Assembly (NCBI RefSeq): GCF_000421465.1 | Contig: NZ_ATXB01000001.1 | Span: 434,001 to 498,000, forward strand | DNA from: Methylohalobius crimeensis 10Ki | Lineage (GTDB): Bacteria; Pseudomonadota; Gammaproteobacteria; Methylococcales; Methylothermaceae | Direction of reading: 5' to 3' | DNA: 64,000 nt | Shown here: positions 1 through 64,000 of the stretch, piece after piece | How the letters are laid out: each line of letters begins with the position of its first letter | Position numbering within the stretch: the stretch's first letter is position 1 | Position numbers and translations under genes: made by a program | Notes under the pieces: model-generated | Databases searched by the model: none | Told to the model about the DNA's origin: nothing | What the model saw: only the letters and a program-made list of their open reading frames with translations

Positions 1-444
1 ACTCCAATATTTGGTGTTTCATGGAATCCGCCAAAGCCGGAATCAGACGTTGCTCAACGACTGATTAATGAATTAGAAGACCGCAGAGTTCTCTACGCTC
101 CAGAGTCAGTGGAGATTCCCAGTCACTGCGTAGATTCAATAATTGAAATAAGGCATATCCTTACTGGTGAACTGCACAACGTAAGTCCAGAATCAAATCT
201 CGCAAGCACCATTAAGGCCATGAGAGCATCATGCAGGAAGTTTCTTGATACCGTACAAAAAGATCAGCGTGTTATAGAGTTTGGTGCTCATCCAGGTCAT
301 TTTGCTAATTGGCATTTTAATAGTGCAATTGGTGAGCTTCGCGGAGTCTTTGGAGTTCATTTAGCGCAAGTGGCGGCTCAGTATGGCATCAGCATCGATG
401 AGCCTTTATCAACAATACTGCCCATTGAGGCAGAAGAAACGTAA
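1..444 (+). CDS. Hypothetical integron-cassette protein, 5' end cut by the window
   Basis: The frame is open from the first base, beginning in the middle of a protein (TPIFGVSWNPPKPESD), and runs 147 codons to TAA at 442-444. A GTG at 109 would be an internal start, so the true start lies upstream of the window. The opening FGVSWNPP segment resembles small uncharacterised proteins (I recall a DUF6650-type family, uncertain). No catalytic motif or membrane segment is visible. The stop codon lies inside the first half of an attC-like hairpin (439-517), the usual layout of an integron gene cassette. The function is unknown. Confidence 0.7.
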   Translation, partial: TPIFGVSWNPPKPESDVAQRLINELEDRRVLYAPESVEIPSHCVDSIIEIRHILTGELHNVSPESNLASTIKAMRASCRKFLDTVQKDQRVIEFGAHPGHFANWHFNSAIGELRGVFGVHLAQVAAQYGISIDEPLSTILPIEAEET

Positions 445-517
445 CAAGTAAAGGCACCGGAAAACCAAAAGCTCCGCTTCGCTACACTTTTGTTTTCCGG
501 TGCTTTAAGCGTTAGCT
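439..517 (+). other. attC-like integron recombination site 1
   Basis: An imperfect inverted repeat pairs the segment from 441 (GTAACAAGTAAAGG then CACCGG) with CCGGTGCTTTAAGCGTT ending at 513. The outer AAC/GTT boxes pair, the next few bases do not pair (spacer), and one G near 452-453 is extrahelical. The inner arms extend as GGAAAACCAAAAG / CTTTTGTTTTCC. Outer AAC/GTT boxes, an unpaired spacer and an extrahelical base are defining attC features. The right box GTTAGCT (511-517) departs from the GTTRRRY consensus at one base. The upstream gene's stop codon lies in the left box and the next gene starts 16 bases after the right box. Confidence 0.75.
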
Positions 518-533
518 GTACAGGAGAACGCAA

Positions 534-1154
534 TTGACGGGCCATGAAATAGTCCTTTCGTATCTTGAGCTCATACTGAGCCCTCAAGTAGTTATTGGTG
601 GTGTCATTGTCGCTTTCTTGGTGATGTTCCGAGTCGCGCTTACAGCCTTGATCGATCGGATCGCGTCAATTAGATGGGGGGCTGCTGAGCTATCTGCGCC
701 GCAACCACCTAGCGATAGGCGTACGGGGGATGGAGAAGCCCCTACTGATGATGTGCTTGGTGAGTCGTCTGACTCAGACCTACCCGAGGGAGTTAATGTT
801 TCAGAAGAAGATGCAAATCGACTTCGCCAAGCGATGCAATCCGAGAGGGCTCGTGCGCATTTGTGGGAATACCGGTTCTTAAACCGCTTTCTAGTGTTGA
901 ATACCCAGCGGGTGCTGGATTGGCTGGCAGGTTTGCCGGATCCACCGACGTTTACGATGTATGATGCTTGGTGGCAGCAAGTGATACCCAGTGCGGAGCA
1001 GCGACGTACAATAGTTCAAGTCCTTGAGGAGCATAACCTGATTGTGATGAGAGGCGACCTCATTGAAATTACTCCGAAAGGTAGAGAATACATCGAGTGG
1101 AGAGGGCCGCTTCCCGGCTCCCCGGTTCAGGGAGCACGAAATGGCAACAGCTAA
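534..1154 (+). CDS. Membrane-anchored hypothetical protein with C-terminal winged-helix-like region (integron cassette)
   Basis: 206 residues starting at TTG 534, preceded by AGGAGA at 522-527; no in-frame ATG is nearby. Residues ~14-35 form one hydrophobic segment (VVIGGVIVAFLVMFRVAL), suggesting an N-terminal membrane anchor. A low-complexity acidic linker (~50-85) follows, and then a C-terminal ~80 residues whose pattern (QRRTIVQVLEEHNLIVMRG, then EITPKGREYI) resembles a winged-helix fold. The TAA stop (1152-1154) lies in the left arm of a second attC-like site. It appears to be a cassette gene of unknown function. Confidence 0.6.
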   Translation: MTGHEIVLSYLELILSPQVVIGGVIVAFLVMFRVALTALIDRIASIRWGAAELSAPQPPSDRRTGDGEAPTDDVLGESSDSDLPEGVNVSEEDANRLRQAMQSERARAHLWEYRFLNRFLVLNTQRVLDWLAGLPDPPTFTMYDAWWQQVIPSAEQRRTIVQVLEEHNLIVMRGDLIEITPKGREYIEWRGPLPGSPVQGARNGNS

Positions 1155-1208
1155 CATAGCGGTCAACCGGACGCTCGTAACCTCGCGCCGGTTACCGTAG
1201 CGTTATGA
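1149..1208 (+). other. attC-like integron recombination site 2
   Basis: AGCTAAC (1149-1155) and GCGTTATGA (1200-1208) bracket a hairpin whose arms are CGGTCAACCGGACG and CGCCGGTTACCG. Reading inward there is an AAC/GTT pair, a short unpaired spacer, then a paired stem with two extrahelical bases on the left arm. This is the same design as the site at 439-517, again fused to the stop codon of the gene before it. The right box is GTTATGA, less canonical than GTTRRRY. Confidence 0.7.
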
Positions 1209-1362
1209 GCATCAAACCCCACGGCGCCCATTCACGGTGGGCTTCCAGTTGACTGAATTGGCAGACTGAACCATAAAAACAGGCTCGGCCACATCGCGCC
1301 ACGCATCAAGCGAGAAAAGCAAAGAAACGGGGTCGGACACGATTTTCCCGGAGCGCAAAAGT

Positions 1363-1389
1363 ATAAATTCTACTCTGACCCCAAATATT
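1363..1389 (-). repeat. Orphan RAYT-element end
   Basis: Read on the minus strand this is AATATTTGGGGTCAGAGT followed by AGAATTTAT. It matches the 27-bp ends of the RAYT element at 2353-2379 and 3116-3142 with about two differences. No transposase is attached, so it is the scar of a second element or a non-autonomous relative. Just upstream (1328-1350) is a related GGGGTCGGACACG motif. Confidence 0.7.
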
Positions 1390-1390
1390 C

Positions 1391-1594
1391 GAAGAAAAGG
1401 ATCTGGACGACGACCAAGCCGCCAAGCTCATCCGCCGCCTGGAAATGCCGGACAGCCAATGGCTCATGATCGAACGCCACCGGCTCTGGCAACTGACCCA
1501 CGAACTGGGCGAAATCGCCAAAAGTGCGCAATACGCGATGGAGAGGGTTCAGGAGTTGGAGGAGGAAACCGGCGTGCGGCTTTGGTCGCGGTAG
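1391..1594 (+). pseudogene. 3' fragment of a hypothetical gene, truncated at a RAYT-element end
   Basis: An open frame without a start codon runs from immediately after the orphan repeat end to TAG at 1592-1594. It encodes about 67 residues rich in charged helices (EEKDLDDDQAAKLI near its start, MERVQELEEETGVRLWSR at its end). The abrupt junction with the repeat at 1389/1390 suggests that the 5' part was lost with a mobile-element insertion. I do not recognise the family. The downstream bases to 1922 hold no other convincing gene. Confidence 0.5.
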
Positions 1595-1846
1595 GGCTTG
1601 AATGACGGCTGGGCGCAGGGATGCGCCTTGATGGGAATGGATGAAGCCCTGCTGCATCTGGTGGCAGCGAATGCTATGCTGAAAAGGTAGCAGGTGAAGG
1701 GATAAGCAAGGTCACTATACCCCCCGGATGGAGATGGAATGAACCCCGGGGGGGTTGTGCTTCACAGTCTTCTGTCCAAGTTGACAGGCTAAAGTGGGGT
1801 AATGTAGAAAATGAATTCTGGAAAATCTAGGTGTTAATAGTTACAT

Positions 1847-1890
1847 AGACAGAATCTGTCTATTGCCCTAATTGGAGATTTCTGTCTATT
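1847..1890 (+). promoter_or_regulatory. Palindromic operator-like site
   Basis: AGACAGA-A-TCTGTCT (1847-1861) is a perfect 7-bp palindrome with a one-base centre. A further TCTGTCTATTG half-site lies at 1880-1890. Both lie 33-76 bases before the start of the truncated gene at 1923, so they may be the binding site of a local regulator. The remaining 1595-1846 stretch contains no gene that I can support. Confidence 0.4.
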
Positions 1891-1922
1891 GAACTCTTAG
1901 ACCAATAAGATGGGGTTTTAGG

Positions 1923-2089
1923 ATGTCTTTATCAGAGATATTTAACAAGAGCCGAATATCCTCGAGATTGCTTGAGGAAGAGCTTTACGCGGAAACTCTT
2001 CGAGAATTGGAACAAGGTATACGAAGAGACGGTTTGTGGGCAAAAGCACTCGCTAAGAGCAGTGCCAATAAGGAAAAGGCGGAAGCTCT
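1923..2089 (+). pseudogene. Small hypothetical gene interrupted by the RAYT element
   Basis: ATG at 1923 opens a frame encoding MSLSEIFNKSRISSR, then LEQGIRRDGLWAKALAKSSA, then NKEKAEA. It resembles short gammaproteobacterial proteins of the pattern '…IRxGLWAKALxEaxGdExKAkA.YIxlRv…', whose C-terminus is a final helix. Here the frame runs directly into the left end of the RAYT element at 2090 and ends in foreign sequence at 2144. The last ~15 native residues are therefore missing and the gene is probably inactive. The parent function is unknown. Confidence 0.55.
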
Positions 2090-2352
2090 AATATTTGGGG
2101 TCAGAGTAACATTTATCTGTTATCATTGCCTTGTTGACACGTAAATTTGGTGACGCAATGGCAAGATTAACCCGGGTTGCCCCTGTCGGCGTGCCTCAAC
2201 ATATCCTACAGCGAGGAAATAACCGGCAGGTCTGCTTTGCCAGTGAAGAAGACATGAAAGCGTATCTCAACTGGCTCAAAGAGTTGTCCCTGAAGCATCA
2301 GGTCGATGTGCATGCCTGGGTCTTGATGACCAATCATGTGCATCTGCTGTGT
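2090..2352 (+). mobile_element. Partial RAYT copy, 263-bp tandem duplication
   Basis: These 263 bases are repeated, apparently without change, at 2353-2615. They include the element's left end (2090-2116), the leader and the first ~64 codons of the transposase (ATG at 2158, through the HxH motif). Copy 1 then stops at TGTGT and restarts with the left end of copy 2. The missing remainder of copy 1 is not found after copy 2, so this is a direct partial duplication rather than a nested insertion. Confidence 0.85.
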
Positions 2353-3142
2353 AATATTTGGGGTCAGAGTAACATTTATCTGTTATCATTGCCTTGTTGA
2401 CACGTAAATTTGGTGACGCAATGGCAAGATTAACCCGGGTTGCCCCTGTCGGCGTGCCTCAACATATCCTACAGCGAGGAAATAACCGGCAGGTCTGCTT
2501 TGCCAGTGAAGAAGACATGAAAGCGTATCTCAACTGGCTCAAAGAGTTGTCCCTGAAGCATCAGGTCGATGTGCATGCCTGGGTCTTGATGACCAATCAT
2601 GTGCATCTGCTGTGTACCCCTTGGAAAGAAAATGCCATCAGCCGTATGATGCAATCCATCGGACGCCTGTATGTTCGCTACTATAATCATACCTACCAGC
2701 GCAGTGGCACGTTGTGGGAAGGTCGTTTCAAATCCTGTTTGGCTCAAAGTGAGCGGTATCTGCTTGAACTCTATCGCTATATCGAATTAAATCCGGTCAG
2801 AGCGGGTATGGTTGATGATCCCGGTGACTATAGCTGGTCGAGCTATGCGGTCAATGCATTGGGCGTGGAAAGTGAATTACAGACGCCGCATCCAGAATAT
2901 CTGGCTTTAGGGAAAACGAAAGATGAGCGGTTGAGCAACTACCGCGCTTTGTTTAAAGCGCATGTCGGAACAGACTTATTAAAGGAAATCAGGGAGAATA
3001 TTAATAAAGGACTGGCGCTGGGAAACGAGCGGTTCACATCACAAATAGAAGCATTAACCAAGCAACGCGTCACGCCAAGAAAGCCGGGAAGGCCACGAAA
3101 TCGTAATATTGAAGCATAAATGTCACTCTGACCCCGAATATT
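2353..3142 (+). mobile_element. REP-associated tyrosine transposase (RAYT) element
   Basis: A 790-bp unit bounded by imperfect 27-bp inverted ends. The left end (2353-2379) reads AATATTTGGGGTCAGAGT and then AACATTTAT; the right end (3116-3142) reads as its reverse complement with two changes. It carries a single complete IS200/IS605-like Y1 transposase gene whose TAA stop lies inside the right end. The element interrupts the gene at 1923. Confidence 0.8.
2421..3119 (+). CDS. REP-associated tyrosine transposase
   Basis: 232 residues starting at ATG 2421 (MARLTRVAPVGVPQHILQRG). It belongs to the Y1/HUH transposase superfamily (TnpA-REP). NHVHLL (residues ~61-66) supplies the metal-binding HUH pair, and the conserved LYRYIELNPVRAG block contains the candidate catalytic tyrosine. 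The length matches RAYT proteins (usually 150-240 residues). Such enzymes process single-stranded REP/BIME hairpins and are usually single-copy domesticated transposases. The first 64 codons are also present in the duplicated fragment just upstream. Confidence 0.9.
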   Translation: MARLTRVAPVGVPQHILQRGNNRQVCFASEEDMKAYLNWLKELSLKHQVDVHAWVLMTNHVHLLCTPWKENAISRMMQSIGRLYVRYYNHTYQRSGTLWEGRFKSCLAQSERYLLELYRYIELNPVRAGMVDDPGDYSWSSYAVNALGVESELQTPHPEYLALGKTKDERLSNYRALFKAHVGTDLLKEIRENINKGLALGNERFTSQIEALTKQRVTPRKPGRPRNRNIEA

Positions 3143-3156
3143 CCGAATATTCAATT

Positions 3157-3345
3157 ATGAGTACTGCTAAAGAAGAGATAAAAGCGCTTCTGGATAAACT
3201 CCCTGACGATTGTTCATTGGAGGATGTCCAGTATCACTTATATGTTGTGGAGAAGATCCACAAGGGAATCGAGCGCGCCGAAAAGGAAGGGACGCTTAGC
3301 CAGGACGAGGTCGAAAGGAAACTAGGTAGATGGACCTCGAAGTAA
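3157..3345 (+). CDS. Type II antitoxin, RelB/ParD-like partner of RelE/ParE toxin
   Basis: 62 residues starting at ATG 3157. The sequence LEDVQYHLYVVEKIHKGIER and the acidic tail containing DEVERKLGRW match small helical antitoxins typically paired with ParE/RelE-type toxins. It has no clear DNA-binding domain beyond a short N-terminal helix. Its 3' end overlaps the toxin start (3330) by 16 bases, so the two are translationally coupled. The RAYT right end finishes 14 bases before the start codon, so the native promoter may have been replaced. Confidence 0.75.
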   Translation: MSTAKEEIKALLDKLPDDCSLEDVQYHLYVVEKIHKGIERAEKEGTLSQDEVERKLGRWTSK

Positions 3346-3644
3346 AGTGGTCGCCGGAGGCGATCGAGGATCTCGAAGCCATCGCCGAATATATCGCACG
3401 GGATTCTGAGTATTACGCTCGGGCGGTTGTCACCGAAATATTGTCGGTTTCACGGAGCACCGGCGAGTTTCCGTTGATAGGCCGCATCGTACCAGAGATC
3501 GGGGATGAGCATATTCGAGAGCGATTCATTTACAGCTATCGATTAGTGTATCGGGTCGAATCCGTGAGAATTCTGATTGTGGCAGTGATACATGGGAAAC
3601 GATTGCTTGAGAATATCGCGGAACGGATCGGAGGCAGCACATAA
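3330..3644 (+). CDS. RelE/ParE-family toxin
   Basis: 104 residues (MDLEVKWSPEAIEDLEAIAE…). The N-terminal pattern W(S)PEAIEDLEAIAEYI and the C-terminal block RLVYRVESVRILIVAVIHGKR are typical of the RelE/ParE barrel toxins, which are mRNA interferases or gyrase poisons. The two subtypes cannot be separated here. It forms an operon with the overlapping antitoxin upstream. The TAA stop (3642-3644) lies in a third attC-like hairpin, making this a plausible toxin–antitoxin integron cassette; such cassettes are known to stabilise chromosomal arrays. Confidence 0.85.
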   Translation: MDLEVKWSPEAIEDLEAIAEYIARDSEYYARAVVTEILSVSRSTGEFPLIGRIVPEIGDEHIRERFIYSYRLVYRVESVRILIVAVIHGKRLLENIAERIGGST

Positions 3645-3693
3645 CGCCGTCCATCAGCCGATGCCAAAAAGCGGCTGATGGACGGCGTTGGGC
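3639..3693 (+). other. attC-like integron recombination site 3 (or strong hairpin)
   Basis: ACATAAC (3639-3645) begins an 18-bp perfect inverted repeat. The left arm AACGCCGTCCATCAGCCG (3643-3660) pairs with CGGCTGATGGACGGCGTT (3672-3689), with an 11-base loop. The right box GTTGGGC (3687-3693) fits the GTTRRRY consensus exactly. As at sites 1 and 2, the preceding stop codon lies in the left box. It lacks the extrahelical base and unpaired spacer, so a terminator-like hairpin is the alternative reading. Confidence 0.6.
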
Positions 3694-3705
3694 AAAGGAG
3701 GTGTA

Positions 3706-3795
3706 ATGAGGCATGTCCTGTCCCGGGTCGAATTTGCCCGCCAGGATTTCCATCGCCAATGGTTCCTCGATGAGGTGCTGGATTGCCCGGCTTAA
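3706..3795 (+). CDS. 29-codon ORF behind a strong ribosome site, probable truncated cassette gene
   Basis: Directly after attC-like site 3 comes AAAGGAGGTGTAATG, a near-ideal Shine-Dalgarno sequence followed by ATG 3706. The frame encodes MRHVLSRVEFARQDFHRQWF and nine more residues, ending at TAA 3793-3795. It could be the remnant of the next cassette gene cut short by a deletion at the array boundary, or a real small protein. The bases 3796-3922 hold no feature that I can support. Confidence 0.35.
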   Translation: MRHVLSRVEFARQDFHRQWFLDEVLDCPA

Positions 3796-3922
3796 TAATA
3801 ATGGAGGACAGGCCCTGGGGTATCCCCAGATAATCTACTTACGTTGAGCAATTCCGGGAGAGTCGCCGATTGCTGGATGAGGGGGAACTGCCGTAATCCG
3901 GCGTTGCGGATGCCAGCCGGGT

Positions 3923-5023
3923 TTAGGGCTCGATAAAGGCGCTGCGGTGATATTCCGCGGCGGCCCGAACCTCCCGGAGGCCGCACTCCTCGACTTGGGC
4001 CGGCGGGCCGCCCGTCAGCACTTCGAGCACCGTGCTTACGCCGCCGGAGAGCGATTCTAGATTGTATCCGCCCTCCAGCACGAATACCAGACGCCCGTCG
4101 CAATGGCGGTCGGCCAGTTCCTGAAGCACGCCGGTCATGGCGCTGAAACCTTCATAACCGAGATTCAGGGACAGGTCCAGGCGATGGGCGTCGAATCCGG
4201 CGGAGACCACGATCAAGTTCGGCTGAAACCAATCCGCTGCGGGCACCAGGATGTCCCAATAGGCCCGCAGCATAGCCACGTCCCCGGTGCCCGGGGGCAG
4301 GGGCACATTGACCGTCTTTCCTTCGCCCAGTCCGCCGCCCACCTCGTCCAGCGCTCCCGTGCCCGGGTAGAAGGGGGCGGCGCGATGGGTATCGAAAAAC
4401 AGCACGTTTTCGTCGGCCCAGAAGATCTCCTGGGTGCCGTTGCCGTGGTGGGTGTCCCAGTCCACGATGAGTATTCGCTCCATGCCGAGCTCGGCTTGAG
4501 CGTGCGCGGCGGCGACTGCCGCATTGTTGAACAGGCAGAAGCCGCGCGCTCGTACCGGCTCCGCGTGATGACCCGGAGGGCGGACCAGGGCGAAGGCACT
4601 GGAGGTCCGGCCCTCGACCACGGCCTCCACGGCGGCGATGGCGGTGCCGGCCGCGACTTCCGCCGCCTCCACGCTGTTAGGGGAGACCGAGGTGGTGTCT
4701 ATGTCCAGCCAGGCGTTCTTGCCGCGCAAATTGCGGATCGATTTGAGATAGGAGGAGGTATGGACGCGGCCGAGCTGTTCGAGCGTCGCCGAAGTTCCCT
4801 GTTCGAAGCGCACGCCGGGAATCGGGTCGCGCTGCAGTCGTTCCATGATCGAGGTGATCCGTCCCGGATGTTCCGGGTAACTCCACTTAATGCTCAGCCC
4901 GGCGATCATTTGTTGGACCTTGCGCTCCAATCGGCTCGATAGGAACGTTTCTCGGATATCCGGAGAATGGCCGAGCATGCGGTCGTCATGGAAGACGAGG
5001 ACTTCCCGGTCGCCGATCGTCAT
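3923..5023 (-). CDS. Class II histone-deacetylase-like / acetylpolyamine amidohydrolase
   Basis: 366 residues. It is a zinc-dependent deacetylase of the arginase/HDAC fold. The charge-relay pair is in RPPGHHAEP (~149-157), zinc ligands are the Asp and His of DWDTHHGNG (~190-198), the third ligand is the Asp of SAGFDAH, and the transition-state Tyr is in EGGYN. All catalytic positions are present. Bacterial members remove acetyl groups from acetylated polyamines or small acylated amines. It is the last gene of a four-gene operon; its ATG overlaps the stop of the upstream gene (ATGA at 5020-5023). Deacetylation of a small acetylated amine linked to the EctC-like product is an attractive inference but not shown by the sequence. 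Confidence 0.9.
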   Translation of the reverse strand: MTIGDREVLVFHDDRMLGHSPDIRETFLSSRLERKVQQMIAGLSIKWSYPEHPGRITSIMERLQRDPIPGVRFEQGTSATLEQLGRVHTSSYLKSIRNLRGKNAWLDIDTTSVSPNSVEAAEVAAGTAIAAVEAVVEGRTSSAFALVRPPGHHAEPVRARGFCLFNNAAVAAAHAQAELGMERILIVDWDTHHGNGTQEIFWADENVLFFDTHRAAPFYPGTGALDEVGGGLGEGKTVNVPLPPGTGDVAMLRAYWDILVPAADWFQPNLIVVSAGFDAHRLDLSLNLGYEGFSAMTGVLQELADRHCDGRLVFVLEGGYNLESLSGGVSTVLEVLTGGPPAQVEECGLREVRAAAEYHRSAFIEP

Positions 5024-7050
5024 GGAATCGCCTCGCCATCGGTCGTCCCCGGGGGTGGGTTCGGCGGCGCTGTCAGAGGCACTCGGCCCGCCGCCCAGCT
5101 GGCCAGGGCCATGGCCTTGGCCGCCTCCAATTCTTCCGGGGGGACCGGTAAGCCTCTAGGTTCCTCCACGGGGTCGTCGTGGAAGATGTATAGGCGCGAG
5201 GCTAATTGGGCGAACGGCAGAGAGGCTTCACCGAAGCGCTCGCCATGGCCGTGGGTGGACACCACCACACCGTTGCCCCAGTCCTGGCCACTGTCGTTGT
5301 TGGGATTGAAGAAATACACCCGCATCACGCCTTCTTGGTCCAGCGCCACCCGGATCAGGGTGATGGCGTGCCAACCGACGAACCTGGCGGCACTGTCAGT
5401 GACCGCGATGCCGGCCGGTTGCGGATGAATGACGGGTTGATTGCCGTTATAGAATGGATGATAGCTGTGATAGAAGTGCGCCAGGTAGACGTCGTAGTTT
5501 TTCAGAGTGCCGGTGGTCACGTCCACGGCGATCAAAAACTCACGCCCGACCCACCAACCATGGAACTCGGGATTGATCCAGCGGTGCGGATCCTGGTCGC
5601 GCGTCCTACACAGCCGTCCCATTTCGTTATAGATCCGATCCAGATGGGGCACTAACACTACGGACAGCGGATCGGTGTCGAGGGGGAGGTTTCGAGCCAG
5701 GCCCGCCGGCAGTTCGGCGGAGGCGATGGGGCGGCCCTCGAAATGCATCAGGATGCTGTCGAAACGAGCGGCCTGGGCGATCAGGTGCAACAGATAGTCG
5801 GGATCGTTGTAGGACCACATGGAGAGCGCCCGCGCCGACTGGCAGGTAGGGTTGTTGCCCTGACCGATGCCCAGGGGCTGGCCCAACAGCGAGATCACGC
5901 CCGCTAACAGGCGTCCCCGGGAAGGCAACGCATCGCCGAAGACGGCGGTGAGATTCGCTTCATTCCGAGCCGACAGGCGCAGACCGATCTGGCGCCACAA
6001 TCCCGGAGCGATAGGCGGGGCGTAAAGGATGCCGCGCTCCAGCAGCATGGCCAGGCCGTAAATGGTCTGGGCGGTCTGCGGGTATACCGCCTCTTCGATC
6101 AATCGGTGGACCAAGTTCTGGTAGCTGCGCAAGACATCCAGGCCGGTACTGCTCAAGCCCAGGGCACCCGCAATCAATGATGCCTGGTCATTCGCCAGCA
6201 GCCAGCGCAGGAACGTGGCGTGATAGTCCGATACCAGGCCGGTATCGTGCATGGCCCGGGCGAAGCCATAGGCCTCCTGTTGAAGGGTGGAGAAATCCAT
6301 GGTTTCCAGGCGTGCTCGGTAGGCTTCCACGCCGGGGTCGTCCAGGCAGCCTTGGGTGGGGCCGAAGAGGGCGCTGATCAGCCGGGCGTCGCCGATGTCG
6401 CCCACTCCCTGGCTCAGGGTGACGGCGATTTGGGTCACCATGGCCTTGACATGGTCCACCTGAATCGGGCGCTGGGTCAGGATGCGCCAAATTTCCTCCA
6501 TCAGATTGCCTAAAATGTCCTCGAAGCCGATCTGGGCCAGCAAATAGCGGAACAACGCCTCCACCGGCTCGCCCAGAGACCCCAGGCGCACCCGCAGGGT
6601 TTCTTCGGGGACTCCGAACAGACGACTCAAATTGAGCGCCAGCACCTGAATCAGGAAGTGCCGAGCCGATTCCGCCGATATCCCCGGGTGAGTGCAGGCG
6701 CCGTTGGCTACCGCCAACAGACGCAGGTGGCTCATGCAGTCGAGCACCACCGTGGCTTTGGCGCCATGCTCCAGCGTGTTGCGCACCAGGCTCGGCAACA
6801 GCGCGCTCGGATCGTCCCAATCGGTGCCTGTGAATAGGCCGGCGATGTCCATCCGGGGAGCCAGTTGGTAGAGCCGCTCCAATCCGCCGGGTTGGCCCAT
6901 CATGCGTCCGGCTAGTTCCAACACGGCGTGCTGGTGGCGGGGCTTGGCGAAGGGCCGGGCCGCCTCCAGGCTGCTCAAAGCGTGTTCCAACTTTTCGTCC
7001 AGCAGCCGTCGTTGTGCTTCAACGGACGCCGGTTCCTCGGGGGAGGTCAT
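5020..7050 (-). CDS. Large uncharacterised protein with possible papain-like Cys/His/Asn C-terminal domain
   Basis: 676 residues. The first ~390 are helical with no motif that I recognise. The C-terminal part contains GQGNNPTCQSARALSMWS (Cys ~403), then FVGWHAITLIRV (His ~569) and YFFNPNNDSGQDWG (~586-599). Cys, His and Asn/Asp in that order and spacing suggest a papain-like or transglutaminase-like thiol enzyme. There is no signal peptide, and the proline-rich tail has no obvious role. The start ATG 7050 is preceded by GACGAGGTAAG. It lies 11 bases after the ATP-grasp gene and overlaps the HDAC gene by four bases, so all are probably co-transcribed. Cyclising, hydrolysing or amide-transferring activity on a small peptide is possible; the function is unknown. 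Confidence 0.7.
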   Translation of the reverse strand: MTSPEEPASVEAQRRLLDEKLEHALSSLEAARPFAKPRHQHAVLELAGRMMGQPGGLERLYQLAPRMDIAGLFTGTDWDDPSALLPSLVRNTLEHGAKATVVLDCMSHLRLLAVANGACTHPGISAESARHFLIQVLALNLSRLFGVPEETLRVRLGSLGEPVEALFRYLLAQIGFEDILGNLMEEIWRILTQRPIQVDHVKAMVTQIAVTLSQGVGDIGDARLISALFGPTQGCLDDPGVEAYRARLETMDFSTLQQEAYGFARAMHDTGLVSDYHATFLRWLLANDQASLIAGALGLSSTGLDVLRSYQNLVHRLIEEAVYPQTAQTIYGLAMLLERGILYAPPIAPGLWRQIGLRLSARNEANLTAVFGDALPSRGRLLAGVISLLGQPLGIGQGNNPTCQSARALSMWSYNDPDYLLHLIAQAARFDSILMHFEGRPIASAELPAGLARNLPLDTDPLSVVLVPHLDRIYNEMGRLCRTRDQDPHRWINPEFHGWWVGREFLIAVDVTTGTLKNYDVYLAHFYHSYHPFYNGNQPVIHPQPAGIAVTDSAARFVGWHAITLIRVALDQEGVMRVYFFNPNNDSGQDWGNGVVVSTHGHGERFGEASLPFAQLASRLYIFHDDPVEEPRGLPVPPEELEAAKAMALASWAAGRVPLTAPPNPPPGTTDGEAIP

Positions 7051-7061
7051 GGCTTACCTCG

Positions 7062-8288
7062 TCAGATGTAAAAGTCCAGCTTTTCCTGAGCTTTGAGCAA
7101 GTCCCGCATACGATAGGGGTTTTCGCCGAAGAAGTGCAATAGTCCCCAGTGGGTGCCGAAGGCGGTGCGCTTGGGTACTTTATTTTCCATGGGCGAGGAG
7201 AGCTCATGGAATTCGAAATAGGGGTCGTTCTCCGTCTCCTCGGGGATGCGCAACTGGCTGACCACGCGCCGGCGCGGATAGACGCCGAAGCAGCCGGCAT
7301 GGCCCTTGGCGTCCACCACGGGGCGCGGAAAGAAGGCCTCGATCTCCGCCTGGGTGGTTTTGGGATCGAACATCAGGACCAGGGCTTGGTAGGCATTGAA
7401 GCCGTAGGCGCGCTCAATCAGCTCGAAAGCTTGGAACCCCGGCGGACGGTAGGCCACTTCGCCGAAGTACATATTGCCGTCATTGGTGACGAAGTATTCC
7501 GGATGGATGAAACCGAAATCGATGTCGAAGGTTTCGATGAGTTTTTCGATCTCCTCGGTGACCCGGGGACGCCATTTCTCCAGGTCCGGGGTGGCGGGAA
7601 CGAATACCGAATAGCCCAGGGTGACATATTCGGAAATATTGAGAAATTGAATCTTGCGGTGCTTGATGAAGGCTTCCACGGCGAATTCCCAACCGTCCAG
7701 ATGACTTTCCAGGAGGGCGGGAAATTCCTCCTCGGGAATATTGTCCACTTCGTCCGGGGTGCGAATCACTCGATGCCCCAGGCATCCGGCCTTGTCGAAA
7801 GCCTTGAAATGGATGGGATCGTTGGGGTCGCCGTCCAATTTCAAGAGGGCTTGATTGACTCGCTTGAGAAAGCGGATCACGTCGCTTTTGTCGCGGGCCT
7901 CTTCGAAGATGCCCACGCGGATGCCGCCGAGCTGGGCGCGGCGTTTCATCAGCGCCTTGTCGCGGAATAGCATGGCCTGGGCGATGAGGCGCGGATTCTC
8001 GAGGAGAACCGAGTTGATGGCACCCGCCCATTCCACCGTCTCTTCGAAGAGGGGGATGGCCACGTCCACGCCTTCCGACTTGAGGCGCTCGGCAATCTCC
8101 ATGGAACGCTCGTTCAGGCGTTCGAAATCCCAGGTGATGAAGGGGATGTCATGCTGCCTGGCGTATTCCTCGGCCCATTTGGGGGCGACGATGACATAGC
8201 GTCGGTCGAAGCGGTCGATGGCATCGATGGCGTTGAGACTCCAGCCGAGGACGGCTACGTAACCCTTGTCGGGGTTCTTTTCAGTCAT
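7062..8288 (-). CDS. ATP-grasp carboxylate–amine ligase family protein
   Basis: 408 residues from the second Met (MTEKNPDKGYVAVLG), chosen because GGAGGAG sits at a proper distance before it; the first ATG (8303) would place that ribosome site inside the gene. An N-terminal pre-ATP-grasp region is followed by the central ATP-grasp core with HFKAFDKAGCLGHRV, the hinge LDGWEFAVEAFI and the metal-binding block YFGEVAYRPPG (Glu, then Arg). Enzymes of this type join a carboxylate to an amine through an acyl-phosphate. It is the second gene of the operon, 41-57 bases after the EctC-like gene. The substrate is unknown; N-acetyl-diaminobutyrate or ectoine-like molecules are guesses from context. Confidence 0.8.
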   Translation of the reverse strand: MTEKNPDKGYVAVLGWSLNAIDAIDRFDRRYVIVAPKWAEEYARQHDIPFITWDFERLNERSMEIAERLKSEGVDVAIPLFEETVEWAGAINSVLLENPRLIAQAMLFRDKALMKRRAQLGGIRVGIFEEARDKSDVIRFLKRVNQALLKLDGDPNDPIHFKAFDKAGCLGHRVIRTPDEVDNIPEEEFPALLESHLDGWEFAVEAFIKHRKIQFLNISEYVTLGYSVFVPATPDLEKWRPRVTEEIEKLIETFDIDFGFIHPEYFVTNDGNMYFGEVAYRPPGFQAFELIERAYGFNAYQALVLMFDPKTTQAEIEAFFPRPVVDAKGHAGCFGVYPRRRVVSQLRIPEETENDPYFEFHELSSPMENKVPKRTAFGTHWGLLHFFGENPYRMRDLLKAQEKLDFYI

Positions 8289-8344
8289 GTCGGACTCCTC
8301 CATTTAACGGGGGCGGAATGCCGGTTGTGCCGGAGCGTGGCAGG

Positions 8345-8737
8345 TTAAGCATCTTCTGCCATACCCTCGTAGGAACCTTCCTCTTGGGGCTCTCGTCCGG
8401 TGAGCGGGGGGGTGAAAACACAGATCAGGCGCATGTTTCGGCTTCCGCCGCGTAGAATATGGCGCTCGTGGTGGTTCACCGCATACAAGACGCCTTCGCG
8501 GATCGGGTGGACCTCGCCGGTTTCCAAGTCCTCAATGCTGCCGTTTCCGGACACGCAGTAGACCGCCTCTAAGCGATGCTTATACCATAGATGCAGCCCA
8601 GCACCGACCTGGATGATAATCTCATGCATGGAAAAGCCCATGCCGTCCTAGTTTAAGAGGAGATGCCGGATTTCCCGGCCCGGCCTTGCGATAGCCCTTT
8701 CGGTGCCGATGAGGGTATTCAAATGGATCACTTTCAT
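8345..8737 (-). pseudogene. ectC: Solitary L-ectoine synthase (EctC-like) with an in-frame amber codon at position 30
   Basis: Reading from ATG 8737 (GGAAG seven bases before it) gives MKVIHLNTLIGTERAIARPG, then nine residues, then TAG at 8648-8650, then DGMGFSMHEIIIQVG and the complete cupin. Full length would be 130 codons, the normal EctC size. The iron ligands of characterised EctC (Glu57, Tyr85, His93) fall exactly at residues 57 (LEAVYC), 85 (VLYAV) and 93 (HHERH), and FTPPLTG is conserved near the end. EctC cyclises N-gamma-acetyl-diaminobutyrate to ectoine. ectA and ectB are absent from the window. Possible readings are a recent nonsense mutation, a sequencing error, or re-initiation at ATG 8641 (AGGA just before it) giving a 98-residue product. 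Confidence 0.85.
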
Positions 8738-8871
8738 GGGTATCTTCCAGGAACCTTCGTGAAGGTCGGCTCCCCTGCATGGGGCCAATGGCCGGAAATC
8801 CTAGACGGTCGGCATCGAGCACATTGCTAGAGCCTAAGATGATTCCCTTGACTACAAATATTAAACATCAG

Positions 8872-9144
8872 TCAAAGACCAGTGATCTCATCCATTTCCT
8901 CGACTGAAGGTCTGTATCCTGTTCCCTTCTCGTGCGTATGCAAAGAATCCGCTATTTGCCGCATTAAGTCACTGTTCTGCAATATAAATAGCGTTTCTTG
9001 TTCGCGCTCCCAGTCATCGGCGCTCACCACGACAAAATCATTACCGCCCCGGCGTGTAACCTTTAGCGGTTCATGCTTGCTAACCACCTGTTCAACAAGC
9101 TTTTTCAGATTGTCTCTGAACTTATTGACACTTACTATATCCAT
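8872..9144 (-). CDS. Phd/YefM-family antitoxin without an adjacent toxin
   Basis: 90 residues starting at MDIVSVNKFRDNLKKLVEQ (ATG 9144). The longer reading frame upstream is unlikely because it would run through the operator. The N-terminal half matches the YefM/Phd fold that dimerises and binds DNA (VNKFRDNLKKLVEQV, then PLKVTRRGGNDFVVVSADDW). The C-terminal acidic helix normally wraps the toxin. No YoeB/RelE/Doc toxin is found between its stop and 8737; only a 12-codon ORF follows. It is therefore an orphan or the remnant of a pair. Confidence 0.8.
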   Translation of the reverse strand: MDIVSVNKFRDNLKKLVEQVVSKHEPLKVTRRGGNDFVVVSADDWEREQETLFILQNSDLMRQIADSLHTHEKGTGYRPSVEEMDEITGL

Positions 9145-9159
9145 AGGCGTTGCTATTAG

Positions 9160-9180
9160 TTGTACGGTAATTCCGTACAA
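9160..9180 (-). promoter_or_regulatory. Palindromic operator upstream of the antitoxin gene
   Basis: TTGTACGG and CCGTACAA form a perfect 8-bp inverted repeat around a 5-base centre, 15 bases before the antitoxin start. YefM/Phd antitoxins repress their own promoters through short palindromes containing a GTAC core (TGTACA in the classic yefM case), so this is the likely autoregulatory site. Confidence 0.65.
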
Positions 9181-9273
9181 TATATGCAATAAGATCCAAC
9201 AAAACAAGCGTGAGCGCGTTAAGTCTTTTGCAGCCGAGCTTATCAAAGGATTCCGGGCGCAGCGGGGCGGCCA

Positions 9274-9831
9274 TTATTTCTCCGGAGGACCGTCGATACG
9301 GGGAGCAATGCCTGTTTTCCTCCGGAATCCCTCTTCGCGAATCGCCACCGTGCAGCGGATCCAGGTACACCGGGTGCCGTCGGCGAGATAATAGCCATAT
9401 TCAAATTCCGGATTGCTGCGTCCCCGCATTGCCAGTTCGTCACGCACCTTGGCTTCCAGCGCCGGCGGAAACTCGAATCGCAATTCGAGATCGGTCGCGC
9501 CCGGATGCTTGAAATCCACTGTCAATCGGCGAGTCCATACTCTATATTCAGGGAATAGGTGCACGCAGGCCATGGCGGCGACGGGGTCCGCCAGCGAGGC
9601 TTGATTGCCGCCGAACATGTGGTTCCCCATGTTTCTCGATTTCCAGTTGAGCGGCAGCAGGAAACGCGCGCGGCGGAAGTCGTCGTCCAGTTCGAGCACC
9701 TTGACGCCCATCAGCCAAAGCGGCGGAAAGAGTTCCAGTCGACGAGCAGGCGATAAAAATCTGAAGTACCGCCGCATGAAACAAAGTGCATTGAATTTTT
9801 TCTTCCCAAGCATGCAAATTTGACCCATCAT
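9274..9831 (-). CDS. DUF4442 hotdog-fold protein (PaaI-like thioesterase relative)
   Basis: 185 residues from ATG 9831, with GAGGTG ten bases upstream; ATG 9777 (MRRYFRFLSPARR…) is an alternative that better matches the usual family N-terminus. The central block WKSRNMGNHMFGGNQASLAD (~63-82) is the family signature, corresponding to the N..GT.FGG.. motif of DUF4442, and VWTRRLTVDFKHPG follows. Hotdog proteins of this kind bind acyl-thioesters, although the activity of DUF4442 is not established. It is divergent from ppk2 with only 16 bases between start codons if the long form is used. Confidence 0.8.
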   Translation of the reverse strand: MMGQICMLGKKKFNALCFMRRYFRFLSPARRLELFPPLWLMGVKVLELDDDFRRARFLLPLNWKSRNMGNHMFGGNQASLADPVAAMACVHLFPEYRVWTRRLTVDFKHPGATDLELRFEFPPALEAKVRDELAMRGRSNPEFEYGYYLADGTRCTWIRCTVAIREEGFRRKTGIAPRIDGPPEK

Positions 9832-9847
9832 TTCAGGAATTCACCTC

Positions 9848-10723
9848 ATGTTTACCGATCTGCCCAAAAAACACCGCGTCCCCTTCGACCGGACATTTCG
9901 CATCGCCGATGTGCAAACGACGCCACCGGAAGATAACAAACTCGACAGCGCTCGGCTCAAAAAGCGTCTGAAAAAGGAGGCAAAGCGCCTGTATGATCTG
10001 CAGCGGGTTCTGTATGCGAATGACAAGCACGCCCTGCTTATCGTTTTCCAGGCCATGGACGCCGCCGGCAAAGACAGCACCATCCGGCACGTCATGCGCC
10101 GGGTCAATCCGGCGGGCTGTCAGGTGTATTCATTCAAACGACCCTCCGACGAAGAGCTCGACCACGATTTTCTCTGGCGCACCAGCCAAAGGTTGCCCGA
10201 GCGTGGCCGCATCGGCATCTTCAACCGCAGTTACTACGAAGAGGTACTGGTGGTGCGGGTGCACGACGGGATTCTCGAGGCGCAGAAACTGCCCGCGGAC
10301 GTCGATCGCGACACGATTTGGGAGGATCGCTACGAATCCATCCGTTGCCACGAGGCGCATCTGGCGCGCAACGGGGTGGTGATTCTCAAATTCTGGCTGA
10401 ACGTCTCGCCGGAGGAGCAGAAGCGCCGCTTCTATGCGCGTCTCGACCGTCCGGAGAAAAACTGGAAGTTCTCCCCCAGCGACGTCGCCGAACGCCGACA
10501 TTGGGATCAATATATGGCCGCCTACGAGCAAGCCCTGAACGCCACTTCACGCCCCTGGGCCCCCTGGTACGCGATCCCCGCGGACGACAAGCCTTACATG
10601 CGGGCCACCGTTGCGCGCATCATCAGGCGTACGCTCGATCGGATGGAGCTGGGATATCCGACCGTTTCGGATGCCGATCTTGTGAGATTCGAGGAAAGCC
10701 GCCGGCTGCTGGATCAAGAATAA
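9848..10723 (+). CDS. ppk2: Polyphosphate kinase 2 family protein
   Basis: 291 residues. It is a PPK2-type P-loop kinase that uses polyphosphate to phosphorylate nucleotides. Walker A is AMDAAGKDSTI (~69-79), the following HVMRRVNPAGCQVYSFKRPS block is diagnostic, and the Walker B region is GIFNRSYYEEVLVVRVH. The length is typical of single-domain PPK2. The subclass (NDP, NMP or both as acceptor) cannot be decided by eye. AGGA precedes ATG 9848. No other phosphate-metabolism gene is adjacent. Confidence 0.92.
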   Translation: MFTDLPKKHRVPFDRTFRIADVQTTPPEDNKLDSARLKKRLKKEAKRLYDLQRVLYANDKHALLIVFQAMDAAGKDSTIRHVMRRVNPAGCQVYSFKRPSDEELDHDFLWRTSQRLPERGRIGIFNRSYYEEVLVVRVHDGILEAQKLPADVDRDTIWEDRYESIRCHEAHLARNGVVILKFWLNVSPEEQKRRFYARLDRPEKNWKFSPSDVAERRHWDQYMAAYEQALNATSRPWAPWYAIPADDKPYMRATVARIIRRTLDRMELGYPTVSDADLVRFEESRRLLDQE

Positions 10724-10865
10724 TTTGCCGACCCCGCCTTGCGGAGGAATCGCGTAAACTGCAACGGTTGCGGCGCCAGCGGTTTCACGACCAAGAAGCT
10801 GATCCACGGCTGGATCGAGCACGCTGGCGAGGCCATGGTTCTTTTCTGACGGGGGCGATTCGGTT

Positions 10866-12302
10866 ATGAAATTCCCAATTTTGGCGGTCATTCTCTGGAG
10901 TATGCCGGGGTGGCAAACTGCGGCGGGACAACTGCCGGCTGCCTCAGATGCTGCGCAGAACGGCGGCGGTTCTACCGAAGTGGCCGCACCCACGGAGGAA
11001 AATCCGGAAGGCACGGCGGCGACCGGCACGGGACCTATCGATATCAGCAAACCGGATAGCTCCGTCAGGCAGACATTGGAGAAACTGCTGCCGAAGTATC
11101 CGGGAGTACGAAAAGTAAACGTTGAACTCGAGAACGGCATCGTTACCTTGACCGGCCACGTTGAGAATGCCGACACCCGTACCCGCGTCACCGACTTCGT
11201 TCGCCGCGTGCAAGGGGTGAACCTGGTGCTCAATCAGATGAAGACCGACGCCCAGGTGATGACCGCGTGGCGATTGTTGAACAAAGTGCTGACAGATTTT
11301 TGGCACAGCGTTTCCAATCGCTGGCTCTTGGCGCTGCTGGCTTTGGCGGTACTCGTCGTGGCCATTGGCTTGGCCAAGCTGTTTATGCGCCACGCCCAGC
11401 TTCTGCTGCTTCCCTTTATCGGCAATCCCCTGTTGCGCTCGGTAGCCGCGCCTATCATCGGAGCCGTGATTATTTTGCTTGGATTGATGGTGGCTCTGCA
11501 GGTGCTCGACTTGACCAGGACCGTATTCTCCCTGCTCGGTTTGGCGGGCGCCGTGGGTTTGGCGATCAGCTTCGCCTTTCGCGATATTACCGAAAACTTC
11601 ATCTCTTCGGTTCTGCTGGGAATACGTCGGCCTTATCGCATCGGAGACATGATCGAAGTCGCCGGCCACAGCGGTGTGGTGCAAACGCTCAATACCCGCG
11701 CCACGGTGCTGATGACACTGGAGGGAAATCATGTCAGGATTCCCAACTCCATTGTCTATAAGGAAATTCTGGAGAATAAAACCGCCTCTCCGACGGTACG
11801 CTGTCAGTTCGACGTGGTCATTCCCTATGAAACCTCTACCGCGACCGCTCAGGGAGTTATCAACGAAGCCCTGCACACCCATAAGGAGGTTCTGCCGACA
11901 CCGGCACCGCGGACGCTGGTCGAGGCGCTGGAAAGCGGCGGCGTGCGTTTGAGGGTCTATTACTGGATTCCGATACCGGGGGTGGATGGTCTCAAGCTGC
12001 AAAGCGATGTTCGGTTAAGCGTCAAGGCTATGCTGCAAAAGGCGGGCATCACTCCGCCTCCGATTAGCATGTCGCTGACCGTGGCGGGCAAAGTCCCGGT
12101 TCAAATGGTTCGGGCCGGAAAGGCAGTCGGCGGAGAATCGGCCCCAAAACTCGAGGAAAACGTATTGCACGATCTACGCGCAGCAACTTCTCCCCATGCC
12201 GAAGCGGAAGAGGTCGACCTCACGGAACGGGTCTTGAAGGAGGAGGAAACCGTGACCAGCGACGAAGGCGCCAACTTGCTTAAAAATCGGAATGATGCCT
12301 AA
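10866..12302 (+). CDS. Mechanosensitive channel of the MscS family with N-terminal BON domain
   Basis: 478 residues. A signal-like hydrophobic N-terminus (~1-20) is followed by a linker and a BON domain (~60-120; VRKVNVELENGIVTLTGHVE), then three membrane segments (~145-165, ~180-205, ~215-235). The pore-lining helix and beta domain show GLAGAVGLAISFAFRDITEN and RRPYRIGDMIEV, both MscS hallmarks. MscS channels release solutes during osmotic downshock; BON domains bind phospholipid or periplasmic surfaces. The C-terminal ~60 residues are acidic and variable. It fits with an osmoadaptation role near an ectoine-type gene, though the two are 2 kb apart and not co-transcribed. Confidence 0.9.
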   Translation: MKFPILAVILWSMPGWQTAAGQLPAASDAAQNGGGSTEVAAPTEENPEGTAATGTGPIDISKPDSSVRQTLEKLLPKYPGVRKVNVELENGIVTLTGHVENADTRTRVTDFVRRVQGVNLVLNQMKTDAQVMTAWRLLNKVLTDFWHSVSNRWLLALLALAVLVVAIGLAKLFMRHAQLLLLPFIGNPLLRSVAAPIIGAVIILLGLMVALQVLDLTRTVFSLLGLAGAVGLAISFAFRDITENFISSVLLGIRRPYRIGDMIEVAGHSGVVQTLNTRATVLMTLEGNHVRIPNSIVYKEILENKTASPTVRCQFDVVIPYETSTATAQGVINEALHTHKEVLPTPAPRTLVEALESGGVRLRVYYWIPIPGVDGLKLQSDVRLSVKAMLQKAGITPPPISMSLTVAGKVPVQMVRAGKAVGGESAPKLEENVLHDLRAATSPHAEAEEVDLTERVLKEEETVTSDEGANLLKNRNDA

Positions 12303-12357
12303 TCCTTTTCGAATTGGAAAAAATGTCGGCTAAGGGAGTAAGGTATCGACTGCTCGG

Positions 12358-12519
12358 GTGTCAAGAAGGGCAAAAAGCGCGCTGATCCGTCGTCTGTTCG
12401 CGCGCTGCCACAAGTCGCTGAAAATGGCCAAAGAATTGCAAAAGCAGCATCCCGAGTGGCGCCGCCATCCCGTCAGGGAAATGATGCGGAAATTGCCTTT
12501 TCGCAGCGAATTGTCCTGA
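12358..12519 (+). CDS. Possible small basic protein (uncertain)
   Basis: A 53-codon frame from GTG 12358 encodes a very basic peptide with LIRRLFARCHKSLKMAKELQ and EWRRHPVREMMRKLPFRSEL. The protein-like composition is unlike random sequence, but there is no clear ribosome site and I recognise no family. It could be the tail of a degraded gene. It occupies the otherwise empty 12303-12587 gap. Confidence 0.25.
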   Translation: MSRRAKSALIRRLFARCHKSLKMAKELQKQHPEWRRHPVREMMRKLPFRSELS

Positions 12520-12587
12520 AATCTCGATTTCCATGGCGATTGACGGCGGCGTCGAGTGGGTACGTATTTTTAAATTTGGAGGGGGTT

Positions 12588-12971
12588 ATGATTCACCGAG
12601 GCGGCTGCCATTGCGGCGCGGTAACCTATGAAGTGGAAGCGCCGGAAAACCTGGAGGTTTCCGAGTGCAATTGCTCGATTTGTGCGAAATCGGGGTATTT
12701 GCATTTGGTCGTCCCCCGGTCCCGGTTCAGATTGTTGTCGGGAGAGGAAAATCTGCAAACCTATACCTTCGGGACGAAGACAGCCAAGCATCTGTTTTGC
12801 AAAACGTGCGGCGTCAAATCGTTCTATATTCCCCGCTCCCACCCGGAAGGCATCAGCGTGAATGCTCGCTGTTTGGACGGTTCAACGGTCCAATCCATTC
12901 ATGCCAAACCGTTCGACGGTCAAAATTGGGAAGACAATGTGCACAAGCTGAAACCGCTGGAGGAAGCATAG
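12588..12971 (+). CDS. GFA/CENP-V domain protein (glutathione-dependent formaldehyde-activating-like)
   Basis: 127 residues starting at ATG 12588, preceded by GGAGGGGGTT. The zinc-binding cysteines appear as GGCHCGAVTYEVE (~5-17), CNCSICAKSGY (~31-41) and FCKTCGVKSFY (~70-80), the full set of the Mss4-like GFA fold. The family includes Gfa, which may aid formaldehyde–glutathione adduct formation, but most members are uncharacterised. No formaldehyde-oxidation genes are adjacent, so the substrate is open. The gene is monocistronic; the convergent PLP-enzyme gene ends 85 bases downstream. Confidence 0.88.
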   Translation: MIHRGGCHCGAVTYEVEAPENLEVSECNCSICAKSGYLHLVVPRSRFRLLSGEENLQTYTFGTKTAKHLFCKTCGVKSFYIPRSHPEGISVNARCLDGSTVQSIHAKPFDGQNWEDNVHKLKPLEEA

Positions 12972-13056
12972 CCGCCACCGGTCTCGGTGTTCGAATTGCG
13001 CACCGAAAAGCGTTGACCCTTTTGCCGGTTGACTCATCGGGTTTGTGGCCGATCGC

Positions 13057-14370
13057 TCAGCCGGTCCGGTCCAGGTCGGTTAAAAATTCGGTGAGTACCT
13101 TGCGGTCCGCGTGGGGCATCACCACGACATGGGCGTAATGTTCCTTCATGCCATCGATTTCCAACTGCATGGTGGCCAAGGAATATTTTTCGACGATCCA
13201 GTCGTCGGGTTTTTTGAAGTAAACGGTATTGGAAAGCGCATTGGCGCGTTGGGGTAGCAAGTCAGCGAAATGACTTTGCATTTCTCCTATCAAATAATCC
13301 GCATTTTGCAAAACGGCTTGGGCGTCCTCGGTCTGTTTGGCCCATGCGGAGGGACTGGAGAAGAAATAAAATTCCGCCGGTTTTACGCCATCTCGGGAGC
13401 AAGTGATCGTGCCCGGCACGTGACCGATATACTCGGGGCTATGAATTTGGCTGTATAGCTCGTTGAACTCGTTGAAATTGCTTTCCGTGGTGATGAATAA
13501 GCCGGCGGGCGACGGAAAGCCGAAAAATTTATGGCAGGATACCGCGATGGAATCATATCGGCCGATCGTCGGATTGGTTTCGGAGGCATGCAGTACCTCT
13601 CCGGCATAAGTGGTATGGGGCAAGTAGCCGCCGAACAGGGCCGCGTCCAAATGCAGATAACTGGGATATCCCTGAAGAGCTTTCTGAATCGGATCGAGCC
13701 AATCGATCCCGCCCTTGAAGGTCGTTCCGGTCGTCGCCACCACGAGCGCCGGATGATTCGGGTTGTCGGCCAGCTTTTGCCCGAGATCGTCGGGGTCCAT
13801 GCCGCTGTCGGGCAAGGTGTCTACCATGATTCTTTCCAGTCCCAGCAAGTCGGCCAGAATCTGGATCGAATAATGGGATTCTTTGGTGAAATAAGCTTTC
13901 GGCGTTTCGCCGGTGCGGCCTTTCAGCAGGGTCCTTCCCATGTACATGCCGTGCATATTGCTGTCGGTACCGCTATGGGAGAGAAAGCCCCAGATGTTAC
14001 CCGGAGAAAAGGCGAATAATTCTCCGAATCTGAGGATGGTCTCGCGTTCGAAATCGTGGGTGTTGTAGGGGATGGGGCTGGGTTGGAAGGGATTTCCCAC
14101 GTTGTTGTAGGCAAAGCGATCGATCCCCGCTTCGAATAGTTGATGTCTCCAGGCAAAAAATGCCTCGGGCGGGGTGTTCATATTGACCGGATATCCCAAA
14201 AAACGGTTTTTCAGCTCCGCAAGCCGGGTTTTATCCGTCAAAGAAAGGCGGGTATTTGCGGGTTCCTCTTGCAGATCTGAAAACCATTTGAGATTGGCCG
14301 GTCGACAGCCCGCGGTAGCTGCAAGGAATCCCGCGGCGCTGTAGCCCAGGAAGCGGCGTCGTGTCAGCAT
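13057..14370 (-). CDS. Exported PLP-dependent decarboxylase (histidine-decarboxylase-like) with Tat lipoprotein signal
   Basis: 437 residues. The N-terminus MLTRRRFLGYSAAGFLAATA followed by GC combines a twin-arginine motif (RRRFLG) with a lipobox ending at Cys22, so the enzyme is predicted to be folded, exported by Tat and lipid-anchored. The body is a group II PLP decarboxylase: SHSGTDSNMHGMYMGR (cofactor phosphate region), LHLDAALFGGYLP (pairing Asp) and SCHKFFGFPSPAG (Schiff-base Lys). The closest pattern that I recognise is the bacterial PLP histidine decarboxylase group. A periplasmic PLP decarboxylase is unusual. Substrate and partner genes are unknown; neighbours are convergent or divergent. 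Confidence 0.8.
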   Translation of the reverse strand: MLTRRRFLGYSAAGFLAATAGCRPANLKWFSDLQEEPANTRLSLTDKTRLAELKNRFLGYPVNMNTPPEAFFAWRHQLFEAGIDRFAYNNVGNPFQPSPIPYNTHDFERETILRFGELFAFSPGNIWGFLSHSGTDSNMHGMYMGRTLLKGRTGETPKAYFTKESHYSIQILADLLGLERIMVDTLPDSGMDPDDLGQKLADNPNHPALVVATTGTTFKGGIDWLDPIQKALQGYPSYLHLDAALFGGYLPHTTYAGEVLHASETNPTIGRYDSIAVSCHKFFGFPSPAGLFITTESNFNEFNELYSQIHSPEYIGHVPGTITCSRDGVKPAEFYFFSSPSAWAKQTEDAQAVLQNADYLIGEMQSHFADLLPQRANALSNTVYFKKPDDWIVEKYSLATMQLEIDGMKEHYAHVVVMPHADRKVLTEFLTDLDRTG

Positions 14371-14537
14371 GGCGATTCACCGGGTTAATGGATTGATACC
14401 TATGGTTGACGAGCTTGGCGTTAGGGTCAAGTGTGGTGTAATCGTAGCTGTTTTGGGCGGCCTTCCAAGTTGACTTGCGGTTGCCGGCGTTCTATGACGG
14501 CAGCGTGCTGCCTTGGTTTTAAGGAGTTGGAACTGGA

Positions 14538-15299
14538 ATGAAGCAAACCGATCCTGAAAAACTTCTGCGAGAACACCACCCCGAAGCGATCAAACAACGG
14601 CTGCAAGGGCCGCCCAGGCCGCAGTATGTATCCGACGCCATTTTGGGCGGTATCGATGGATGCGTCACGACCTTCGCGGTGGTCTCGGGCGCGGTCGGCG
14701 CCGGGTTTTCCGCCACGGTCGCATTGGTTCTGGGGTTTGCCAATCTATTGGCCGACGGCTTTAGCATGGCCGTCAGCAATTACGAATCCATCAAAGCCCA
14801 AAGCGAATTCGAAGAAAGCGTTCAGCGAACCGAGGAAGAGCATATTGACAGAATTCCCGAAGGAGAGCGGGAGGAGATCCGGCAAATCTTCCGGCAAAAG
14901 GGCTTCGAGGGAGAAATCCTGGCGCAAATCGTGGAGACCATCACCCAAGATCGGCGTCTTTGGATTGAAACCATGCTGGCGGAAGAACACGGCATTCGGA
15001 AAGGCGGGCCCAGTCCATTGCGGTCCGCGGTCACCACCTTTGCCGCCTTCCTGATAGTTGGAGCGGTGCCGTTGATCCCCTTTCTTCTGCCGGGATGGGA
15101 GATGCAACGGCAGTTCATCGCGAGTTCGATTCTGGCCGCCCTGATGTTTTGTTTGATTGGAATGCTCAAAAGCCTGGTGTTTGCCAAACCGATATTTATT
15201 TCGGGAATCAACACCTTGCTAACCGGGAGTGCCGCCGCCGCCTTGGCTTTTTTGACCGGCTATCTGCTGCGGGGAGTATTTGGTATTGTGGCCGCATGA
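14538..15299 (+). CDS. VIT1/CCC1-family iron/manganese transporter
   Basis: 253 residues. The N-terminal amphipathic helix and YVSDAILGGIDGCVTTFAVV (~33-52) are the family signature, followed by LGFANLLADGFSMAVSNYES (~74-93). A cytoplasmic metal-binding helical domain rich in Glu (EESVQRTEEEHIDRIPEGER) and three C-terminal membrane segments (~160-180, ~190-215, ~225-248) complete the five-TM architecture. Family members export or sequester Fe2+/Mn2+. It lies just upstream of a feoA–feoB fusion gene (28-base gap) and may be co-expressed with it, pairing uptake with detoxification. AAGGAG precedes the start. Confidence 0.88.
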   Translation: MKQTDPEKLLREHHPEAIKQRLQGPPRPQYVSDAILGGIDGCVTTFAVVSGAVGAGFSATVALVLGFANLLADGFSMAVSNYESIKAQSEFEESVQRTEEEHIDRIPEGEREEIRQIFRQKGFEGEILAQIVETITQDRRLWIETMLAEEHGIRKGGPSPLRSAVTTFAAFLIVGAVPLIPFLLPGWEMQRQFIASSILAALMFCLIGMLKSLVFAKPIFISGINTLLTGSAAAALAFLTGYLLRGVFGIVAA

Positions 15300-15327
15300 A
15301 CACCACTGACAAAACTGATTGGCAACC

Positions 15328-17838
15328 ATGAGATTGCACGACCTTTCGGTCGGTGAAAAAGGCCGAGTGATGGGGTTTGGCCAGGGAAATCCGGCCTACC
15401 GACAGAAACTCCTGGCGATGGGGTTGACGCCGGGCACCGAGTTCAGGGTCATCCGGTTCGCGCCATTGGGGGATCCGATCGAAATCCATGTGCGGGGATA
15501 TGATCTCAGTCTGCGTAGAGAAGAAACTGAATACTTGCATGTGGAGCGGGTGGCGACCGAGGAAATTCCGATCAGCGAAGAGGCGGGGGTAGCGGTCGAT
15601 TTCGTCGTCGGCGTGGTGGGCAACCCCAACAGCGGTAAGACCACGGTATTCAATGGATTGACCGGCGCCAGACAACGAGTCGGCAATTGGCCCGGGGTGA
15701 CCGTGGAACAGAAAATCGGCCATTTTTTCTTCCAGGGCCAACGGGTCGAGGTGGTGGACCTGCCCGGTCTTTATTCGCTCGATGTTCAGGAGGCGTCGCT
15801 TTCCTTGGATGAAAGGCTTGCCCGGGATTTTATCCTTTCTCGCGAACCCGACCTCATCGTCAATGTGGTGGATGCCGCCAACCTGGAGCGGAATCTCTAC
15901 CTGACCGTGCAGCTTTTGGAGATGAAGGTGCCGCTGCTGGTGATTCTCAACATGATGGACGTCGTCGAGCAGCGGGGGTTCGAATTGGATGCGGCCAAAT
16001 TGGCCGAGCGACTCGGCGTCCCTGCCATCCCCGTGGTGGGCACGCGTTCGGGAGACCTCGAGCCGGTCAAATCGAGCATCTTCCGGCTGGCCTCCGAGAA
16101 ATCGATTCCTGTTTCCATGATTGGTTATCCGGAAGTCATCGAACAATCCATCCAGCGCCTCCAGCCGCGTATCGGGCAGGTGGCGCCCAAGCAAAACACC
16201 CGTTGGCTGGCCCTCAAGCTGTTGGAGGGCGACGCTTGGTCAACCGCTTTGGTGGATCGGGAAACCCGCAGCCTCGTGGCGGAACAAGATCGCCTGATCA
16301 AAGAACTCACCGGCGAGGACGCCGACCTGGTAATCGCGGAAAGTCGATACCGTTTCATTCACGCCTTGACCCACGAGGTACTCCAACAAAAATTTACCCT
16401 CCAAGGTTCCATTACCGAATCCCTCGATCGCATCGTCCTCAACCGGTTGCTTGGGTTGCCGATCTTTTTCGGCGTCATGTATTTGATGTTCTTCTTTACC
16501 ATTCATTTGGGAAGAGCCTTTAAGCCGTTCTTCAATCTGTTGGCCCAAGCGATTTTCGTGGACGGTTTCGGCGCGCTGCTTGCCAAGCTCGGGTTTCCCG
16601 AGTTGGTCACGGCCTTGGTTGCAGGCGGCCTCGGCAACGGCATTCGAGAAGTGATCGCTTTTATTCCCATTATCGGTTTTCTGTATATTTTTCTCTCTCT
16701 GCTGGAGGATTCCGGCTACATGGCCCGGGCCGCTTTCGTCATGGATCGCTTCATGAGCTTTTTGGGATTGCCGGGAAAGTCCTTCATGCCGATGCTGGTG
16801 GGATTCGGCTGCAACGTCCCGGCGGTGATGGCGAGCCGAACCCTGGAGCGGCCGCGGGATCGAATCATGACCATCCTCATGATCCCTTTCATGTCTTGCG
16901 GCGCTCGCCTGCCCGTGTACGTGCTTTTCGGCGAGGCGTTCTTTCCGCAAAACACCCATGTGATCGTGTTCGGTCTTTATCTCATCGGCGTGGCCTTTGC
17001 CGTCTTGACCGGTCTGATGATGAAACACACCCTGCTCAGGCAAAAAGCGTCCTTCCATATCCTCGAACTGCCCCCCTATCATGCCCCTCGCCTCAAGAAT
17101 GTTTGGTTGAACTCTTGGCAGCGGGTCAAGGCTTTTATTTTCAAGGCGGGTAAATTCATCGTGCCGATGGTGATGGTGATCCATGTATTGAACAACTGGG
17201 GTGTGGATGGCACTTTCCCCAATGAGGATATGGATCGTTCCGTATTGAGCCAAGCGGGCCAATGGGTGACGCCCGCTTTCACGCCGATGGGAATCAAGGA
17301 GGAGAATTGGCCGGCGACGGTGGCGTTGTTTACCGGGGTGCTGCACAAGGTCGTCATCATCGGGACGCTGGAAGCGATTTATACCCAGGCGAGCCGTCCT
17401 CTCATGCAAAGAGGCGAGTTTGATCTTGAAAGCGGCATCCGCAAGGCGTTTGCCACTATTCCCGCCAATCTGGCCAAGTTGGTTGGTTGGAATCAGGGAC
17501 AGAAAAAAACGTCGGATAAGGCCGAATTTCTGACCGAGATGAAAAGCCGTTTCGAGAGCCCGTCCGGCGCCTTCGCCTATTTATTGTTCGTTCTGCTGTA
17601 TTTTCCCTGCATCGCTACCACCGTATCCGTTTACCGGGAAGTCGGCTTGCGATGGGCCTTGTTTCTCCTTTTGTGGACCACCGGTATTGCTTATATGACC
17701 GCCACGCTGTTCTATCAGGCGACGAGCTACGCCCTGCACCCCGTTTCATCGGCATTTTGGATGGGGGGATTTCTGATGTTTTTCGCGGCGATTTACGGGA
17801 TTTTGCGTTATGAAGGTGGTCGCGGACGGCCAGGGTAA
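15328..17838 (+). CDS. feoB: FeoA–FeoB fusion, ferrous iron transporter
   Basis: 836 residues from ATG 15328 (TTG 15319 is an alternative). Residues ~1-75 are a complete FeoA SH3-like domain (MRLHDLSVGEKGRV, then MGLTPGTEF). The FeoB G domain follows with GVVGNPNSGKTTVFNGLTG, the G2 region GNWPGVTVEQK, G3 DLPGLYSL and G4 NMMD. The C-terminal permease has the two Gate motifs (VGFGCNVPAVMASRTL, then PFMSCGARLPVY). FeoB imports Fe2+ with G-domain control, and FeoA is thought to modulate it. Here both are in one chain, while a separate feoA-feoB-feoC set lies 1 kb downstream. A palindromic repeat follows the stop. Confidence 0.95.
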   Translation: MRLHDLSVGEKGRVMGFGQGNPAYRQKLLAMGLTPGTEFRVIRFAPLGDPIEIHVRGYDLSLRREETEYLHVERVATEEIPISEEAGVAVDFVVGVVGNPNSGKTTVFNGLTGARQRVGNWPGVTVEQKIGHFFFQGQRVEVVDLPGLYSLDVQEASLSLDERLARDFILSREPDLIVNVVDAANLERNLYLTVQLLEMKVPLLVILNMMDVVEQRGFELDAAKLAERLGVPAIPVVGTRSGDLEPVKSSIFRLASEKSIPVSMIGYPEVIEQSIQRLQPRIGQVAPKQNTRWLALKLLEGDAWSTALVDRETRSLVAEQDRLIKELTGEDADLVIAESRYRFIHALTHEVLQQKFTLQGSITESLDRIVLNRLLGLPIFFGVMYLMFFFTIHLGRAFKPFFNLLAQAIFVDGFGALLAKLGFPELVTALVAGGLGNGIREVIAFIPIIGFLYIFLSLLEDSGYMARAAFVMDRFMSFLGLPGKSFMPMLVGFGCNVPAVMASRTLERPRDRIMTILMIPFMSCGARLPVYVLFGEAFFPQNTHVIVFGLYLIGVAFAVLTGLMMKHTLLRQKASFHILELPPYHAPRLKNVWLNSWQRVKAFIFKAGKFIVPMVMVIHVLNNWGVDGTFPNEDMDRSVLSQAGQWVTPAFTPMGIKEENWPATVALFTGVLHKVVIIGTLEAIYTQASRPLMQRGEFDLESGIRKAFATIPANLAKLVGWNQGQKKTSDKAEFLTEMKSRFESPSGAFAYLLFVLLYFPCIATTVSVYREVGLRWALFLLLWTTGIAYMTATLFYQATSYALHPVSSAFWMGGFLMFFAAIYGILRYEGGRGRPG

Positions 17839-17876
17839 TCGTATTCTACTCAGGATTTAATCCACCCTCACCCCAA

Positions 17877-17900
17877 CCCTCTCCCGCGGGCGGGAGAGGG
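17877..17900. repeat. CCCTCTCCC palindrome between convergent genes
   Basis: CCCTCTCCCGC and GCGGGAGAGGG form an 11-bp perfect stem with a two-base loop. It is preceded by CACCCCAACC, as in related copies inside the gene at 30363-31826. The site lies between convergent feoB and permease genes and could act as a bidirectional terminator or be a REP-like dispersed element. Confidence 0.7.
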
Positions 17901-17932
17901 GAATGAGTGTATCTGCATTGAAAAACACGAAC

Positions 17933-18433
17933 TCACAATAGTTTTTTGATCAAAACTCCGCTGATAAAGGAAAATCCAAGCAAATAAAGACAAAGCACCA
18001 AGGTATAGGCGGTGCCGAAGTAATGCACCATGAGCGGTAGCAGGGGGAGTTTAACCGCGCGACTGTATAGGAATACAGCGATGAGCGGGGAGGACATGCC
18101 TTTTTCTCGCAGCTCTTTCAGCAGCGCATACCACGCATAGACGGGACCGGTGGCAAGCACCCCGCCGGCCGCCGCCACGAACCAGCCTTGAATGCCCGAT
18201 TCCTTTCCCAGTTGTCGCCGGATCCAGCGTGGTTCGAGGAGTAAATCCGCAGCCAAAAGCAAGACGAATACCAACACCAGAACCGGCAGCACCGTATGCA
18301 TGACTTTGCCGAAGAATCCGAGTGCCTCCGTCGCCACCTCGGCGTCAATCGCTGCGGTCAGGCCATAGACGGCAAGGACCAGGAGTAAGAATATCCAGCC
18401 GCCCGGGCCCGTCTTTTTTTGCTTGGGTTTCAT
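17933..18433 (-). CDS. Permease, C-terminal half of a split DUF318/YraQ-like transporter
   Basis: 166 residues from ATG 18433 (MKPKQKKTGPGGWIFLLLVL). Hydrophobic segments lie at ~11-30, ~48-70, ~86-105 and ~140-163. The block GVLATGPVYAWYALLKELRE followed by SRAVKLPLLPLMVHYFG resembles the second half of the DUF318 permease family. Its start overlaps the stop of the upstream gene by one base (TGATG read as overlapping codons). The longer upstream reading frame is a shadow of that gene. A role in metal or metalloid export is possible; the substrate is unknown. Confidence 0.7.
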   Translation of the reverse strand: MKPKQKKTGPGGWIFLLLVLAVYGLTAAIDAEVATEALGFFGKVMHTVLPVLVLVFVLLLAADLLLEPRWIRRQLGKESGIQGWFVAAAGGVLATGPVYAWYALLKELREKGMSSPLIAVFLYSRAVKLPLLPLMVHYFGTAYTLVLCLYLLGFSFISGVLIKKLL

Positions 18434-18870
18434 CACTGGACCTGGCTGATGAGTTGCAGGGTGTGGAAGGAGAGAATGGCCACTGCGATCGCACTGATGA
18501 AACAGATGACATTGCGGTAAATCGCAAAGCGCATTCCCAGCATGAGGGCTTCGGCGGGAAGTTGAACCATCCCCACGGTGACCCAACTGACAATAAGCGC
18601 CGTCACGGCGATCAGGCTCACCCCGCTTTTGAGCAATTCTCCCCCCAAAAGATAGCTGGCCAGGGGATGGCCTGCCGCAATACTCCCCACGGAAGCGCCG
18701 ATCAGGGCATCCAATGCGGCATGGCGACCGAACAAATCCGCCGATATCCGTTCCGGAAACACGGTGCTAGCAAGGCTGGTCAATAAAATCATGCCCAGGA
18801 TGATGGGTAGTAGATTGACGAATGTTCTCGTTGTTTTCCTGAGGCTTTGGGTCAACCGGTGTCTTAACAT
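18431..18870 (-). CDS. Permease, N-terminal half of a split DUF318/YraQ-like transporter
   Basis: Translation from ATG 18870 (AAGGGAT upstream) starts MLRHRLTQSLRKTTRTFVNL and ends at TGA 18433-18435; the listed left edge includes the shared overlap bases. About 145 residues with four hydrophobic stretches. It contains LIGASVGSIAAGHPLASYLL and a further conserved LLGGELLKSG; the GS/AG-rich loop is typical of DUF318. With the following gene it reconstitutes a full-length permease of ~310 residues, so the two probably form a heterodimer or a naturally split protein. The pair lies between the two feo systems on the opposite strand. Confidence 0.65.
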
Positions 18871-18952
18871 GCGTGATCCCTTAGATTGTGTCTTGGGCAG
18901 GGCTGGAATAGAGTGGCCCATGATGAAAAGTTAATTTAGGGGGTATGGTCAA

Positions 18953-19225
18953 ATGGCCGGCTCCATACAGCAAGAGCAGGTGATTCTAGAGCAACTCGCT
19001 GCGGGAACCAGGTCGGTCGTTAGCGAGTTGCGAGGTGGAAAGGACTTTATCAGCCGCTTGGCCGGCATGGGCATTTCGATAGGCTGCCCCATCGAAGTGC
19101 TGCAGAACCCGGCGTCCGGTCCGTTGTTGGTTCGGGTCCGGGATACGCGCATCGCGCTAGGCCGAGGCGAAGCGGCGAAGATTTCGGTCAGGAAACCGGA
19201 GGGAGAACCGCCCCGTGCAGAATGA
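18953..19225 (+). CDS. feoA: FeoA, small ferrous-iron transport protein
   Basis: 90 residues. An SH3-like fold is indicated by ISRLAGMGISIGCPIEVLQN and VRVRDTRIALGRGEAAKISV, the standard FeoA pattern. AGGGGGT precedes ATG 18953. It overlaps the start of feoB (GTG 19215) by 11 bases, so the two are translationally coupled. FeoA is a cytoplasmic modulator of FeoB. This is the second FeoA in the window, the first being fused to FeoB at 15328. Confidence 0.92.
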   Translation: MAGSIQQEQVILEQLAAGTRSVVSELRGGKDFISRLAGMGISIGCPIEVLQNPASGPLLVRVRDTRIALGRGEAAKISVRKPEGEPPRAE

Positions 19226-21254
19226 TTCGGCGAAACGCTTCGATCCGACTGAACCTACCGAAAGAACGCTCGTGGTGGGGTTGGCCGGTCAGCCCAATGT
19301 GGGCAAGTCGACCCTCTTCAATCTTCTGACGGGCCTCAGCCAACACGTGGGTAACTGGCCCGGCAAGACGGTGGAGCGCAAGGAAGGGGTGTTTCTCCGA
19401 GAAGGAACCCGTCTGCGCATTATCGATCTGCCAGGGACTTACAGTCTGACCGCGAATTCCGAGGAAGCACGCATCGTGCGCGACTTCATCATTCATTCAC
19501 AACCGGATGTGGTGGTGATGATCGCGGATGCGTCGGCTTTGGAGCGAAATCTTTATCTTTTGACGGAGTTGCTCGCGCTGCCGGTGCCGGTGGCGCTGGG
19601 ACTCAACATGATGGATGTGGCCGAAGCCGAGGGGATTCGCATCGAGCCGCATGTGCTGGAGGCGGCGCTTGGGCTTCCGGTGATTCCCTTGGTCGCGACC
19701 CAAAACAAGGGCGTTGCCGAACTCATCGGGATGGCTGAGCGCTTGGCGCGGGAGCCGGGCGGATATCGGCCGAATCGGCCTCAGATCGCCGAACGCCATC
19801 GCGAAGTGCTGGCGCAAGTCCGCGCCGGGTTGAACAAGCACATTCCCGCTCCCTATCAAAAGGATTGGATCGCCCTCAAGCTGCTCGAGGGCGATAAGGA
19901 GATCACCGATAAGGTGCAATCTTGGTTGCCGAGGAGCGACTGGTCATCAATTTCGATCTTGCTCAGGAAACATGAGGACGCCGTGTTGGATATCGCCAGC
20001 GGCCGCTACGATTGGATCGCCCGGATGGTTCGTGCGGCGGTGATCCATCCGCGGTTGGGACAGATCAGTCTGACCGACCACTTGGACCGGATAGCCGTGC
20101 ATCCGCTCTGGGGTTTTCTGGTATTGTTGGCGATATTCGTCTTGATCTTCGGGCTCACCTTCGCCGTCGCCGTCCCGGTTCAGCACTGGCTGGACGTATT
20201 GGTCATCGAGCAGCTTCAAGCCTGGCTGGCAGCGACGCTTGCGAATGCGCCAACGTGGCTTAAAGATCTGCTTGTCCACGGCGTTCTGGGAGGCGCGGGC
20301 ATTGTGGTCACCTTCGTCCCCATTTTAATTGTTTTCTTTGCTGCCCTCGCCTTGCTGGAAGATACCGGTTATCTGGCGCGCGCCGCATATGTGATGGATC
20401 GTTTCATGCATTTTCTCGGCCTTCACGGCAGGAGTTTTTTGCCCCTGTTTCTCGGCTTCGGCTGTAACGTGCCCGCGGTGATGGGCGCACGCGTGATCGA
20501 TTCGCCAAGCGGACGGCTTTTGACGATTCTGTTGGCGCCGTTGGTGCCCTGCAGCGCCCGCTTGTTGATATTGGCGTTGTTGACCCCGGTGTTTTTCGGC
20601 CACTGGGCGGCGGTGGTCTCCGCGGGGCTGGTGCTGCTGAATTTTCTGGCCCTCGCGGCCATCGGCATCGTCCTCAATCACACGCTGTTTCGCGGTCGGC
20701 ACGCCGCCTTCATCATGGAACTGCCGCTCTATCACAGGCCCCGCTTCAGGTCGATCGGCTACTTCGTTTGGAACAATACCTGGGCTTTTCTGCGCAAGGC
20801 GGGGACGATCATTTTGCTGATCTCGGTCGTGGTCTGGGCGCTCAGCCATTTCCCCGGACCGGACGTCGAACACAGTTATCTGGCCCGCCTCGGGCAAGGC
20901 CTGACCCCTCTGGGTCAACTCATGGGGATGGATTGGCGCTTGATGGTGGCCTTGCTCAGCAGCTTTATCGCCAAAGAGAACGCCATTGCGACTTTGGGGG
21001 TTCTTTACGGGGCGGGGGATGACAGCCGGGGACTCGCAGAGACGATGGCGGCGATTGTATCTCCGGCTTCGGCCCTCTCGTTTCTGGTCGTGACGATGCT
21101 TTTCATCCCCTGTGTCGCCACGGTGGCGGTGATGCACCAGGAAACGCGAAGTTGGCGCTGGACGCTCTTCGGTGTGGGGTTGTTGCTGCTGATCGCTATG
21201 AGCGCCGGAATCGTCGTGTATCAGGGGGCCGTGTGGCTGGGAATCGGGGTGTGA
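19215..21254 (+). CDS. feoB: FeoB, ferrous iron permease with GTPase domain
   Basis: 679 residues from GTG 19215 (GGAGGGAGA upstream). The G domain shows GLAGQPNVGKSTLFNLLTG (P-loop with the more usual NVGKS), GNWPGKTVERK, DLPGTYSLT and NMMD. The membrane part has FLGFGCNVPAVMGARVID and APLVPCSARL, the two Gate motifs with a Cys each, followed by a C-terminal segment FIPCVATVAVMHQE. It lacks the FeoA fusion of the 15328 paralogue and is ~80 residues shorter in the permease. Operon feoA-feoB-feoC-like. Confidence 0.95.
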   Translation: MQNDSAKRFDPTEPTERTLVVGLAGQPNVGKSTLFNLLTGLSQHVGNWPGKTVERKEGVFLREGTRLRIIDLPGTYSLTANSEEARIVRDFIIHSQPDVVVMIADASALERNLYLLTELLALPVPVALGLNMMDVAEAEGIRIEPHVLEAALGLPVIPLVATQNKGVAELIGMAERLAREPGGYRPNRPQIAERHREVLAQVRAGLNKHIPAPYQKDWIALKLLEGDKEITDKVQSWLPRSDWSSISILLRKHEDAVLDIASGRYDWIARMVRAAVIHPRLGQISLTDHLDRIAVHPLWGFLVLLAIFVLIFGLTFAVAVPVQHWLDVLVIEQLQAWLAATLANAPTWLKDLLVHGVLGGAGIVVTFVPILIVFFAALALLEDTGYLARAAYVMDRFMHFLGLHGRSFLPLFLGFGCNVPAVMGARVIDSPSGRLLTILLAPLVPCSARLLILALLTPVFFGHWAAVVSAGLVLLNFLALAAIGIVLNHTLFRGRHAAFIMELPLYHRPRFRSIGYFVWNNTWAFLRKAGTIILLISVVVWALSHFPGPDVEHSYLARLGQGLTPLGQLMGMDWRLMVALLSSFIAKENAIATLGVLYGAGDDSRGLAETMAAIVSPASALSFLVVTMLFIPCVATVAVMHQETRSWRWTLFGVGLLLLIAMSAGIVVYQGAVWLGIGV

Positions 21255-21255
21255 C

Positions 21256-21552
21256 GTGCTGGAAAAGCTTTTGCGCATTGTCGTGACGAGAGGAACCATA
21301 AGCAGCGCCGAGCTTTCCCGTCGCCTGGGAGTCAGTCCCGCGCTCGCGGAAAACATGTTGCATGAGTTGACGGGTCGAGGATATCTGAAGGTGGTGGCAG
21401 GAAGATGTTCGGTTTCCTGTGACCGCTGTCTGATGTATGCGATGTGCCAAGGGGATCAACGCCCCCGAATCTGGGTGCTTAGCCGCAAGGGCGAACAATG
21501 GTTAAGCTCTGTTGACATGCGGAGAGGAAGCGCTCTCTCCGGCTTCCGATGA
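21256..21552 (+). CDS. FeoC-like winged-helix protein with four-Cys cluster motif
   Basis: 98 residues starting at GTG 21256, one base after the feoB stop. The N-terminal ~55 residues form a winged helix (LLRIVVTRGTISSAELSRRL, then AENMLHELTGRGYLKVV). This is followed by CSVSCDRCLMYAMC, four cysteines that could hold an Fe-S cluster, as in characterised FeoC. FeoC is thought to regulate FeoB stability or sense iron/oxygen. Position and length support the assignment; the family is divergent. Confidence 0.8.
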   Translation: MLEKLLRIVVTRGTISSAELSRRLGVSPALAENMLHELTGRGYLKVVAGRCSVSCDRCLMYAMCQGDQRPRIWVLSRKGEQWLSSVDMRRGSALSGFR

Positions 21553-21603
21553 GCATTTCGAATAATGCAATGTCAATAGAATATAAGAAGGAGTGGGACT
21601 GCT

Positions 21604-22467
21604 ATGAGAGACAGAAATCCAATGACTCGTGATCGTAAATTGAACCGGCTGCTCTTGGGACGACGGATATTGGTCTGCGGCAAGGGCGGGAGCGGAAAAA
21701 GCACCTTGGTTGCCCTGATGACCGCCATTCTGCAGCGAAAATCCTATCAGGTGGTGGTCTTGGACGGCGATGCCTCCAATCCCGAGGGGTTGATCCGCTT
21801 GTTGTTCGGCGTAGGCGTGGAAGGAGAGCCCAAGCCGCTCGTCGAATTTTTCGGGGGCGTCAACGTCGTCACCTGCCCGGTGGACGATCCGTCGCCGCTG
21901 ACGCGAATCGATGACGAAAGACCCGTTCCGGAGCATCGCATCGATCTGCATCGGGAGATTTCTCCCGAATATTATCTGCGAAAGGGCAACACGACCTTGC
22001 TCCAGGTGGGAAAGATCCAAACCTACGGGCAAGGCTGCGATGGACCGCTGGAGAAGGTAGTGCGGGATTTTATGATCGAAGGGGAGGCGCTCAATCTCAT
22101 CGATATGAAAGCGGGCGTCGAGCATTTCGGCAGAAAAATTCCGGATCGAAGGGATATCATTTTGGGCGTGCTGGATTACACTCTGGAATCCGTTTCCATC
22201 GCCAAGAGGATGGCCGAATTTTGTCGTGAGGCGGGCATCGAAAATTTCTGGCTGGTCTTGAATAAGATCGGCTCCGAAGAAGTGAAATCGCTACTCATGG
22301 AGAAACTGGGGCATCTCAAGGAAAAGGTGATCGGTTCCATTGCCTATGATCAGAAATTGATCGAGACGGGTTTGTCGGGAAATGCGCTCGGTGAATGCCG
22401 GGCCTCGACGGAGGTTGAAAATATCGTGAACCGGCTGGAGCAGGTGGTTTGTTCCCCGGGACGTTAA
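21604..22467 (+). CDS. CooC/MinD-like P-loop ATPase
   Basis: 287 residues. A deviant Walker A, LVCGKGGSGKSTLVA (~22-36), puts it in the MinD/NifH/CooC group, and VVVLDGDASNPEG holds the following Asp motif. A QTYGQGCDGPLEK segment lies where CooC-type proteins carry cysteines, and LNLIDMKAGVEHFGR is the Walker B-like region typical of CooC (…D.eAGiEH…). CooC proteins load nickel into carbon-monoxide dehydrogenase; no CODH gene is in the window. AAGGAG precedes the start by ten bases. Seventeen bases downstream begins an MBL-fold gene that it probably works with. Confidence 0.82.
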   Translation: MRDRNPMTRDRKLNRLLLGRRILVCGKGGSGKSTLVALMTAILQRKSYQVVVLDGDASNPEGLIRLLFGVGVEGEPKPLVEFFGGVNVVTCPVDDPSPLTRIDDERPVPEHRIDLHREISPEYYLRKGNTTLLQVGKIQTYGQGCDGPLEKVVRDFMIEGEALNLIDMKAGVEHFGRKIPDRRDIILGVLDYTLESVSIAKRMAEFCREAGIENFWLVLNKIGSEEVKSLLMEKLGHLKEKVIGSIAYDQKLIETGLSGNALGECRASTEVENIVNRLEQVVCSPGR

Positions 22468-22483
22468 CCGGAGTCTTCGATTT

Positions 22484-23425
22484 ATGAGCTTGCAGATCAT
22501 CGGTGCGGAATCCATGGGGGTACGCGGCCTTTGCTGCCTGGTGACGTTGCCGCATCGGCGCATTCTCATCGATCCGGGAGTATCGCTGGGATACGTTCGC
22601 AGCGGCTTGCTCCCGCATCCGGTGCAGATCGCGGCAGGGCGGGAAGTTCGCGAGCGTATTCTGCGGGCTCTGGAGAAGGCGACCGATGTGGTGTTCAGCC
22701 ATTTTCACGGCGATCACGTGCCGCTGATGGATGCCAATCCCTATCAATTGTCCATCCGATCGTTGCCGGACCGCTTTTTTCAACTGCCATGTTGGAGCAA
22801 GTCCGAGGAAGACTTATCTCCCGATCTGAGAAAGCGTTTTCACGATCTGGCAGATCTGCTCGGCGATAATCTTCGGATGGCGGAAGGGCGGTCGGAAGGT
22901 CCCTTGTCTTTCTCCCGAGCGGTTCCCCACGGGGCCGCCGGTAGCCGAATGGGAACCGTGATGATGACCCGGATCGAAATGGACGGCGGGGTATTCGTCC
23001 ACGCCTCCGACATCCAATTGCTGGATGAAGCGACCGTGAACAAGGTGATCGACTGGCGTCCGGATATTGTGCTCGCCGCCGGCCCGCCGCTTTATCTCAA
23101 ACGGCTCGCCAAGGCCGAGCGTGAAGGGGCCTGGGAAAACGCGGTGCGTCTTGCCCGTAGCATCGATGTGGTCATCCTCGATCATCACATAATGCGTAGC
23201 AGGGAAGGTCTCGTCTGGCTGGACACGCTATCGGAAACGGTAGGCAGAAAAGTGTATTGTGCCGCCGATTTCATGGGCAAGCCCAGGCGGCTGCTGGAGG
23301 CGGAGAGATCGCGGCTTTATCGAGAAATACCCGTTCCGGACGGATGGCACGAGGGATATGCCCAAGGCCGATTGGACCTCAGCGACTTTCTAGATGTTCT
23401 GAAGGATCGAGGCATGGGGTTCTAA
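22484..23425 (+). CDS. Metallo-beta-lactamase-fold hydrolase
   Basis: 313 residues. VVFSHFHGDHVPLM (~69-82) is the HxHxDH zinc motif. Further candidate ligands are in RAVPHGAAGS, FVHASDIQLLD and ILDHHIMRS. Near the N-terminus is RGLCCLVTLPHRRILIDPGV, typical of MBL proteins with an ordered first sheet. It resembles the UPF0282/archaeal-type MBL proteins rather than glyoxalase II or RNase Z. The adjacent CooC-like gene suggests a metal-related or cofactor-related role; the substrate is unknown. Confidence 0.82.
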   Translation: MSLQIIGAESMGVRGLCCLVTLPHRRILIDPGVSLGYVRSGLLPHPVQIAAGREVRERILRALEKATDVVFSHFHGDHVPLMDANPYQLSIRSLPDRFFQLPCWSKSEEDLSPDLRKRFHDLADLLGDNLRMAEGRSEGPLSFSRAVPHGAAGSRMGTVMMTRIEMDGGVFVHASDIQLLDEATVNKVIDWRPDIVLAAGPPLYLKRLAKAEREGAWENAVRLARSIDVVILDHHIMRSREGLVWLDTLSETVGRKVYCAADFMGKPRRLLEAERSRLYREIPVPDGWHEGYAQGRLDLSDFLDVLKDRGMGF

Positions 23426-23596
23426 CGGACTGTTTCCAAACTCGACATACCGTGCAAGCTTGTGAGGCAGCAAATCCCCTCTCCGTTCGGAAATGGTGCA
23501 AGTAACGTCCCTTCGCCAACATCCCCGAAAGCCTCCCCCATACCCATGTTTCCTACCTATTTGGATAGGTTAAGTCGTTGGCAACCTCTATTCCGA

Positions 23597-24250
23597 CTAT
23601 CCTTGTTGCTTTTCCTCCGCCATTTTGAGGATATGGATGACATCTTCGTCGGTCAGTTGGGCGAAGTCCTGGTAGAAAACCCCGATGGCGTAAAACGGAT
23701 CCGGCGTATCCAGGCAAATCACTTCGTCGGCTTCTTGGGCCAGTTGTCGCGCCGTTTCGGGAGGGGCGACCGGGACCGCGATCACCACCTGTTTCGGCTT
23801 TCTGCGTTTCAGGGCGTGGACGGCGGCTCGGACCGTCGAGCCGGTGGCGACGCCGTCGTCCACGACGATGGCGGTGCGGTCTTCTACCGAGATGGGTGGG
23901 CGGCCGGCAAGGTAAAGTTCGCGGCGGCGTTCAATTTCGATGAGCTGTTGTTTTTTTCGATCTTCCAGAAAATCGTCCGGAATGTTAAGAATGGAGATGA
24001 CCTCCTGATTCAGAATCAGCTCCGGGTGATCGCCGTCCACGACCGCTCCCGCCGCCAGCTCGGGCGATCCCGGCGCGCCAATCTTGCGCACCAAGATGAT
24101 ATCCAGGGGCGCGTCTAGCGTGGTGGCGATTTCATAACCGACCGGCAGTCCCCCACGCGGAAGGGCCAGAATGACCGGGTTTCGATCCCGGAACTTTTCC
24201 AGCCTTGCCGCCAGCAACCGCCCGGCTTCCTCTCGATTGGTGAAAAACAT
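23597..24250 (-). CDS. Phosphoribosyltransferase-domain protein
   Basis: 217 residues from ATG 24250 (MFFTNREEAGRLLAARLEKF); the longer upstream reading has no support. RTAIVVDDGVATGSTVRAAV (~120-139) is the PRPP-binding loop of type I phosphoribosyltransferases, and ILALPRGGLPVGYEIA plus LVRKIGAPGSPELAAG are typical of the 'predicted phosphoribosyltransferase' family often linked to dienelactone-hydrolase domains. The acceptor base is unknown. Upstream bases 24251-24591 hold no other gene, only AT-rich leader sequence for the next gene. Confidence 0.88.
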   Translation of the reverse strand: MFFTNREEAGRLLAARLEKFRDRNPVILALPRGGLPVGYEIATTLDAPLDIILVRKIGAPGSPELAAGAVVDGDHPELILNQEVISILNIPDDFLEDRKKQQLIEIERRRELYLAGRPPISVEDRTAIVVDDGVATGSTVRAAVHALKRRKPKQVVIAVPVAPPETARQLAQEADEVICLDTPDPFYAIGVFYQDFAQLTDEDVIHILKMAEEKQQG

Positions 24251-24591
24251 CGTGCGGCCTCTTGCGTCTCTTTTTAAGACAAGATTCATGATACAAGAGG
24301 TGGGGAGAAGGAAGGAAAAAAAGATCGACCCCAGCTGAGACGTCATGGATGTGAAGTCGGTTGAGCTTTTCCGCCGGTGCCGATTTTCTCCTCTCGGCAG
24401 GGTGCTTTTCCATGGTGCGAAATTACCACGTGATGTCCGTCTTTTAGGTTTATATCAAGTTCGAGCGCTTGCCAGGATTTGGCGACGTTGAATCAAGTTC
24501 CACCCTAGCTGAGTGCCGGTGGGAATGTCGACAAAGCCTGAAACATGTGCCGCTTGTTATATCGATCAACTTAAATTGAGGGGATAGAACT

Positions 24592-25458
24592 GTGAAACGA
24601 TATCAATCTGTATTTTCGTTATCCATCGCGGGCTTGTTCGCATCAGCCTATCTGACCACAGCTGCCGCAACTGGCGTCCTGGGCTTGTTGGGTGATGTAA
24701 AAATCGGTCCTGACAACAATTCCATCGAAAATCCGGTCGTGCAACCGCAAGACCCTGCGCTTTCCGGAGGCGGCATCGATCAAAGCCTGCAGTTCGGCGA
24801 TGTGTTGCTGGGCGGCTTCTTCGACGATCTTCTGATCGGTGGATTGGGTACCGATATTCTGGTCGGCGGTTTCGGCAACGATGTGCTGATCGGCGGCACC
24901 GAACATTTCAATCCCGCCAACCGTGACCGAGCATTTGGCGGGCCGGGCGAAGACGTGTTTGTTTGGGCCCCGGGAGACGGTTCGGATCTGTTTCAAGGCG
25001 GACACGGTCAGGACGCTGTCGTGTTTGGGCTGGTCGGCGAAGTGGAAGACGGACAAACGGTATTCGGGGTAGTGAATGACCAACAAGCCGGCGAAGTGTT
25101 TCTTGATCCGCATACCCGCCGCCCTCTAGTCGACGTTTCCAATTCACCGGGATTCTGCGAAATCGTCGACCGCAATAGCAGTCCCGAAGCCCATCAGGCC
25201 CTGGACGAATTGGGGCTTGATCATTTGGTGCGTTTTTCCATCCGAGGCGTTCGCGATGCCTTCGAAGCCGGTGCACAGGATGAAGACAACGGGGTACGAG
25301 TCACTCTGCACTTGAAGGATGTGGAGGTGCTGGTCTGCACGAGCAGGGAGGGCGGGCAGATCGAGGTGCTGGATCTAACCGTGAGTCCGGCGCAACCGAT
25401 CGACTTCGATCAGCTCAAGCCGGCATTGAGGCATTCCTTGGAAGCGATGGTCTTCTGA
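24592..25458 (+). CDS. Secreted protein with RTX-type glycine/aspartate repeats
   Basis: 288 residues from GTG 24592 (GAGGGG upstream). A Sec signal peptide is apparent (hydrophobic ~6-28, ending SAYLTTAAATG). Residues ~80-105 contain FDDLLIGGLGTDILVGG and FGNDVLIGG, and ~120-150 continue with GGPGEDVFVWAPGDGSDLFQ. These nonapeptide-like Ca2+-binding repeats suggest a beta-roll, but an N-terminal signal peptide is not the usual type I secretion arrangement. The C-terminal ~110 residues are unrecognised. A terminator follows. The function is unknown, probably extracellular or periplasmic and calcium-binding. Confidence 0.65.
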   Translation: MKRYQSVFSLSIAGLFASAYLTTAAATGVLGLLGDVKIGPDNNSIENPVVQPQDPALSGGGIDQSLQFGDVLLGGFFDDLLIGGLGTDILVGGFGNDVLIGGTEHFNPANRDRAFGGPGEDVFVWAPGDGSDLFQGGHGQDAVVFGLVGEVEDGQTVFGVVNDQQAGEVFLDPHTRRPLVDVSNSPGFCEIVDRNSSPEAHQALDELGLDHLVRFSIRGVRDAFEAGAQDEDNGVRVTLHLKDVEVLVCTSREGGQIEVLDLTVSPAQPIDFDQLKPALRHSLEAMVF

Positions 25459-25475
25459 ATCATCCGCTTTCCCGG

Positions 25476-25508
25476 CCCGGTGCCCCGAGGCGCCGGGCAT
25501 TTTATTTT
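25476..25508 (+). terminator. Rho-independent terminator
   Basis: CCCGGTGCC (25476-25484) pairs with GGCGCCGGG (25489-25497) around a CCGA loop (one G·T pair), followed by CATTTTATTTTT. It lies 18 bases after the stop of the RTX-like gene. Confidence 0.8.
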
Positions 25509-25541
25509 TGGGAGGGTAACACTTCTGCCGGGTCGTTCCCA

Positions 25542-26738
25542 TTAGGCCTTCCAGCGAAAACCTTCTCCTGTTCCGAGCAGGGCGGCGATCAGATTTTTCT
25601 GAATCTCGGAAGACCCGGAAAACAGCCGTCCTGCCGCCGCGTCGTTGATCCACTCCGAAAGCCCCGTCGCTTCTTCCAGTCCTCGTGCTCCCAGGATGTG
25701 AACCGCGTCCAGGCTGGATGCCAGGAAGGCTTCCGAGGCCACCAGTTTAATTTGGGCCGAGGTCAAGGTGATCCGTTTGCCCTCATCCGCCAGGCGCGCG
25801 CATTCCTTGAGCCACAAGCGCACCGTGTCCAAGCGAGTGGCCATGTCGGCGATGCGATGGGAGATGGCCTGATGCCGCCCCAGATGACCGTCCCCGCTGC
25901 GGTGCTCGCGGCTGAAGGCGATGACTTGCTCCAACTGCCAGGCCATGGCCCCGGCGATGCCGGCGAAAATGAAGGCCCTTTCCCCTTCCAGGGCGCTTTG
26001 AATCAGCCGCAGCCCCGTACCGGGTTTGCCCAGCAGTCGATCGGCGGGAATCCGGCAGCGGTTCAAGATCACTTCTCCCATGCCGGCGCTACGGCAGGCG
26101 TCGACCGAATGGGCCGCGGCGTACGCCACGCCCGGATCGTTTCGTTGCACTACGAAAGCCGATAAGCCCGCGTCCAGACGGGCGTAGACGATCAGTATAT
26201 CGGCCCCGGGAACGTTGGTGATATAGCGCTTTTCGCCGTCGATGCGATACCCCTCGCCGTCGGAGACGGCGCGAGTGGTCATAGCCGCCGGGTCGGAGCC
26301 GGCTTCGGCTTCGGTGATCGCATGGCCGCCGATTTGGGTGCCGGCGACCAGGTCGGGCAGCCAGGTCCGCTTTTGGGCCTCCGTGCCGAATCGCAAGAGG
26401 GGAAATAATGCCCCCCACAAGTGGGCGTTGACCGCCAGGATCAAGCCGGGATCGCGGCAGGCATAGCCCACTTGTTGATGGGCGGCGAGGAGATCGGCGA
26501 AGCGGTCGCCGTGGCCGTTCCATTGTTTCGGCACGGCGTGACGGAATAGCCCTTCCTCGCCCCATAGGCGCAGTCGGGCCATGGATTTTGCGGGGCTTGC
26601 GGTCATCTTGAAACGTCGTGAATGCGTCATCGGGATGTCCATATTTTTTCGGCGCGAAAAATCGCCGGAATGTACGTGTATTGAAGGCGAGTTTAACAGT
26701 TTCTTTCGCTGCCATTGCTTACAGTCGCTTTCATCCAT
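25542..26738 (-). CDS. Acyl-CoA-dehydrogenase-family flavoprotein
   Basis: 398 residues from ATG 26738 (AAGGGAGG upstream); internal Met residues at ~33 and ~46 are alternatives. The FAD-binding block is GGHAITEAEAGSDPAAMTTR, then YRIDGEKRYITN. The C-terminal helical domain has the flavin-contact pattern and ends INDAAAGRLFSGSSEIQKNL, close to the family's …gsg/sEi.. motif. The catalytic base typical of acyl-CoA dehydrogenases was not assigned with certainty. On the same strand upstream lie an adenylation enzyme, a condensation-like protein and an ACP, so it could oxidise a carrier-bound aminoacyl or acyl group, but a metalloprotease gene on the other strand intervenes. Confidence 0.85.
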   Translation of the reverse strand: MDESDCKQWQRKKLLNSPSIHVHSGDFSRRKNMDIPMTHSRRFKMTASPAKSMARLRLWGEEGLFRHAVPKQWNGHGDRFADLLAAHQQVGYACRDPGLILAVNAHLWGALFPLLRFGTEAQKRTWLPDLVAGTQIGGHAITEAEAGSDPAAMTTRAVSDGEGYRIDGEKRYITNVPGADILIVYARLDAGLSAFVVQRNDPGVAYAAAHSVDACRSAGMGEVILNRCRIPADRLLGKPGTGLRLIQSALEGERAFIFAGIAGAMAWQLEQVIAFSREHRSGDGHLGRHQAISHRIADMATRLDTVRLWLKECARLADEGKRITLTSAQIKLVASEAFLASSLDAVHILGARGLEEATGLSEWINDAAAGRLFSGSSEIQKNLIAALLGTGEGFRWKA

Positions 26739-26753
26739 CCTCCCTTCCTTGGT

Positions 26754-26783
26754 ACGCCGGCTTTCGTAGCCGGCGTTTTTTTA
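26754..26783 (+). terminator. Terminator-like hairpin upstream of the metalloprotease gene
   Basis: ACGCCGGC (26754-26761) and GCCGGCGT (26769-26776) form an 8-bp stem with a 7-base loop, followed by a T-run on the plus strand. No plus-strand gene ends here; the gene to the left is on the minus strand. The stem and tail match the hairpin at 28903-28930 almost base for base. Confidence 0.6.
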
Positions 26784-26866
26784 TGCTTCAAAGCAATTCG
26801 GCAAATCCCTCTTTTCTTGTACGTGCCATGGGGGTGCAGAGAGATTTCATCCCAAAGGAGTTCAGT

Positions 26867-28849
26867 ATGTATGACGAATTTTTCCGAATATTCAAGCCCT
26901 TGGCCATCACCGTCGCCGGTTCGTTGGTCCTTCTTTCCGCGGCCCAGGCCGACCAGCCCCATGCGGTCGACTGGACGGTCCTGAAACAAGCCGAATCCGG
27001 CTTCTTCAAGCCCGGCGTCACCCCGGACGGAGACGATCGAGTGTGGGTGCAACTGGCCAATGACGATCGTGTCGCCGGCGATACCCCGCTTCTGGTCACC
27101 TTCCCCGAATGCGACTACGACCCCAAGGTGCAGGGCAAAGCGGTGTGGAATTTGGATGAAATCATTCGTGATCCTTCCGTGAATCCCGAATTTGTCGAAT
27201 ACAAAACCCCCGATCCGCGCTGGTCGGTGTGTCCGGATCGAAAGTTCCTGCTGCTCTATCCCGGTGAGAAAGTCGAATTGGAGTTAAACGTCGACTTTTT
27301 GCGTCCGGTGTCCGAGGGCATGTCGCCAAGGTTGATGGGGACGGTATATCAGGTCTCCTGGTCCTGGGCTAAAAAAATCGACGACGCCGAGGAGTTGGCC
27401 CGTTACAAGGACCGGGTTCATCCCGCCGCGACGGTGACATTGGATTTGTATTACCGGCTCGATGCCGACAAATCCGTCTGGCAGGCGGGGGATTATCAAT
27501 TCGTGTTCGGAAGTCCCTCCGAAGGGCCGGGTGTCACCCGCGATTATGAACGGGTGAGGGAGGTCATGCCGGTGGACGTGCGCCCTTACGTGGAAAAAAG
27601 ACGATTGCCGGAGGTTCCCGTCAAGCCCGGTTACGAGCTCCCCCTGGAGCGGGTTTACGAGGCCGGCAGCGGAAGCGAACAGGAACGAATGGATCCGGCG
27701 TTGGATTTGAATTCTCCGGATTCGTTTTTGTCGCCCAAGTTGGGTTTGAACGCTCCCGTGGTCTCAAAATCGCGGCTGGCGTCGCACGGTGCTTACAGTC
27801 ACACCTTGAGCGGCATCTTCTCCACCAAATGGAGCGCCGATCACAGCCTGCATCCGGGGTTCGGCTTCCGGGTGGAAGCCTGGACCAATGAAAACGGTTC
27901 CTGGGAAAAGCTCGCCAGCGACTGGGTGCAATACAACGGTCACTGGACCCTGAAAGTGCCGGCCGGCAAGGGTTATCGCGGCGATCATCTGCGCGTCTTG
28001 TATCGCTCCTACAACCGCTATTATCAACCCCAGAACCAGAATGGGGACACTTATTCCTGGCGCGATCCCGACCAGTACGATATCGGCTCGGACTTTTACG
28101 CCGGCCATCGCTATGCCGATACCGACGGGGGCGAATTCAACAGCGTGGGCGAATTGGTGGACGCGGCGATGAACACTTGGTCGCGGCTGTACTGGGATGC
28201 GGAGATCGATCCGGTGGCGTCCGATCCGATCAAATTCCACTTCCCCAATACCTGGAACAATTGCAGCGGCAGTAGCCCCTGGAGCTGCGCCAGCTGGGAC
28301 GGGCTGAATATCTGGTTGATCGCTTCCCATGGCCGTCAGGCGGATGTGGTGACCCACGAAATGGCGCACGCGCTGCAAGGCAAGTTTTGGGATGAAAAAT
28401 GGCCCGCCGGAAGCGGCGGCAGCCACACCTTGAGCGGGTGCTATTCCGGCCGCTTGGGCATGGCATTGACCGAAGGCTTCGCCAACTTCATGCCCGCCTG
28501 GGTGGGTTATCCCGCACGCAACGTCGCCGACGGCGGTTTCAACGGCGGTCGCTGGGCGTTGGACTTTGATGCGGAACAACGCACCAGCCCGCCCAATTGC
28601 AGCAACGGTTGGGAAAACGAAGTGTGGGTGGCTCGTACCTTCTGGGATCTGCACGACACCCACGCCGATGGTGACGATATCCTTTGGTTTATCCACAAAG
28701 GTGCCGTGATCAGCCTCTATCTGGGCAACGCCGTGGCCAATGACGGCGATGCCATGGACATGCGGGATTTCGAGAACGTCTACCGCAACGCCGCATCCTC
28801 GGGGCATGAGGGGTTCGTTTCCGATATTTTCGATCAGAACCGGATGTAA
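26867..28849 (+). CDS. Secreted zinc metalloprotease-like protein (HExxH)
   Basis: 660 residues starting at ATG 26867 (AAAGGAG upstream); the longer frame runs back through the hairpin and is not credible. A signal peptide ends at AAQADQP (~27-33). Residues ~35-280 appear to be beta-sandwich-like, and ~300-370 contain lectin/fibronectin-like patterns (GAYSHTLSGIFSTKWSADHS). The catalytic motif THEMAHALQG is at ~502-511, with LTEGFANFMP ~35 residues later supplying a possible third zinc ligand. Cysteine pairs suggest an extracytoplasmic location. The family is not identified more closely. It is bracketed by matching hairpins and is unrelated in strand to its neighbours. Confidence 0.75.
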   Translation: MYDEFFRIFKPLAITVAGSLVLLSAAQADQPHAVDWTVLKQAESGFFKPGVTPDGDDRVWVQLANDDRVAGDTPLLVTFPECDYDPKVQGKAVWNLDEIIRDPSVNPEFVEYKTPDPRWSVCPDRKFLLLYPGEKVELELNVDFLRPVSEGMSPRLMGTVYQVSWSWAKKIDDAEELARYKDRVHPAATVTLDLYYRLDADKSVWQAGDYQFVFGSPSEGPGVTRDYERVREVMPVDVRPYVEKRRLPEVPVKPGYELPLERVYEAGSGSEQERMDPALDLNSPDSFLSPKLGLNAPVVSKSRLASHGAYSHTLSGIFSTKWSADHSLHPGFGFRVEAWTNENGSWEKLASDWVQYNGHWTLKVPAGKGYRGDHLRVLYRSYNRYYQPQNQNGDTYSWRDPDQYDIGSDFYAGHRYADTDGGEFNSVGELVDAAMNTWSRLYWDAEIDPVASDPIKFHFPNTWNNCSGSSPWSCASWDGLNIWLIASHGRQADVVTHEMAHALQGKFWDEKWPAGSGGSHTLSGCYSGRLGMALTEGFANFMPAWVGYPARNVADGGFNGGRWALDFDAEQRTSPPNCSNGWENEVWVARTFWDLHDTHADGDDILWFIHKGAVISLYLGNAVANDGDAMDMRDFENVYRNAASSGHEGFVSDIFDQNRM

Positions 28850-28863
28850 GGGTATTCTCTGGA

Positions 28864-28889
28864 GGAGCCGGAGTATTTTCTCCGGCTCC
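28864..28889. terminator. Hairpin after the metalloprotease gene
   Basis: GGAGCCGGAG and CTCCGGCTCC form a perfect 10-bp stem with the loop TATTTT, 14 bases after the stop codon. No T-run follows, but a second hairpin with a T-run lies 14 bases on. Confidence 0.65.
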
Positions 28890-28902
28890 CGCGGTTTAAG
28901 AT

Positions 28903-28930
28903 ACGCCGGCTTCTTGCCGGCGTTTTTTTA
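28903..28930 (+). terminator. Rho-independent terminator of the metalloprotease gene
   Basis: ACGCCGGC (28903-28910) pairs with GCCGGCGT (28916-28923) around TTCTT, followed by seven T. It overlaps the 3' end of the convergent adenylation gene by a few bases and duplicates the hairpin at 26754. Confidence 0.85.
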
Positions 28931-30358
28931 TGTTTTATGATGAAACACTCGTTGGACGGCTTCCAGATCCGGCTTGCCGTTGCTGAGACGGGGCAAGGCG
29001 GGGAGCGCCAGGAAGCGGCCGGGGCGCATGTAGGGAGGAAGCTTTTCTCTCAGGGCGTGGCGAATTGCGGCGAGGGAGGCATCCGGCGCCAGGACGAGCG
29101 CGGCGGCGGGGCGGGTACCGTCCGGATTGTCGATCCCGACCACCGCGCATTCGGCCACACCCGGCAGATTCGACAATGCCGTTTCGATTTCGGCCGGCTC
29201 CACCCGGTGGCCGGCCACTTTCAGCATTCGATCCAATCGTCCCCGCCAGACATAATCGCCGTCCGGGTTTGGTTCCGCCCGGTCGCCGGTAGCGTACCAT
29301 CCATCGGCGGTTAAGGCCGGCTGCAGGCGGCCTTCGCGCCAGTAGCCGCTGAGCAGGGTGGGGCCGCGCACTTGCAGTTCGCCGCTGGCGGGATCGACGC
29401 GAAGTTCGTCCCCGCAGGCCGGGCGGCCGATGGGAATGGGGCGATCGTCGGTCAGCCGCTCGCGGCGCACCCGCCAATGACAGCAAACGTTGGTTTCGGT
29501 GGGACCGTACAGGTTGTAGCAGTCCACCTCCGCGAGCAATTCGGTCATGCGGCGTAGGCGCGGGGTCGGAAAAGCCTCGCCGGCAAATAGCAGAAATCGC
29601 AGCGCCGGCAGAGGGATAGCGGCGAGATTGCCTTTCCAAACCCAAAAAGACAACAGCGAGGGCACGGTGTAGAAACCGCTGATCCGCCGGTCCGCGAGCC
29701 ACGCGGTCAGGCGGCTGGGGGCGGCGGTCAGTCCCTCGGGGAGAAAATCCACGCAGACGCCGGCGGCGAGCGTGGAAAACAGATCGAAAGTGGACAAGTC
29801 GAAATGGAGCGGGGCGATGGCGGCGATGCGGTCGCTCGGGCTCAGGTTCACCAATTGCCGGGCCCAATCGCTGAAGGTGTGGATCGCCCGATGACTGAGC
29901 GCCACGCCTTTGGGTGTGCCGGTGGAACCGGAAGTGTAGAGAATCGCCGCCAGTGCTTCGGGATTTAAATCAACCGCGGATAGGTCGGCCGATTCAATGG
30001 TGTCCATATCGAGCCAAGGACGATCGGTGGCACCTGCTTCTTTCCGGCCGATGGCCGCTACGGCCCGGGCGTCCCGGACGATCCAATGCCGCCGCGCGGG
30101 CGGGGCTTTCATATCCAAGGGCAGGTAGGGGTGACCGGCGGCGAGAATTCCCAGCACCGCGCAGGTGGCGTCCAGTCCCCGGGGAAGCGCCAGGGCCACC
30201 GGACGTCCGGGGTCCAAGTGCAGCCCCTTGAGCGCCCGGGCAATGCCTCCGGCGCGGCGGACGGCCTGGCCGTAATTCAGGTCGCGTTCGCCTTCCCGCA
30301 GACAAGGTGCGTGAGGACGGGTCTCCACTTGAATGAGAAAATCTCGCAATAAGGACAT
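28928..30358 (-). CDS. Stand-alone adenylation (amino-acid–ACP ligase-like) enzyme
   Basis: 476 residues. It is an ANL-superfamily adenylation domain without attached modules. ILYTSGSTGTPKGVALS (A3), HFDLSTFDLF (A4), YNLYGPTETNVC (A5), YATGDRA (A7), RLDRMLKVAGHRVEPAEIET (A8) and NGKPD (A10 Lys) are all present. Such enzymes load an amino acid or aryl/alkyl acid onto a carrier protein. It begins four bases after the condensation-like gene and belongs to the ACP–condensation–adenylation set. The substrate cannot be read reliably by eye. Confidence 0.88.
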   Translation of the reverse strand: MSLLRDFLIQVETRPHAPCLREGERDLNYGQAVRRAGGIARALKGLHLDPGRPVALALPRGLDATCAVLGILAAGHPYLPLDMKAPPARRHWIVRDARAVAAIGRKEAGATDRPWLDMDTIESADLSAVDLNPEALAAILYTSGSTGTPKGVALSHRAIHTFSDWARQLVNLSPSDRIAAIAPLHFDLSTFDLFSTLAAGVCVDFLPEGLTAAPSRLTAWLADRRISGFYTVPSLLSFWVWKGNLAAIPLPALRFLLFAGEAFPTPRLRRMTELLAEVDCYNLYGPTETNVCCHWRVRRERLTDDRPIPIGRPACGDELRVDPASGELQVRGPTLLSGYWREGRLQPALTADGWYATGDRAEPNPDGDYVWRGRLDRMLKVAGHRVEPAEIETALSNLPGVAECAVVGIDNPDGTRPAAALVLAPDASLAAIRHALREKLPPYMRPGRFLALPALPRLSNGKPDLEAVQRVFHHKT

Positions 30359-30362
30359 GCCG

Positions 30363-31826
30363 TCAATCCGCCAGGAGTTCGGATCTTAGAAGATCGCGGA
30401 AGCGTTCTATCCAGGTCGGGTCGAAATCCGGCTGCAGATAGTTGATGGCGGCGCTCAACTGGCCGTTGAAGCGGCTAAACAGGACCGCCAAGGAGGGCGG
30501 GGCGGTCACGAAGCAGGCGTGGCGCACCCCTTCGATGGGGGCGCCGAGAAAGTCGGGGCGCAGGAAGCGGATCTCGCCGATGTCGGAGAACCAGACCGAG
30601 CTGCGTTCGCCGCCGGATTTCTGCCGGCGCAGAATGTGGGCGTAGCGCTCCAGGGACAGCCAACGGCCCAGCCACATCAAGGGCAGATAGGCTTGATCCA
30701 GTTCCCGGCGCACGGTGTCGGCGTATTGCCGCCGCAGATGTTCGAACAGTCGGTCCCGGTCGGCGACCACGTCGTGGGAAGCCTGCGCGAACAAGACGCT
30801 GACCTGGTTGCCGGTCACCGGCACCGGTGCGTTGCCGGGGCGCAGGTTGAACGCGTATGGAATGCACCAGGCGTCCTTGGAAACCGCCGGTCCCATCGCC
30901 TCCAGCGCCCGCATCAGGCAGCCGATGGGGTAGAGCGATTGCGCCCCCAGCCCGACGCGGCGGCGGGTGGCTTGGGTCACGGTTCGGGTTTCTTCTTCCG
31001 ACAGGGTGAGGAGCGCGGTGTTCAGTTGTCTTGGGGACGGGACGGCAAGTGCTGCCGGAGGACGCCGTGAACCCTTCCCTGGGGGCTTCCCCCCACCCAA
31101 CCCTCTCCCCAACGGGGGGAGGGCAAGGGAGCCCCCAACCCTCTCCCCGTTGGGGGGAGGGCAAGGGAGGGGGGCACTTGCCGCCCCGTCTAAAGCGTTT
31201 GATGTTGGGAGACTGCTGTCGAGCCGGTCGATCCAGTCGTTGTGGCGTTTGCCGCGCCACAGAAGGCGGAGTTTCCGCCGCCAGGGCCAGGCATTGAGTT
31301 TTTTGCTCACCAGCGGTTCGTCGCCTTTGAGATACCGTCGGCGTCGATCGTCGTCGGCCATCAGAAAGTCGAATACCCGTTTCACGCCTCCAGCATCCAT
31401 GAGCGGATGCAGCCAGCGGGCCAGAAGCAGCGTGTGGCCTTCTTCGTCGATCCGGTGCAAACTGAAGGGAGCGGTCTCATCGCCCTCAGGCGAGGCATGC
31501 ATCAATTCCAGCAGGCGGGATTGCCCCCCACCCGACCCTCCCCCCGCCGGGGGGAGGGCAAGGGAGGGGGGATGGCAGGTCAAGGGAACGGGGTCGCCGG
31601 TCGGTTGCCACCCATAGTGGCGGCCCCGCTGAGCCAGGCGGGCCGAGAGCATAGGGAAAGCTTCGCCCAAGGCCGCGAGACCGGATCGAAGACGGTCTTC
31701 GTCGGGTGGTCCGGCCAATTCCAGGGCGAATCCGCACCACGCGCCGGGCAGGCCGGCGGCGCGAATTTCCCGGTCCATCACTAGCAGCACATGGTCGGCC
31801 GGATTGAGGGGGATAAAATCGGTCAT
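30363..31826 (-). CDS. Condensation/acyltransferase-like protein with in-frame REP-like inserts
   Basis: 487 residues. It resembles the NRPS condensation / WES-acyltransferase superfamily: ARWLHPLMDAGGVKRVFDFL (~133-152) is in the position of the HHxxxDG motif, but with LHPLMDAGG, so the first His of the pair is replaced. The C-terminal half has RPGNAPVPVTGNQVSVLFAQ and ARLVW-like patterns. Two GC-rich palindromic repeats lie inside the frame (31087-31176 and 31524-31573), adding Pro/Gly-rich stretches (PPPNGERVGG, PPAGGGSGGG). Its start overlaps the ACP stop (ATGA). It is probably an acyl or aminoacyl transferase acting on the ACP. Confidence 0.65.
   Translation of the reverse strand: MTDFIPLNPADHVLLVMDREIRAAGLPGAWCGFALELAGPPDEDRLRSGLAALGEAFPMLSARLAQRGRHYGWQPTGDPVPLTCHPPSLALPPAGGGSGGGQSRLLELMHASPEGDETAPFSLHRIDEEGHTLLLARWLHPLMDAGGVKRVFDFLMADDDRRRRYLKGDEPLVSKKLNAWPWRRKLRLLWRGKRHNDWIDRLDSSLPTSNALDGAASAPLPCPPPNGERVGGSLALPPLGRGLGGGKPPGKGSRRPPAALAVPSPRQLNTALLTLSEEETRTVTQATRRRVGLGAQSLYPIGCLMRALEAMGPAVSKDAWCIPYAFNLRPGNAPVPVTGNQVSVLFAQASHDVVADRDRLFEHLRRQYADTVRRELDQAYLPLMWLGRWLSLERYAHILRRQKSGGERSSVWFSDIGEIRFLRPDFLGAPIEGVRHACFVTAPPSLAVLFSRFNGQLSAAINYLQPDFDPTWIERFRDLLRSELLAD
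31087..31176. repeat. REP-like CCCTCTCCCC/GGGGAGGG element, double copy, inside a coding gene
   Basis: Two successive palindromes, AACCCTCTCCCC with GGGGGGAGGGC (31098-31120) and again at about 31138-31165, are embedded in the 30363-31826 gene without breaking its frame. The unit resembles the palindrome at 17877-17900. Confidence 0.7.
31524..31573. repeat. REP-like palindrome inside a coding gene
   Basis: CCCCCCACCCGACCCTCCCC and GGGGGGAGGGCAAGGGAGGG form a GC-rich palindrome of the same family as 31087-31176, again inside the 30363-31826 reading frame and in phase. Confidence 0.65.
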
Positions 31827-32068
31827 TGGCGGTGAGTTTCGATCCAGCGGGTTAAGGCGTCGAGGGTGCGGACCGTGTCCGGCTCGATATCGGCGTCCGG
31901 CAGGGTGACGTCGAATTCGCGCTCGGCGAACATGATCAGGCGCATGATGCCGAGGCTGTCGAGACCGGCTTCCAGCAGGTCCGCCTGGTCGCCGAAATTC
32001 TCCGGATCGTCGCAGTACACCAGTTCTCCCAACACGAATTCCCGCAGTCTGGATTGGATGTCGGCCAT
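31823..32068 (-). CDS. Acyl/peptidyl carrier protein
   Basis: 81 residues. The phosphopantetheine attachment Ser is in EAGLDSLGIMRLI (~31-43). Acidic helices flank it (MADIQSRLREFVLGELVY…). It is the first gene of the ACP–condensation–adenylation set and overlaps the next gene's start by ATGA. It is probably the carrier loaded by the adenylation enzyme at 28928-30358 and not one of the aryl-polyene ACPs, which lie 24 kb away. Confidence 0.88.
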   Translation of the reverse strand: MADIQSRLREFVLGELVYCDDPENFGDQADLLEAGLDSLGIMRLIMFAEREFDVTLPDADIEPDTVRTLDALTRWIETHRQ

Positions 32069-32150
32069 GGCATATCTCTATTTTTACTAAACTTTACAAG
32101 ATACCATAGCTTGATTTACGACAACCCAATCTTAAAACAAGGAGAAAAAC

Positions 32151-32579
32151 ATGGAACAATACTGGCGGAAAAAACTATTGACGATCGGCTTGAGTGCTTC
32201 CTTGGTCGCCGGTTGCGCCAGCCAGGGACAAAAGGCCGACACCGCTCAACCCGCCTCTTCCGGCAGTTCATCGATTCAGCAGAGTTCAGGCCCCATCGCG
32301 GCAGAGAAGATTCCCACGAACAGTCCCTTCGCAAAGGTTGAAAAGGAGATGAGCGAAGGGCGGGTTTACGACCTGATCGGTCAACCCACGGAAGTGAAAA
32401 CCTATATGACCGGAAAAAGCTGGATTCCCTTCTATTACGGTCCCGATACCCATCGCAAGGAAGCGCTCTACAAAGGTCAGGGGCGCATCGTCTTTACCGC
32501 CAGCGGCATGTGGGGAACCGGCGTTTACAAAGTTTACCAGGTCATTTACGACCCCACCGAGGACGGTTACGCCGACTGA
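32151..32579 (+). CDS. Small lipoprotein of unknown function
   Basis: 142 residues. SASLVAGCASQGQKAD shows a lipobox with Cys at ~24 and a signal sequence before it; residue +2 Ala suggests outer-membrane sorting. The mature part has a low-complexity Ser/Gln/Ala stretch and then an RVYDLIGQPTEVKTYMTGKS segment that resembles the SmpA/BamE-like small lipoprotein pattern, uncertain. AAGGAG precedes the start. The FAD-oxidoreductase gene starts two bases after it. Confidence 0.7.
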   Translation: MEQYWRKKLLTIGLSASLVAGCASQGQKADTAQPASSGSSSIQQSSGPIAAEKIPTNSPFAKVEKEMSEGRVYDLIGQPTEVKTYMTGKSWIPFYYGPDTHRKEALYKGQGRIVFTASGMWGTGVYKVYQVIYDPTEDGYAD

Positions 32580-32581
32580 GC

Positions 32582-34102
32582 GTGAACTTTCACCGCGAAT
32601 CCCGGCGCGAACGCTACGATGCCGTCGTCATCGGCGCCGGCATCGGCGGGCTGACCGCCGGGGCCCTGCTGGCCCGGGCGGGTCGCTCGGTATTGGTGGT
32701 CGAGCGCCACGACCGGCCCGGGGGGTACCTGCACGGCTTTTCCCGGCGCGGTTTCCGTTTCGACGCCGGCGTTCACTCGGTGGGGGGCTGTGCCGAGACA
32801 GGGCCGTTCCATCGGCGTGCCCTGGGTATGCTGGTGGAATGCTTGGGGCTTGGCGAGCGGGTGCGCTTTTTGCCGGTGGACCCGGTGGCCCGGGTGTGTT
32901 TTCCCGACCTGGAAATCGCCATTCCTCAGGGATTGGATGCGCTCGAAGCGAATTTGACCGAGGCATTCCCGGGCGAGTACCGGAATCTGACGGCGTTTCT
33001 GACCCTTGCCGAGGAATTGGCGGACGAGGCGGCGCGCGCGGCGGCCGGATTGCCCGGCCAATGGCGGTGGCTGCCCCGTTATCGTCATGCCACCCTGGCC
33101 GAGGTGTTGGCCGAATATCTGGACGATTCCCGCCTGCAGGCGGTGCTGGGGGCGTTGTGGCCGTACATGGGCTTGCCGCCGGGGCAGCTGTCCTTTCTCT
33201 ATTGGGCCTTGATGTTCGTGGGGTATGTCGCCGACGGGGCGGGTTATTGCCAAGGCTCGTTCCAGCGTCTGGCGGACGGGCTGGCCGAAACCATCGAGAC
33301 GGCGGGCGGGGAAATGCTGTACCGCATAGGGGTGCGCTCCATTGCTTTGGAGGACGGCCGGGCGGCCGGCGTGATCACCGACAACGGCCAGAAGATCCGG
33401 GCGCCGGTGGTGATCTCCAATGCCGATCTGCTGCAAACCTTTCAGCATTTGCTCCCGGCCGATCGAGTGCCGGGACGCTATTTGTCCCGGTTGCGCGGCT
33501 TGCAGCCATCCACGTCGGTCTTCGTGGTGTATGCCGGCGCGGAGAGCAAACGGATCGATCCGGGCTGGCACGAATCCTTCCATTATCCCCATTTCGATCA
33601 CCGACGCCATTTCCGCGCCACCTGCGCCGGCGATCCGGATTGGCTTTCAATCACCGTCCCTACTCACACCGATGCTTCTCTGGCGCCGGAAGGAACCCAT
33701 TTGTTGATGTTGACCACGCTCGCACCTTATGCTCTGAAAGGCTCGTGGCGTATGCACAAAGATGTGTATCGAAATCGGCTTTTGGAAATGGCCGAGCGCT
33801 GCGTCCCCGGTTTACAGGCAAACTTACTGCTGACCGAAGCGGGAACGCCGCGGACCATGGAACGCTATACCCTCAATCACCACGGCGCCGCCTACGGCTG
33901 GGCGCCGACCCCCCGGCAAATCGGCCCCGGCCGGCCGGCGGTCCAAACGCCGTTGGACGGACTCTATTTGGCCGGTCACTGGAGTACACCGGGTGGAGGC
34001 GTATACGGGGCGGCACTTTCAGGCATCAGCACCGCGCAAGTCGTTTTAGGGCTACCCGATCAGGCAAGTCTTTGGGAATGGTTGGGTTCCAGGACGGGTT
34101 GA
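32582..34102 (+). CDS. FAD-dependent oxidoreductase, phytoene-desaturase/carotenoid-isomerase-like
   Basis: 506 residues from GTG 32582. DAVVIGAGIGGLTAGALLAR (~14-33) is the Rossmann dinucleotide motif, followed by VVERHDRPGGYLHGFSRRG, typical of the CrtI/CrtISO group. C-terminally, PLDGLYLAGHWSTPGGGVYG is the second FAD contact. Enzymes of this clan desaturate or isomerise polyenes, but some reduce retinol-like or other lipids. No carotenoid synthesis genes (crtB, crtE) are in the window, so a role on a polyene lipid is an inference only. Confidence 0.82.
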   Translation: MNFHRESRRERYDAVVIGAGIGGLTAGALLARAGRSVLVVERHDRPGGYLHGFSRRGFRFDAGVHSVGGCAETGPFHRRALGMLVECLGLGERVRFLPVDPVARVCFPDLEIAIPQGLDALEANLTEAFPGEYRNLTAFLTLAEELADEAARAAAGLPGQWRWLPRYRHATLAEVLAEYLDDSRLQAVLGALWPYMGLPPGQLSFLYWALMFVGYVADGAGYCQGSFQRLADGLAETIETAGGEMLYRIGVRSIALEDGRAAGVITDNGQKIRAPVVISNADLLQTFQHLLPADRVPGRYLSRLRGLQPSTSVFVVYAGAESKRIDPGWHESFHYPHFDHRRHFRATCAGDPDWLSITVPTHTDASLAPEGTHLLMLTTLAPYALKGSWRMHKDVYRNRLLEMAERCVPGLQANLLLTEAGTPRTMERYTLNHHGAAYGWAPTPRQIGPGRPAVQTPLDGLYLAGHWSTPGGGVYGAALSGISTAQVVLGLPDQASLWEWLGSRTG

Positions 34103-34224
34103 CATTGCGTAAAGCCAGCGTTCATTGGATGTCGGCGAGAGCGGTCGGATAGCGTGTTTGCGGCCCGAACATCGTCCGTCACCGATTGAATATCGGATCA
34201 GCCTGGTTGTCGGGCGTTGTCGGC

Positions 34225-35508
34225 TCACGCTTGACTACGCAGGCGACCCAATAAATTGTCCAGCTCGGCTTTTACAATTTTTCCGGTGGCGTTGCGGGGG
34301 ATGCGATCGACCGTATACAGGGGTCGGGGCAAAAATACTTCGTCCAATTGGCGACGCAGAGTGGCCAAAATCTCTATTTTGGGAAGTCGGCTGACCACTA
34401 TAGCGCCTACTCGATCCTGTTCGGTAACGAAAAAACAGCCGTCCTCGACTCCACTGATCCGATTCAGATGCCAGTTCAACTCCGCCAGGGAGGCGCGCTT
34501 ACCGCCGATTTTGATCAGATCCCCCCGTCTTCCCAGGACTCGAAAACGCCCATCCGGATGAACTTCCAAATTGTCGCCGAGTACCCACGGAGAAGGCAGC
34601 CAAGAGGCCGTCAGGCGGGTTTCATCCGAATCTCCCTGTAGCTCGGCACCCGGATAAAGCCGCCACAGGACGTCCCGGGCCGGGCGCCGCCAAGCGAAGG
34701 ATTGGGTCTCGGTGCTGCCGTACAGTTCCCACAGCGGCCTTTCGGTGACGCTTTCCAATTCCCGGGCTAATGCCGGATCGAGCGGGGCGGTGGAGGAGAT
34801 GATCGCCGCCAGATTGGGCCATTTTCCCGAACTGGCCAGGCATGCTTTGAGATGGAGGGGAGTGGAAACCAGAAGCACCGGTAGCGAGGCGGCGGCGATC
34901 GCCCGGCGAATGTCCTCGGGATAAAAAGGCCGGTGATCGGTCAGTGCCAATTCCGAGCACAGCGGCCATATCACCGATGTCTCCAGTCCGAACAGGTGTT
35001 GGGCCGGCGTGGTGGCCATCACCGCCCAGCGGCGTTCCGTTAAATCCAAAGCTTGAAGTGCGCGTCGCGCCCCTTCCCTCAGCATTTGCCAGTCTTTGGG
35101 CCAGGGTTGAGGGTTGCCGGTGCTGCCGGAGGTAAAAGCGATCAAGTTCAGGAACCCGATCGAGGATTCGGTTATCTTGGCGGGCGGCGATTCAGGCAGA
35201 TCGGTGGCATCCACAGCGGGTAGCGACACGCTCGTTGGCCGGTCACAGACGGCAACCACCGGGTCGTAGTCGGCGGCCAGCCTTTCCAGCGCGGTGGAAG
35301 TCCGGTTGGGAGGAAGTAGGCAAGGAAGGCGTCGAGCGGCGGTTGCCAGCAAGGTGGCGGTGAAATGAAACCGATCCTCGCACAGATTGAGTACGCCGGT
35401 ATCTGCGGGAAGCGTTCCGGCAATCCGGGCGGCGTATTCATGAAGGCGTGCCCGGGAAACCTGTGCAAGCACGCAAGAAGGAGGATGAGGTGCTAACGCG
35501 TGATCCAC
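34225..35508 (-). CDS. AMP ligase of the aryl-polyene type (ApeH-like)
   Basis: 427 residues, short for an ANL enzyme. NLIAFTSGSTGNPQPWPKDW (~119-138) is the degenerate P-loop of the APE ligase group, with TTPAQHLFGLETSVIWPL following. WELYGSTETQSFAWRRP, RRGDLIKIGGKRAS and the terminal RNATGKIVKAE (A10 Lys) complete the fold. APE ligases activate the aryl starter for loading onto an ACP. Its 5' end overlaps the upstream M48-TPR gene by 16 bases. The APE cluster at 51-59.7 kb otherwise lacks this enzyme. Confidence 0.75.
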   Translation of the reverse strand: MDHALAPHPPSCVLAQVSRARLHEYAARIAGTLPADTGVLNLCEDRFHFTATLLATAARRLPCLLPPNRTSTALERLAADYDPVVAVCDRPTSVSLPAVDATDLPESPPAKITESSIGFLNLIAFTSGSTGNPQPWPKDWQMLREGARRALQALDLTERRWAVMATTPAQHLFGLETSVIWPLCSELALTDHRPFYPEDIRRAIAAASLPVLLVSTPLHLKACLASSGKWPNLAAIISSTAPLDPALARELESVTERPLWELYGSTETQSFAWRRPARDVLWRLYPGAELQGDSDETRLTASWLPSPWVLGDNLEVHPDGRFRVLGRRGDLIKIGGKRASLAELNWHLNRISGVEDGCFFVTEQDRVGAIVVSRLPKIEILATLRRQLDEVFLPRPLYTVDRIPRNATGKIVKAELDNLLGRLRSQA

Positions 35509-37310
35509 CAGGCCTCGACAGGTTGGTCTTCCCGCACCAGAACCGCCCAGTTTTCACAGCTGTGCAGCTCTCCGCTTAGAAGCCGGCGTTTCGTCAGCGG
35601 TTGCGGGCAGAATTTCGGCAGTTGTTGAACGGATAAGGGAAGCTTTGTCTTGATCACTTGGAGCTGGATGTATTGATCCATTTCCATGACCGCTGCTCGA
35701 CGGTCGGGCGAGCGGTGGATGAAACCGTAAAGCTTGGCCCGATACCAGTCGAAGGGGATCGCTTCCCATTCCCGGAACAAGCGGCTGCGCAGGGTGGGGG
35801 TCAAGGGGAACGCGCCCTCGGTGGTGACCGGCCAGCGCCAGGGCAGGTCCTTCGCCGCAGAAGTCGGGGCAGATTCCAGGCAGTCGCCGGCCGGTTTCAG
35901 GGACTGGCGGATGCAGACGGTTTTTCGAAACGGCGCGGGTAGCCGGGCTGCGTTTTGCGCCAGTCGGTTCCAGTGGATCGACGCTTCTCCGGAGCGAGGG
36001 CGGATTTCCAGCAGGCGGGCCAGATTATAACGCCAGGCGGACGGCATGTCGCCGTCAAGCGTTTCCAGCCGCTGGACCGCGGCGGGCCAAAGATCGATGC
36101 CGGCGTCGCTTTGTTCATACAGGGCGAGGGCGTCCAGCATTTTCGCCCGCCGGTCCTCGGGAGCCAGATTCAAGGCTTCGGCCAAGGTGGCCCGGGCCTG
36201 GTGGGGGCGCCCCAGGTAGAGCTGGGCGGCGGCCAGATTCAAGTGGGCGGGCAAGTAATCGGGAGCGGCTTTCACGGCCTGCTCCAAATAGTTCGCCGCT
36301 TCCTTCAAACGGTTCAGGACCTGCCGGTTATCCGCTTGGAAATCTTTGAGAAAACGGTGGGTGGGCGTCGAGCCGGGAATGGCCTCGCGCGTCCGGGGCG
36401 CCCGGGTGTCCACATCCAGGAGAAACGGCAGCCAGTAGAAATGGGCCTGCGCCTCGGACATTTCCTGGCGAGCCAACTGCAGGGCGCAGACGCCCAGGTT
36501 GTTGAGCACCGCCGGTCCCGGGAATACTTGCTGGAATTCCCGCAGAAAATACATGCCGTCGGCGCAGCGGCCGAAATGGGCCAGCCGGACTCCCATGTCG
36601 AAAAAGGCGGCCTTTTCCTCCAGCATGTTGAGGCGCTCGCGGATCAGCGCCGCCCGGTCCTCGGGAAACGGATGGGAGGAAGTGATTCGGGCTTGGGTCT
36701 GCTGCATCCAGAAAGTGAAGAAATCGGTTTTGCCTCCCGGCGTGTCGATGAGCCGGGCGACCGGATAGCCGGCGATGGCGGCATACAGATACCCCTGATC
36801 GTCGGCGGCCAGTTCCGCTTCCCGGGCTTCGAAACTCTGATCCAGGAAGTGGGCGATCTTTTGGGTGTCCGGGGAGCGGGAGAGAAAGCTTTCCACCTCG
36901 TTGTGCCAGTAATCGTCGTGGGCGAGATGGGCGAGTTCGTGGCCCAGAATGAAAGCCAGTCGGGCTTTGGCCAGGTCCCGGTCGGCCTCCTTGAAGCACA
37001 GGTCGAGCCCCTTGCGGGAGAGGACGATATGTCCGCTGGGCAGGGCGATCGCCCAGGCATCGGTGGCGCCGTCGATGACCACCAGCCGCGGCGTCCGGCG
37101 ACCGCTTTTATCGGCCGCCGCCTCGACTTGCTCGAATACCTGGTGGGCGAGGGCGACGCGGGCGTTCTGGCTGGGATCGATGGCGCCGTAGGTATCGATG
37201 TAGAAGTCCACGCCGGTTTCGGTCTGTGTGGCATGGGCGGCGAGGGGAAGCGAGGCCCAAATCAGGATCGCCACCAGCCACTTCCACCGGATGCGTGTTG
37301 ACCCCACCAT
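35493..37310 (-). CDS. M48-family metallopeptidase with TPR region, exported
   Basis: 605 residues from ATG 37310 (MVGSTRIRWKWLVAILIWAS), with a signal peptide ending near AAHATQ. The zinc motif is ILGHELAHLAHDD (~120-132); a downstream Glu for M48 is likely in EAREAELAADDQG (~155-167), a typical M48 feature. A string of TPR-like helical repeats covers ~250-430 (YLPAHLNLAAAQLYLGRPHQ). This combination resembles BepA/YfgC-type periplasmic proteases involved in outer-membrane protein quality control. It is followed by the ApeH-like gene and preceded by a sigma/anti-sigma pair on the same strand. Confidence 0.82.
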   Translation of the reverse strand: MVGSTRIRWKWLVAILIWASLPLAAHATQTETGVDFYIDTYGAIDPSQNARVALAHQVFEQVEAAADKSGRRTPRLVVIDGATDAWAIALPSGHIVLSRKGLDLCFKEADRDLAKARLAFILGHELAHLAHDDYWHNEVESFLSRSPDTQKIAHFLDQSFEAREAELAADDQGYLYAAIAGYPVARLIDTPGGKTDFFTFWMQQTQARITSSHPFPEDRAALIRERLNMLEEKAAFFDMGVRLAHFGRCADGMYFLREFQQVFPGPAVLNNLGVCALQLARQEMSEAQAHFYWLPFLLDVDTRAPRTREAIPGSTPTHRFLKDFQADNRQVLNRLKEAANYLEQAVKAAPDYLPAHLNLAAAQLYLGRPHQARATLAEALNLAPEDRRAKMLDALALYEQSDAGIDLWPAAVQRLETLDGDMPSAWRYNLARLLEIRPRSGEASIHWNRLAQNAARLPAPFRKTVCIRQSLKPAGDCLESAPTSAAKDLPWRWPVTTEGAFPLTPTLRSRLFREWEAIPFDWYRAKLYGFIHRSPDRRAAVMEMDQYIQLQVIKTKLPLSVQQLPKFCPQPLTKRRLLSGELHSCENWAVLVREDQPVEAWWITR

Positions 37311-37342
37311 CTGGTGACATTTAGTTCGCCCACGCTGACCAG

Positions 37343-37432
37343 GAGCCGGAGAGGGCGTGCCGGGACCGTTCGCAGCAAGGATGCTGCGATTCGAGCGTAC
37401 AGGGAAGTATTTACAGCGGGTTCCGGCGCGCC
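37343..37432. repeat. Long nested hairpin element
   Basis: GAGCCGGAGAGGGCGTGCCG (37343-37362) pairs with its near-perfect complement ending at 37432 (one mismatch over 21 bp). Inside the loop is a second stem CGCAGCA/TGCTGCG. The element lies in the 160-base gap between the anti-sigma gene and the M48 peptidase gene. It could be a REP/BIME-like unit or an RNA structure that separates expression of the two. Confidence 0.7.
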
Positions 37433-37473
37433 CTCTCCGGCTCTCCCTATAAACGACAACCGAGCCTAGCATC

Positions 37474-38388
37474 TTAAACCAGCAATTGTTGGATGGTCAG
37501 CTTGAGCCTGCGGACGAGGCGAGCCTGTTGGGCGGAATCGCCTTGTCGCGTCAGCTTGTCCAACAGGGCATTGATTTCCCGTAAGGACGCCACCACCCGT
37601 TCGGCGATCGGTTGTTCGGTTTTGCCTTGGAAACGGGAGACGAACTGCTGCCCGTGGCGATGGAATATTCGCCATTCCTCGGCGGAAACGTCATCGGCAT
37701 GGGCGAGGGCCCAGGTCAAAAAGGTCCATTGCCCCAGTTCGTAATAATCTTGCCAGGCGGTCGAGGGCGTATAGGAATCGAGAGAAGGCGCGGTTTCGCG
37801 CTCTTCGAACCAACGCCGAGCCTGATGAAACCCGTCGGTAAACGCTTGCTTGGCGGGGTCCCGGTCGCTATCGCTGAAAGCGAAAGCCGAATCGCTGGAG
37901 ACTTGCGGTATCGCTTCCAGCGTCCGGTTCAAGTCGGGGTGGTTTTGCACCACCGCCGCCAAGCGGGGCATCTGCCAGTCTTCCTCGGATGCGGGTCTTT
38001 GAATGACGATCGCCATCACCGCAAAAGTCATCGCGACGGCCGCGGTCAACGGAATCATCCACGGACGGCCCTGCCAGGCTTCCTGCAAGCGCCTCCACCA
38101 GGTCCGTTTTTTTGCGGGGGCGGTTGTCGGCTGCATTTCCTCCATGACCAGCGCCACTTCCAGCCATTCGTGATAGCATTGCTCGCAGTGATTGAGATGG
38201 GCGGTGATCGCCTTTTTTTGGGGGCTGGAGAGCTGGCCGTCGATAAAGGCGGATAGCTGTTCCGGTGGCGGGCATTGCTCGGTGGGCTCGGATTTGCCGG
38301 CGGCCAAGCCGAGCAGGGCAGCGAAGCGTTCTTCTTCCGCGCATACCGTTTTTTCAGTCATGGCTGTACTCCTTTTTGGTTGCGACAC
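37474..38388 (-). CDS. Zinc-finger anti-sigma factor
   Basis: 304 residues from ATG 38388 (ATG 38361 is an alternative). A zf-HC2-type motif is visible as AHLNHCEQCYHEWLEVAL (~63-80), the HxxxCxxC ligands of the anti-sigma domain. A single membrane segment lies at ~111-129 (IPLTAAVAMTFAVMAIVI). The periplasmic C-terminal ~170 residues are unrecognised. The start abuts the end of the sigma-factor gene, making the pair an obvious regulatory unit. The signal that releases the sigma factor is unknown. Confidence 0.82.
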   Translation of the reverse strand: MSQPKRSTAMTEKTVCAEEERFAALLGLAAGKSEPTEQCPPPEQLSAFIDGQLSSPQKKAITAHLNHCEQCYHEWLEVALVMEEMQPTTAPAKKRTWWRRLQEAWQGRPWMIPLTAAVAMTFAVMAIVIQRPASEEDWQMPRLAAVVQNHPDLNRTLEAIPQVSSDSAFAFSDSDRDPAKQAFTDGFHQARRWFEERETAPSLDSYTPSTAWQDYYELGQWTFLTWALAHADDVSAEEWRIFHRHGQQFVSRFQGKTEQPIAERVVASLREINALLDKLTRQGDSAQQARLVRRLKLTIQQLLV

Positions 38389-39210
38389 TCAGGTCAGCCC
38401 GGCTTTTTCGCAGGCGGTGTGGAGTGAATTAAGGATTTTGTTCAAGCGTTTGTAAGGATCGCCCTTCAAATGCATTAATTTGGCGACTTGATTGATCTTC
38501 AGCCCCTCGCAATAGCGCAACCGGAGAAGCAGGCGGTCCTCGTCGCTGAGCTGGAGGTGGGGCTGCAGTTTCTCCAACAAGGGTTTCGCCTCGGCCGGTT
38601 GGGGGGTCTCCCCGCGTATATAACCCTCCAATACTTCTAAAAGTTCCCGCGGTTGGGGCTCGGTTTCGATTTCCGGAGAATAATCCCGACTGCCGGGTTC
38701 GGCGACGTCCTCGATGGGGACGCTGTGGCTGTCTTGATAACGGGTTCTGGAGGGACAGTAGGCGATGACTTGGGAAACGATTTCTTGGATCGATCCGAGA
38801 TTTAGATCCTGGTAACGGGTTTGCAGCAGGCTGATGGCTTCCTGGCGCTCGAAGCGCTCGAGGATCAGAACGCGGTAGGCTTCTTTCCAAATGGGGTCGG
38901 TTTGTTCGGTGAGCCACTTGGGCGGCCGCTGATGGCCATAGATTTTGCGGACATAGTCGGTCATCAAGCGGGCCGTCAGCACCGCGAGGAAAGTGGCGAA
39001 CTTGCCCTGGCCGCTCCATGTCCGCACCCGATGCCATTGTTGTTCTTCCAGTTTTTCCAGGACGTGATCCAAGGCCAGGTGAGCGGTATTGTCGTCGTTG
39101 GGAAAGCGGCGCCGGGATAGATGCTGCAGGAAATCCCAGTGCTCGAAAACCAGTTTTTTCGCCGTGTCCCCGGAAAGGGGGAAGGTCAGCTCGGTGGTGT
39201 CGGTTGTTTT
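38389..39210 (-). CDS. Sigma-70-family RNA polymerase sigma factor
   Basis: 273 residues from ATG 39210 (MKTTDTTELTFPLSG). Region 2-like sequence spans ~28-100 (FLQHLSRRRFPNDDNTAHLA, then GKFATFLAVLTARLMTDYVR), followed by an atypical acidic spacer, and region 4 at ~215-270 (DRLLLRLRYCEGLKINQVAK, then KRLNKILNSLH). The long spacer and weak region 2 make it an unusual ECF-like factor. Its partner is the anti-sigma gene. Genes it might control include the M48 peptidase and the envelope genes further on, but no promoter consensus was verified. Confidence 0.8.
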   Translation of the reverse strand, partial: KTTDTTELTFPLSGDTAKKLVFEHWDFLQHLSRRRFPNDDNTAHLALDHVLEKLEEQQWHRVRTWSGQGKFATFLAVLTARLMTDYVRKIYGHQRPPKWLTEQTDPIWKEAYRVLILERFERQEAISLLQTRYQDLNLGSIQEIVSQVIAYCPSRTRYQDSHSVPIEDVAEPGSRDYSPEIETEPQPRELLEVLEGYIRGETPQPAEAKPLLEKLQPHLQLSDEDRLLLRLRYCEGLKINQVAKLMHLKGDPYKRLNKILNSLHTACEKAGLT

Positions 39211-39314
39211 CATAGGTAAATTGTTTTTCTGGTGCCAAAAGAGGGACCAGGCCGGCGCCCCGAGGGCGGTTTCAGGGTGATAAGCCAATGCTGCTCTCCG
39301 TCGATCATGATTGT

Positions 39315-40172
39315 TTACCTTTCTAGACGTACCGATGACGGTTTTTTGGCCGGCCGAGTATTGTTTTTTTCCAAAACAGTCAGGCTGACGAGGATACCGG
39401 GCCAGATATCGTCGCCGGGACAGCGATGGTTCAGTTCCGGCAGGACGACCAAACGCGCATTGGGCTGACGTCCGGCTTCCTTTCTAATCAGCGTTAGCGG
39501 GATATTATCATCCCTTTCCCCTGCGATATGAATTTGAAAAATATTTTTCGATAAAGGGGATTGCCGTGCCGGGTCGTAGGAAGCCTCCAAAGGGCTGTAT
39601 TCATGCCGTTCGGTCCATTCGGCGACGTTGAGATTGCCTGCCATGGTGACGACACCACCGACGGCGGGCGAGCGCGCCGCCATCAACATGGCCAGCGCCC
39701 CGCCGCCGCTGTAGCCGATCAGCACGGGACGGCAGGGTTTGTCTCCCACGATTCGTCGCAGCGCCGCGGTCATGCTGGCGACCACCGCTTCCCCGTAGCG
39801 CGCTTGGGTCCAAAGGCGAGGCCGGCAGCCGGCCGTACGCGCCAAGCCGTGATAGCAGGGGCGGCCCAAATAGACGGCCGGGGCCGGGTCCTTCGCCATT
39901 AAGGGAAGCAGGCAGCTATGATCGGGGGTGGGATCCGGAGAGGCACGATTTTTTGTCAGCCAGGCGATCCCGTCCCCTTCCAAATAGACGTGTAACTTGC
40001 CCCCTGTACATGCTCGGCGGTCGTTGGCATAGGCGATGTGTTCGAAATGCTCGCCTCTGAAGCGGAGTTTGATTAGTCCCAAACCCTGGGCTTGTCGGTC
40101 GAGAAGCCTGGCCGGTGCGAGGCAGCCGCTCAACAGGCAGCAAAGAATGCCCATCAGGAAAATTTCACCGCG
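39315..40172 (-). CDS. Alpha/beta-hydrolase lipoprotein
   Basis: 285 residues from ATG 40172 (MRGEIFLMGILCCLLSGCLA), with a lipobox ending at Cys18. LIGYSGGGALAMLMAARSP (~146-164) has the nucleophile elbow G-x-S-x-G; IHIAGERDDNIPL and LPELNHRCPGD supply candidate Asp and His. The fold resembles esterases/lipases with a cap region. It is divergent from the caspase-domain gene at 40300 with 127 bases between the start codons. The role is unknown. Confidence 0.78.
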   Translation of the reverse strand, partial: RGEIFLMGILCCLLSGCLAPARLLDRQAQGLGLIKLRFRGEHFEHIAYANDRRACTGGKLHVYLEGDGIAWLTKNRASPDPTPDHSCLLPLMAKDPAPAVYLGRPCYHGLARTAGCRPRLWTQARYGEAVVASMTAALRRIVGDKPCRPVLIGYSGGGALAMLMAARSPAVGGVVTMAGNLNVAEWTERHEYSPLEASYDPARQSPLSKNIFQIHIAGERDDNIPLTLIRKEAGRQPNARLVVLPELNHRCPGDDIWPGILVSLTVLEKNNTRPAKKPSSVRLER

Positions 40173-40299
40173 CATGAGGCGATATCCGATAATCATGGGG
40201 AATATTTTTAAGTATGCTAGGGTCTCAATTAATATCGGCGAAAGTTCCGTTGTGGGAACGTCTAATTTCCATATGATGCCTAAATGCCAGGGGATTGCC

Positions 40300-43143
40300 A
40301 TGAAGCGTTTGTGGTGGACGATATCGAAAATGCCGGTTTGTATCTTTTTGGCCGGCCTATTGGTTGGGTGTGCCTCCCGGCCCGTGGAGGAAGAGATCGC
40401 GGTGGGGCCGGAGCAGGCTGATAAATTGTATGTGGTGGATTGCTTGTTGCCGGCCCAAGTGCGTAAGCTCGGTCAGCATTTCACCTATCTGGCCGCTCGC
40501 CGGCCCATTCGCACGACCGCCGTCGACTGCGAGATCCGGGGCGGGGAATATGTGGCCTACGATCGCAGCAATTACGCCACCGCCCTGAAGGTCTGGCTGC
40601 CGAAGGCCAAAGGCGGAGACCCCCAAGCCCAAACCTATGTGGGGGAGATTTTCGAGAAAGGTTTGGGAATCCAGCCGGACTACGACGCCGCCGCCCAATG
40701 GTACCGCAAGGCGGCCGAGCAGGATTATGCCGCGGCGATGATCAACCTTGGCTTCTTATACGAAAAAGGGTTGGGCGTCGAGCGCGATCCGGTGGCGGCG
40801 CTGAATTGGTATCGAAAGGCTTCCGGATTGGATCAGACCGATATCGCTTTCGCCGCCTCGGTGGAGGTCTATAATCGCAAGATGGCGTCGCTGCGTGAAG
40901 AAGCGGCGCAATATCGGCAGGAAGCAGCCGGTTTGCGCGAGCAGCTGGCCACCTTGCAACAGCAGCACCAGCAGACTCAGAAGTACCTCCGGCGTTATCG
41001 GGAGCAAATGGAGGCCAGCCGGCGCGAGGTGCAGCGGTTGAAGCGCGAGTTGCAATCGGCTCCCAAAGCTCCCGGTGCTAAGTCGTCAAGCCAAGGCGAA
41101 GCATTGAGACAGCGTCTCGAGCAACAAATGATGCAGCTTCAGGAAAAGGAAAAAATGGTGGCTTTGCTGGAAAAGGAAGTCGCCGAGCAGAGCCAAAAAA
41201 TGGCATCGATCCAGGAAGGAAGCGCCCAGGCGGTCAAGGAGAAGGAAGCCGAGATTCAGGACTTGAAGACCCAGCTCGCCCGGCGCAATCAGGCTTTGTT
41301 GGCATTGCGCCGGCAGCTGACCGAAAGTCAGTCCCGCTTGAGAGAATTGCGTCAACAGGTCGTTGGCGACAATCAAAGCCTGGATGCCCAAATAAAAATC
41401 CAGCGCGAGCTGCAGGCCCAATTGGAGGAAAAGCAGGCGACAGGCTCCGCCAGCCGGGAGGAACTGGCGCGCTTGACCGAAGCACTCAAGGTGAAGCAGG
41501 CCGAGATCGATCGCAAGAAAGCGGAAATCGCGAGCGTGAAATCGGAGATGGCCGAGTTGAGCGAGACCAATCGCAATCTCCAGCAACGGTTAACGCAAAG
41601 ACAGCAGCAATTGGCCCAGCTGGAAAACCGCTTGGGCAACGCCGAACAACTGGTTCAATCCAAGGAAGGCCAGATGGAAACCTTGCAGGCCGAGATCGTC
41701 CGCCGCGACGAATCTCTGCAAGCGCTGCGCCGGCAATTGGCCGACGCCAACGATCGACTGACTTCCCGGAAACAGACGGTTCAGGCCCTGCAGCAACAAT
41801 TGGCGCAAAAACAGACCGATAGCAATGTCAGTCAGGCGGAATTGGCCATGCTCGCCGCTCGTCTGCAGGAGAAGGAGGCCGAGGTCAACCGCCAGCAGGA
41901 AATCATCCAAGGCCTGAAAGCCAATGTGGCGGAATTGGAAAAACAACAACAGGCGCGGCCCAAGCAAGCCACGCCGTTGGCCCGGGCGGAATCCACTTCG
42001 GATGAAGGTGCGTGGATTGAAATCATCGATCCGCCCTTGCGCCCCCAGCGCGGCAGTTTGATGGTGGTCACCCGGGGCATGGTGGAGGCGCGTACCGTGG
42101 TGGGACAAATCCACTCTTCGGCAGGTATTTTAGCCTTCAACGTGAACGACCGGGATTTCGCTCCGGAGCCCGATGGCACCTTCAAAGTCAAAGTGCCTCT
42201 CAAAGGGAAGGAAACCCCGGTGCATCTGGTGGCGGTGGATCGCAACAGCCGCCGCACCGAGCTGAATTTCATCATTTTCCGGGATGCCAAAACCGCCGCC
42301 CCCGCCCCTGACTTGGTCGGAGTGGAAAATGAATCCAACCAGGGCGAAAGCTTGGCGAAGGCTTTACCGCGCCAGATGTTTGGCGGCTATCACGCCTTGA
42401 TTATCGGCAACAACGACTATCAATATCTGCCCAAGCTGGATACGCCCATCAATGACGCCAAAGCATTGGCGCGGGTGCTGCGAGATCGCTACGGGTTCAA
42501 GACCCGTCTGCTGCTGGACGCCAGCCGTTATGATCTTCTCAAAGCCTTGAACGAATACCGCAAGACTTTGACCGAAAAAGACAACTTGCTGGTCTATTAT
42601 GCTGGCCACGGGACTCTGGAAAAAGTCACCCAGCGCGGTTATTGGCTGCCGGTGGATGCGGAATTGGAAAACACCGCCAACTGGGTGTCCAATCAGGATA
42701 TCACCGATATTTTGCGGATCATGTCCGCCGCCCACGTGATGGTGATCGCCGATTCCTGTTACTCGGGGGCCCTTACGAGAAGCTCCGTCGCGCGTTTGGA
42801 AGCGGGCATGACGCCGGAAAAGAAGGCCGAATGGATCAAGATGCTGCTCAAGGCTCGCTCACGCGTCGCGCTAACTTCGGGAGGGCTGAATCCGGTCCTC
42901 GACGGCGGCGGTGGCGGGCATTCGGTCTTCGCCAAGGCGCTTATCCAGGCGCTGGAAAACAATCGCCGCATCGTGGAATCGTTCCGGCTGTATACCGAAG
43001 TCTCGGCGCTCGTCGCCGACGCGGCCAAGGATCAGAATTTCCACCAAGTGCCGGAGTTTTCCCCCATTCGCCACGCCGGCCACGAGGCGGGAGAATTCTT
43101 CTTTGTGCCCAAGCGGGGCGCCGGCTTACAGGCTGGATTGTAA
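40300..43143 (+). CDS. Caspase-domain (C14) lipoprotein with Sel1 repeats and long coiled coil
   Basis: 947 residues from ATG 40300; a lipobox ends at Cys24 (FLAGLLVGCASRP). Sel1-like repeats lie at ~95-175 (AAQWYRKAAEQDYAAAMINL). A long coiled coil, heptad-rich in Gln/Glu/Lys/Arg, spans ~190-560. After a linker, a caspase-like p20 domain spans ~690-900: HALIIGNNDYQYLPKLDTPI, LLVYYAGHGT (catalytic His) and MVIADSCYSGAL (catalytic Cys). A ~40-residue tail follows. Bacterial caspase homologues of this sort are proteases or signalling hubs; extracytoplasmic localisation with a coiled-coil spacer is unusual. A terminator follows. Confidence 0.85.
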   Translation: MKRLWWTISKMPVCIFLAGLLVGCASRPVEEEIAVGPEQADKLYVVDCLLPAQVRKLGQHFTYLAARRPIRTTAVDCEIRGGEYVAYDRSNYATALKVWLPKAKGGDPQAQTYVGEIFEKGLGIQPDYDAAAQWYRKAAEQDYAAAMINLGFLYEKGLGVERDPVAALNWYRKASGLDQTDIAFAASVEVYNRKMASLREEAAQYRQEAAGLREQLATLQQQHQQTQKYLRRYREQMEASRREVQRLKRELQSAPKAPGAKSSSQGEALRQRLEQQMMQLQEKEKMVALLEKEVAEQSQKMASIQEGSAQAVKEKEAEIQDLKTQLARRNQALLALRRQLTESQSRLRELRQQVVGDNQSLDAQIKIQRELQAQLEEKQATGSASREELARLTEALKVKQAEIDRKKAEIASVKSEMAELSETNRNLQQRLTQRQQQLAQLENRLGNAEQLVQSKEGQMETLQAEIVRRDESLQALRRQLADANDRLTSRKQTVQALQQQLAQKQTDSNVSQAELAMLAARLQEKEAEVNRQQEIIQGLKANVAELEKQQQARPKQATPLARAESTSDEGAWIEIIDPPLRPQRGSLMVVTRGMVEARTVVGQIHSSAGILAFNVNDRDFAPEPDGTFKVKVPLKGKETPVHLVAVDRNSRRTELNFIIFRDAKTAAPAPDLVGVENESNQGESLAKALPRQMFGGYHALIIGNNDYQYLPKLDTPINDAKALARVLRDRYGFKTRLLLDASRYDLLKALNEYRKTLTEKDNLLVYYAGHGTLEKVTQRGYWLPVDAELENTANWVSNQDITDILRIMSAAHVMVIADSCYSGALTRSSVARLEAGMTPEKKAEWIKMLLKARSRVALTSGGLNPVLDGGGGGHSVFAKALIQALENNRRIVESFRLYTEVSALVADAAKDQNFHQVPEFSPIRHAGHEAGEFFFVPKRGAGLQAGL

Positions 43144-43217
43144 GAAAAAATTCGGGCGCCGCTACTTGCCCCAGGGGTGCGGAGCCACGGAAGGTTCAGC
43201 CAAGCCAAGGATAAAGA

Positions 43218-43241
43218 GCGAGCGGCCTTTGGGCCGCTCGC
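43218..43241. terminator. Terminator between convergent genes
   Basis: GCGAGCGGCC and GGCCGCTCGC form a perfect 10-bp stem around TTTG, between the caspase gene and the convergent autotransporter gene. T-runs are short on both sides. Confidence 0.7.
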
Positions 43242-43253
43242 TTGCATCAACCA

Positions 43254-44621
43254 TCAGAACTGGATGCGGGTTCCGAAGGAGATGCGATGGCTGCTGACGT
43301 GTCGGTATCCCACCAACGCTTCATAGCCGACGAAGGCCGAAATGCCGTGGGCGAAAGTCGCGGTCAGATCGCCGCCGAAGGTGGCGTAATCCCGGTCGGG
43401 GGGCGCAACGCGAATGGCGAAGGTTTGTCCCAAGGGATCGCCCACGAAACTCGCCGAGATGGTGCGGCTGGGATCGCGGAATTCGTGATGCCACTCGCCC
43501 CGGAATTGCGGCGTGACGACGCCCCAAGGCAGGCTGATGGCGTAGGAAGCCTGCGCCCCGACGATGGATTTCATCGAGCGGACTTTGTGCTCGTCCAGGC
43601 GGATCGCCCAACCGTCGCCGCCGGTTTCGCGGTAATCGTCCACCCGCAGCCGCTTGTAGCTGAACCGCCCATAAGGGGTGAGGTTGAAGCCCTGCCAGTG
43701 GAGATTGTACCCGGTTGAGACCGCGAATCCCCATTGGCTGCCGTCGGTATCGCCATTGGCCCGGGCGTTGACGGTATCGCCGGGAATCGTGTAGGTGATA
43801 TTGCGGGTGGTATCGAAATTGATATGACCGTAGGTGGCCAAGGCATCGACGTAGAGATTCTCCAAGGGGTAATAGGAGCCGTAAACGCTACCGATGTAGG
43901 AGTCGTTGTCGGCATGGCCGCCGTTGCTGTCGAATTCGTTGTCGGAGGTCACGTAGCTGAAAGCCCCGCCGGCGACCAGGGAGTCGGTGATCCGATAATC
44001 GGCCCCGCCGGTGACGCCCCAGTTCTTGAAGTTGAAGCCCCGTTGGGACGGCATGGAGTCGACCTCCCCCAGATGATAGTTGCCGTTGATCCATACTCCC
44101 AGGGGGCCGAACGCATCGCTGCCGGCATTGCCGCCGGTGATGGGTTGGCCGTTTTGAAACAGCTGAACGCCGGCGAACCGGGTTGTGCCGAGGCCGGCCC
44201 GGAGCGTTTCCAGGCGTCCCAGGACCGATGCGTTGACGATATTGACATGGCCTGCCATGGTGCGAGTGGATTCCTGGCCGAAGGAAGTGATTTGCTCCGG
44301 CGAAGCTTCGAACAGGGCTTCACCGACGGCCGCGCTGCCGGGGTCGTCGACGGACGCGCCCACCAGCGCGTTGCAACGATTCCGGAAATCTTCTTCCAAA
44401 ACGTCGTTGCGTTGGGAGCAGGCCTCGAATACCACGTCCGCCATGCTCTTCTGTGATTGATTGAGAGACTGCCCTTCCGAGATAGGGTTCTCGTATGCGG
44501 CCAGAAGCTTATGGCGCCAATCCGGCGTCATGACCGCCACCGCTCCGCACAGCAGCGAACAGGTGACGGTGGTTGCCGTTCCCAGGGCGGGGCGGGGTGG
44601 TTTTTTAATTGGTATGGTCAT
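43254..44621 (-). CDS. Autotransporter-type outer-membrane beta-barrel protein
   Basis: 455 residues from ATG 44621 (AGAGGG upstream; the start overlaps the preceding gene's stop as TCATGA). A signal-like N-terminus with IKKPPRPALGTATTVTCSLL precedes a short alpha-helical region (~50-140). The C-terminal ~290 residues have alternating hydrophobic beta strands (NWGVTGGADYRITDSLVAGG, YGSYYPLENLYVDALATYGH, YGRFSYKRLRVDDYRETGG) and end in RISFGTRIQF, with the terminal aromatic needed for Bam recognition. It is a typical autotransporter barrel with a very short passenger. Exact partners are unknown. Confidence 0.8.
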   Translation of the reverse strand: MTIPIKKPPRPALGTATTVTCSLLCGAVAVMTPDWRHKLLAAYENPISEGQSLNQSQKSMADVVFEACSQRNDVLEEDFRNRCNALVGASVDDPGSAAVGEALFEASPEQITSFGQESTRTMAGHVNIVNASVLGRLETLRAGLGTTRFAGVQLFQNGQPITGGNAGSDAFGPLGVWINGNYHLGEVDSMPSQRGFNFKNWGVTGGADYRITDSLVAGGAFSYVTSDNEFDSNGGHADNDSYIGSVYGSYYPLENLYVDALATYGHINFDTTRNITYTIPGDTVNARANGDTDGSQWGFAVSTGYNLHWQGFNLTPYGRFSYKRLRVDDYRETGGDGWAIRLDEHKVRSMKSIVGAQASYAISLPWGVVTPQFRGEWHHEFRDPSRTISASFVGDPLGQTFAIRVAPPDRDYATFGGDLTATFAHGISAFVGYEALVGYRHVSSHRISFGTRIQF

Positions 44622-45793
44622 GATGTGCCCTCTTGAAATTTGTATGTTGCCGAAATGCAACCAATTATTAGTAAAAATGTCAATCCGACCCATTGTCGCC
44701 ATAAGCTTAGCTCGAACAGGCCGCTCAGGCAAAATGCAATTAGGGCTGCAATAACAGCAGAAGTTAATATTTGCTGCTGTGGATTTTTAGATGCTTGAAA
44801 ATATTTGGATTTTATGGAAAAAAGCAACAACCCCACAAAAGCGAGCGCGCCTATTATGCCCAGTTCCGCCAGAATTTCCAGGTAGAGATTATGCGCCCAA
44901 GGGGTGACGCGCGGATCGTGGACGACCCAATCGGGCAATTGGGTTGGATTCAGATAATCCTTATAAAGGAGCAGGTAGCTTCCAATACCGTGACCGGTGA
45001 GGGGGGATTGCAGAAACATTTGCCAGGCGGCCCACCATAAGGGAAGGCGGCTGGTCCAGGAACTCAGGAATTTAGTGGTCAGGGTAAAACAGAGAGCGGC
45101 ATCCATCAAAATCAGCCCGAGAATGGCAACCGTACCGATCCGAAAAAGCTGCTTCGATTCTCGCAGGAGAAGAAAGAACAGCGCCATGCTCACTCCCGCG
45201 ATCAATATCGCCAGCCGGCTATGGTAAACGACGGCGAGTGATAAGGAGATGGCGATCGCCGCCCAGGCCAGCCACGATTGGGCGGAAAATTTCGGGCTTA
45301 ATTTGAACAAGGCCAGCGGAAACGGTAATAAAATTTGAAATAGAATAATGTCGTTGGGGACTTTGAAAGCGGTCAAGCGGCTTTGTACGATCCATTCGGT
45401 GGGAGACATTTGCGGGTGAGTGGCGGAAACCATGAGCATCCAGCCCCCCAAAACACAAGCAATCAGTGTCCATGTCAAACAAAGTCCGATCAATTGACGC
45501 TTGCCGAAATAGCCGCTGATCAGAAAGTACACCAAGCAGGCGGGGATTAACGCGAGGCTCAGGTGCAAACTTCGGTGGAAATTCGGGCTGTTGAGATTGC
45601 CTATGCCGATAACCAGCATTAGGAAGAGGAATGCAGCGAGGATACCGGAAGGAAATCGGGGGGCAGCGACGAGCGCGGCCCGGCTTCCCAAGACAGCCAA
45701 GCCGAGCAGGCCGATGTCCAGGCTAAAGGGGAGAGCGAAAGTCGCGAGGTAAAAATACACCGCCGCTTCCGCGCTGCACCTGGATGGGATCAT
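44618..45793 (-). CDS. O-antigen ligase / Wzy-type polymerase
   Basis: 391 residues with about ten membrane segments. A large periplasmic loop near ~250-300 contains WWAAWQMFLQSPLTGHGIGS and HNLYLEILAELGIIGALAFV, the conserved Wzy_C/O-antigen-ligase signature. It would join or polymerise O-polysaccharide units. It overlaps the autotransporter gene by four bases and is five bases from the upstream gene; no other lipopolysaccharide genes are adjacent. Confidence 0.85.
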   Translation of the reverse strand: MIPSRCSAEAAVYFYLATFALPFSLDIGLLGLAVLGSRAALVAAPRFPSGILAAFLFLMLVIGIGNLNSPNFHRSLHLSLALIPACLVYFLISGYFGKRQLIGLCLTWTLIACVLGGWMLMVSATHPQMSPTEWIVQSRLTAFKVPNDIILFQILLPFPLALFKLSPKFSAQSWLAWAAIAISLSLAVVYHSRLAILIAGVSMALFFLLLRESKQLFRIGTVAILGLILMDAALCFTLTTKFLSSWTSRLPLWWAAWQMFLQSPLTGHGIGSYLLLYKDYLNPTQLPDWVVHDPRVTPWAHNLYLEILAELGIIGALAFVGLLLFSIKSKYFQASKNPQQQILTSAVIAALIAFCLSGLFELSLWRQWVGLTFLLIIGCISATYKFQEGTS

Positions 45794-45798
45794 CGGGT

Positions 45799-46215
45799 TT
45801 AGTAGTCCTCTTCTACCCGCAGCATTCGGTAAAGAACCCCCTTGTTATCGAACATACGGTATGCCCCCGAGGGGGTGATTTCCCCGTAGACGTAGATTTT
45901 CCCTCTTTTGGGGGGATACAGATAACCGGCGACTTTGCGTTTATCCAGTATTTGCACCTGGCCATAGAAATATTTGGAATCGGTAAATCCCCCTACTTTG
46001 ATCCATTCTCCTTTTCTTAGGCGGTTTTTCGACCTTCGGGCTTGTTTTTTTGAAATGGGATTGCCGTTGGGCGATTCCGCTTGAAAAATGGCCGTGGCGG
46101 AAATGAAGCCGGGATCATGCTGCGCCTCGGCGCAATAAGCGCCTAGCGCAGCAAAAACCCCGATGCCCAGCCGTGATATTGTCCAAAAGTTGAGCTTATT
46201 CCGCCGGTTCCACAT
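45799..46215 (-). CDS. Exported protein of unknown function
   Basis: 138 residues. A signal peptide is apparent (hydrophobic ~11-29, ending AYCAEAQ). The mature part is rich in Lys/Arg (SKKQARRSKNRLRKGEWIKV), then short beta-type segments (YFYGQVQILDKRKVAGYLYP). No family is recognised. It overlaps the end of the DUF2807 gene by 20 bases and is five bases before the O-antigen-ligase gene, so it is part of the same transcript. Confidence 0.6.
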   Translation of the reverse strand: MWNRRNKLNFWTISRLGIGVFAALGAYCAEAQHDPGFISATAIFQAESPNGNPISKKQARRSKNRLRKGEWIKVGGFTDSKYFYGQVQILDKRKVAGYLYPPKRGKIYVYGEITPSGAYRMFDNKGVLYRMLRVEEDY

Positions 46216-46894
46216 CCCCCACCCCGGTAATATGCGTGATCACTTGAGCGGGGCGGCCGTAATAGGTGACATCGCCTACGCCGGACACATCGACCTTCAG
46301 CGTTTTTTGAGCGTTGACTGCCACATCGGCGGCACCGGAGACGTTGACCTGGGCCTGTTCTGCCCGCAACTGGCTGAAATCCAGGCTGCCGCTGCCCCCT
46401 GCGATGATTTCCAACGTTCCGGTTCGGCCCCGTGCGTAGACGTCGCCGCTGCCGTTTGCCTCGATTCTGAACCGGGGCGAATCCAAGTCCAGCAGTTCGA
46501 CATCGGCGGCGGAACGGATGGCCAGTTCCTCGAGACGGGGGCTACGCAGTTCTACCCGCAAAGGTCCCTCGCTTTGGATCGAGCGGTTCGCTTCGATCCG
46601 CAGTTGATCGCCCCGCACTCGGGTTTGGATCAGGTCCAGGAGGTTGGAATCCGCTTCCAGGCGTGCCTGGCATCGTTTGCCCGGGCGGTAGACCACATCG
46701 ATCCCCGCTTCGACTGCGATACGCTCGAAGCAGGGCAGTTCGCGGGTTTCTTCGGCGCGCCGATGATTGCCGCGAACCAGATCTTCGTTGCCGTATTCCA
46801 CCCCGTCGATGACGATTTTACCGGTGACCGCCTCGGCCGCCGCCAAGCCAGGTACGAGGCAGCCGAGGAGTGACAAGACTTTAAGCCGGTTCAT
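46196..46894 (-). CDS. DUF2807 (GIN-domain) exported protein
   Basis: 232 residues with a signal peptide (MNRLKVLSLLGCLVPGLAAA). The body is a right-handed beta-helix-type repeat with periodic Asp/Gly-Ser patterns (LEELAIRSAADVELLDLDSP, GSGDVYARGRTGTLEIIAGG, VNVSGAADVAVNAQKTLKVD) typical of DUF2807. The family is exported and putatively adhesin-like, with no known enzymatic role. It overlaps the next gene and is three bases from the OmpA-like gene. Confidence 0.82.
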   Translation of the reverse strand: MNRLKVLSLLGCLVPGLAAAEAVTGKIVIDGVEYGNEDLVRGNHRRAEETRELPCFERIAVEAGIDVVYRPGKRCQARLEADSNLLDLIQTRVRGDQLRIEANRSIQSEGPLRVELRSPRLEELAIRSAADVELLDLDSPRFRIEANGSGDVYARGRTGTLEIIAGGSGSLDFSQLRAEQAQVNVSGAADVAVNAQKTLKVDVSGVGDVTYYGRPAQVITHITGVGDVEPAE

Positions 46895-46897
46895 GAC

Positions 46898-47470
46898 TTA
46901 ATCCACTCGGTGCAGTTCTACTCGCCGGTTCAAGGGGTCGAAAGGATCCTTGTCCGGGAGGGGGGTATGCTCGCCGCGGCCCACGATCTGCAGGCGTTCC
47001 GGTTCCACCGAGAACCGGGAATACAGGTATTCCTTGACCGCCTTGGCGCGCTGTTGGGAGAGCCACTCGTTATAACTATCCGAACCGCTGGCATCGGTAT
47101 GCCCCTCGATGATGAGGCGTTCCCGCTGGAATTGATCCATGGTCAGCATCCGGCCGATTTCGTCCAGGAAGGGCTTGGCCTCCTCGCGAAGTTTGGCCGA
47201 GTTGAAATCGAATTGGATCGGCAAGGCGATGGCGACCGATTCCTTGGCTTGCTCGGCCGGTTGAGCGGACGGGGCGGCATTGAAGGTCAGCGAGCGGGTT
47301 TTGGGGCGGCGCTCGGTTTTATCCGGAAACAGCAATTTTCCCATTTCGTCCGCCGACGGTGGTTCGGTGAAGAGCCGGACGTCTCCGGCGAGGACGGTTT
47401 GTCCGCAAGCAGCCAGGGCCAGCGGCAAGAGAAGGTGGCGGAAGGGGGAATGGCGTGGTTTTGTGTTCAT
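46898..47470 (-). CDS. OmpA-family protein with peptidoglycan-binding domain
   Basis: 190 residues with a signal peptide (LLLPLALAACGQTVLA; the AAC may form a lipobox). The OmpA-C domain occupies ~80-190: IQFDFNSAKLREEAKPFLDE, LIIEGHTDASGSDSYNEWLS and QQRAKAVKEYLYSRF, then NRRVELHRVD at the end. It anchors the outer membrane or an assembly to peptidoglycan. It lacks a transmembrane barrel. It sits between the small lipoprotein and DUF2807 genes. Confidence 0.88.
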   Translation of the reverse strand: MNTKPRHSPFRHLLLPLALAACGQTVLAGDVRLFTEPPSADEMGKLLFPDKTERRPKTRSLTFNAAPSAQPAEQAKESVAIALPIQFDFNSAKLREEAKPFLDEIGRMLTMDQFQRERLIIEGHTDASGSDSYNEWLSQQRAKAVKEYLYSRFSVEPERLQIVGRGEHTPLPDKDPFDPLNRRVELHRVD

Positions 47471-47502
47471 AGGGAGTACCTCGTTAGGTTGTCAGGGTCG
47501 GG

Positions 47503-47805
47503 TCATTTGGGCTCCCAACGGGTGACTCGCCCGTCGGGATCGAAAAAGACCACCTGGGTGCGAAATTCCCGCGATTCCCCCCAGTCACCTTTGGTGGTGC
47601 CCTGGCAGGTATAGCAGTGTCGCCCCCAGGCGGCTCGAACTTGCTCCTTGGTCATGCCTTTGGCGATCATGCCGGCGCGGATCAGTTCCACCATTTGGGG
47701 CTTCCATTCGGGATGCTGGGCGATATAGTCCTCGCGCCGGACCGGTGCGGTTTCGCAAGCCGCCAACAGGAGCACGGCGGCAGCTAGAAATACGGGTTTC
47801 TTCAT
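47503..47805 (-). CDS. Small lipoprotein with a CxxC motif
   Basis: 100 residues. MKKPVFLAAAVLLLAACETA gives a signal peptide with lipobox (AAC, Cys17). The mature part has IAKGMTKEQVRAAWGRHCYT and WGRHCYTCQGTTKGDWGESR, with a CxxC pair. The MTKEQVRAAWG block resembles the SmpA/BamE-like small lipoproteins. The start overlaps the stop of the CsgG-like gene (ATGA), so the two are tightly coupled. The function is unknown. Confidence 0.75.
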   Translation of the reverse strand: MKKPVFLAAAVLLLAACETAPVRREDYIAQHPEWKPQMVELIRAGMIAKGMTKEQVRAAWGRHCYTCQGTTKGDWGESREFRTQVVFFDPDGRVTRWEPK

Positions 47806-49436
47806 GGCTGGGCTCCTTGGTTCATGGCCGCTTGTTGGGAAGATCCGTCCGTTACCTGGAACTCCGTCCCGGCAACCGCGAAATTCTGGCCCGCATCGGG
47901 GACAAACTCTCCGTTTTCATCCACCGGAAGCGCATCGGCGGAAATCGGGGAGACCGAGGCGACGGCGCGGATTTTATCGATCCCGGCGGGAGCGCCCACG
48001 GTCAGTTTGGCCGGCGCGTTGGCCGGAGGAATCCGGTAGGTTTGCCCCGGGCGGACGAAGTTATCGTTCTGATAAGGGTTGGGGAACAGGGTGGACATTT
48101 TGCCCACCGAGTTGATGGTCACGATGCGTACAAACATGGGACGGCTCACCTCGAAAAAGATTTCCATGGGTTCGCCGATCTTGAATGCCTGCTTGCTCAG
48201 CCACACTTTGAGCTCACCCAATTCCGGTTCGGGCGGTTGCGGCCGAAGCGTTTTCGGTTTGGATGCTTCCGCTTGAGCCGGTGGGGAAACCGATTTGTCC
48301 GGTGCTTGGAATGCCAGCGCGCGGAGCCGGTTTTGATAGTCTTCCAGCAGGGCGTTGACTTGCTTGCGCCGGAATTGCGCCTCGAAGTCCATAGGCACGT
48401 TTTGGAATAGGGCCAGATAGAGCTCCTCGCTGACCGGGCGGGTGTTCTCGACGCCGTACTCGCTTTTGAAGCTTTCAATGGCGGCCCGGGTGGAGGCGTC
48501 CAAGCGGCCGGTCACCTTCAGGTCTTTGCCGCAAAGATAGAGATATTCCTGAATTTTGGCGATACGATCGGGTCGCTCCAAGCTATAAAATTCCTCGCGA
48601 ACCGCGTCGAGAACCACCGGATCCGGGTCGGCGCTGGGCAACAGCCGCCAGTAGGGCAGGGTTTGGTATTTGCCCACGACTTGGAGAATACTCAGTTGTA
48701 CCAGCAGACGAATGGCGGCATGGCGTCCCTGGATCTTCTTGATATTGCCGCGCAGGCCGAGGGTCTGTCCATAAACCGTAAATCCCAGCTGGTCGGCGCC
48801 GACCCCTTTGTGGACCTTGATGTTGTTGACCGCCTGCATGAAGGGAATGCCGGTAAAGGTTTGAAAGTCGATCAAATTGAAATCGAGGGTAATGCTCGCC
48901 AGCGAGTTTTTGCGGACGTCGGCGAAATCCAAGCCCATGGGAACCCCGAGCTCCTCGACTGTCCCGCTCAGGTCCAGATTTTCTTCCTTCGTCACCAGTC
49001 CGCGGTCGAATTCGGTCAAGCCGCCTACCAAAACCACGTCGGGTAGCAGTTTGTCTCCCCATTCGGAGTAGCCGGTCTGGGCCGTATTGAGCATGAATTC
49101 CGGATCGTAGGGGACATAAAGAATATTCCCGCCGATGGAATTGAGCGTGCTTTTGACCATCTCGCTGATGTCCTGGGGAATTTCTCCGCTGGTCGGCAGG
49201 GAAGTGCCGGTTCGGTCGATCGCCGGCTTGGACATCACTTTGAGCAGCCCCCGGTTGTAAATGACATTGGCCCGCCCCAGATCCCGCACTGCTTGCGTGA
49301 AGATGGTGGTTTTCACTTCCGGCAAAGAAGTGTTTAGATCCAGGTCCACGTCTTGGGGGTTTACCCCGCAAGCGCCGATCCAGACTGTCAAAAAGCTGAT
49401 ACCTAAAATCTTGGCTAGATGGAGTGAGGTGTTCAT
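47802..49436 (-). CDS. CsgG/HfaB-like outer-membrane lipoprotein with PG-binding and DUF4384-like regions
   Basis: 544 residues; the lipobox is SFLTVWIGACGVNPQD (Cys23). Residues ~40-270 resemble the CsgG/HfaB secretin-like fold, with alternating beta segments (GGNILYVPYDPEFMLNTAQT, ASITLDFNLIDFQTFTGIPF), and end in HAAIRLLVQLSILQVVGKYQ, as in CsgG's C-terminal helix. At ~290-335 is a PG-binding-1-like helix region (KIQEYLYLCGKDLKVTGRLD). At ~410-490 lies a DUF4384-like domain (VWLSKQAFKIGEPMEIFFEV, PNPYQNDNFVRPGQTYRIPP). CsgG pores export amyloid subunits; here the similarity is remote. Its partners appear to be the genes on either side. Confidence 0.62.
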   Translation of the reverse strand: MNTSLHLAKILGISFLTVWIGACGVNPQDVDLDLNTSLPEVKTTIFTQAVRDLGRANVIYNRGLLKVMSKPAIDRTGTSLPTSGEIPQDISEMVKSTLNSIGGNILYVPYDPEFMLNTAQTGYSEWGDKLLPDVVLVGGLTEFDRGLVTKEENLDLSGTVEELGVPMGLDFADVRKNSLASITLDFNLIDFQTFTGIPFMQAVNNIKVHKGVGADQLGFTVYGQTLGLRGNIKKIQGRHAAIRLLVQLSILQVVGKYQTLPYWRLLPSADPDPVVLDAVREEFYSLERPDRIAKIQEYLYLCGKDLKVTGRLDASTRAAIESFKSEYGVENTRPVSEELYLALFQNVPMDFEAQFRRKQVNALLEDYQNRLRALAFQAPDKSVSPPAQAEASKPKTLRPQPPEPELGELKVWLSKQAFKIGEPMEIFFEVSRPMFVRIVTINSVGKMSTLFPNPYQNDNFVRPGQTYRIPPANAPAKLTVGAPAGIDKIRAVASVSPISADALPVDENGEFVPDAGQNFAVAGTEFQVTDGSSQQAAMNQGAQP

Positions 49437-49475
49437 CGTGCGGCCTCAGGTTATCCGGGGCGGTTGAAAAAAGGA

Positions 49476-49808
49476 TTATTTGGCGACCGCCGTAGCGCCA
49501 CGGTTGTCGGAATTGTTGAGAATGATGGTGCCCGGAGCGAGTTTGGTCCCGGGTCCCAGAATAATATTGCCCTGACCGGCGCTATTGCTTTCGTTGGTGA
49601 TCAGGGTCTTTCGGTTTCCCGACAATTCCTTCCCTTTCGCTTTCATCAGGATGAAGGAGTCGTTGAGGCCGGTTTTCAAGGAATCGTCGATGGGAGTATC
49701 CAGGGGAATACCGTCGTCCAGGTCCGAGCTCCAAGCCATTGCGGGAATGAGCAATAGACTTAGGGCGATGCCTAATGGCAGTTTGGGAAAAGTGGTGGTT
49801 GTGCTCAT
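49476..49808 (-). CDS. Small exported protein of unknown function
   Basis: 110 residues from ATG 49808, with AAGGAGG a few bases upstream. The signal peptide is clear (FPKLPLGIALSLLLIPAMAW then SSDLDDG). The mature part is low in charge and rich in Asn/Gly/Thr (TLITNESNSAGQGNIILGPG, APGTIILNNSDNRGATAVAK), with the look of a short fibre or adhesin subunit. No homologue is recognised. The gap to the CsgG-like gene is 39 bases. Confidence 0.6.
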   Translation of the reverse strand: MSTTTTFPKLPLGIALSLLLIPAMAWSSDLDDGIPLDTPIDDSLKTGLNDSFILMKAKGKELSGNRKTLITNESNSAGQGNIILGPGTKLAPGTIILNNSDNRGATAVAK

Positions 49809-49873
49809 GGAGCCCTCCTTGATTGCAAATAGGGAAGCCGTCCCTGGCTGGTTGATTCCCGAAGGTTGGAAAA

Positions 49874-50188
49874 TTATTCCGCGACGACCGAACCTTGATT
49901 GGCCTGAGCGTCGCTCAACAGTCCGCCTTTGGCGACGTTGGCGGAGTTCTTGACGTTGGCCCGGTTGCTGACGGTCGAGTTCTTCACGGTGGAGCCCTTG
50001 ATCTTGACCGAACCCTGGTTGGCTTCGGCGTCGCCCAACAGCCCGCCTTGGGCGATGTTGGCGGAGTTCTTGATGTTGGCCCGGTTGGTGATGGTGGAGT
50101 TTTTGATCTTGGAACCTGCGGCCATCGCGCCGGTAGCCATGCTCATGCCCAGGATCGCTGCGGTCAGTACGGTGAAGGTTTTGTTCAT
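49874..50188 (-). CDS. Asn/Ser-rich tandem-repeat secreted protein, copy 1
   Basis: 104 residues: a signal peptide (LTAAILGMSMATGAMA) followed by two ~39-residue repeats. The first contains IKNSTITNRANIKNSANIAQ and GGLLGDAEANQGSV; the second contains VKNSTVSNRANVKNSANVAK and GGLLSDAQANQGSV. Spaced N, S and Q with glycine turns is reminiscent of curlin-type or other beta-solenoid fibre subunits, but the sequence is not that of CsgA. It is nearly identical to the protein at 50655-50969, including the DNA, so it arose by recent duplication. The function is unknown. Confidence 0.65.
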   Translation of the reverse strand: MNKTFTVLTAAILGMSMATGAMAAGSKIKNSTITNRANIKNSANIAQGGLLGDAEANQGSVKIKGSTVKNSTVSNRANVKNSANVAKGGLLSDAQANQGSVVAE

Positions 50189-50654
50189 GATTAGATCTCC
50201 TGTGGTAGTTGGCTGTGTATTTGCCTCTTGGCAAAATTGATTGTAGTTGAGTCGAGAGAAACATATAAGGCGTGAGTGTCATTTCGTTCTCTCTTACTCG
50301 TCTCTGATACACGGACACGACGAGTATTTTCCGCCAAAAAATTTATAAGAATTTTGCATATGTATATATGATTATGTTGACTCGTAGGAGCGATCGCTAA
50401 TTGGAGCATATCGGCGGAAAAGAGCATTTTTTCGCGTTGCCAAAGGGGATCGGCGGTGAAAGTGCGGCGACGATAAGGGGAGATGGAGTCAATGGGAAGT
50501 GCGAATCGAGAATCCAGGCGGAGTGTTTTAGGTCCGCGAAGGAGGCAGGAAAGGTGGAATTTAGGAGAGGGGCGGAGTTCGGCAAGCGCTTGAGGGACGC
50601 CTGGATTCCCCGGGTAAGCCGTCCCTGGCTGTTTGATTCCCGAGGTTGGAAAAT
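50189..50654 (-). promoter_or_regulatory. Leader region of repeat-protein copy 1, duplicated upstream of copy 2
   Basis: No gene is seen here. On the minus strand a block near 50306-50345, GGACACGACGAGTATTTTCC and CGCCAAAAAATT on the plus strand, resembles the block at 51087-51127, and both are followed by an AT-rich stretch (ATATGTATATATG). A second shared block is GATTGTAGTTGAGTCGAGAG near 50239-50258 and 51018-51037. This suggests duplicated promoter and leader DNA. The part at 50400-50654 adjoining copy 2 holds no feature that I recognise; it may be the tail of copy 2's transcript region. Confidence 0.5.
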
Positions 50655-50969
50655 TTATTCCACGACGATCGATCCTTGATTGGCCTGGGCGTCGCCCAAC
50701 AGTCCGCCTTTGGCGACGTTGGCGGAATTTTGGACGTTGGCCCGGTTGCTGATGGTCGAGTTCTTCACGGTGGAGCCCTTGATCTTGACCGAACCCTGGT
50801 TGGCTTCGGCGTCGCCCAACAGCCCGCCTTGGGCGATGTTGGCGGAGTTCTTAATGTTGGCCCGGTTGGTGATGGTGGAGTTTTTGATCTTGGAACCTGC
50901 GGCCATCGCGCCGGTAGCCATGCTCATGCCCAGGATCGCTGCGGTCAGTACGGTGAAGGTTTTGTTCAT
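50655..50969 (-). CDS. Asn/Ser-rich tandem-repeat secreted protein, copy 2
   Basis: 104 residues from ATG 50969 (MNKTFTVLTAAILGMSMATG). It differs from copy 1 at only a handful of residues in the second repeat and at the end (TISNRANVQNSAN for TVSNRANVKNSAN; LLGDAQANQGSIVVE for LLSDAQANQGSVVAE). It has the same signal peptide and the same two-repeat architecture. The high DNA identity extends into the flanks. It may be a second subunit of the same fibre or a dosage duplicate. Confidence 0.65.
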   Translation of the reverse strand: MNKTFTVLTAAILGMSMATGAMAAGSKIKNSTITNRANIKNSANIAQGGLLGDAEANQGSVKIKGSTVKNSTISNRANVQNSANVAKGGLLGDAQANQGSIVVE

Positions 50970-51138
50970 GATTAGATCTCCTATTGACATTTGAGTGTTC
51001 TTGCCTGTTGGCAATCTCGATTGTAGTTGAGTCGAGAGGAATTAAAAATGAATTCGTTGCGGCGTCCTCTGTCTCTCGCCCTTGTAACACGGACGCGAAA
51101 TGTTTTTTCCGCCAAAATTGTTTATGGTATTTTTTTAT
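50970..51138 (-). promoter_or_regulatory. Leader region of repeat-protein copy 2, adjoining the APE cluster
   Basis: AT-rich DNA with the duplicated blocks described at 50189-50654. It directly adjoins the first ketosynthase reading frame of the APE cluster on the other strand, which appears to start within it (ATG 51139). No other gene is seen. Confidence 0.5.
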
Positions 51139-52260
51139 ATGTATATTCCATGCTTTTTCTATGCCGTTTCTGAGTCGGGTAAACAGGCGGGCCACAAGCT
51201 TTCAGGTCCGGTTTCGAGGGCGGTTTTTGCCATCGAAGACGCACGATTGGCGGAAGTGCCGTCCTCGCAGGCCCGCTATCGTTCCCGCAGCAATCGCCTG
51301 CTGATGACGGTACTGGACGAGGTTCGAGAAAGACTGAGGGGGTACCCTCCGGATCGGATTGGGGTAGTCATCGGCACTTCCAGCGCGGGGATCGCGGAAG
51401 GCGAGGCGGCGCTGAAATATCGGCTGCATCGAGGCGCCATGCCGCCATGGTTTCACTATAAACAGCAGGAGTTGGGCGGGGCGGCGGAGTTTGCCGCCCG
51501 TTGGCTGGGGATTCGGGGGCCGGCTTATACGGTATCCACCAGTTGCGCCTCCGGGGCGCATGCCCTGGTCTGCGCCGGAAATCTGCTACGCTTGAAAATA
51601 TGCGACGCGGTGGTCGCCGCCGGCGTGGAAACCTTATCCGGCACCACCGTGCAAGGGTTCGCTTCTCTGGGGGCGTTGAGCGGAACCCGCTGCAATCCCT
51701 TCAGTCGCCACCGCGACGGCACGATACTGGGCGAAGGGGCGGCGGTATTTCTGCTTACCCGGAATTTCGCGCCTTTGGCTTTGATGGGAGCGGGAATGAG
51801 TTCGGATGCCTATCACCTGTCGGCGCCCGATCCCGCCGGTCGCGGCGCAAAGCTGGCGATGTCCCGGGCGCTGCGAGAGGCCGGCTTGGGTCCGCAGGAT
51901 ATCGGCTATCTCAATTTGCACGGCACCGCCACCGGGCATAACGATGCCATGGAGGCCCGGGCGGTGCGTGCCCTGTTTGGAGATGCGCCGCCGCCGAGCA
52001 GCAGCACCAAGCCGCTTACCGGCCACTGCCTGGGGGCGTCCGGCGCGGTGGAGGCGGCCATTTGCGGGGAGGCATTGCTCGATTTGGACAAACCCCTGCC
52101 TCGGCACGAATGGGACGGTTGCGGCGACCCGGAATTACCCGCGTTGCATTTCACCGATGGGCGTGAAAAAATTAATCCGGATAAACCATTCTGTATGAGC
52201 AACACCTACGCTTTCGGCGGCGCCAACATTTCCTTGATCTTGGGCCGCGCGGATTTATGA
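51139..52260 (+). CDS. Beta-ketoacyl synthase, ApeO-like, with abnormal N-terminus
   Basis: 373 residues from ATG 51139; 51100 is an alternative. The catalytic Cys is in YTVSTSCASGAHALV, and the two His are in LNLHGTATGHN and STKPLTGHCLGASG. The normal ketosynthase first strand (an 'A.G.I.alG' start) is missing: the first ~25 residues (MYIPCFFYAVSESGKQAG) come from AT-rich repeat-protein leader DNA. ApeO and the CLF-like ApeC are thought to form the chain-extending dimer. It overlaps the next gene's ATG (ATGA). It is either recently truncated or starts further upstream in a way that I cannot recognise. Confidence 0.75.
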   Translation: MYIPCFFYAVSESGKQAGHKLSGPVSRAVFAIEDARLAEVPSSQARYRSRSNRLLMTVLDEVRERLRGYPPDRIGVVIGTSSAGIAEGEAALKYRLHRGAMPPWFHYKQQELGGAAEFAARWLGIRGPAYTVSTSCASGAHALVCAGNLLRLKICDAVVAAGVETLSGTTVQGFASLGALSGTRCNPFSRHRDGTILGEGAAVFLLTRNFAPLALMGAGMSSDAYHLSAPDPAGRGAKLAMSRALREAGLGPQDIGYLNLHGTATGHNDAMEARAVRALFGDAPPPSSSTKPLTGHCLGASGAVEAAICGEALLDLDKPLPRHEWDGCGDPELPALHFTDGREKINPDKPFCMSNTYAFGGANISLILGRADL

Positions 52261-52724
52261 ATTACGATCCCCGCCGTTTTCCCCTGGCCAGCCTGTTGCC
52301 CCAGTCCGGCGATATGCTGCTGCTCGACCGTTTGCTGGAAGTGACCGATGAAGCCGCCACCGCCGCCTTGACGGTCCGGGACGATCATCTGTTTTCCCTG
52401 CCCGGCGGCAGCGTGCCGGCATGGGTGGGTTTGGAGTACATGGCCCAGGCCGTGGCGGCCTGGTCGGGCTATCACTGTCGCCGCCGGGGGGAACCGATCC
52501 GGCCCGGCCTGTTGTTGGGCTCCCGCCGATTCGACCTCGAGACGGCGGAATTTGCCTGCGGCAGCACCTTGACGGTGCGGGGAGAGCGGGTGTTCGAGGC
52601 CGCCAACGATATGTGCGTATTCGATTGCGTGATCGAGGATTCCAGGCCCGTGGCCCGGGCCCGCTTGAACGTGTTGTTGCCCCCCGACCTGAAGCCATTC
52701 CTGCGAGGAGAAATGACATCATGA
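52257..52724 (+). CDS. APE dehydratase, hotdog fold (ApeP-like)
   Basis: 155 residues. It is a hotdog-fold hydro-lyase homologue. Its signature is GGSVPAWVGLEYMAQAVAAW (~51-70), matching the ApeP pattern; the FabA/FabZ catalytic His may be DDHLFSLPGG's His. In APE synthesis ApeP and ApeI are heterodimeric dehydratases acting on 3-hydroxyacyl-ACP. It overlaps the genes on both sides by four bases (ATGA), consistent with one transcript. Confidence 0.82.
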   Translation: MNYDPRRFPLASLLPQSGDMLLLDRLLEVTDEAATAALTVRDDHLFSLPGGSVPAWVGLEYMAQAVAAWSGYHCRRRGEPIRPGLLLGSRRFDLETAEFACGSTLTVRGERVFEAANDMCVFDCVIEDSRPVARARLNVLLPPDLKPFLRGEMTS

Positions 52725-53452
52725 GCCGAAAAACCGTCTTGATCACCGGCGCGAGCCGGGGGATCGGCCGCGCCATTGCCTGTCGTCTGGCGCGCGAAGG
52801 CTACGATCTGGTACTCCATTGCCGAAGCCGGCTGTCTTTGTTGGAGGATTTGGCGGAGGAGTTGCGCGAAGCTCAGGATGTTTGGATTCGCCTGCTGCAA
52901 TTCGATCTGGCCGACCGCGGCGGCGCGCGCGCGGCATTGGAGCGCGATATGGCGGCCCACGGGGCCTATTACGGGGTGGTTTGCAACGCCGGTCTGGCCC
53001 GGGATGCCGTCTTTCCGGCCCTGACCGACGAGGATTGGGATCAGGTGGTCCACACCAATCTGGACGGTTTTTATAACGTCCTCCATCCGCTGGTCATGCC
53101 CATGATCCGGCGGCGCCGGCCGGGCCGCATCGTGACCCTGGCCTCGGTGTCCGGCTTGATCGGCAATCGCGGCCAGGTGAATTACAGCGCCGCCAAGGCG
53201 GGCATTATCGGTGCTACCAAGGCGCTGGCGTTGGAGCTGGCCAAGCGTCAGATCACCGTGAACTGCGTTGCACCGGGGTTGATCGAAACCGATATGGTGG
53301 AAGAACTGCCTTTGGACGAAATCAAGGCCATGATTCCGCAAAGACGCCTCGGCCGACCCGAAGAGGTGGCGGGCTTGGTGGCGTTTCTCCTCTCGGAAGA
53401 GGCAGCATACCTGACCCGCCAAGTGATCTCCGTCAATGGAGGCTTGTGTTGA
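52721..53452 (+). CDS. 3-oxoacyl-ACP reductase, SDR family (ApeQ-like)
   Basis: 243 residues from ATG 52721. NADP-binding TGASRGIGRAIACRLA (~9-24), the Ser of TLASVSGLIGNRGQ and the catalytic YSAAKAG (~152-158) are present, and the C-terminal NGGLC is a family end. It reduces beta-ketoacyl-ACP in the polyene cycle. It overlaps both neighbours by ATGA-type junctions. Confidence 0.92.
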   Translation: MSRKTVLITGASRGIGRAIACRLAREGYDLVLHCRSRLSLLEDLAEELREAQDVWIRLLQFDLADRGGARAALERDMAAHGAYYGVVCNAGLARDAVFPALTDEDWDQVVHTNLDGFYNVLHPLVMPMIRRRRPGRIVTLASVSGLIGNRGQVNYSAAKAGIIGATKALALELAKRQITVNCVAPGLIETDMVEELPLDEIKAMIPQRRLGRPEEVAGLVAFLLSEEAAYLTRQVISVNGGLC

Positions 53453-54675
53453 TGCGGCGGGTGGTGGTGACCGGTATGGCGGGAATTTCCGGGCTGGGGC
53501 ACGACTGGCCCTCCATTCTTGCCCGTCTGGAAGCGCAGCGCAATATCGTCAGGCGCATGCCTGATTGGGCCGTCTACGAGGGGTTGCATTGCCAGTTGGG
53601 GGCGCCGGTGACCGATTTCGAGCCGCCCGCCCATTACACCCGCAAGCAGACCCGCAGCATGGGGCGGGTGGCCCTGATGGCGGTGCGGGCCAGCGAGCGG
53701 GCCCTGGACGACGCCGGTCTGCTGGGCGATCCGGTGGTGGCTTCGGGGCGCACCGGAGTAGCTTACGGGTCCTCGGTGGGGTCGACGCCGGCCATCGCCG
53801 ACTTCGGTTATATGTTGTTGAAGCACAAAATCGGTGCCCTCAACGCCAACACTTATCTGAAAATGATGGGCCATACCACCGCCGTCAACGTGGCCCTGTT
53901 TTTCCAGGTCCAGGGACGGGTCATTCCGGCGGTGAGCGCCTGTACCTCCGGCAGCCAGGCCATCGGTTTCGCTTATGAGGCGATTCAGAACGGCCGCCAG
54001 GAGGTAATGATCGCCGGGGGTGCCGAGGAGTTGTGTCCCACCGAGGTGGCGGTATTCGATACGCTTTATGCCGCCAGTACCCGTGACTGCCCCGAAGCCA
54101 CGCCGCGCCCCTTCGACGCCGAGCGCGACGGCCTGGTGCTGGGCGAGGGCGCCTGCACCTTGGTTTTGGAAGAGCGGGAACGGGCCTTGGCGCGGGGGGC
54201 GCCGATATACGCCGAAGTGATCGGTTTCGGCACCAACTCCGACGGTTCCCACGTGACCCAGCCGTCGCGTGCCACCATGCGGGTGGCGATGGAATTGGCC
54301 CTTGCCGACGCCGACCTGCCGCCGGAGGCGATCGGCTATGTCAGCGCCCACGGAACGGGGACGCGCCATGGAGACGTGGCCGAGAGCTGGGCCACTTGCG
54401 ATGTCTACGGCGATCGGGTCCCGGTCAGCACCCTCAAGAGTTATACCGGCCATACGCTGGGCGCGTGCGGTGCGCTGGAGGCGTGGGTGGCGATCGAGAT
54501 GATGCGGGGCGGCGTCTTTCATCCCAATCTCAACCTCACCGCCGTCGATCCCGAATGCGCGCCGCTGAATTACATCGTGGGGGATATGCGTCCCATCGGT
54601 TGCGAAGCGGTGGCGAGCCACAATTTCGCCTTCGGGGGCATCAACACCGCCTTGATTTTCCGACGGCATGATTAA
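53452..54675 (+). CDS. Beta-ketoacyl synthase, ApeR-like
   Basis: 407 residues from ATG 53452, with AATGGAGG upstream inside the previous gene. The catalytic Cys is in VSACTSGSQAIGFA (~163-176); His residues are in GYVSAHGTGTRHGD and LKSYTGHTLGACG. It is a complete ketosynthase with normal N-terminus (RRVVVTGMAGISG). In APE clusters a third ketosynthase acts on the initial condensation with the aryl starter. It overlaps the next gene by eight bases. Confidence 0.88.
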   Translation: MRRVVVTGMAGISGLGHDWPSILARLEAQRNIVRRMPDWAVYEGLHCQLGAPVTDFEPPAHYTRKQTRSMGRVALMAVRASERALDDAGLLGDPVVASGRTGVAYGSSVGSTPAIADFGYMLLKHKIGALNANTYLKMMGHTTAVNVALFFQVQGRVIPAVSACTSGSQAIGFAYEAIQNGRQEVMIAGGAEELCPTEVAVFDTLYAASTRDCPEATPRPFDAERDGLVLGEGACTLVLEERERALARGAPIYAEVIGFGTNSDGSHVTQPSRATMRVAMELALADADLPPEAIGYVSAHGTGTRHGDVAESWATCDVYGDRVPVSTLKSYTGHTLGACGALEAWVAIEMMRGGVFHPNLNLTAVDPECAPLNYIVGDMRPIGCEAVASHNFAFGGINTALIFRRHD

Positions 54676-55420
54676 GTTTCAGGTCAAATGTTGGCGCGCC
54701 TGGCTGCCGCCGGAGCTGCGTCCCGACCCGGTGGCATCGAAAGTGGGCGCGCTGTTGCCGGGCGATGCACCGGATGTGTCCTTTCTTCCCTTGATGCAGC
54801 GACGGCGGCTGTCGCCCATGGCCCGGGCCGCGGTCGCAGCGGCTTGGCCATGTCTGGCGAAAGAGGTTGAAATTCCCGTCATCTGTTGTTCGCTGCACGG
54901 AGAAACCCGCCATTGCTTTGGCATTTTGAGCGCTTTGGCCGAGGCCGACGAAGTCTCGCCGAGCCAATTCGCTCTGTCGGTGCATAGTGCGGTCGGCGGT
55001 TTGCTGACTCAGCTGATCGGAAGCCAAGCGCCGTGTCTGGTCATTGCGCCGGGGAGCGAGGGCTATGCGGCGGCGTTGTTGGATGCGGCCGGCTTTTTGT
55101 TGTTTCAGGAAGGTGGGGGAGGCGAGGGAATGAGCGCCTCGCAAGAAGTGCTCGTACTCTGGCACGAGCAACCCTTGCCCGCCGTCTATCATCCTTATGC
55201 GCCTGATCCTCCCGGCGTAATGGCCTTGGCGGTGCGCTTGGGTGCTTGGCGGGGACAAGGCACCGCCCTAACGGTTGATCGGGTGCCGGGGAAGGGGACG
55301 GATCGATCGGCGGAAAAAAGCCCGTTGGTACGGGTGATCGAGGGATTTAGCGCCGGGGTTGATCGATGGATATCGGCGGCCGAGGGAGCCCAGTGGCACT
55401 GGGAGTTGGAACATGTTTGA
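54668..55420 (+). CDS. Beta-ketoacyl synthase N-terminal-like protein (ApeC-type chain-length factor)
   Basis: 250 residues. It is shorter than a ketosynthase and lacks a Cys-His-His set. The N-terminal ~150 residues match the PF13723-type ketosynthase N-terminal region (DVSFLPLMQRRRLSPMARAA, then HGETRHCFGILSALAEADEV and FALSVHSAVGGLLTQLIGS). ApeC acts as a CLF-like partner of ApeO. A low-complexity Gly/Glu patch lies at ~150-160. It overlaps the following acyltransferase gene by eight bases. Confidence 0.78.
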   Translation: MIKFQVKCWRAWLPPELRPDPVASKVGALLPGDAPDVSFLPLMQRRRLSPMARAAVAAAWPCLAKEVEIPVICCSLHGETRHCFGILSALAEADEVSPSQFALSVHSAVGGLLTQLIGSQAPCLVIAPGSEGYAAALLDAAGFLLFQEGGGGEGMSASQEVLVLWHEQPLPAVYHPYAPDPPGVMALAVRLGAWRGQGTALTVDRVPGKGTDRSAEKSPLVRVIEGFSAGVDRWISAAEGAQWHWELEHV

Positions 55421-56216
55421 TCGCGCTTGGCGGGTGATCGCCACGGCTTTGAGTTTTGGCGTCTACGGCTTGGGCTCCCTGCTGCTCTGGTACGGCGTCT
55501 ATCCGCTCACCTTCTGGCGGGTGCTGCCGGCTCGGCGGGGAGCGTACGCCCGTCGCCTGAGTCATCGGGCGTTCCGCTTTCTCACCGGTTTCATGGCGTG
55601 GGTGGGCATGTGGCGTTATGAGGTCGAGAAGGCGGATAGGCTCCAGCAATCCGGGCGGATCGTTGTCGCCAATCATCCCTCGTTTCTGGATATTCTGCTG
55701 TTGTTTTCCCGGCTGGAAAACGCGGTTTGCATCGTTAAGCCGAGCTTGGCGGCGGTGCCGCTGGTGGGACGCCCGATTCGCTGCTGCAGGCACTTGCCCG
55801 CCGAAGACTCGCGAGTGCTGGTGTCGGAAGCGGTTCGGGCGCTGCATGAAGGGGCGTGTTTGATTTTATTTCCCCAGGGCACCCGGACGCTGCCGGGTCG
55901 CGAGATTCGCTTTCAACGCAGCGTGGCCCGCATTGCCCTGGAGGCGGGCGTGCCCATGGTGCCGGTCTATTTCGATTATCGGCCGCTGCTTTTTGGCAAG
56001 CACCAGCGCTGGTACCATGTTCCCGCGGTCAAGCCCCGGGTCCGGATGACGGTCGGCGAGGAAATCCAACCCGCCGAGATCATCGGGGAGGAGTTGCCGC
56101 TTTCCATCGCCAGCCGGCGGCTGAGCCGCTGGTTGGAACGTTATTTCACAGCCTGGGAGCGCCGGCATGGATTCGTTGGAAACAGAGATCAAACTGTTGA
56201 TCATCCAAATCTTTGA
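55413..56216 (+). CDS. 1-acyl-glycerol-phosphate-acyltransferase-like (PlsC family, ApeD-like)
   Basis: 267 residues from ATG 55413. One N-terminal membrane segment (~8-35) precedes the PlsC domain: IVVANHPSFLDILLLFSRLE (HxxxxD motif, ~85-104) and LILFPQGTRTLPGREIRFQR (substrate-binding). It would attach the aryl-polyene carboxylate to a glycerol or lipid acceptor. The coding end overlaps the ACP gene by 50 bases, so the true stop may be as given or the ACP starts internally; the ACP frame is well supported. Confidence 0.85.
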   Translation: MFDRAWRVIATALSFGVYGLGSLLLWYGVYPLTFWRVLPARRGAYARRLSHRAFRFLTGFMAWVGMWRYEVEKADRLQQSGRIVVANHPSFLDILLLFSRLENAVCIVKPSLAAVPLVGRPIRCCRHLPAEDSRVLVSEAVRALHEGACLILFPQGTRTLPGREIRFQRSVARIALEAGVPMVPVYFDYRPLLFGKHQRWYHVPAVKPRVRMTVGEEIQPAEIIGEELPLSIASRRLSRWLERYFTAWERRHGFVGNRDQTVDHPNL

Positions 56217-56430
56217 TCTGGAAGGCTTGGCCCCCGCCGATATCGACAGCGGGGCGCCTTTATTCGGTGCCGGTCTTGGCCTCGATTCCATCGATGCGCT
56301 AGAATTAGGTTTGGCCTTGAAACAACGCTACGGAATCAGCATTACCCATCAAACCCCCCAGGTCCGCGAGATATTCGCCTCGGTCTCCGACCTGGCCGGA
56401 TTCATCCGCCGCTCCCGACCATCCGAATGA
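56167..56430 (+). CDS. Acyl carrier protein, APE-type (ApeE-like)
   Basis: 87 residues. The phosphopantetheine Ser is in GLGLDSIDALELGLALKQ (~36-53). It overlaps the preceding acyltransferase gene by 50 bases and the next ACP by four (ATGA). APE clusters usually have two ACPs, one for elongation and one for a specialised step. Confidence 0.85.
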   Translation: MDSLETEIKLLIIQIFDLEGLAPADIDSGAPLFGAGLGLDSIDALELGLALKQRYGISITHQTPQVREIFASVSDLAGFIRRSRPSE

Positions 56431-56672
56431 AAGACCAAAACGAGATTCTCGTCACCTTGAAACAATTGTTCGAGGAAATGTTCGAAATCGATCCCGCTCA
56501 GGTCGAGCTCGACACCAGTTTCCGCGAACTGGACATCGACAGCATCGATGCGGTGGATCTGATGGTGCGTCTGCACGAGATCATCGGTCGGCGCATCCGC
56601 CCGGAAGACTTCAAGGGCATCCAGACGGTGGGAGACGTGGTGGCGGTCATCCATCGCATGCAGAGGCCGTGA
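56427..56672 (+). CDS. Acyl carrier protein, APE-type (ApeF-like)
   Basis: 81 residues. The attachment Ser is in FRELDIDSIDAVDLMVRLHE. This DSIDAVDL block is acidic and differs from the DSIDALEL of the upstream ACP, so the two may serve different enzymes. Confidence 0.85.
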   Translation: MKDQNEILVTLKQLFEEMFEIDPAQVELDTSFRELDIDSIDAVDLMVRLHEIIGRRIRPEDFKGIQTVGDVVAVIHRMQRP

Positions 56673-56679
56673 CCGCAGC

Positions 56680-57228
56680 GTGACGATCCGGCGAATCGGG
56701 TTATTCGTCTTGGTGCTGTTGACTTTGGCCTATCCGGTTCTGATCTACTTTTCCCTGCAGCGCTTCGATCCCCGCTGGCTGCTGGCGATGCTGGCCGCTT
56801 TGCTGGGGTTGCGCGGTGCTTGGGCCGGCTGGGGCGTGATGGGCTGGGGTCCCGCTCTGGTGGCCTTGGGCCTGATGGCCTGGGGCAGGCAGTTGTCGGT
56901 CATGCTCTATCCGGTATTGATCAATGGGTTCTTTTTGCTGTGGTTCGCCGTCTCTCTGATTCGCCCGCCTTCCATGGTCGAGCGCTTGGCGCGCCTGAGC
57001 GATCCCGATTTGCCTCCCGAAGGGGTGCGCTATACCCGTCGGGTGACCTGGGTATGGAGCGGTTTCTTTCTTCTCAACGGGTCTGTCGCCGCGATCACCG
57101 TGGCGCTCGGGAACCTGGAGCTGTGGACTTTTTATAATGGTTTGCTGGCCTATTTGTTGATGGGATTGCTGATGGCAGTGGAATATTGGGTGCGGCGTCG
57201 GATGAAGCGCGTCAACGGACATGCCTGA
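56680..57228 (+). CDS. Membrane protein of the APE cluster (ApeG/COG4648-like)
   Basis: 182 residues from GTG 56680, with five or six membrane segments (~5-27, ~35-50, ~53-70, ~75-95, ~127-150, ~155-170). IRPPSMVERLARLSDPDLPP followed by GVRYTRRVTWVWSGFFLLNG is the diagnostic core of the COG4648 proteins found in APE clusters. The exact role is not established; it probably helps in membrane anchoring of the assembly. Confidence 0.8.
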   Translation: MTIRRIGLFVLVLLTLAYPVLIYFSLQRFDPRWLLAMLAALLGLRGAWAGWGVMGWGPALVALGLMAWGRQLSVMLYPVLINGFFLLWFAVSLIRPPSMVERLARLSDPDLPPEGVRYTRRVTWVWSGFFLLNGSVAAITVALGNLELWTFYNGLLAYLLMGLLMAVEYWVRRRMKRVNGHA

Positions 57229-57577
57229 GCCGGTGGTGTGGCCGCAGATCCGGGGGCGAGAACGGGACGGGAACAGCATCGTCCTGGGGCTTCGCTTGCC
57301 GCGGGAGCTGGCTTATTTCGAGGGGCATTTCGAGGACTGCCCGATTCTGCCCGGCGTGGTGCAGATTCACTGGGCGGGCTTGCTGTTTCTGCGCGAATTC
57401 GACGCGGACTTGGTTTTGCAGCGCATGGAGGTGGTCAAATTCAAACGCCTGCTGGTGCCGGAAATGGAGGTGACCCTGCAATTGGATTACGATCCCGAAC
57501 GTTTGCGTTTGGCTTTCCATTACCGTGCCGGCTCGGTGGAAAACAGTTCCGGCCGCTTGTATTGGAGTAAAAAATGA
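57221..57577 (+). CDS. APE dehydratase, hotdog fold (ApeI-like)
   Basis: 118 residues. YFEGHFEDCPILPGVVQIHW (~35-54) is the hotdog active-site motif (FxGHFxxxPILPGV) with catalytic His. It is the second subunit of the ApeI:ApeP dehydratase. It overlaps its neighbours by a few bases. Confidence 0.86.
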   Translation: MPEPVVWPQIRGRERDGNSIVLGLRLPRELAYFEGHFEDCPILPGVVQIHWAGLLFLREFDADLVLQRMEVVKFKRLLVPEMEVTLQLDYDPERLRLAFHYRAGSVENSSGRLYWSKK

Positions 57578-58302
57578 ATTTTCGTCCCTGCGCGGTGATC
57601 CCGGTGTACAACCACGGTGCCTCGTTGGCGGCGGTGGCGGATCGGCTGCGCCGGCAGGACTTGCCCTGTCTGGTGGTGGACGACGGCAGTACGCCCGAAC
57701 ACGCCGAGCTAATCCGTTCCTTGGGCGAATCCGATTCAGGAATCGAGGTGTTGACCCATCCCGTCAACCGGGGCAAGGGCGCGGCGGTCAAGACCGGCCT
57801 CCAAGCCGCCGGGAAACGAGGATTCAGTCACGCCGTCCAGATCGATGCCGACGGTCAGCACGATCTGGACGATCTGAAAATCTTCCTTGCCCGAGCGCAA
57901 ACCGATCCGGAAGCGCTGATTTGCGGCCGGCCGGTGTTCGACGCCTCCATCCCCAAGGGTCGCTATTACAGCCGCTATCTGACCCATCTGTGGGTCTGGA
58001 TCAATACGGGGTCTCTGGCTATTCCCGACGCCATGTGCGGTTTTCGGGTATATCCGCTGACGCAGGTCATGCCTTTGTTGAACCGGGAAGCGCTCGGCGA
58101 TCGGATGGACTTCGATATCGAGATCCTGGTGCGACTGCACTGGCGCGGGGTGGCGATGACCTGGTTGCCGACCCGGGTGCGTTATCACGCCGACGGGGTA
58201 TCCCACTTCAGGCCGCTGGAAGATAACTGGCATATCAGCCGCATGCATGCCCGCTTGTTTTTTGGAATGCTGCGTCGGCGGCTGGGGATGGGGTATTTGT
58301 GA
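57574..58302 (+). CDS. Family 2 glycosyltransferase
   Basis: 242 residues. FRPCAVIPVYNHGASLAAVA (~3-22) and VQIDADGQHDLDDLKIFLAR (~89-108) are the GT-A nucleotide-binding and DxD-like regions. In E. coli-type APE clusters a glycosyltransferase domain is fused to an acyltransferase (ApeJ); here they are separate genes. It would add a sugar to the aryl head or linker; the acceptor is unknown. Confidence 0.82.
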   Translation: MNFRPCAVIPVYNHGASLAAVADRLRRQDLPCLVVDDGSTPEHAELIRSLGESDSGIEVLTHPVNRGKGAAVKTGLQAAGKRGFSHAVQIDADGQHDLDDLKIFLARAQTDPEALICGRPVFDASIPKGRYYSRYLTHLWVWINTGSLAIPDAMCGFRVYPLTQVMPLLNREALGDRMDFDIEILVRLHWRGVAMTWLPTRVRYHADGVSHFRPLEDNWHISRMHARLFFGMLRRRLGMGYL

Positions 58303-59228
58303 GCGATCACTGGGCGACCATGGAGGAGCGGGGCATTCTGTGGGGAATGCGTTTTCTGCTGGGGGTTTATCTACTCCTGGGAAAACCGTTCTTCCGCCTG
58401 TTTCTGTACCCGGTGGTGGGCTACTATTTTCTGACCAATCATCGCGCCCGGGCCGCTTCCCGCGACTATCTCGACCAGCTCCATCGATTCGCCCCCCGGT
58501 TGGGCTTGAAGGGCCGCCTGTGGCACAGTTACCGCCATTTCCTCAGCTTCGCCGAATGTCTATTGGACAAGCTCGTGGTTTGGCTGGGCCGCTTCGACAC
58601 CGAATCGGTCGTGTTTCACCAGCGGAAAGTGTTTTTGGATCTGCTGGACAGCGGACGGGGGGCGCTGCTGGTCACCGCCCATCTGGGCAATCTCGAGGTG
58701 TGCCGCGCCCTGGCGGACGAAAGGCGTCGGCTCAGGCTGAATATCCTGGTCCACACCAAACACGCGGAAAAATTCAATCGCCTCCTGGCCGGGGTGGATC
58801 GGGCCCGACAGATGACCCTGATCCAGGTGACCGAAATCACCCCGGCGGTGGCGATTCAACTGTACGAAAAGATTCAGGCGGGCGAGTTCGTGGTGCTGGT
58901 GGGCGATCGAATCCCGGTGGGCAGTCCGGATAGGGTGGTGACGGTACCGTTTATGGGGGAGGCGGCGGACTTTCCCCAAGGACCGTATCTTTTGGCCCAT
59001 TTGCTCCAATGCCCCGTTTATACCCTGTTCTGCTATCTCGGCGGGGACGGGCAGTATCAGATTTATTTCGACAAATGGGCCGATCGTATCCGCTTGCCAC
59101 GAAAGCCCGCCGCCCGCATGGAGCCGATGGCCCGTTATGCGCGGGAATTCGCCGAGCGCCTCGAATCCCACTGTCTGGAAGCGCCGCTCCAGTGGTTCAA
59201 TTTCTACCCTTTTTGGAGGCGGACATGA
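58299..59228 (+). CDS. LpxL/HtrB-family acyltransferase
   Basis: 309 residues. One N-terminal membrane segment is followed by the lipid-A-type acyltransferase core: LLVTAHLGNLEVCRALADER (HxxxxxE box) and FVVLVGDRIPVGSPDRVVTV. It would acylate the sugar-linked polyene and probably corresponds to the acyltransferase half of ApeJ. The start overlaps the glycosyltransferase gene by four bases. Confidence 0.85.
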   Translation: MSDHWATMEERGILWGMRFLLGVYLLLGKPFFRLFLYPVVGYYFLTNHRARAASRDYLDQLHRFAPRLGLKGRLWHSYRHFLSFAECLLDKLVVWLGRFDTESVVFHQRKVFLDLLDSGRGALLVTAHLGNLEVCRALADERRRLRLNILVHTKHAEKFNRLLAGVDRARQMTLIQVTEITPAVAIQLYEKIQAGEFVVLVGDRIPVGSPDRVVTVPFMGEAADFPQGPYLLAHLLQCPVYTLFCYLGGDGQYQIYFDKWADRIRLPRKPAARMEPMARYAREFAERLESHCLEAPLQWFNFYPFWRRT

Positions 59229-59671
59229 ACGAGGCGTTGCCGGTAGCGTCCTTGCCCGGGAGCGAGGTGACCCTGACGGTGCCGTTTTTCGATGCGGACA
59301 TGCTCGGCATCGTCTGGCACGGACATTACGTCAAATATTTCGAGGTTGCCCGCTGTGCGTTGCTGGACCGGATCGGTTACGATTATCTGACCATGAAAGC
59401 CACCGGTTACGTGTGGCCGGTGGTGGATCTGCAAATCCGCTACCTGGCCCCCGCCCGTTTCGGTCAGACGCTGAAGGTCAGTGCGGTGCTGAAGGAATAC
59501 GAATACCGCATGAAGATCGGCTACGAGATCCGCGCCGCCGAAACGGGCGATCGCCTTGCCCGCGGCACCACCGTGCAAGTGGCGGTCTCGGTGGACGACG
59601 GGGAGATGTGCTTCGGTTCTCCCCGGGTGTTTTTGGATAAACTGGAGACCTTTGTCGCCGCTCAGGAATGA
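59225..59671 (+). CDS. Acyl-CoA/ACP thioesterase, hotdog fold (ApeK-like)
   Basis: 148 residues. VPFFDADMLGIVWHGHYVKY (~23-42) contains the 4-hydroxybenzoyl-CoA thioesterase-type Asp and His; FEVARCALLDRIG follows. It probably releases or proof-reads polyene-ACP. It overlaps the acyltransferase stop by four bases and ends ten bases into the convergent dodecin gene. Confidence 0.85.
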   Translation: MNEALPVASLPGSEVTLTVPFFDADMLGIVWHGHYVKYFEVARCALLDRIGYDYLTMKATGYVWPVVDLQIRYLAPARFGQTLKVSAVLKEYEYRMKIGYEIRAAETGDRLARGTTVQVAVSVDDGEMCFGSPRVFLDKLETFVAAQE

Positions 59672-59877
59672 TCCTCCAGACGGAAGCCGATCTTCAGAAC
59701 CACCTGGAAGTGGGCGACTTTGCCGTCTTGGATATGGCCGCGGGTTTCCACCACCTCGAACCAGTTGAGGTTGTGAAGGGTTTGGGACGCCCGTTCGACC
59801 GCGCCCCGGATGGCATCGTCGATGCTTTGGGTGGACGAACCGGCGATTTCGATGACCTTATAAACGTGTTCGGACAT
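59662..59877 (-). CDS. Dodecin flavin-binding protein
   Basis: 71 residues. VYKVIEIAGSSTQSIDDAIR and LNWFEVVETRGHI (Trp stacks on flavin), with HFQVVLKIGFRLED, cover the full dodecin fold. Dodecins form 12-mers that bind and buffer riboflavin/FMN. It is convergent with the APE thioesterase gene and has its own leader (GGAGG before the start at 59877). Confidence 0.9.
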   Translation of the reverse strand: MSEHVYKVIEIAGSSTQSIDDAIRGAVERASQTLHNLNWFEVVETRGHIQDGKVAHFQVVLKIGFRLEDHS

Positions 59878-59953
59878 GGTTTTCCTCCACTTTGATTGAA
59901 ACCCGTCTTAGGATTCGAGGATAATACCGCACTTTTCCCATCCCGGTGAATGA

Positions 59954-61711
59954 ATGCAAGAACGTTTACAAAAGCTTGTGGGGCAAGCCCTGACCCGACT
60001 GCGGGAGCAGGGTGGGTTGCCTTCGGAACCGAACGTCCCGGTACGGGTGGATCGAGCCCGCGATCCTTCCCACGGGGATTTCGCCACCAATATCGCCCTG
60101 GTTCTGGCCAAGCCCGCGGGGATTCCGCCCCGCCAATTGGCCGAAAAGATCGTCCAGGCGTTGCCGGCCGATTCGGCGGTACGGCAGGTGGAAATCGCCG
60201 GTCCCGGTTTCATCAACTTCTTCATCGATCCGGCCGCCCAGTTCGAAATCATCGGACGGATTCTGGAGGAGGGGGAACGCTTCGGTCGCAGCGAGACCGG
60301 TCGGGGGCAGAAGATTCACATCGAGTTCGTTTCCGCCAATCCCACCGGTCCCTTGCACGTGGGCCACGGCCGCGGCGCCGCCTATGGCGCGACGCTGGCC
60401 AATTTGCTGGAAGCGATCGGCTGCGAGGTTCATCGGGAATACTACGTGAACGACGCCGGCCGGCAAATGGATATTCTCGCGGCAAGCATCTGGCTGCGCT
60501 ATCTGGAGTGTCGCGGCGAATCCTTGCCTTTTCCTCAAAATGCTTATCGCGGCGACTACATCCGAGAAATCGCCCAAGATTTGGCCGGCCGAGTCGGAGA
60601 TCGATATAGCCAACCGGCGGCGGAAGTGCTGCAGGATTTGCCTCCTGATGCGCCGGAAGGGGATAAGGAAGTTTATATCGACGCCTTGGTCGACAGGGCC
60701 AAGGCACTGTTGGGGCAGGAAGCTTATGCAGCGGTTTTCCGAGCGGGATTGGAGGCGATCCTCGCCGATATCCGCGAAGACCTGGAAGCCTTCGGCGTGG
60801 GTTACGACGAATGGTTCTCGGAGCGCAGCCTGGTTCGATCGAATCGGGTGGAAGAGGCCTTGGCGCGGCTGAAGGAAGCCGGTTATCTTTACCCGCGGGA
60901 CGGCGCCGTTTGGTTCGCGTCCACGCGATTCGGAGACGAGAAGGATCGCGTGGTGGTGCGGGACAACGGCCAAATGACCTATTTCGCTTCCGACATCGCC
61001 TATCACTTGGATAAACGGGAACGGGGATTCGATTATTCGATCGATGTCTGGGGCGCCGACCACCACGGCTACGTGCCCCGGCTGAAGGCCGCCATGGAGG
61101 CGCTCGGCAGCCGGCCGGAGCGCCTCGAGGTGCGGCTGGTCCAGTTCGCATCCCTCTACCGGGGCAAGGAAAAGCTCTCCATGTCCACCCGGGCGGGAGA
61201 GTTCGTCACCCTGCGTCAACTGCGCGAAGAGGTGGGCAAGGACGCGGCCCGGTTCTTCTACTGCATGCGCAAGGCTGAACAGCACCTGGACTTCGATCTG
61301 GAATTGGCGGTCTCCCGCTCCAACGACAATCCGGTCTATTACGTCCAGTACGCTCATGCGCGGGTGTGCAGCGTGTTCAAGCAATTGCAGGAAAAAGGCT
61401 GGGCGCGGGACGTGGCGCGCGGTCAGGGCAACCTGTCCCGCCTGGAAGAAGCCCACGAGCAGGCATTGCTGACTGCCCTGGCGCGCTATCCCGAGGTGAT
61501 CGAGCGCTGCGCCCGGCAGCGCGAACCCCATCAATTGACCCATTATCTGCGCGAATTGGCGGGAGAGTTTCATACTTATTACAATGCCCATACCTTTTTA
61601 GTGGAGGACGCCGACTTGCGCGATGCCCGCTTGAATTTGATCGACGCCGTGCGCCGGACCATCGCCAACGGTCTGAAAATTTTGGACGTTTCCGCGCCCG
61701 AGTCGATGTAG
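59954..61711 (+). CDS. argS: Arginyl-tRNA synthetase
   Basis: 585 residues. The N-terminal additional domain (~1-110) is followed by the class I HIGH-type motif [20 protein letters not shown] (~122-141), the catalytic core ([20 protein letters not shown], then [16 protein letters not shown]) and the anticodon-binding DALR domain ([20 protein letters not shown]). The length is standard. It charges tRNA-Arg. It is followed immediately by a SPOR protein gene, the priA-argS-ftsN-like order common in Gammaproteobacteria. Confidence 0.97.
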
Positions 61712-62359
61712 ATGGCTCGTCGACCCGCCCCACGCAACCGCCGCTCCGCCGCCGCGTCGCGACGGCCTCGAAGAGTCGCCGAGCGGAAGCCGCCGCGCCA
61801 CCTGCGCGGCGAGCGCCGCCCGGCACCTGCATGGCAGTGGGTACTGGGGATTGTGCTCCTGGGGGCGTTCGCTTATTTTTTGTATCACTTGGCGACCGAC
61901 GTCCCTTCCGATACGGCGCCCCCTCGGCAGAAGGTGGAATCGGCATCCGCCGAAGCGGAAACCGCTGCGAAGCAAAAGCCCGCCAAGCCACCCCCGAAGG
62001 CAAAGCCCAAGCCTGAAGAACCGCGCTTCACTTTCTATACCATGCTGCCGGAAAAGGAAGTCGTGATTCCGGACGGGGAGGTGCGCGCGCGCAAACGCGC
62101 CGAAAGCTTGGGTACGGCCAAGCCGGACAATTACCTCATTCAAGCCGGATCCTTCCGCAATTACGAGGACGCCGACCGCCTCAAGGCGCAACTGGCGCTG
62201 CTGGGGGTGGAGTCGCGCATCGAAAAGGCCGAGATCGGCGGCGCGGTCTGGCACCGGGTGCGCATGGGGCCCTTCCAGAGTATCCGCGAGGTTCAATCGA
62301 TCCGGGCCCGGCTGCGCGAGCATCGAATCGACAGCGTGGTGCAAACGGCTAAGCGATGA
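61712..62359 (+). CDS. SPOR-domain protein (FtsN-like)
   Basis: 215 residues, starting at the base after the argS stop. A basic Arg-rich cytoplasmic N-terminus (~1-45), one membrane segment (VLGIVLLGAFAYFLYHLA, ~47-64), an Ala/Lys/Pro-rich linker, and a SPOR domain (~140-212: NYLIQAGSFRNYEDADRLKA, then VWHRVRMGPFQS) that binds denuded septal peptidoglycan. FtsN-like division proteins have this layout. The gene order after argS supports that reading. Confidence 0.85.
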   Translation: MARRPAPRNRRSAAASRRPRRVAERKPPRHLRGERRPAPAWQWVLGIVLLGAFAYFLYHLATDVPSDTAPPRQKVESASAEAETAAKQKPAKPPPKAKPKPEEPRFTFYTMLPEKEVVIPDGEVRARKRAESLGTAKPDNYLIQAGSFRNYEDADRLKAQLALLGVESRIEKAEIGGAVWHRVRMGPFQSIREVQSIRARLREHRIDSVVQTAKR

Positions 62360-62452
62360 AGCTTTGGATAACCAAGACCCGCCAGCCTTTATGCATCATC
62401 TGAATGCGATCTACGCCTACCAGCCTTTCTGGGCGCGCTATTGAACATTGGA

Positions 62453-62481
62453 TTGTATTCCGGGTGTGACTCGCTTACACT
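62453..62481 (+). promoter_or_regulatory. Sigma-70-type promoter for the desaturase gene
   Basis: TTGTAT (62453-62458) and TACACT (62476-62481) are separated by 17 bases, 33 bases before ATG 62514. Spacing is ideal, with two mismatches to each consensus box. Confidence 0.5.
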
Positions 62482-62513
62482 CTAACGGTAGTTATCTATC
62501 CATTTTCTAGACG

Positions 62514-63704
62514 ATGTTACACGGTTTGTTTGAACTTTCTTGGTGGGGCTATTTTCTCGTCGTTCTTTCCCTAACGCATATTACCATCGCCGCGGTGACT
62601 ATCTATCTTCACCGCTGTCAGGCCCACCGGGCGTTGGATTTGCATCCCATCGTCAGTCACTTCTTTCGTTTCTGGCTGTGGCTGACCACCAGCATGCGCA
62701 CTCAGGATTGGGCCGCGATTCACCGCAAGCACCACGCCAAATGCGAAACCACCGAAGATCCTCACAGTCCCCAGCAGCTCGGCATCAAGAAAGTTCTGCT
62801 GGAGGGCGCCGAACTGTACCGCGCCGCCGCTGCCGACCGGGATGCCATCGAGCGATACGGATGGGGGACGCCGGACGATTGGCTGGAGCGTCATGTGTAC
62901 GGCCATCAAATAATGTCCCAGCTGGGCATTGCCCTCATGTTCTTTATCGACGTGGCGGCTTTCGGAGCGATCGGCATCACCGTCTGGGCGATTCAGATGC
63001 TGTGGATTCCTTTCTGGGCCGCCGGCGTGATCAACGGAGTGGGACACTATCTGGGCTACCGCAACTTCGAGACCACCGATTCGGCGACCAACCTGATCCC
63101 GTGGGGCATCCTGATCGGGGGCGAGGAGCTGCACAACAACCATCATGCCTATCCCTCCTCGGCCAAGTTGTCCAACAAGTGGTGGGAGTTCGATTTGGGA
63201 TGGTTGTATATCCGTTTGCTTGCTTTGATACGGTTGGCAAGAGTCAAGCGAGTCGCGCCGAGGATTCAAATTCAACCTCATCGCCGGGCGACGCTCGACG
63301 GTGATACCGTGCAGGCGCTGATGAGAAACCGTTTCCACGTCTTGACTCTGTACGCCCGCACGGTGGTCCTGCCGGTGTTGAAAAGGGAATACCGGTGCGC
63401 CGACCGCAAGCTTCGCAAATCCCTGAAGCAAGTCAAGCCATTGTTGGTGCGCGAGGATATTCTATTGCTGAAGCCTTGCAAGGAACAGGTGATCCTCGCT
63501 GCCATCGGGGACAACGAGCGCCTGCAAACCGTCTATCGCTTCAAGCTCCGGTTGAAGGAAATCTGGACCCGCCACGGCTTGTATTCCGAAACCCGTCTCG
63601 AACGCTTGAGAACCTGGTGCCAGGAAGCTGAGCAGTCGGGCATCGATGCGCTGCACGAGTTTGCCGTCTTGCTGCGCGGTTATACCTTCCGCCCGGCTCG
63701 CTAG
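62514..63704 (+). CDS. Membrane fatty-acid desaturase (acyl-CoA/acyl-lipid delta-9 type)
   Basis: 396 residues. The three histidine boxes for the diiron site are YLHRCQAHRALD (~32-43), AAIHRKHHAKCET (~66-78) and LHNNHHAYPSSA (~206-217). Membrane segments flank them (~7-30, ~49-62, ~140-178). The C-terminal ~130 residues are an extra Arg/Lys-rich helical tail not found in the shortest members. It introduces a double bond into saturated acyl chains. It has its own promoter-like boxes and follows the SPOR gene by 154 bases. Confidence 0.9.
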   Translation: MLHGLFELSWWGYFLVVLSLTHITIAAVTIYLHRCQAHRALDLHPIVSHFFRFWLWLTTSMRTQDWAAIHRKHHAKCETTEDPHSPQQLGIKKVLLEGAELYRAAAADRDAIERYGWGTPDDWLERHVYGHQIMSQLGIALMFFIDVAAFGAIGITVWAIQMLWIPFWAAGVINGVGHYLGYRNFETTDSATNLIPWGILIGGEELHNNHHAYPSSAKLSNKWWEFDLGWLYIRLLALIRLARVKRVAPRIQIQPHRRATLDGDTVQALMRNRFHVLTLYARTVVLPVLKREYRCADRKLRKSLKQVKPLLVREDILLLKPCKEQVILAAIGDNERLQTVYRFKLRLKEIWTRHGLYSETRLERLRTWCQEAEQSGIDALHEFAVLLRGYTFRPAR

Positions 63705-64000
63705 AACCTGTCGACGTTCACTACTCCGATCGAAGGGCTGGTTTCGTCCGGCCCCACCGTGTTTTATCGATTTTCCTATCCTTATGATATGCTTTTTCAA
63801 GAGGGTGGCTACCGAGGTTTGGATGAACCGCCTCTGCTTTGGCTATGTAAATCAGTTCTACATCAATCCTTCAATCGAGTAGAGGCTCATAAAGGGAACA
63901 TCCCCCTCCCATAATTGCGGCACACAAGCAAGCCTGGGGAGGTTGACATGGATTCTTGCCGGCTCTGCTTCCGTGTTGTCAACCGCCTCTAAAACAACAA
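63705..64000. other. Non-coding tail of the window
   Basis: No gene, RNA or repeat in this 296-base tail can be supported. Short open frames have no ribosome site or conserved pattern. GGGGAGGTTGACATGG near 63935 resembles a ribosome site but leads only to a 14-codon ORF. Confidence 0.5.

Follow-up and report, generated by a model that had tools for sequence, protein, structure and literature searches.

It was found that the genes of a small secreted repeat protein, of a secreted helper (orf110), and of a CsgG-like outer-membrane lipoprotein form a core that is conserved over several phyla. The core was encountered in the window (the whole stretch of 64,000 nucleotides of DNA analyzed here, from the methane-oxidizing bacterium Methylohalobius crimeensis 10Ki), where it belongs to ten tightly packed minus-strand ORFs encoding exported or envelope proteins (43254-50969, Table 1). 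These genes probably specify a CsgG-type system for the export and assembly of beta-helix surface subunits, which would work in a curli-like manner with different parts. What the evidence directly shows is that the pore protein is homologous to CsgG, that the three-gene core is conserved, and that the curli parts are absent.

Table 1. Genes of the locus and the divergent neighbor, with positions in the window.
Feature	Position	Strand	Remarks
Repeat subunit 1	50658..50969	-	104 aa, Sec signal, two 40-aa repeats; Pfam Hexapep_GlmU, AF2 model
Repeat subunit 2	49877..50188	-	Protein 95% identical to subunit 1
orf110	49479..49808	-	Core gene; secreted helper with DLDDGI motif; no match in Pfam or NCBIfam
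CsgG-like outer-membrane lipoprotein	47802..49436	-	544 aa; CsgG-type domain, PG_binding_1-like region, DUF4384
Small CxxC lipoprotein	47503..47805	-	Weak BamE/OsmE similarity; kept in Methylococcales
OmpA-domain protein, peptidoglycan anchor	46898..47470	-	Pfam OmpA 1e-20; kept in Methylococcales
DUF2807 protein	46196..46894	-	Pfam DUF2807 4e-37
orf138, secreted	45799..46215	-	Without known family; kept in Methylococcales
Wzy_C O-antigen ligase	44618..45793	-	Pfam 8e-18; close relatives only, probably not core
Autotransporter-type barrel protein	43254..44660	-	Pfam 2.7e-63; start codon uncertain; linked in Methylococcales, probably not core
Caspase (Peptidase_C14), Sel1 repeats, long coiled coil	40036-43140	+	Neighbor of the autotransporter gene in many loci of Methylococcales

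The sequence-only reading had described ten exported or envelope ORFs on this strand, all of which are present in the ORF list, and its autotransporter barrel, O-antigen ligase, DUF2807, and OmpA assignments were each confirmed by Pfam (Table 1). The genes from the CsgG-like gene to the autotransporter gene form a single tight run, in which an ATGA overlap joins the CsgG-like and CxxC genes and the DUF2807 gene overlaps with orf138 by about 20 nucleotides. Lipoboxes (IGAC and LAAC) and Sec-type signals are visible in the sequences of the locus. The relevant unit is smaller than the ten-gene stretch, extending from 45802 to 50969 with the core at 47802-50969. A promoter and terminator scan gave no signal exceeding shuffled sequences, an Rfam search gave no match, and no relatives were found in the viral contigs searched. 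On the plus strand, beta-ketoacyl synthase, dehydratase-like, and ketoreductase-like genes (51100-55420, judged by their translations) are transcribed away from the locus and resemble an aryl-polyene or fatty-acid-type cluster. An exact tandem duplication of 263 bp lies at 2089-2616.

Is the 544-residue lipoprotein a true relative of CsgG? It has a CsgG-type domain (approximately residues 40-270), a PG_binding_1-like region (290-330), and a DUF4384 domain (418-497). As had been read from the sequence, the two additional regions exist, DUF4384 clearly (Pfam, 3e-25) and PG_binding_1 near the threshold (21.7 bits, slightly under the 23-bit cut-off). Since the Pfam CsgG model (PF03783) gave no match on the window protein alone, deeper alignments were needed. 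The same model is weak in the relatives, matching two of 13 (best 5.7e-4) and four of 22 in a wider set (best 3e-4), and a PDB sequence search with the single protein or a profile gave nothing useful. When a profile of 48 relatives was compared with CsgG proteins including that of E. coli, the probability was 95% (hhalign, E 3.5e-8, 271 columns), while five unrelated locus alignments used as controls gave 8% or less. When a moderate-quality structure model (pLDDT 66.7) was searched against the PDB with Foldseek, CsgG chains occupied the top 11 places (best E 1.7e-5). The alignment to CsgG is colinear, matching the DxTG region, the "GGLTEFD" and "ITLDFNLIDF" strands, and the helix after the second hairpin. 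Both membrane-hairpin regions of CsgG were found in the alignment as partly amphipathic stretches, and the confidence of the model is lowest there. The lipobox cysteine (Cys23 in IGAC) is invariant across the 13 relatives and 22 distant ones. DUF4384 is present in all 13 gammaproteobacterial relatives but in only two of the 22 proteins of the wider set, some members of which have TPRs instead. These results established that the lipoprotein, whose likeness to CsgG the earlier reading had noted, is a remote but real member of the CsgG superfamily, and it is likely that the protein forms a pore. The sole protein of this genome above the Pfam CsgG cut-off is encoded elsewhere on the contig (G000:C1:1552839-1553111, L001), unconnected with the locus.

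Three small Asn-rich proteins had been claimed for the locus. Two of them are near-copies whose genes differ at 10 of 312 nucleotides, while the third is a different protein of 110 residues. The duplicated block of the subunit genes continues upstream with lower identity. Each 104-residue subunit consists of a Sec-type signal and two 40-residue repeats, with no lipid or membrane anchor. Both subunits score above the Pfam Hexapep_GlmU cut-off of 23.3 (27.8 bits for subunit 1), and only hexapeptide-type models match. An AlphaFold2 prediction using 23 relatives reached a pLDDT of about 90 for residues 22-104, and its strands are about six residues apart in a pattern recurring every 40, although AlphaFold2 is known for confident false solenoids on repeat sequences (PMC11795689). 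The relatives reach about 770 residues and have two to about 20 repeats; the longer ones in other phyla often have a period of 36 residues (33-40 in others), and a 36-residue period would correspond to two 18-residue coils of a left-handed beta-helix. Searches of the PDB and a viral library with the subunit model returned only non-significant solenoids, including ice-binding proteins and CsgA, so ice-binding is not claimed. Of the proposed beta-solenoid-type subunit, the hexapeptide match, the strand spacing, and the 36-residue period stand, but the fold itself is not proven and its PDB matches are non-significant; a left-handed beta-helix is what the Pfam match and the AlphaFold model suggest. 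The subunit genes occur in tandem, with one to three or more copies per locus. A second repeat-protein cluster was observed in a Methylotuvimicrobium-like genome (L070:1132-2871 and 10928-12055), in the same region as a DUF4384-bearing Ser/Thr kinase, and orphan repeat genes occur elsewhere in such genomes.

The distribution of the genes was analyzed in 201 genomes of the Methylococcales order, taking an identity of 45% or more as a strong CsgG-like match. Such a match was found in 19 genomes, 18 of which have repeat genes, as compared with none of the 182 others (Fisher p 9e-25 for the co-occurrence, with genomes that are not independent). In most of the Methylococcales loci read, the order is repeat gene(s), orf110, CsgG-like gene, small lipoprotein gene, OmpA gene, DUF2807 gene, and orf138, and its recurrence in many genomes of the order is far beyond chance. 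A scan of GTDB genomes gave 49 loci, of which 46 have room upstream; by profile matches and motif search combined, a repeat gene was found in 41 and orf110 in 40 of these 46. The suggestion that the repeat subunits travel with the CsgG-like gene was thus borne out by the neighborhoods. The counted repeat genes include displaced ones, about 8 kb downstream in L097 and just downstream in L130, while neighboring repeat genes are absent from L093, L095, L096, L117, and L127. Two Methylomonas MAGs have a pore gene without adjacent repeats, and in one of them a repeat/orf110 set lies on another contig. The loci belong to Methylococcales, a Chromatiaceae MAG, Desulfobulbaceae, Nitrospirota, and Desulfuromonadaceae/Geomonas, as well as to single MAGs of Scalindua, Elusimicrobia, and Lentisphaerae, whose contigs could be misbinned. 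Isolates carrying the locus include Methylotuvimicrobium buryatense 5G, Desulfobulbus alkaliphilus, D. elongatus, and Geomonas sp. Red32. The tree of the CsgG-like proteins mostly follows the taxa. Several loci of Nitrospirota, Desulfuromonadaceae, Scalindua, and Lentisphaerae likewise have a DUF2807 gene close to the core. Two more exported genes follow the CsgG-like gene in both a Nitrospirota locus (L105:10392-11464) and the Scalindua locus (L125:5914-7078); one gene shared by the two has weak LPP20 similarity and an AGNKRIM/AGNKKIM start.

The orf110 protein is secreted and about 110 residues long. Its signal peptide is followed by a DL[DN]DGI motif that hardly varies, and the sequence also contains a conserved stretch, NxxFIxxxAxxxA, and, at the C terminus, the segment GN..GPG..IIN. 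It matched no family in Pfam or NCBIfam and has no detectable relation to CsgE or CsgF (hhalign, under 2%). Its gene is nearly always immediately upstream of the CsgG-like gene. Because of this constant place between the subunits and the pore, orf110 is the best candidate for a guide, gate, or nucleator. As for the other small proteins, orf138 gave no Pfam match, and NCBIfam named none of those encoded at the locus.

The outer genes of the run are distributed differently. The O-antigen ligase and the autotransporter, which had been counted as core parts, are absent or displaced in most relatives and were set aside as such. The Wzy_C ligase is restricted to close relatives; in Methylococcales, the locus is linked to both the autotransporter gene and the divergent caspase gene, and the Chromatiaceae locus has one displaced pair of the two. 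These neighbors appear to be local additions, and the ligase and autotransporter probably do not belong to the core. Short caspase-gene-like fragments lie downstream of orf138 in two loci (L090:12525-13045 and L092:12717-13045), as if from a decayed copy.

The layout recalls curli in that a CsgG-superfamily lipoprotein gene lies beside multicopy genes for small repeat subunits with Sec signals and a gene for a small accessory protein, and in both systems the subunits are probably beta-solenoids. Is the locus simply a divergent true curli system, in which the repeats are fast-evolving curlin and orf110 is a fast-evolving CsgE or CsgF? The Asn- and Gly-rich repeats do recall curlin, as does the shared plan. 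However, the models for curlin (PF07012), CsgF (PF10614), and CsgE (PF10627) matched nothing in the 19 genomes with the system, while each was positive on the E. coli control, in agreement with the earlier impression that CsgE and CsgF are not recognizable here. When the repeats and orf110 were compared by profile with CsgA/B, CsgE, and CsgF of E. coli, the values stayed under 2%. The repeat period is commonly 36-40 residues versus about 23 in curlin (PMC10192328), and the curlin Gln positions are missing. The pore protein of the locus further differs by its PG-binding-like and DUF4384 domains, and the accessory orf110 is new. Since none of the 19 related genomes has curlin, CsgE, or CsgF, a true curli system was rejected, and its divergent version is already disfavored and very unlikely.

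CsgG is part of a larger family, many of whose matches lie outside curli systems (Dueholm et al., PMC3521004). One of its relatives, HfaB of the Caulobacter HfaABD system, is required to place the amyloid-like or adhesin proteins HfaA and HfaD on the surface (PMC6707917), and by analogy the CsgG-like protein might surface repeat proteins that hold polysaccharide instead of forming long fibers. The short subunits of the window and the Wzy_C ligase within the operon would fit such a holdfast-type anchor, but the other loci read in detail show no recurring polysaccharide genes, the ligase does not extend beyond close relatives, and the subunits of up to about 770 residues in relatives look structural. 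Judged by its published description, HfaA differs from the repeats in being curlin-like. This anchor reading is unlikely. It is likewise improbable that the CsgG-like protein is a poreless periplasmic scaffold, like PelC, FlgT, and other proteins of the CsgG fold, with the repeats building a periplasmic structure. A periplasmic place is suggested by the PG-binding-like and OmpA domains, the hairpin regions are poorly modeled, and a CsgG-type fold occurs in many proteins other than curli pores (PMC3521004); nevertheless, both membrane-hairpin stretches are kept and partly amphipathic, and the repeat proteins have Sec-type signals with no anchor. Two further known systems may be compared. The left-handed beta-helix C-terminal domains of GlmU and GlgC share the Hexapep_GlmU match and the strand spacing of about six residues, whereas the subunits of the locus are secreted, tiny, free of an enzyme domain, variable in repeat number, and genetically tied to a CsgG-type gene, with non-significant PDB fold matches. 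The methanotroph S-layer is exported by a type 1 system and not by this CsgG-like one (PMC13274458).

The export and assembly reading remains the preferred one, and the two to about 20 repeats per subunit and the tandem gene copies, as in fiber subunits, were counted in its favor. Sec would take the two-repeat subunits into the periplasm, as suggested by their visible signals. In the outer membrane, the CsgG-like lipoprotein would oligomerize into a pore whose PG-binding-like and DUF4384 domains reach into the periplasm; the OmpA protein and the small BamE-like lipoprotein may help to seat it. The subunits may cross the pore unfolded and fold outside as short left-handed beta-helices, whose open ends could stack into a fiber or coat, as the repeats and the model suggest. 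From its linkage, orf110 may take over the part of CsgE/CsgF as a dedicated guide, gate, or nucleator, and the DUF2807 protein may be a surface or periplasmic partner. It is also possible, at a more tentative level, that the loci represent a separate CsgG-dependent surface-assembly class over several phyla, in which a hexapeptide beta-helix polymer of two to about 20 repeats replaces curlin and the DLDDGI protein orf110 replaces CsgE/CsgF.

What is known of CsgG pores comes mainly from curli and from the anchoring of holdfasts. In the open-access literature, the scope of the search, no description was found of a CsgG-type protein paired with repeat proteins of this kind, nor of CsgG with DUF4384 or with these taxa. 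The locus provides short repeat proteins that are new and perhaps also a new CsgG-type pore, and the cultured hosts among Methylotuvimicrobium buryatense, Desulfobulbus, and Geomonas strains are open to direct tests. If the reading is true, this second, widespread pairing with an unrelated subunit would mean that the CsgG-type pore exports beta-solenoid surface proteins more generally, and the system would be a candidate biofilm or surface structure for methanotrophs, sulfate reducers, and Nitrospirota.
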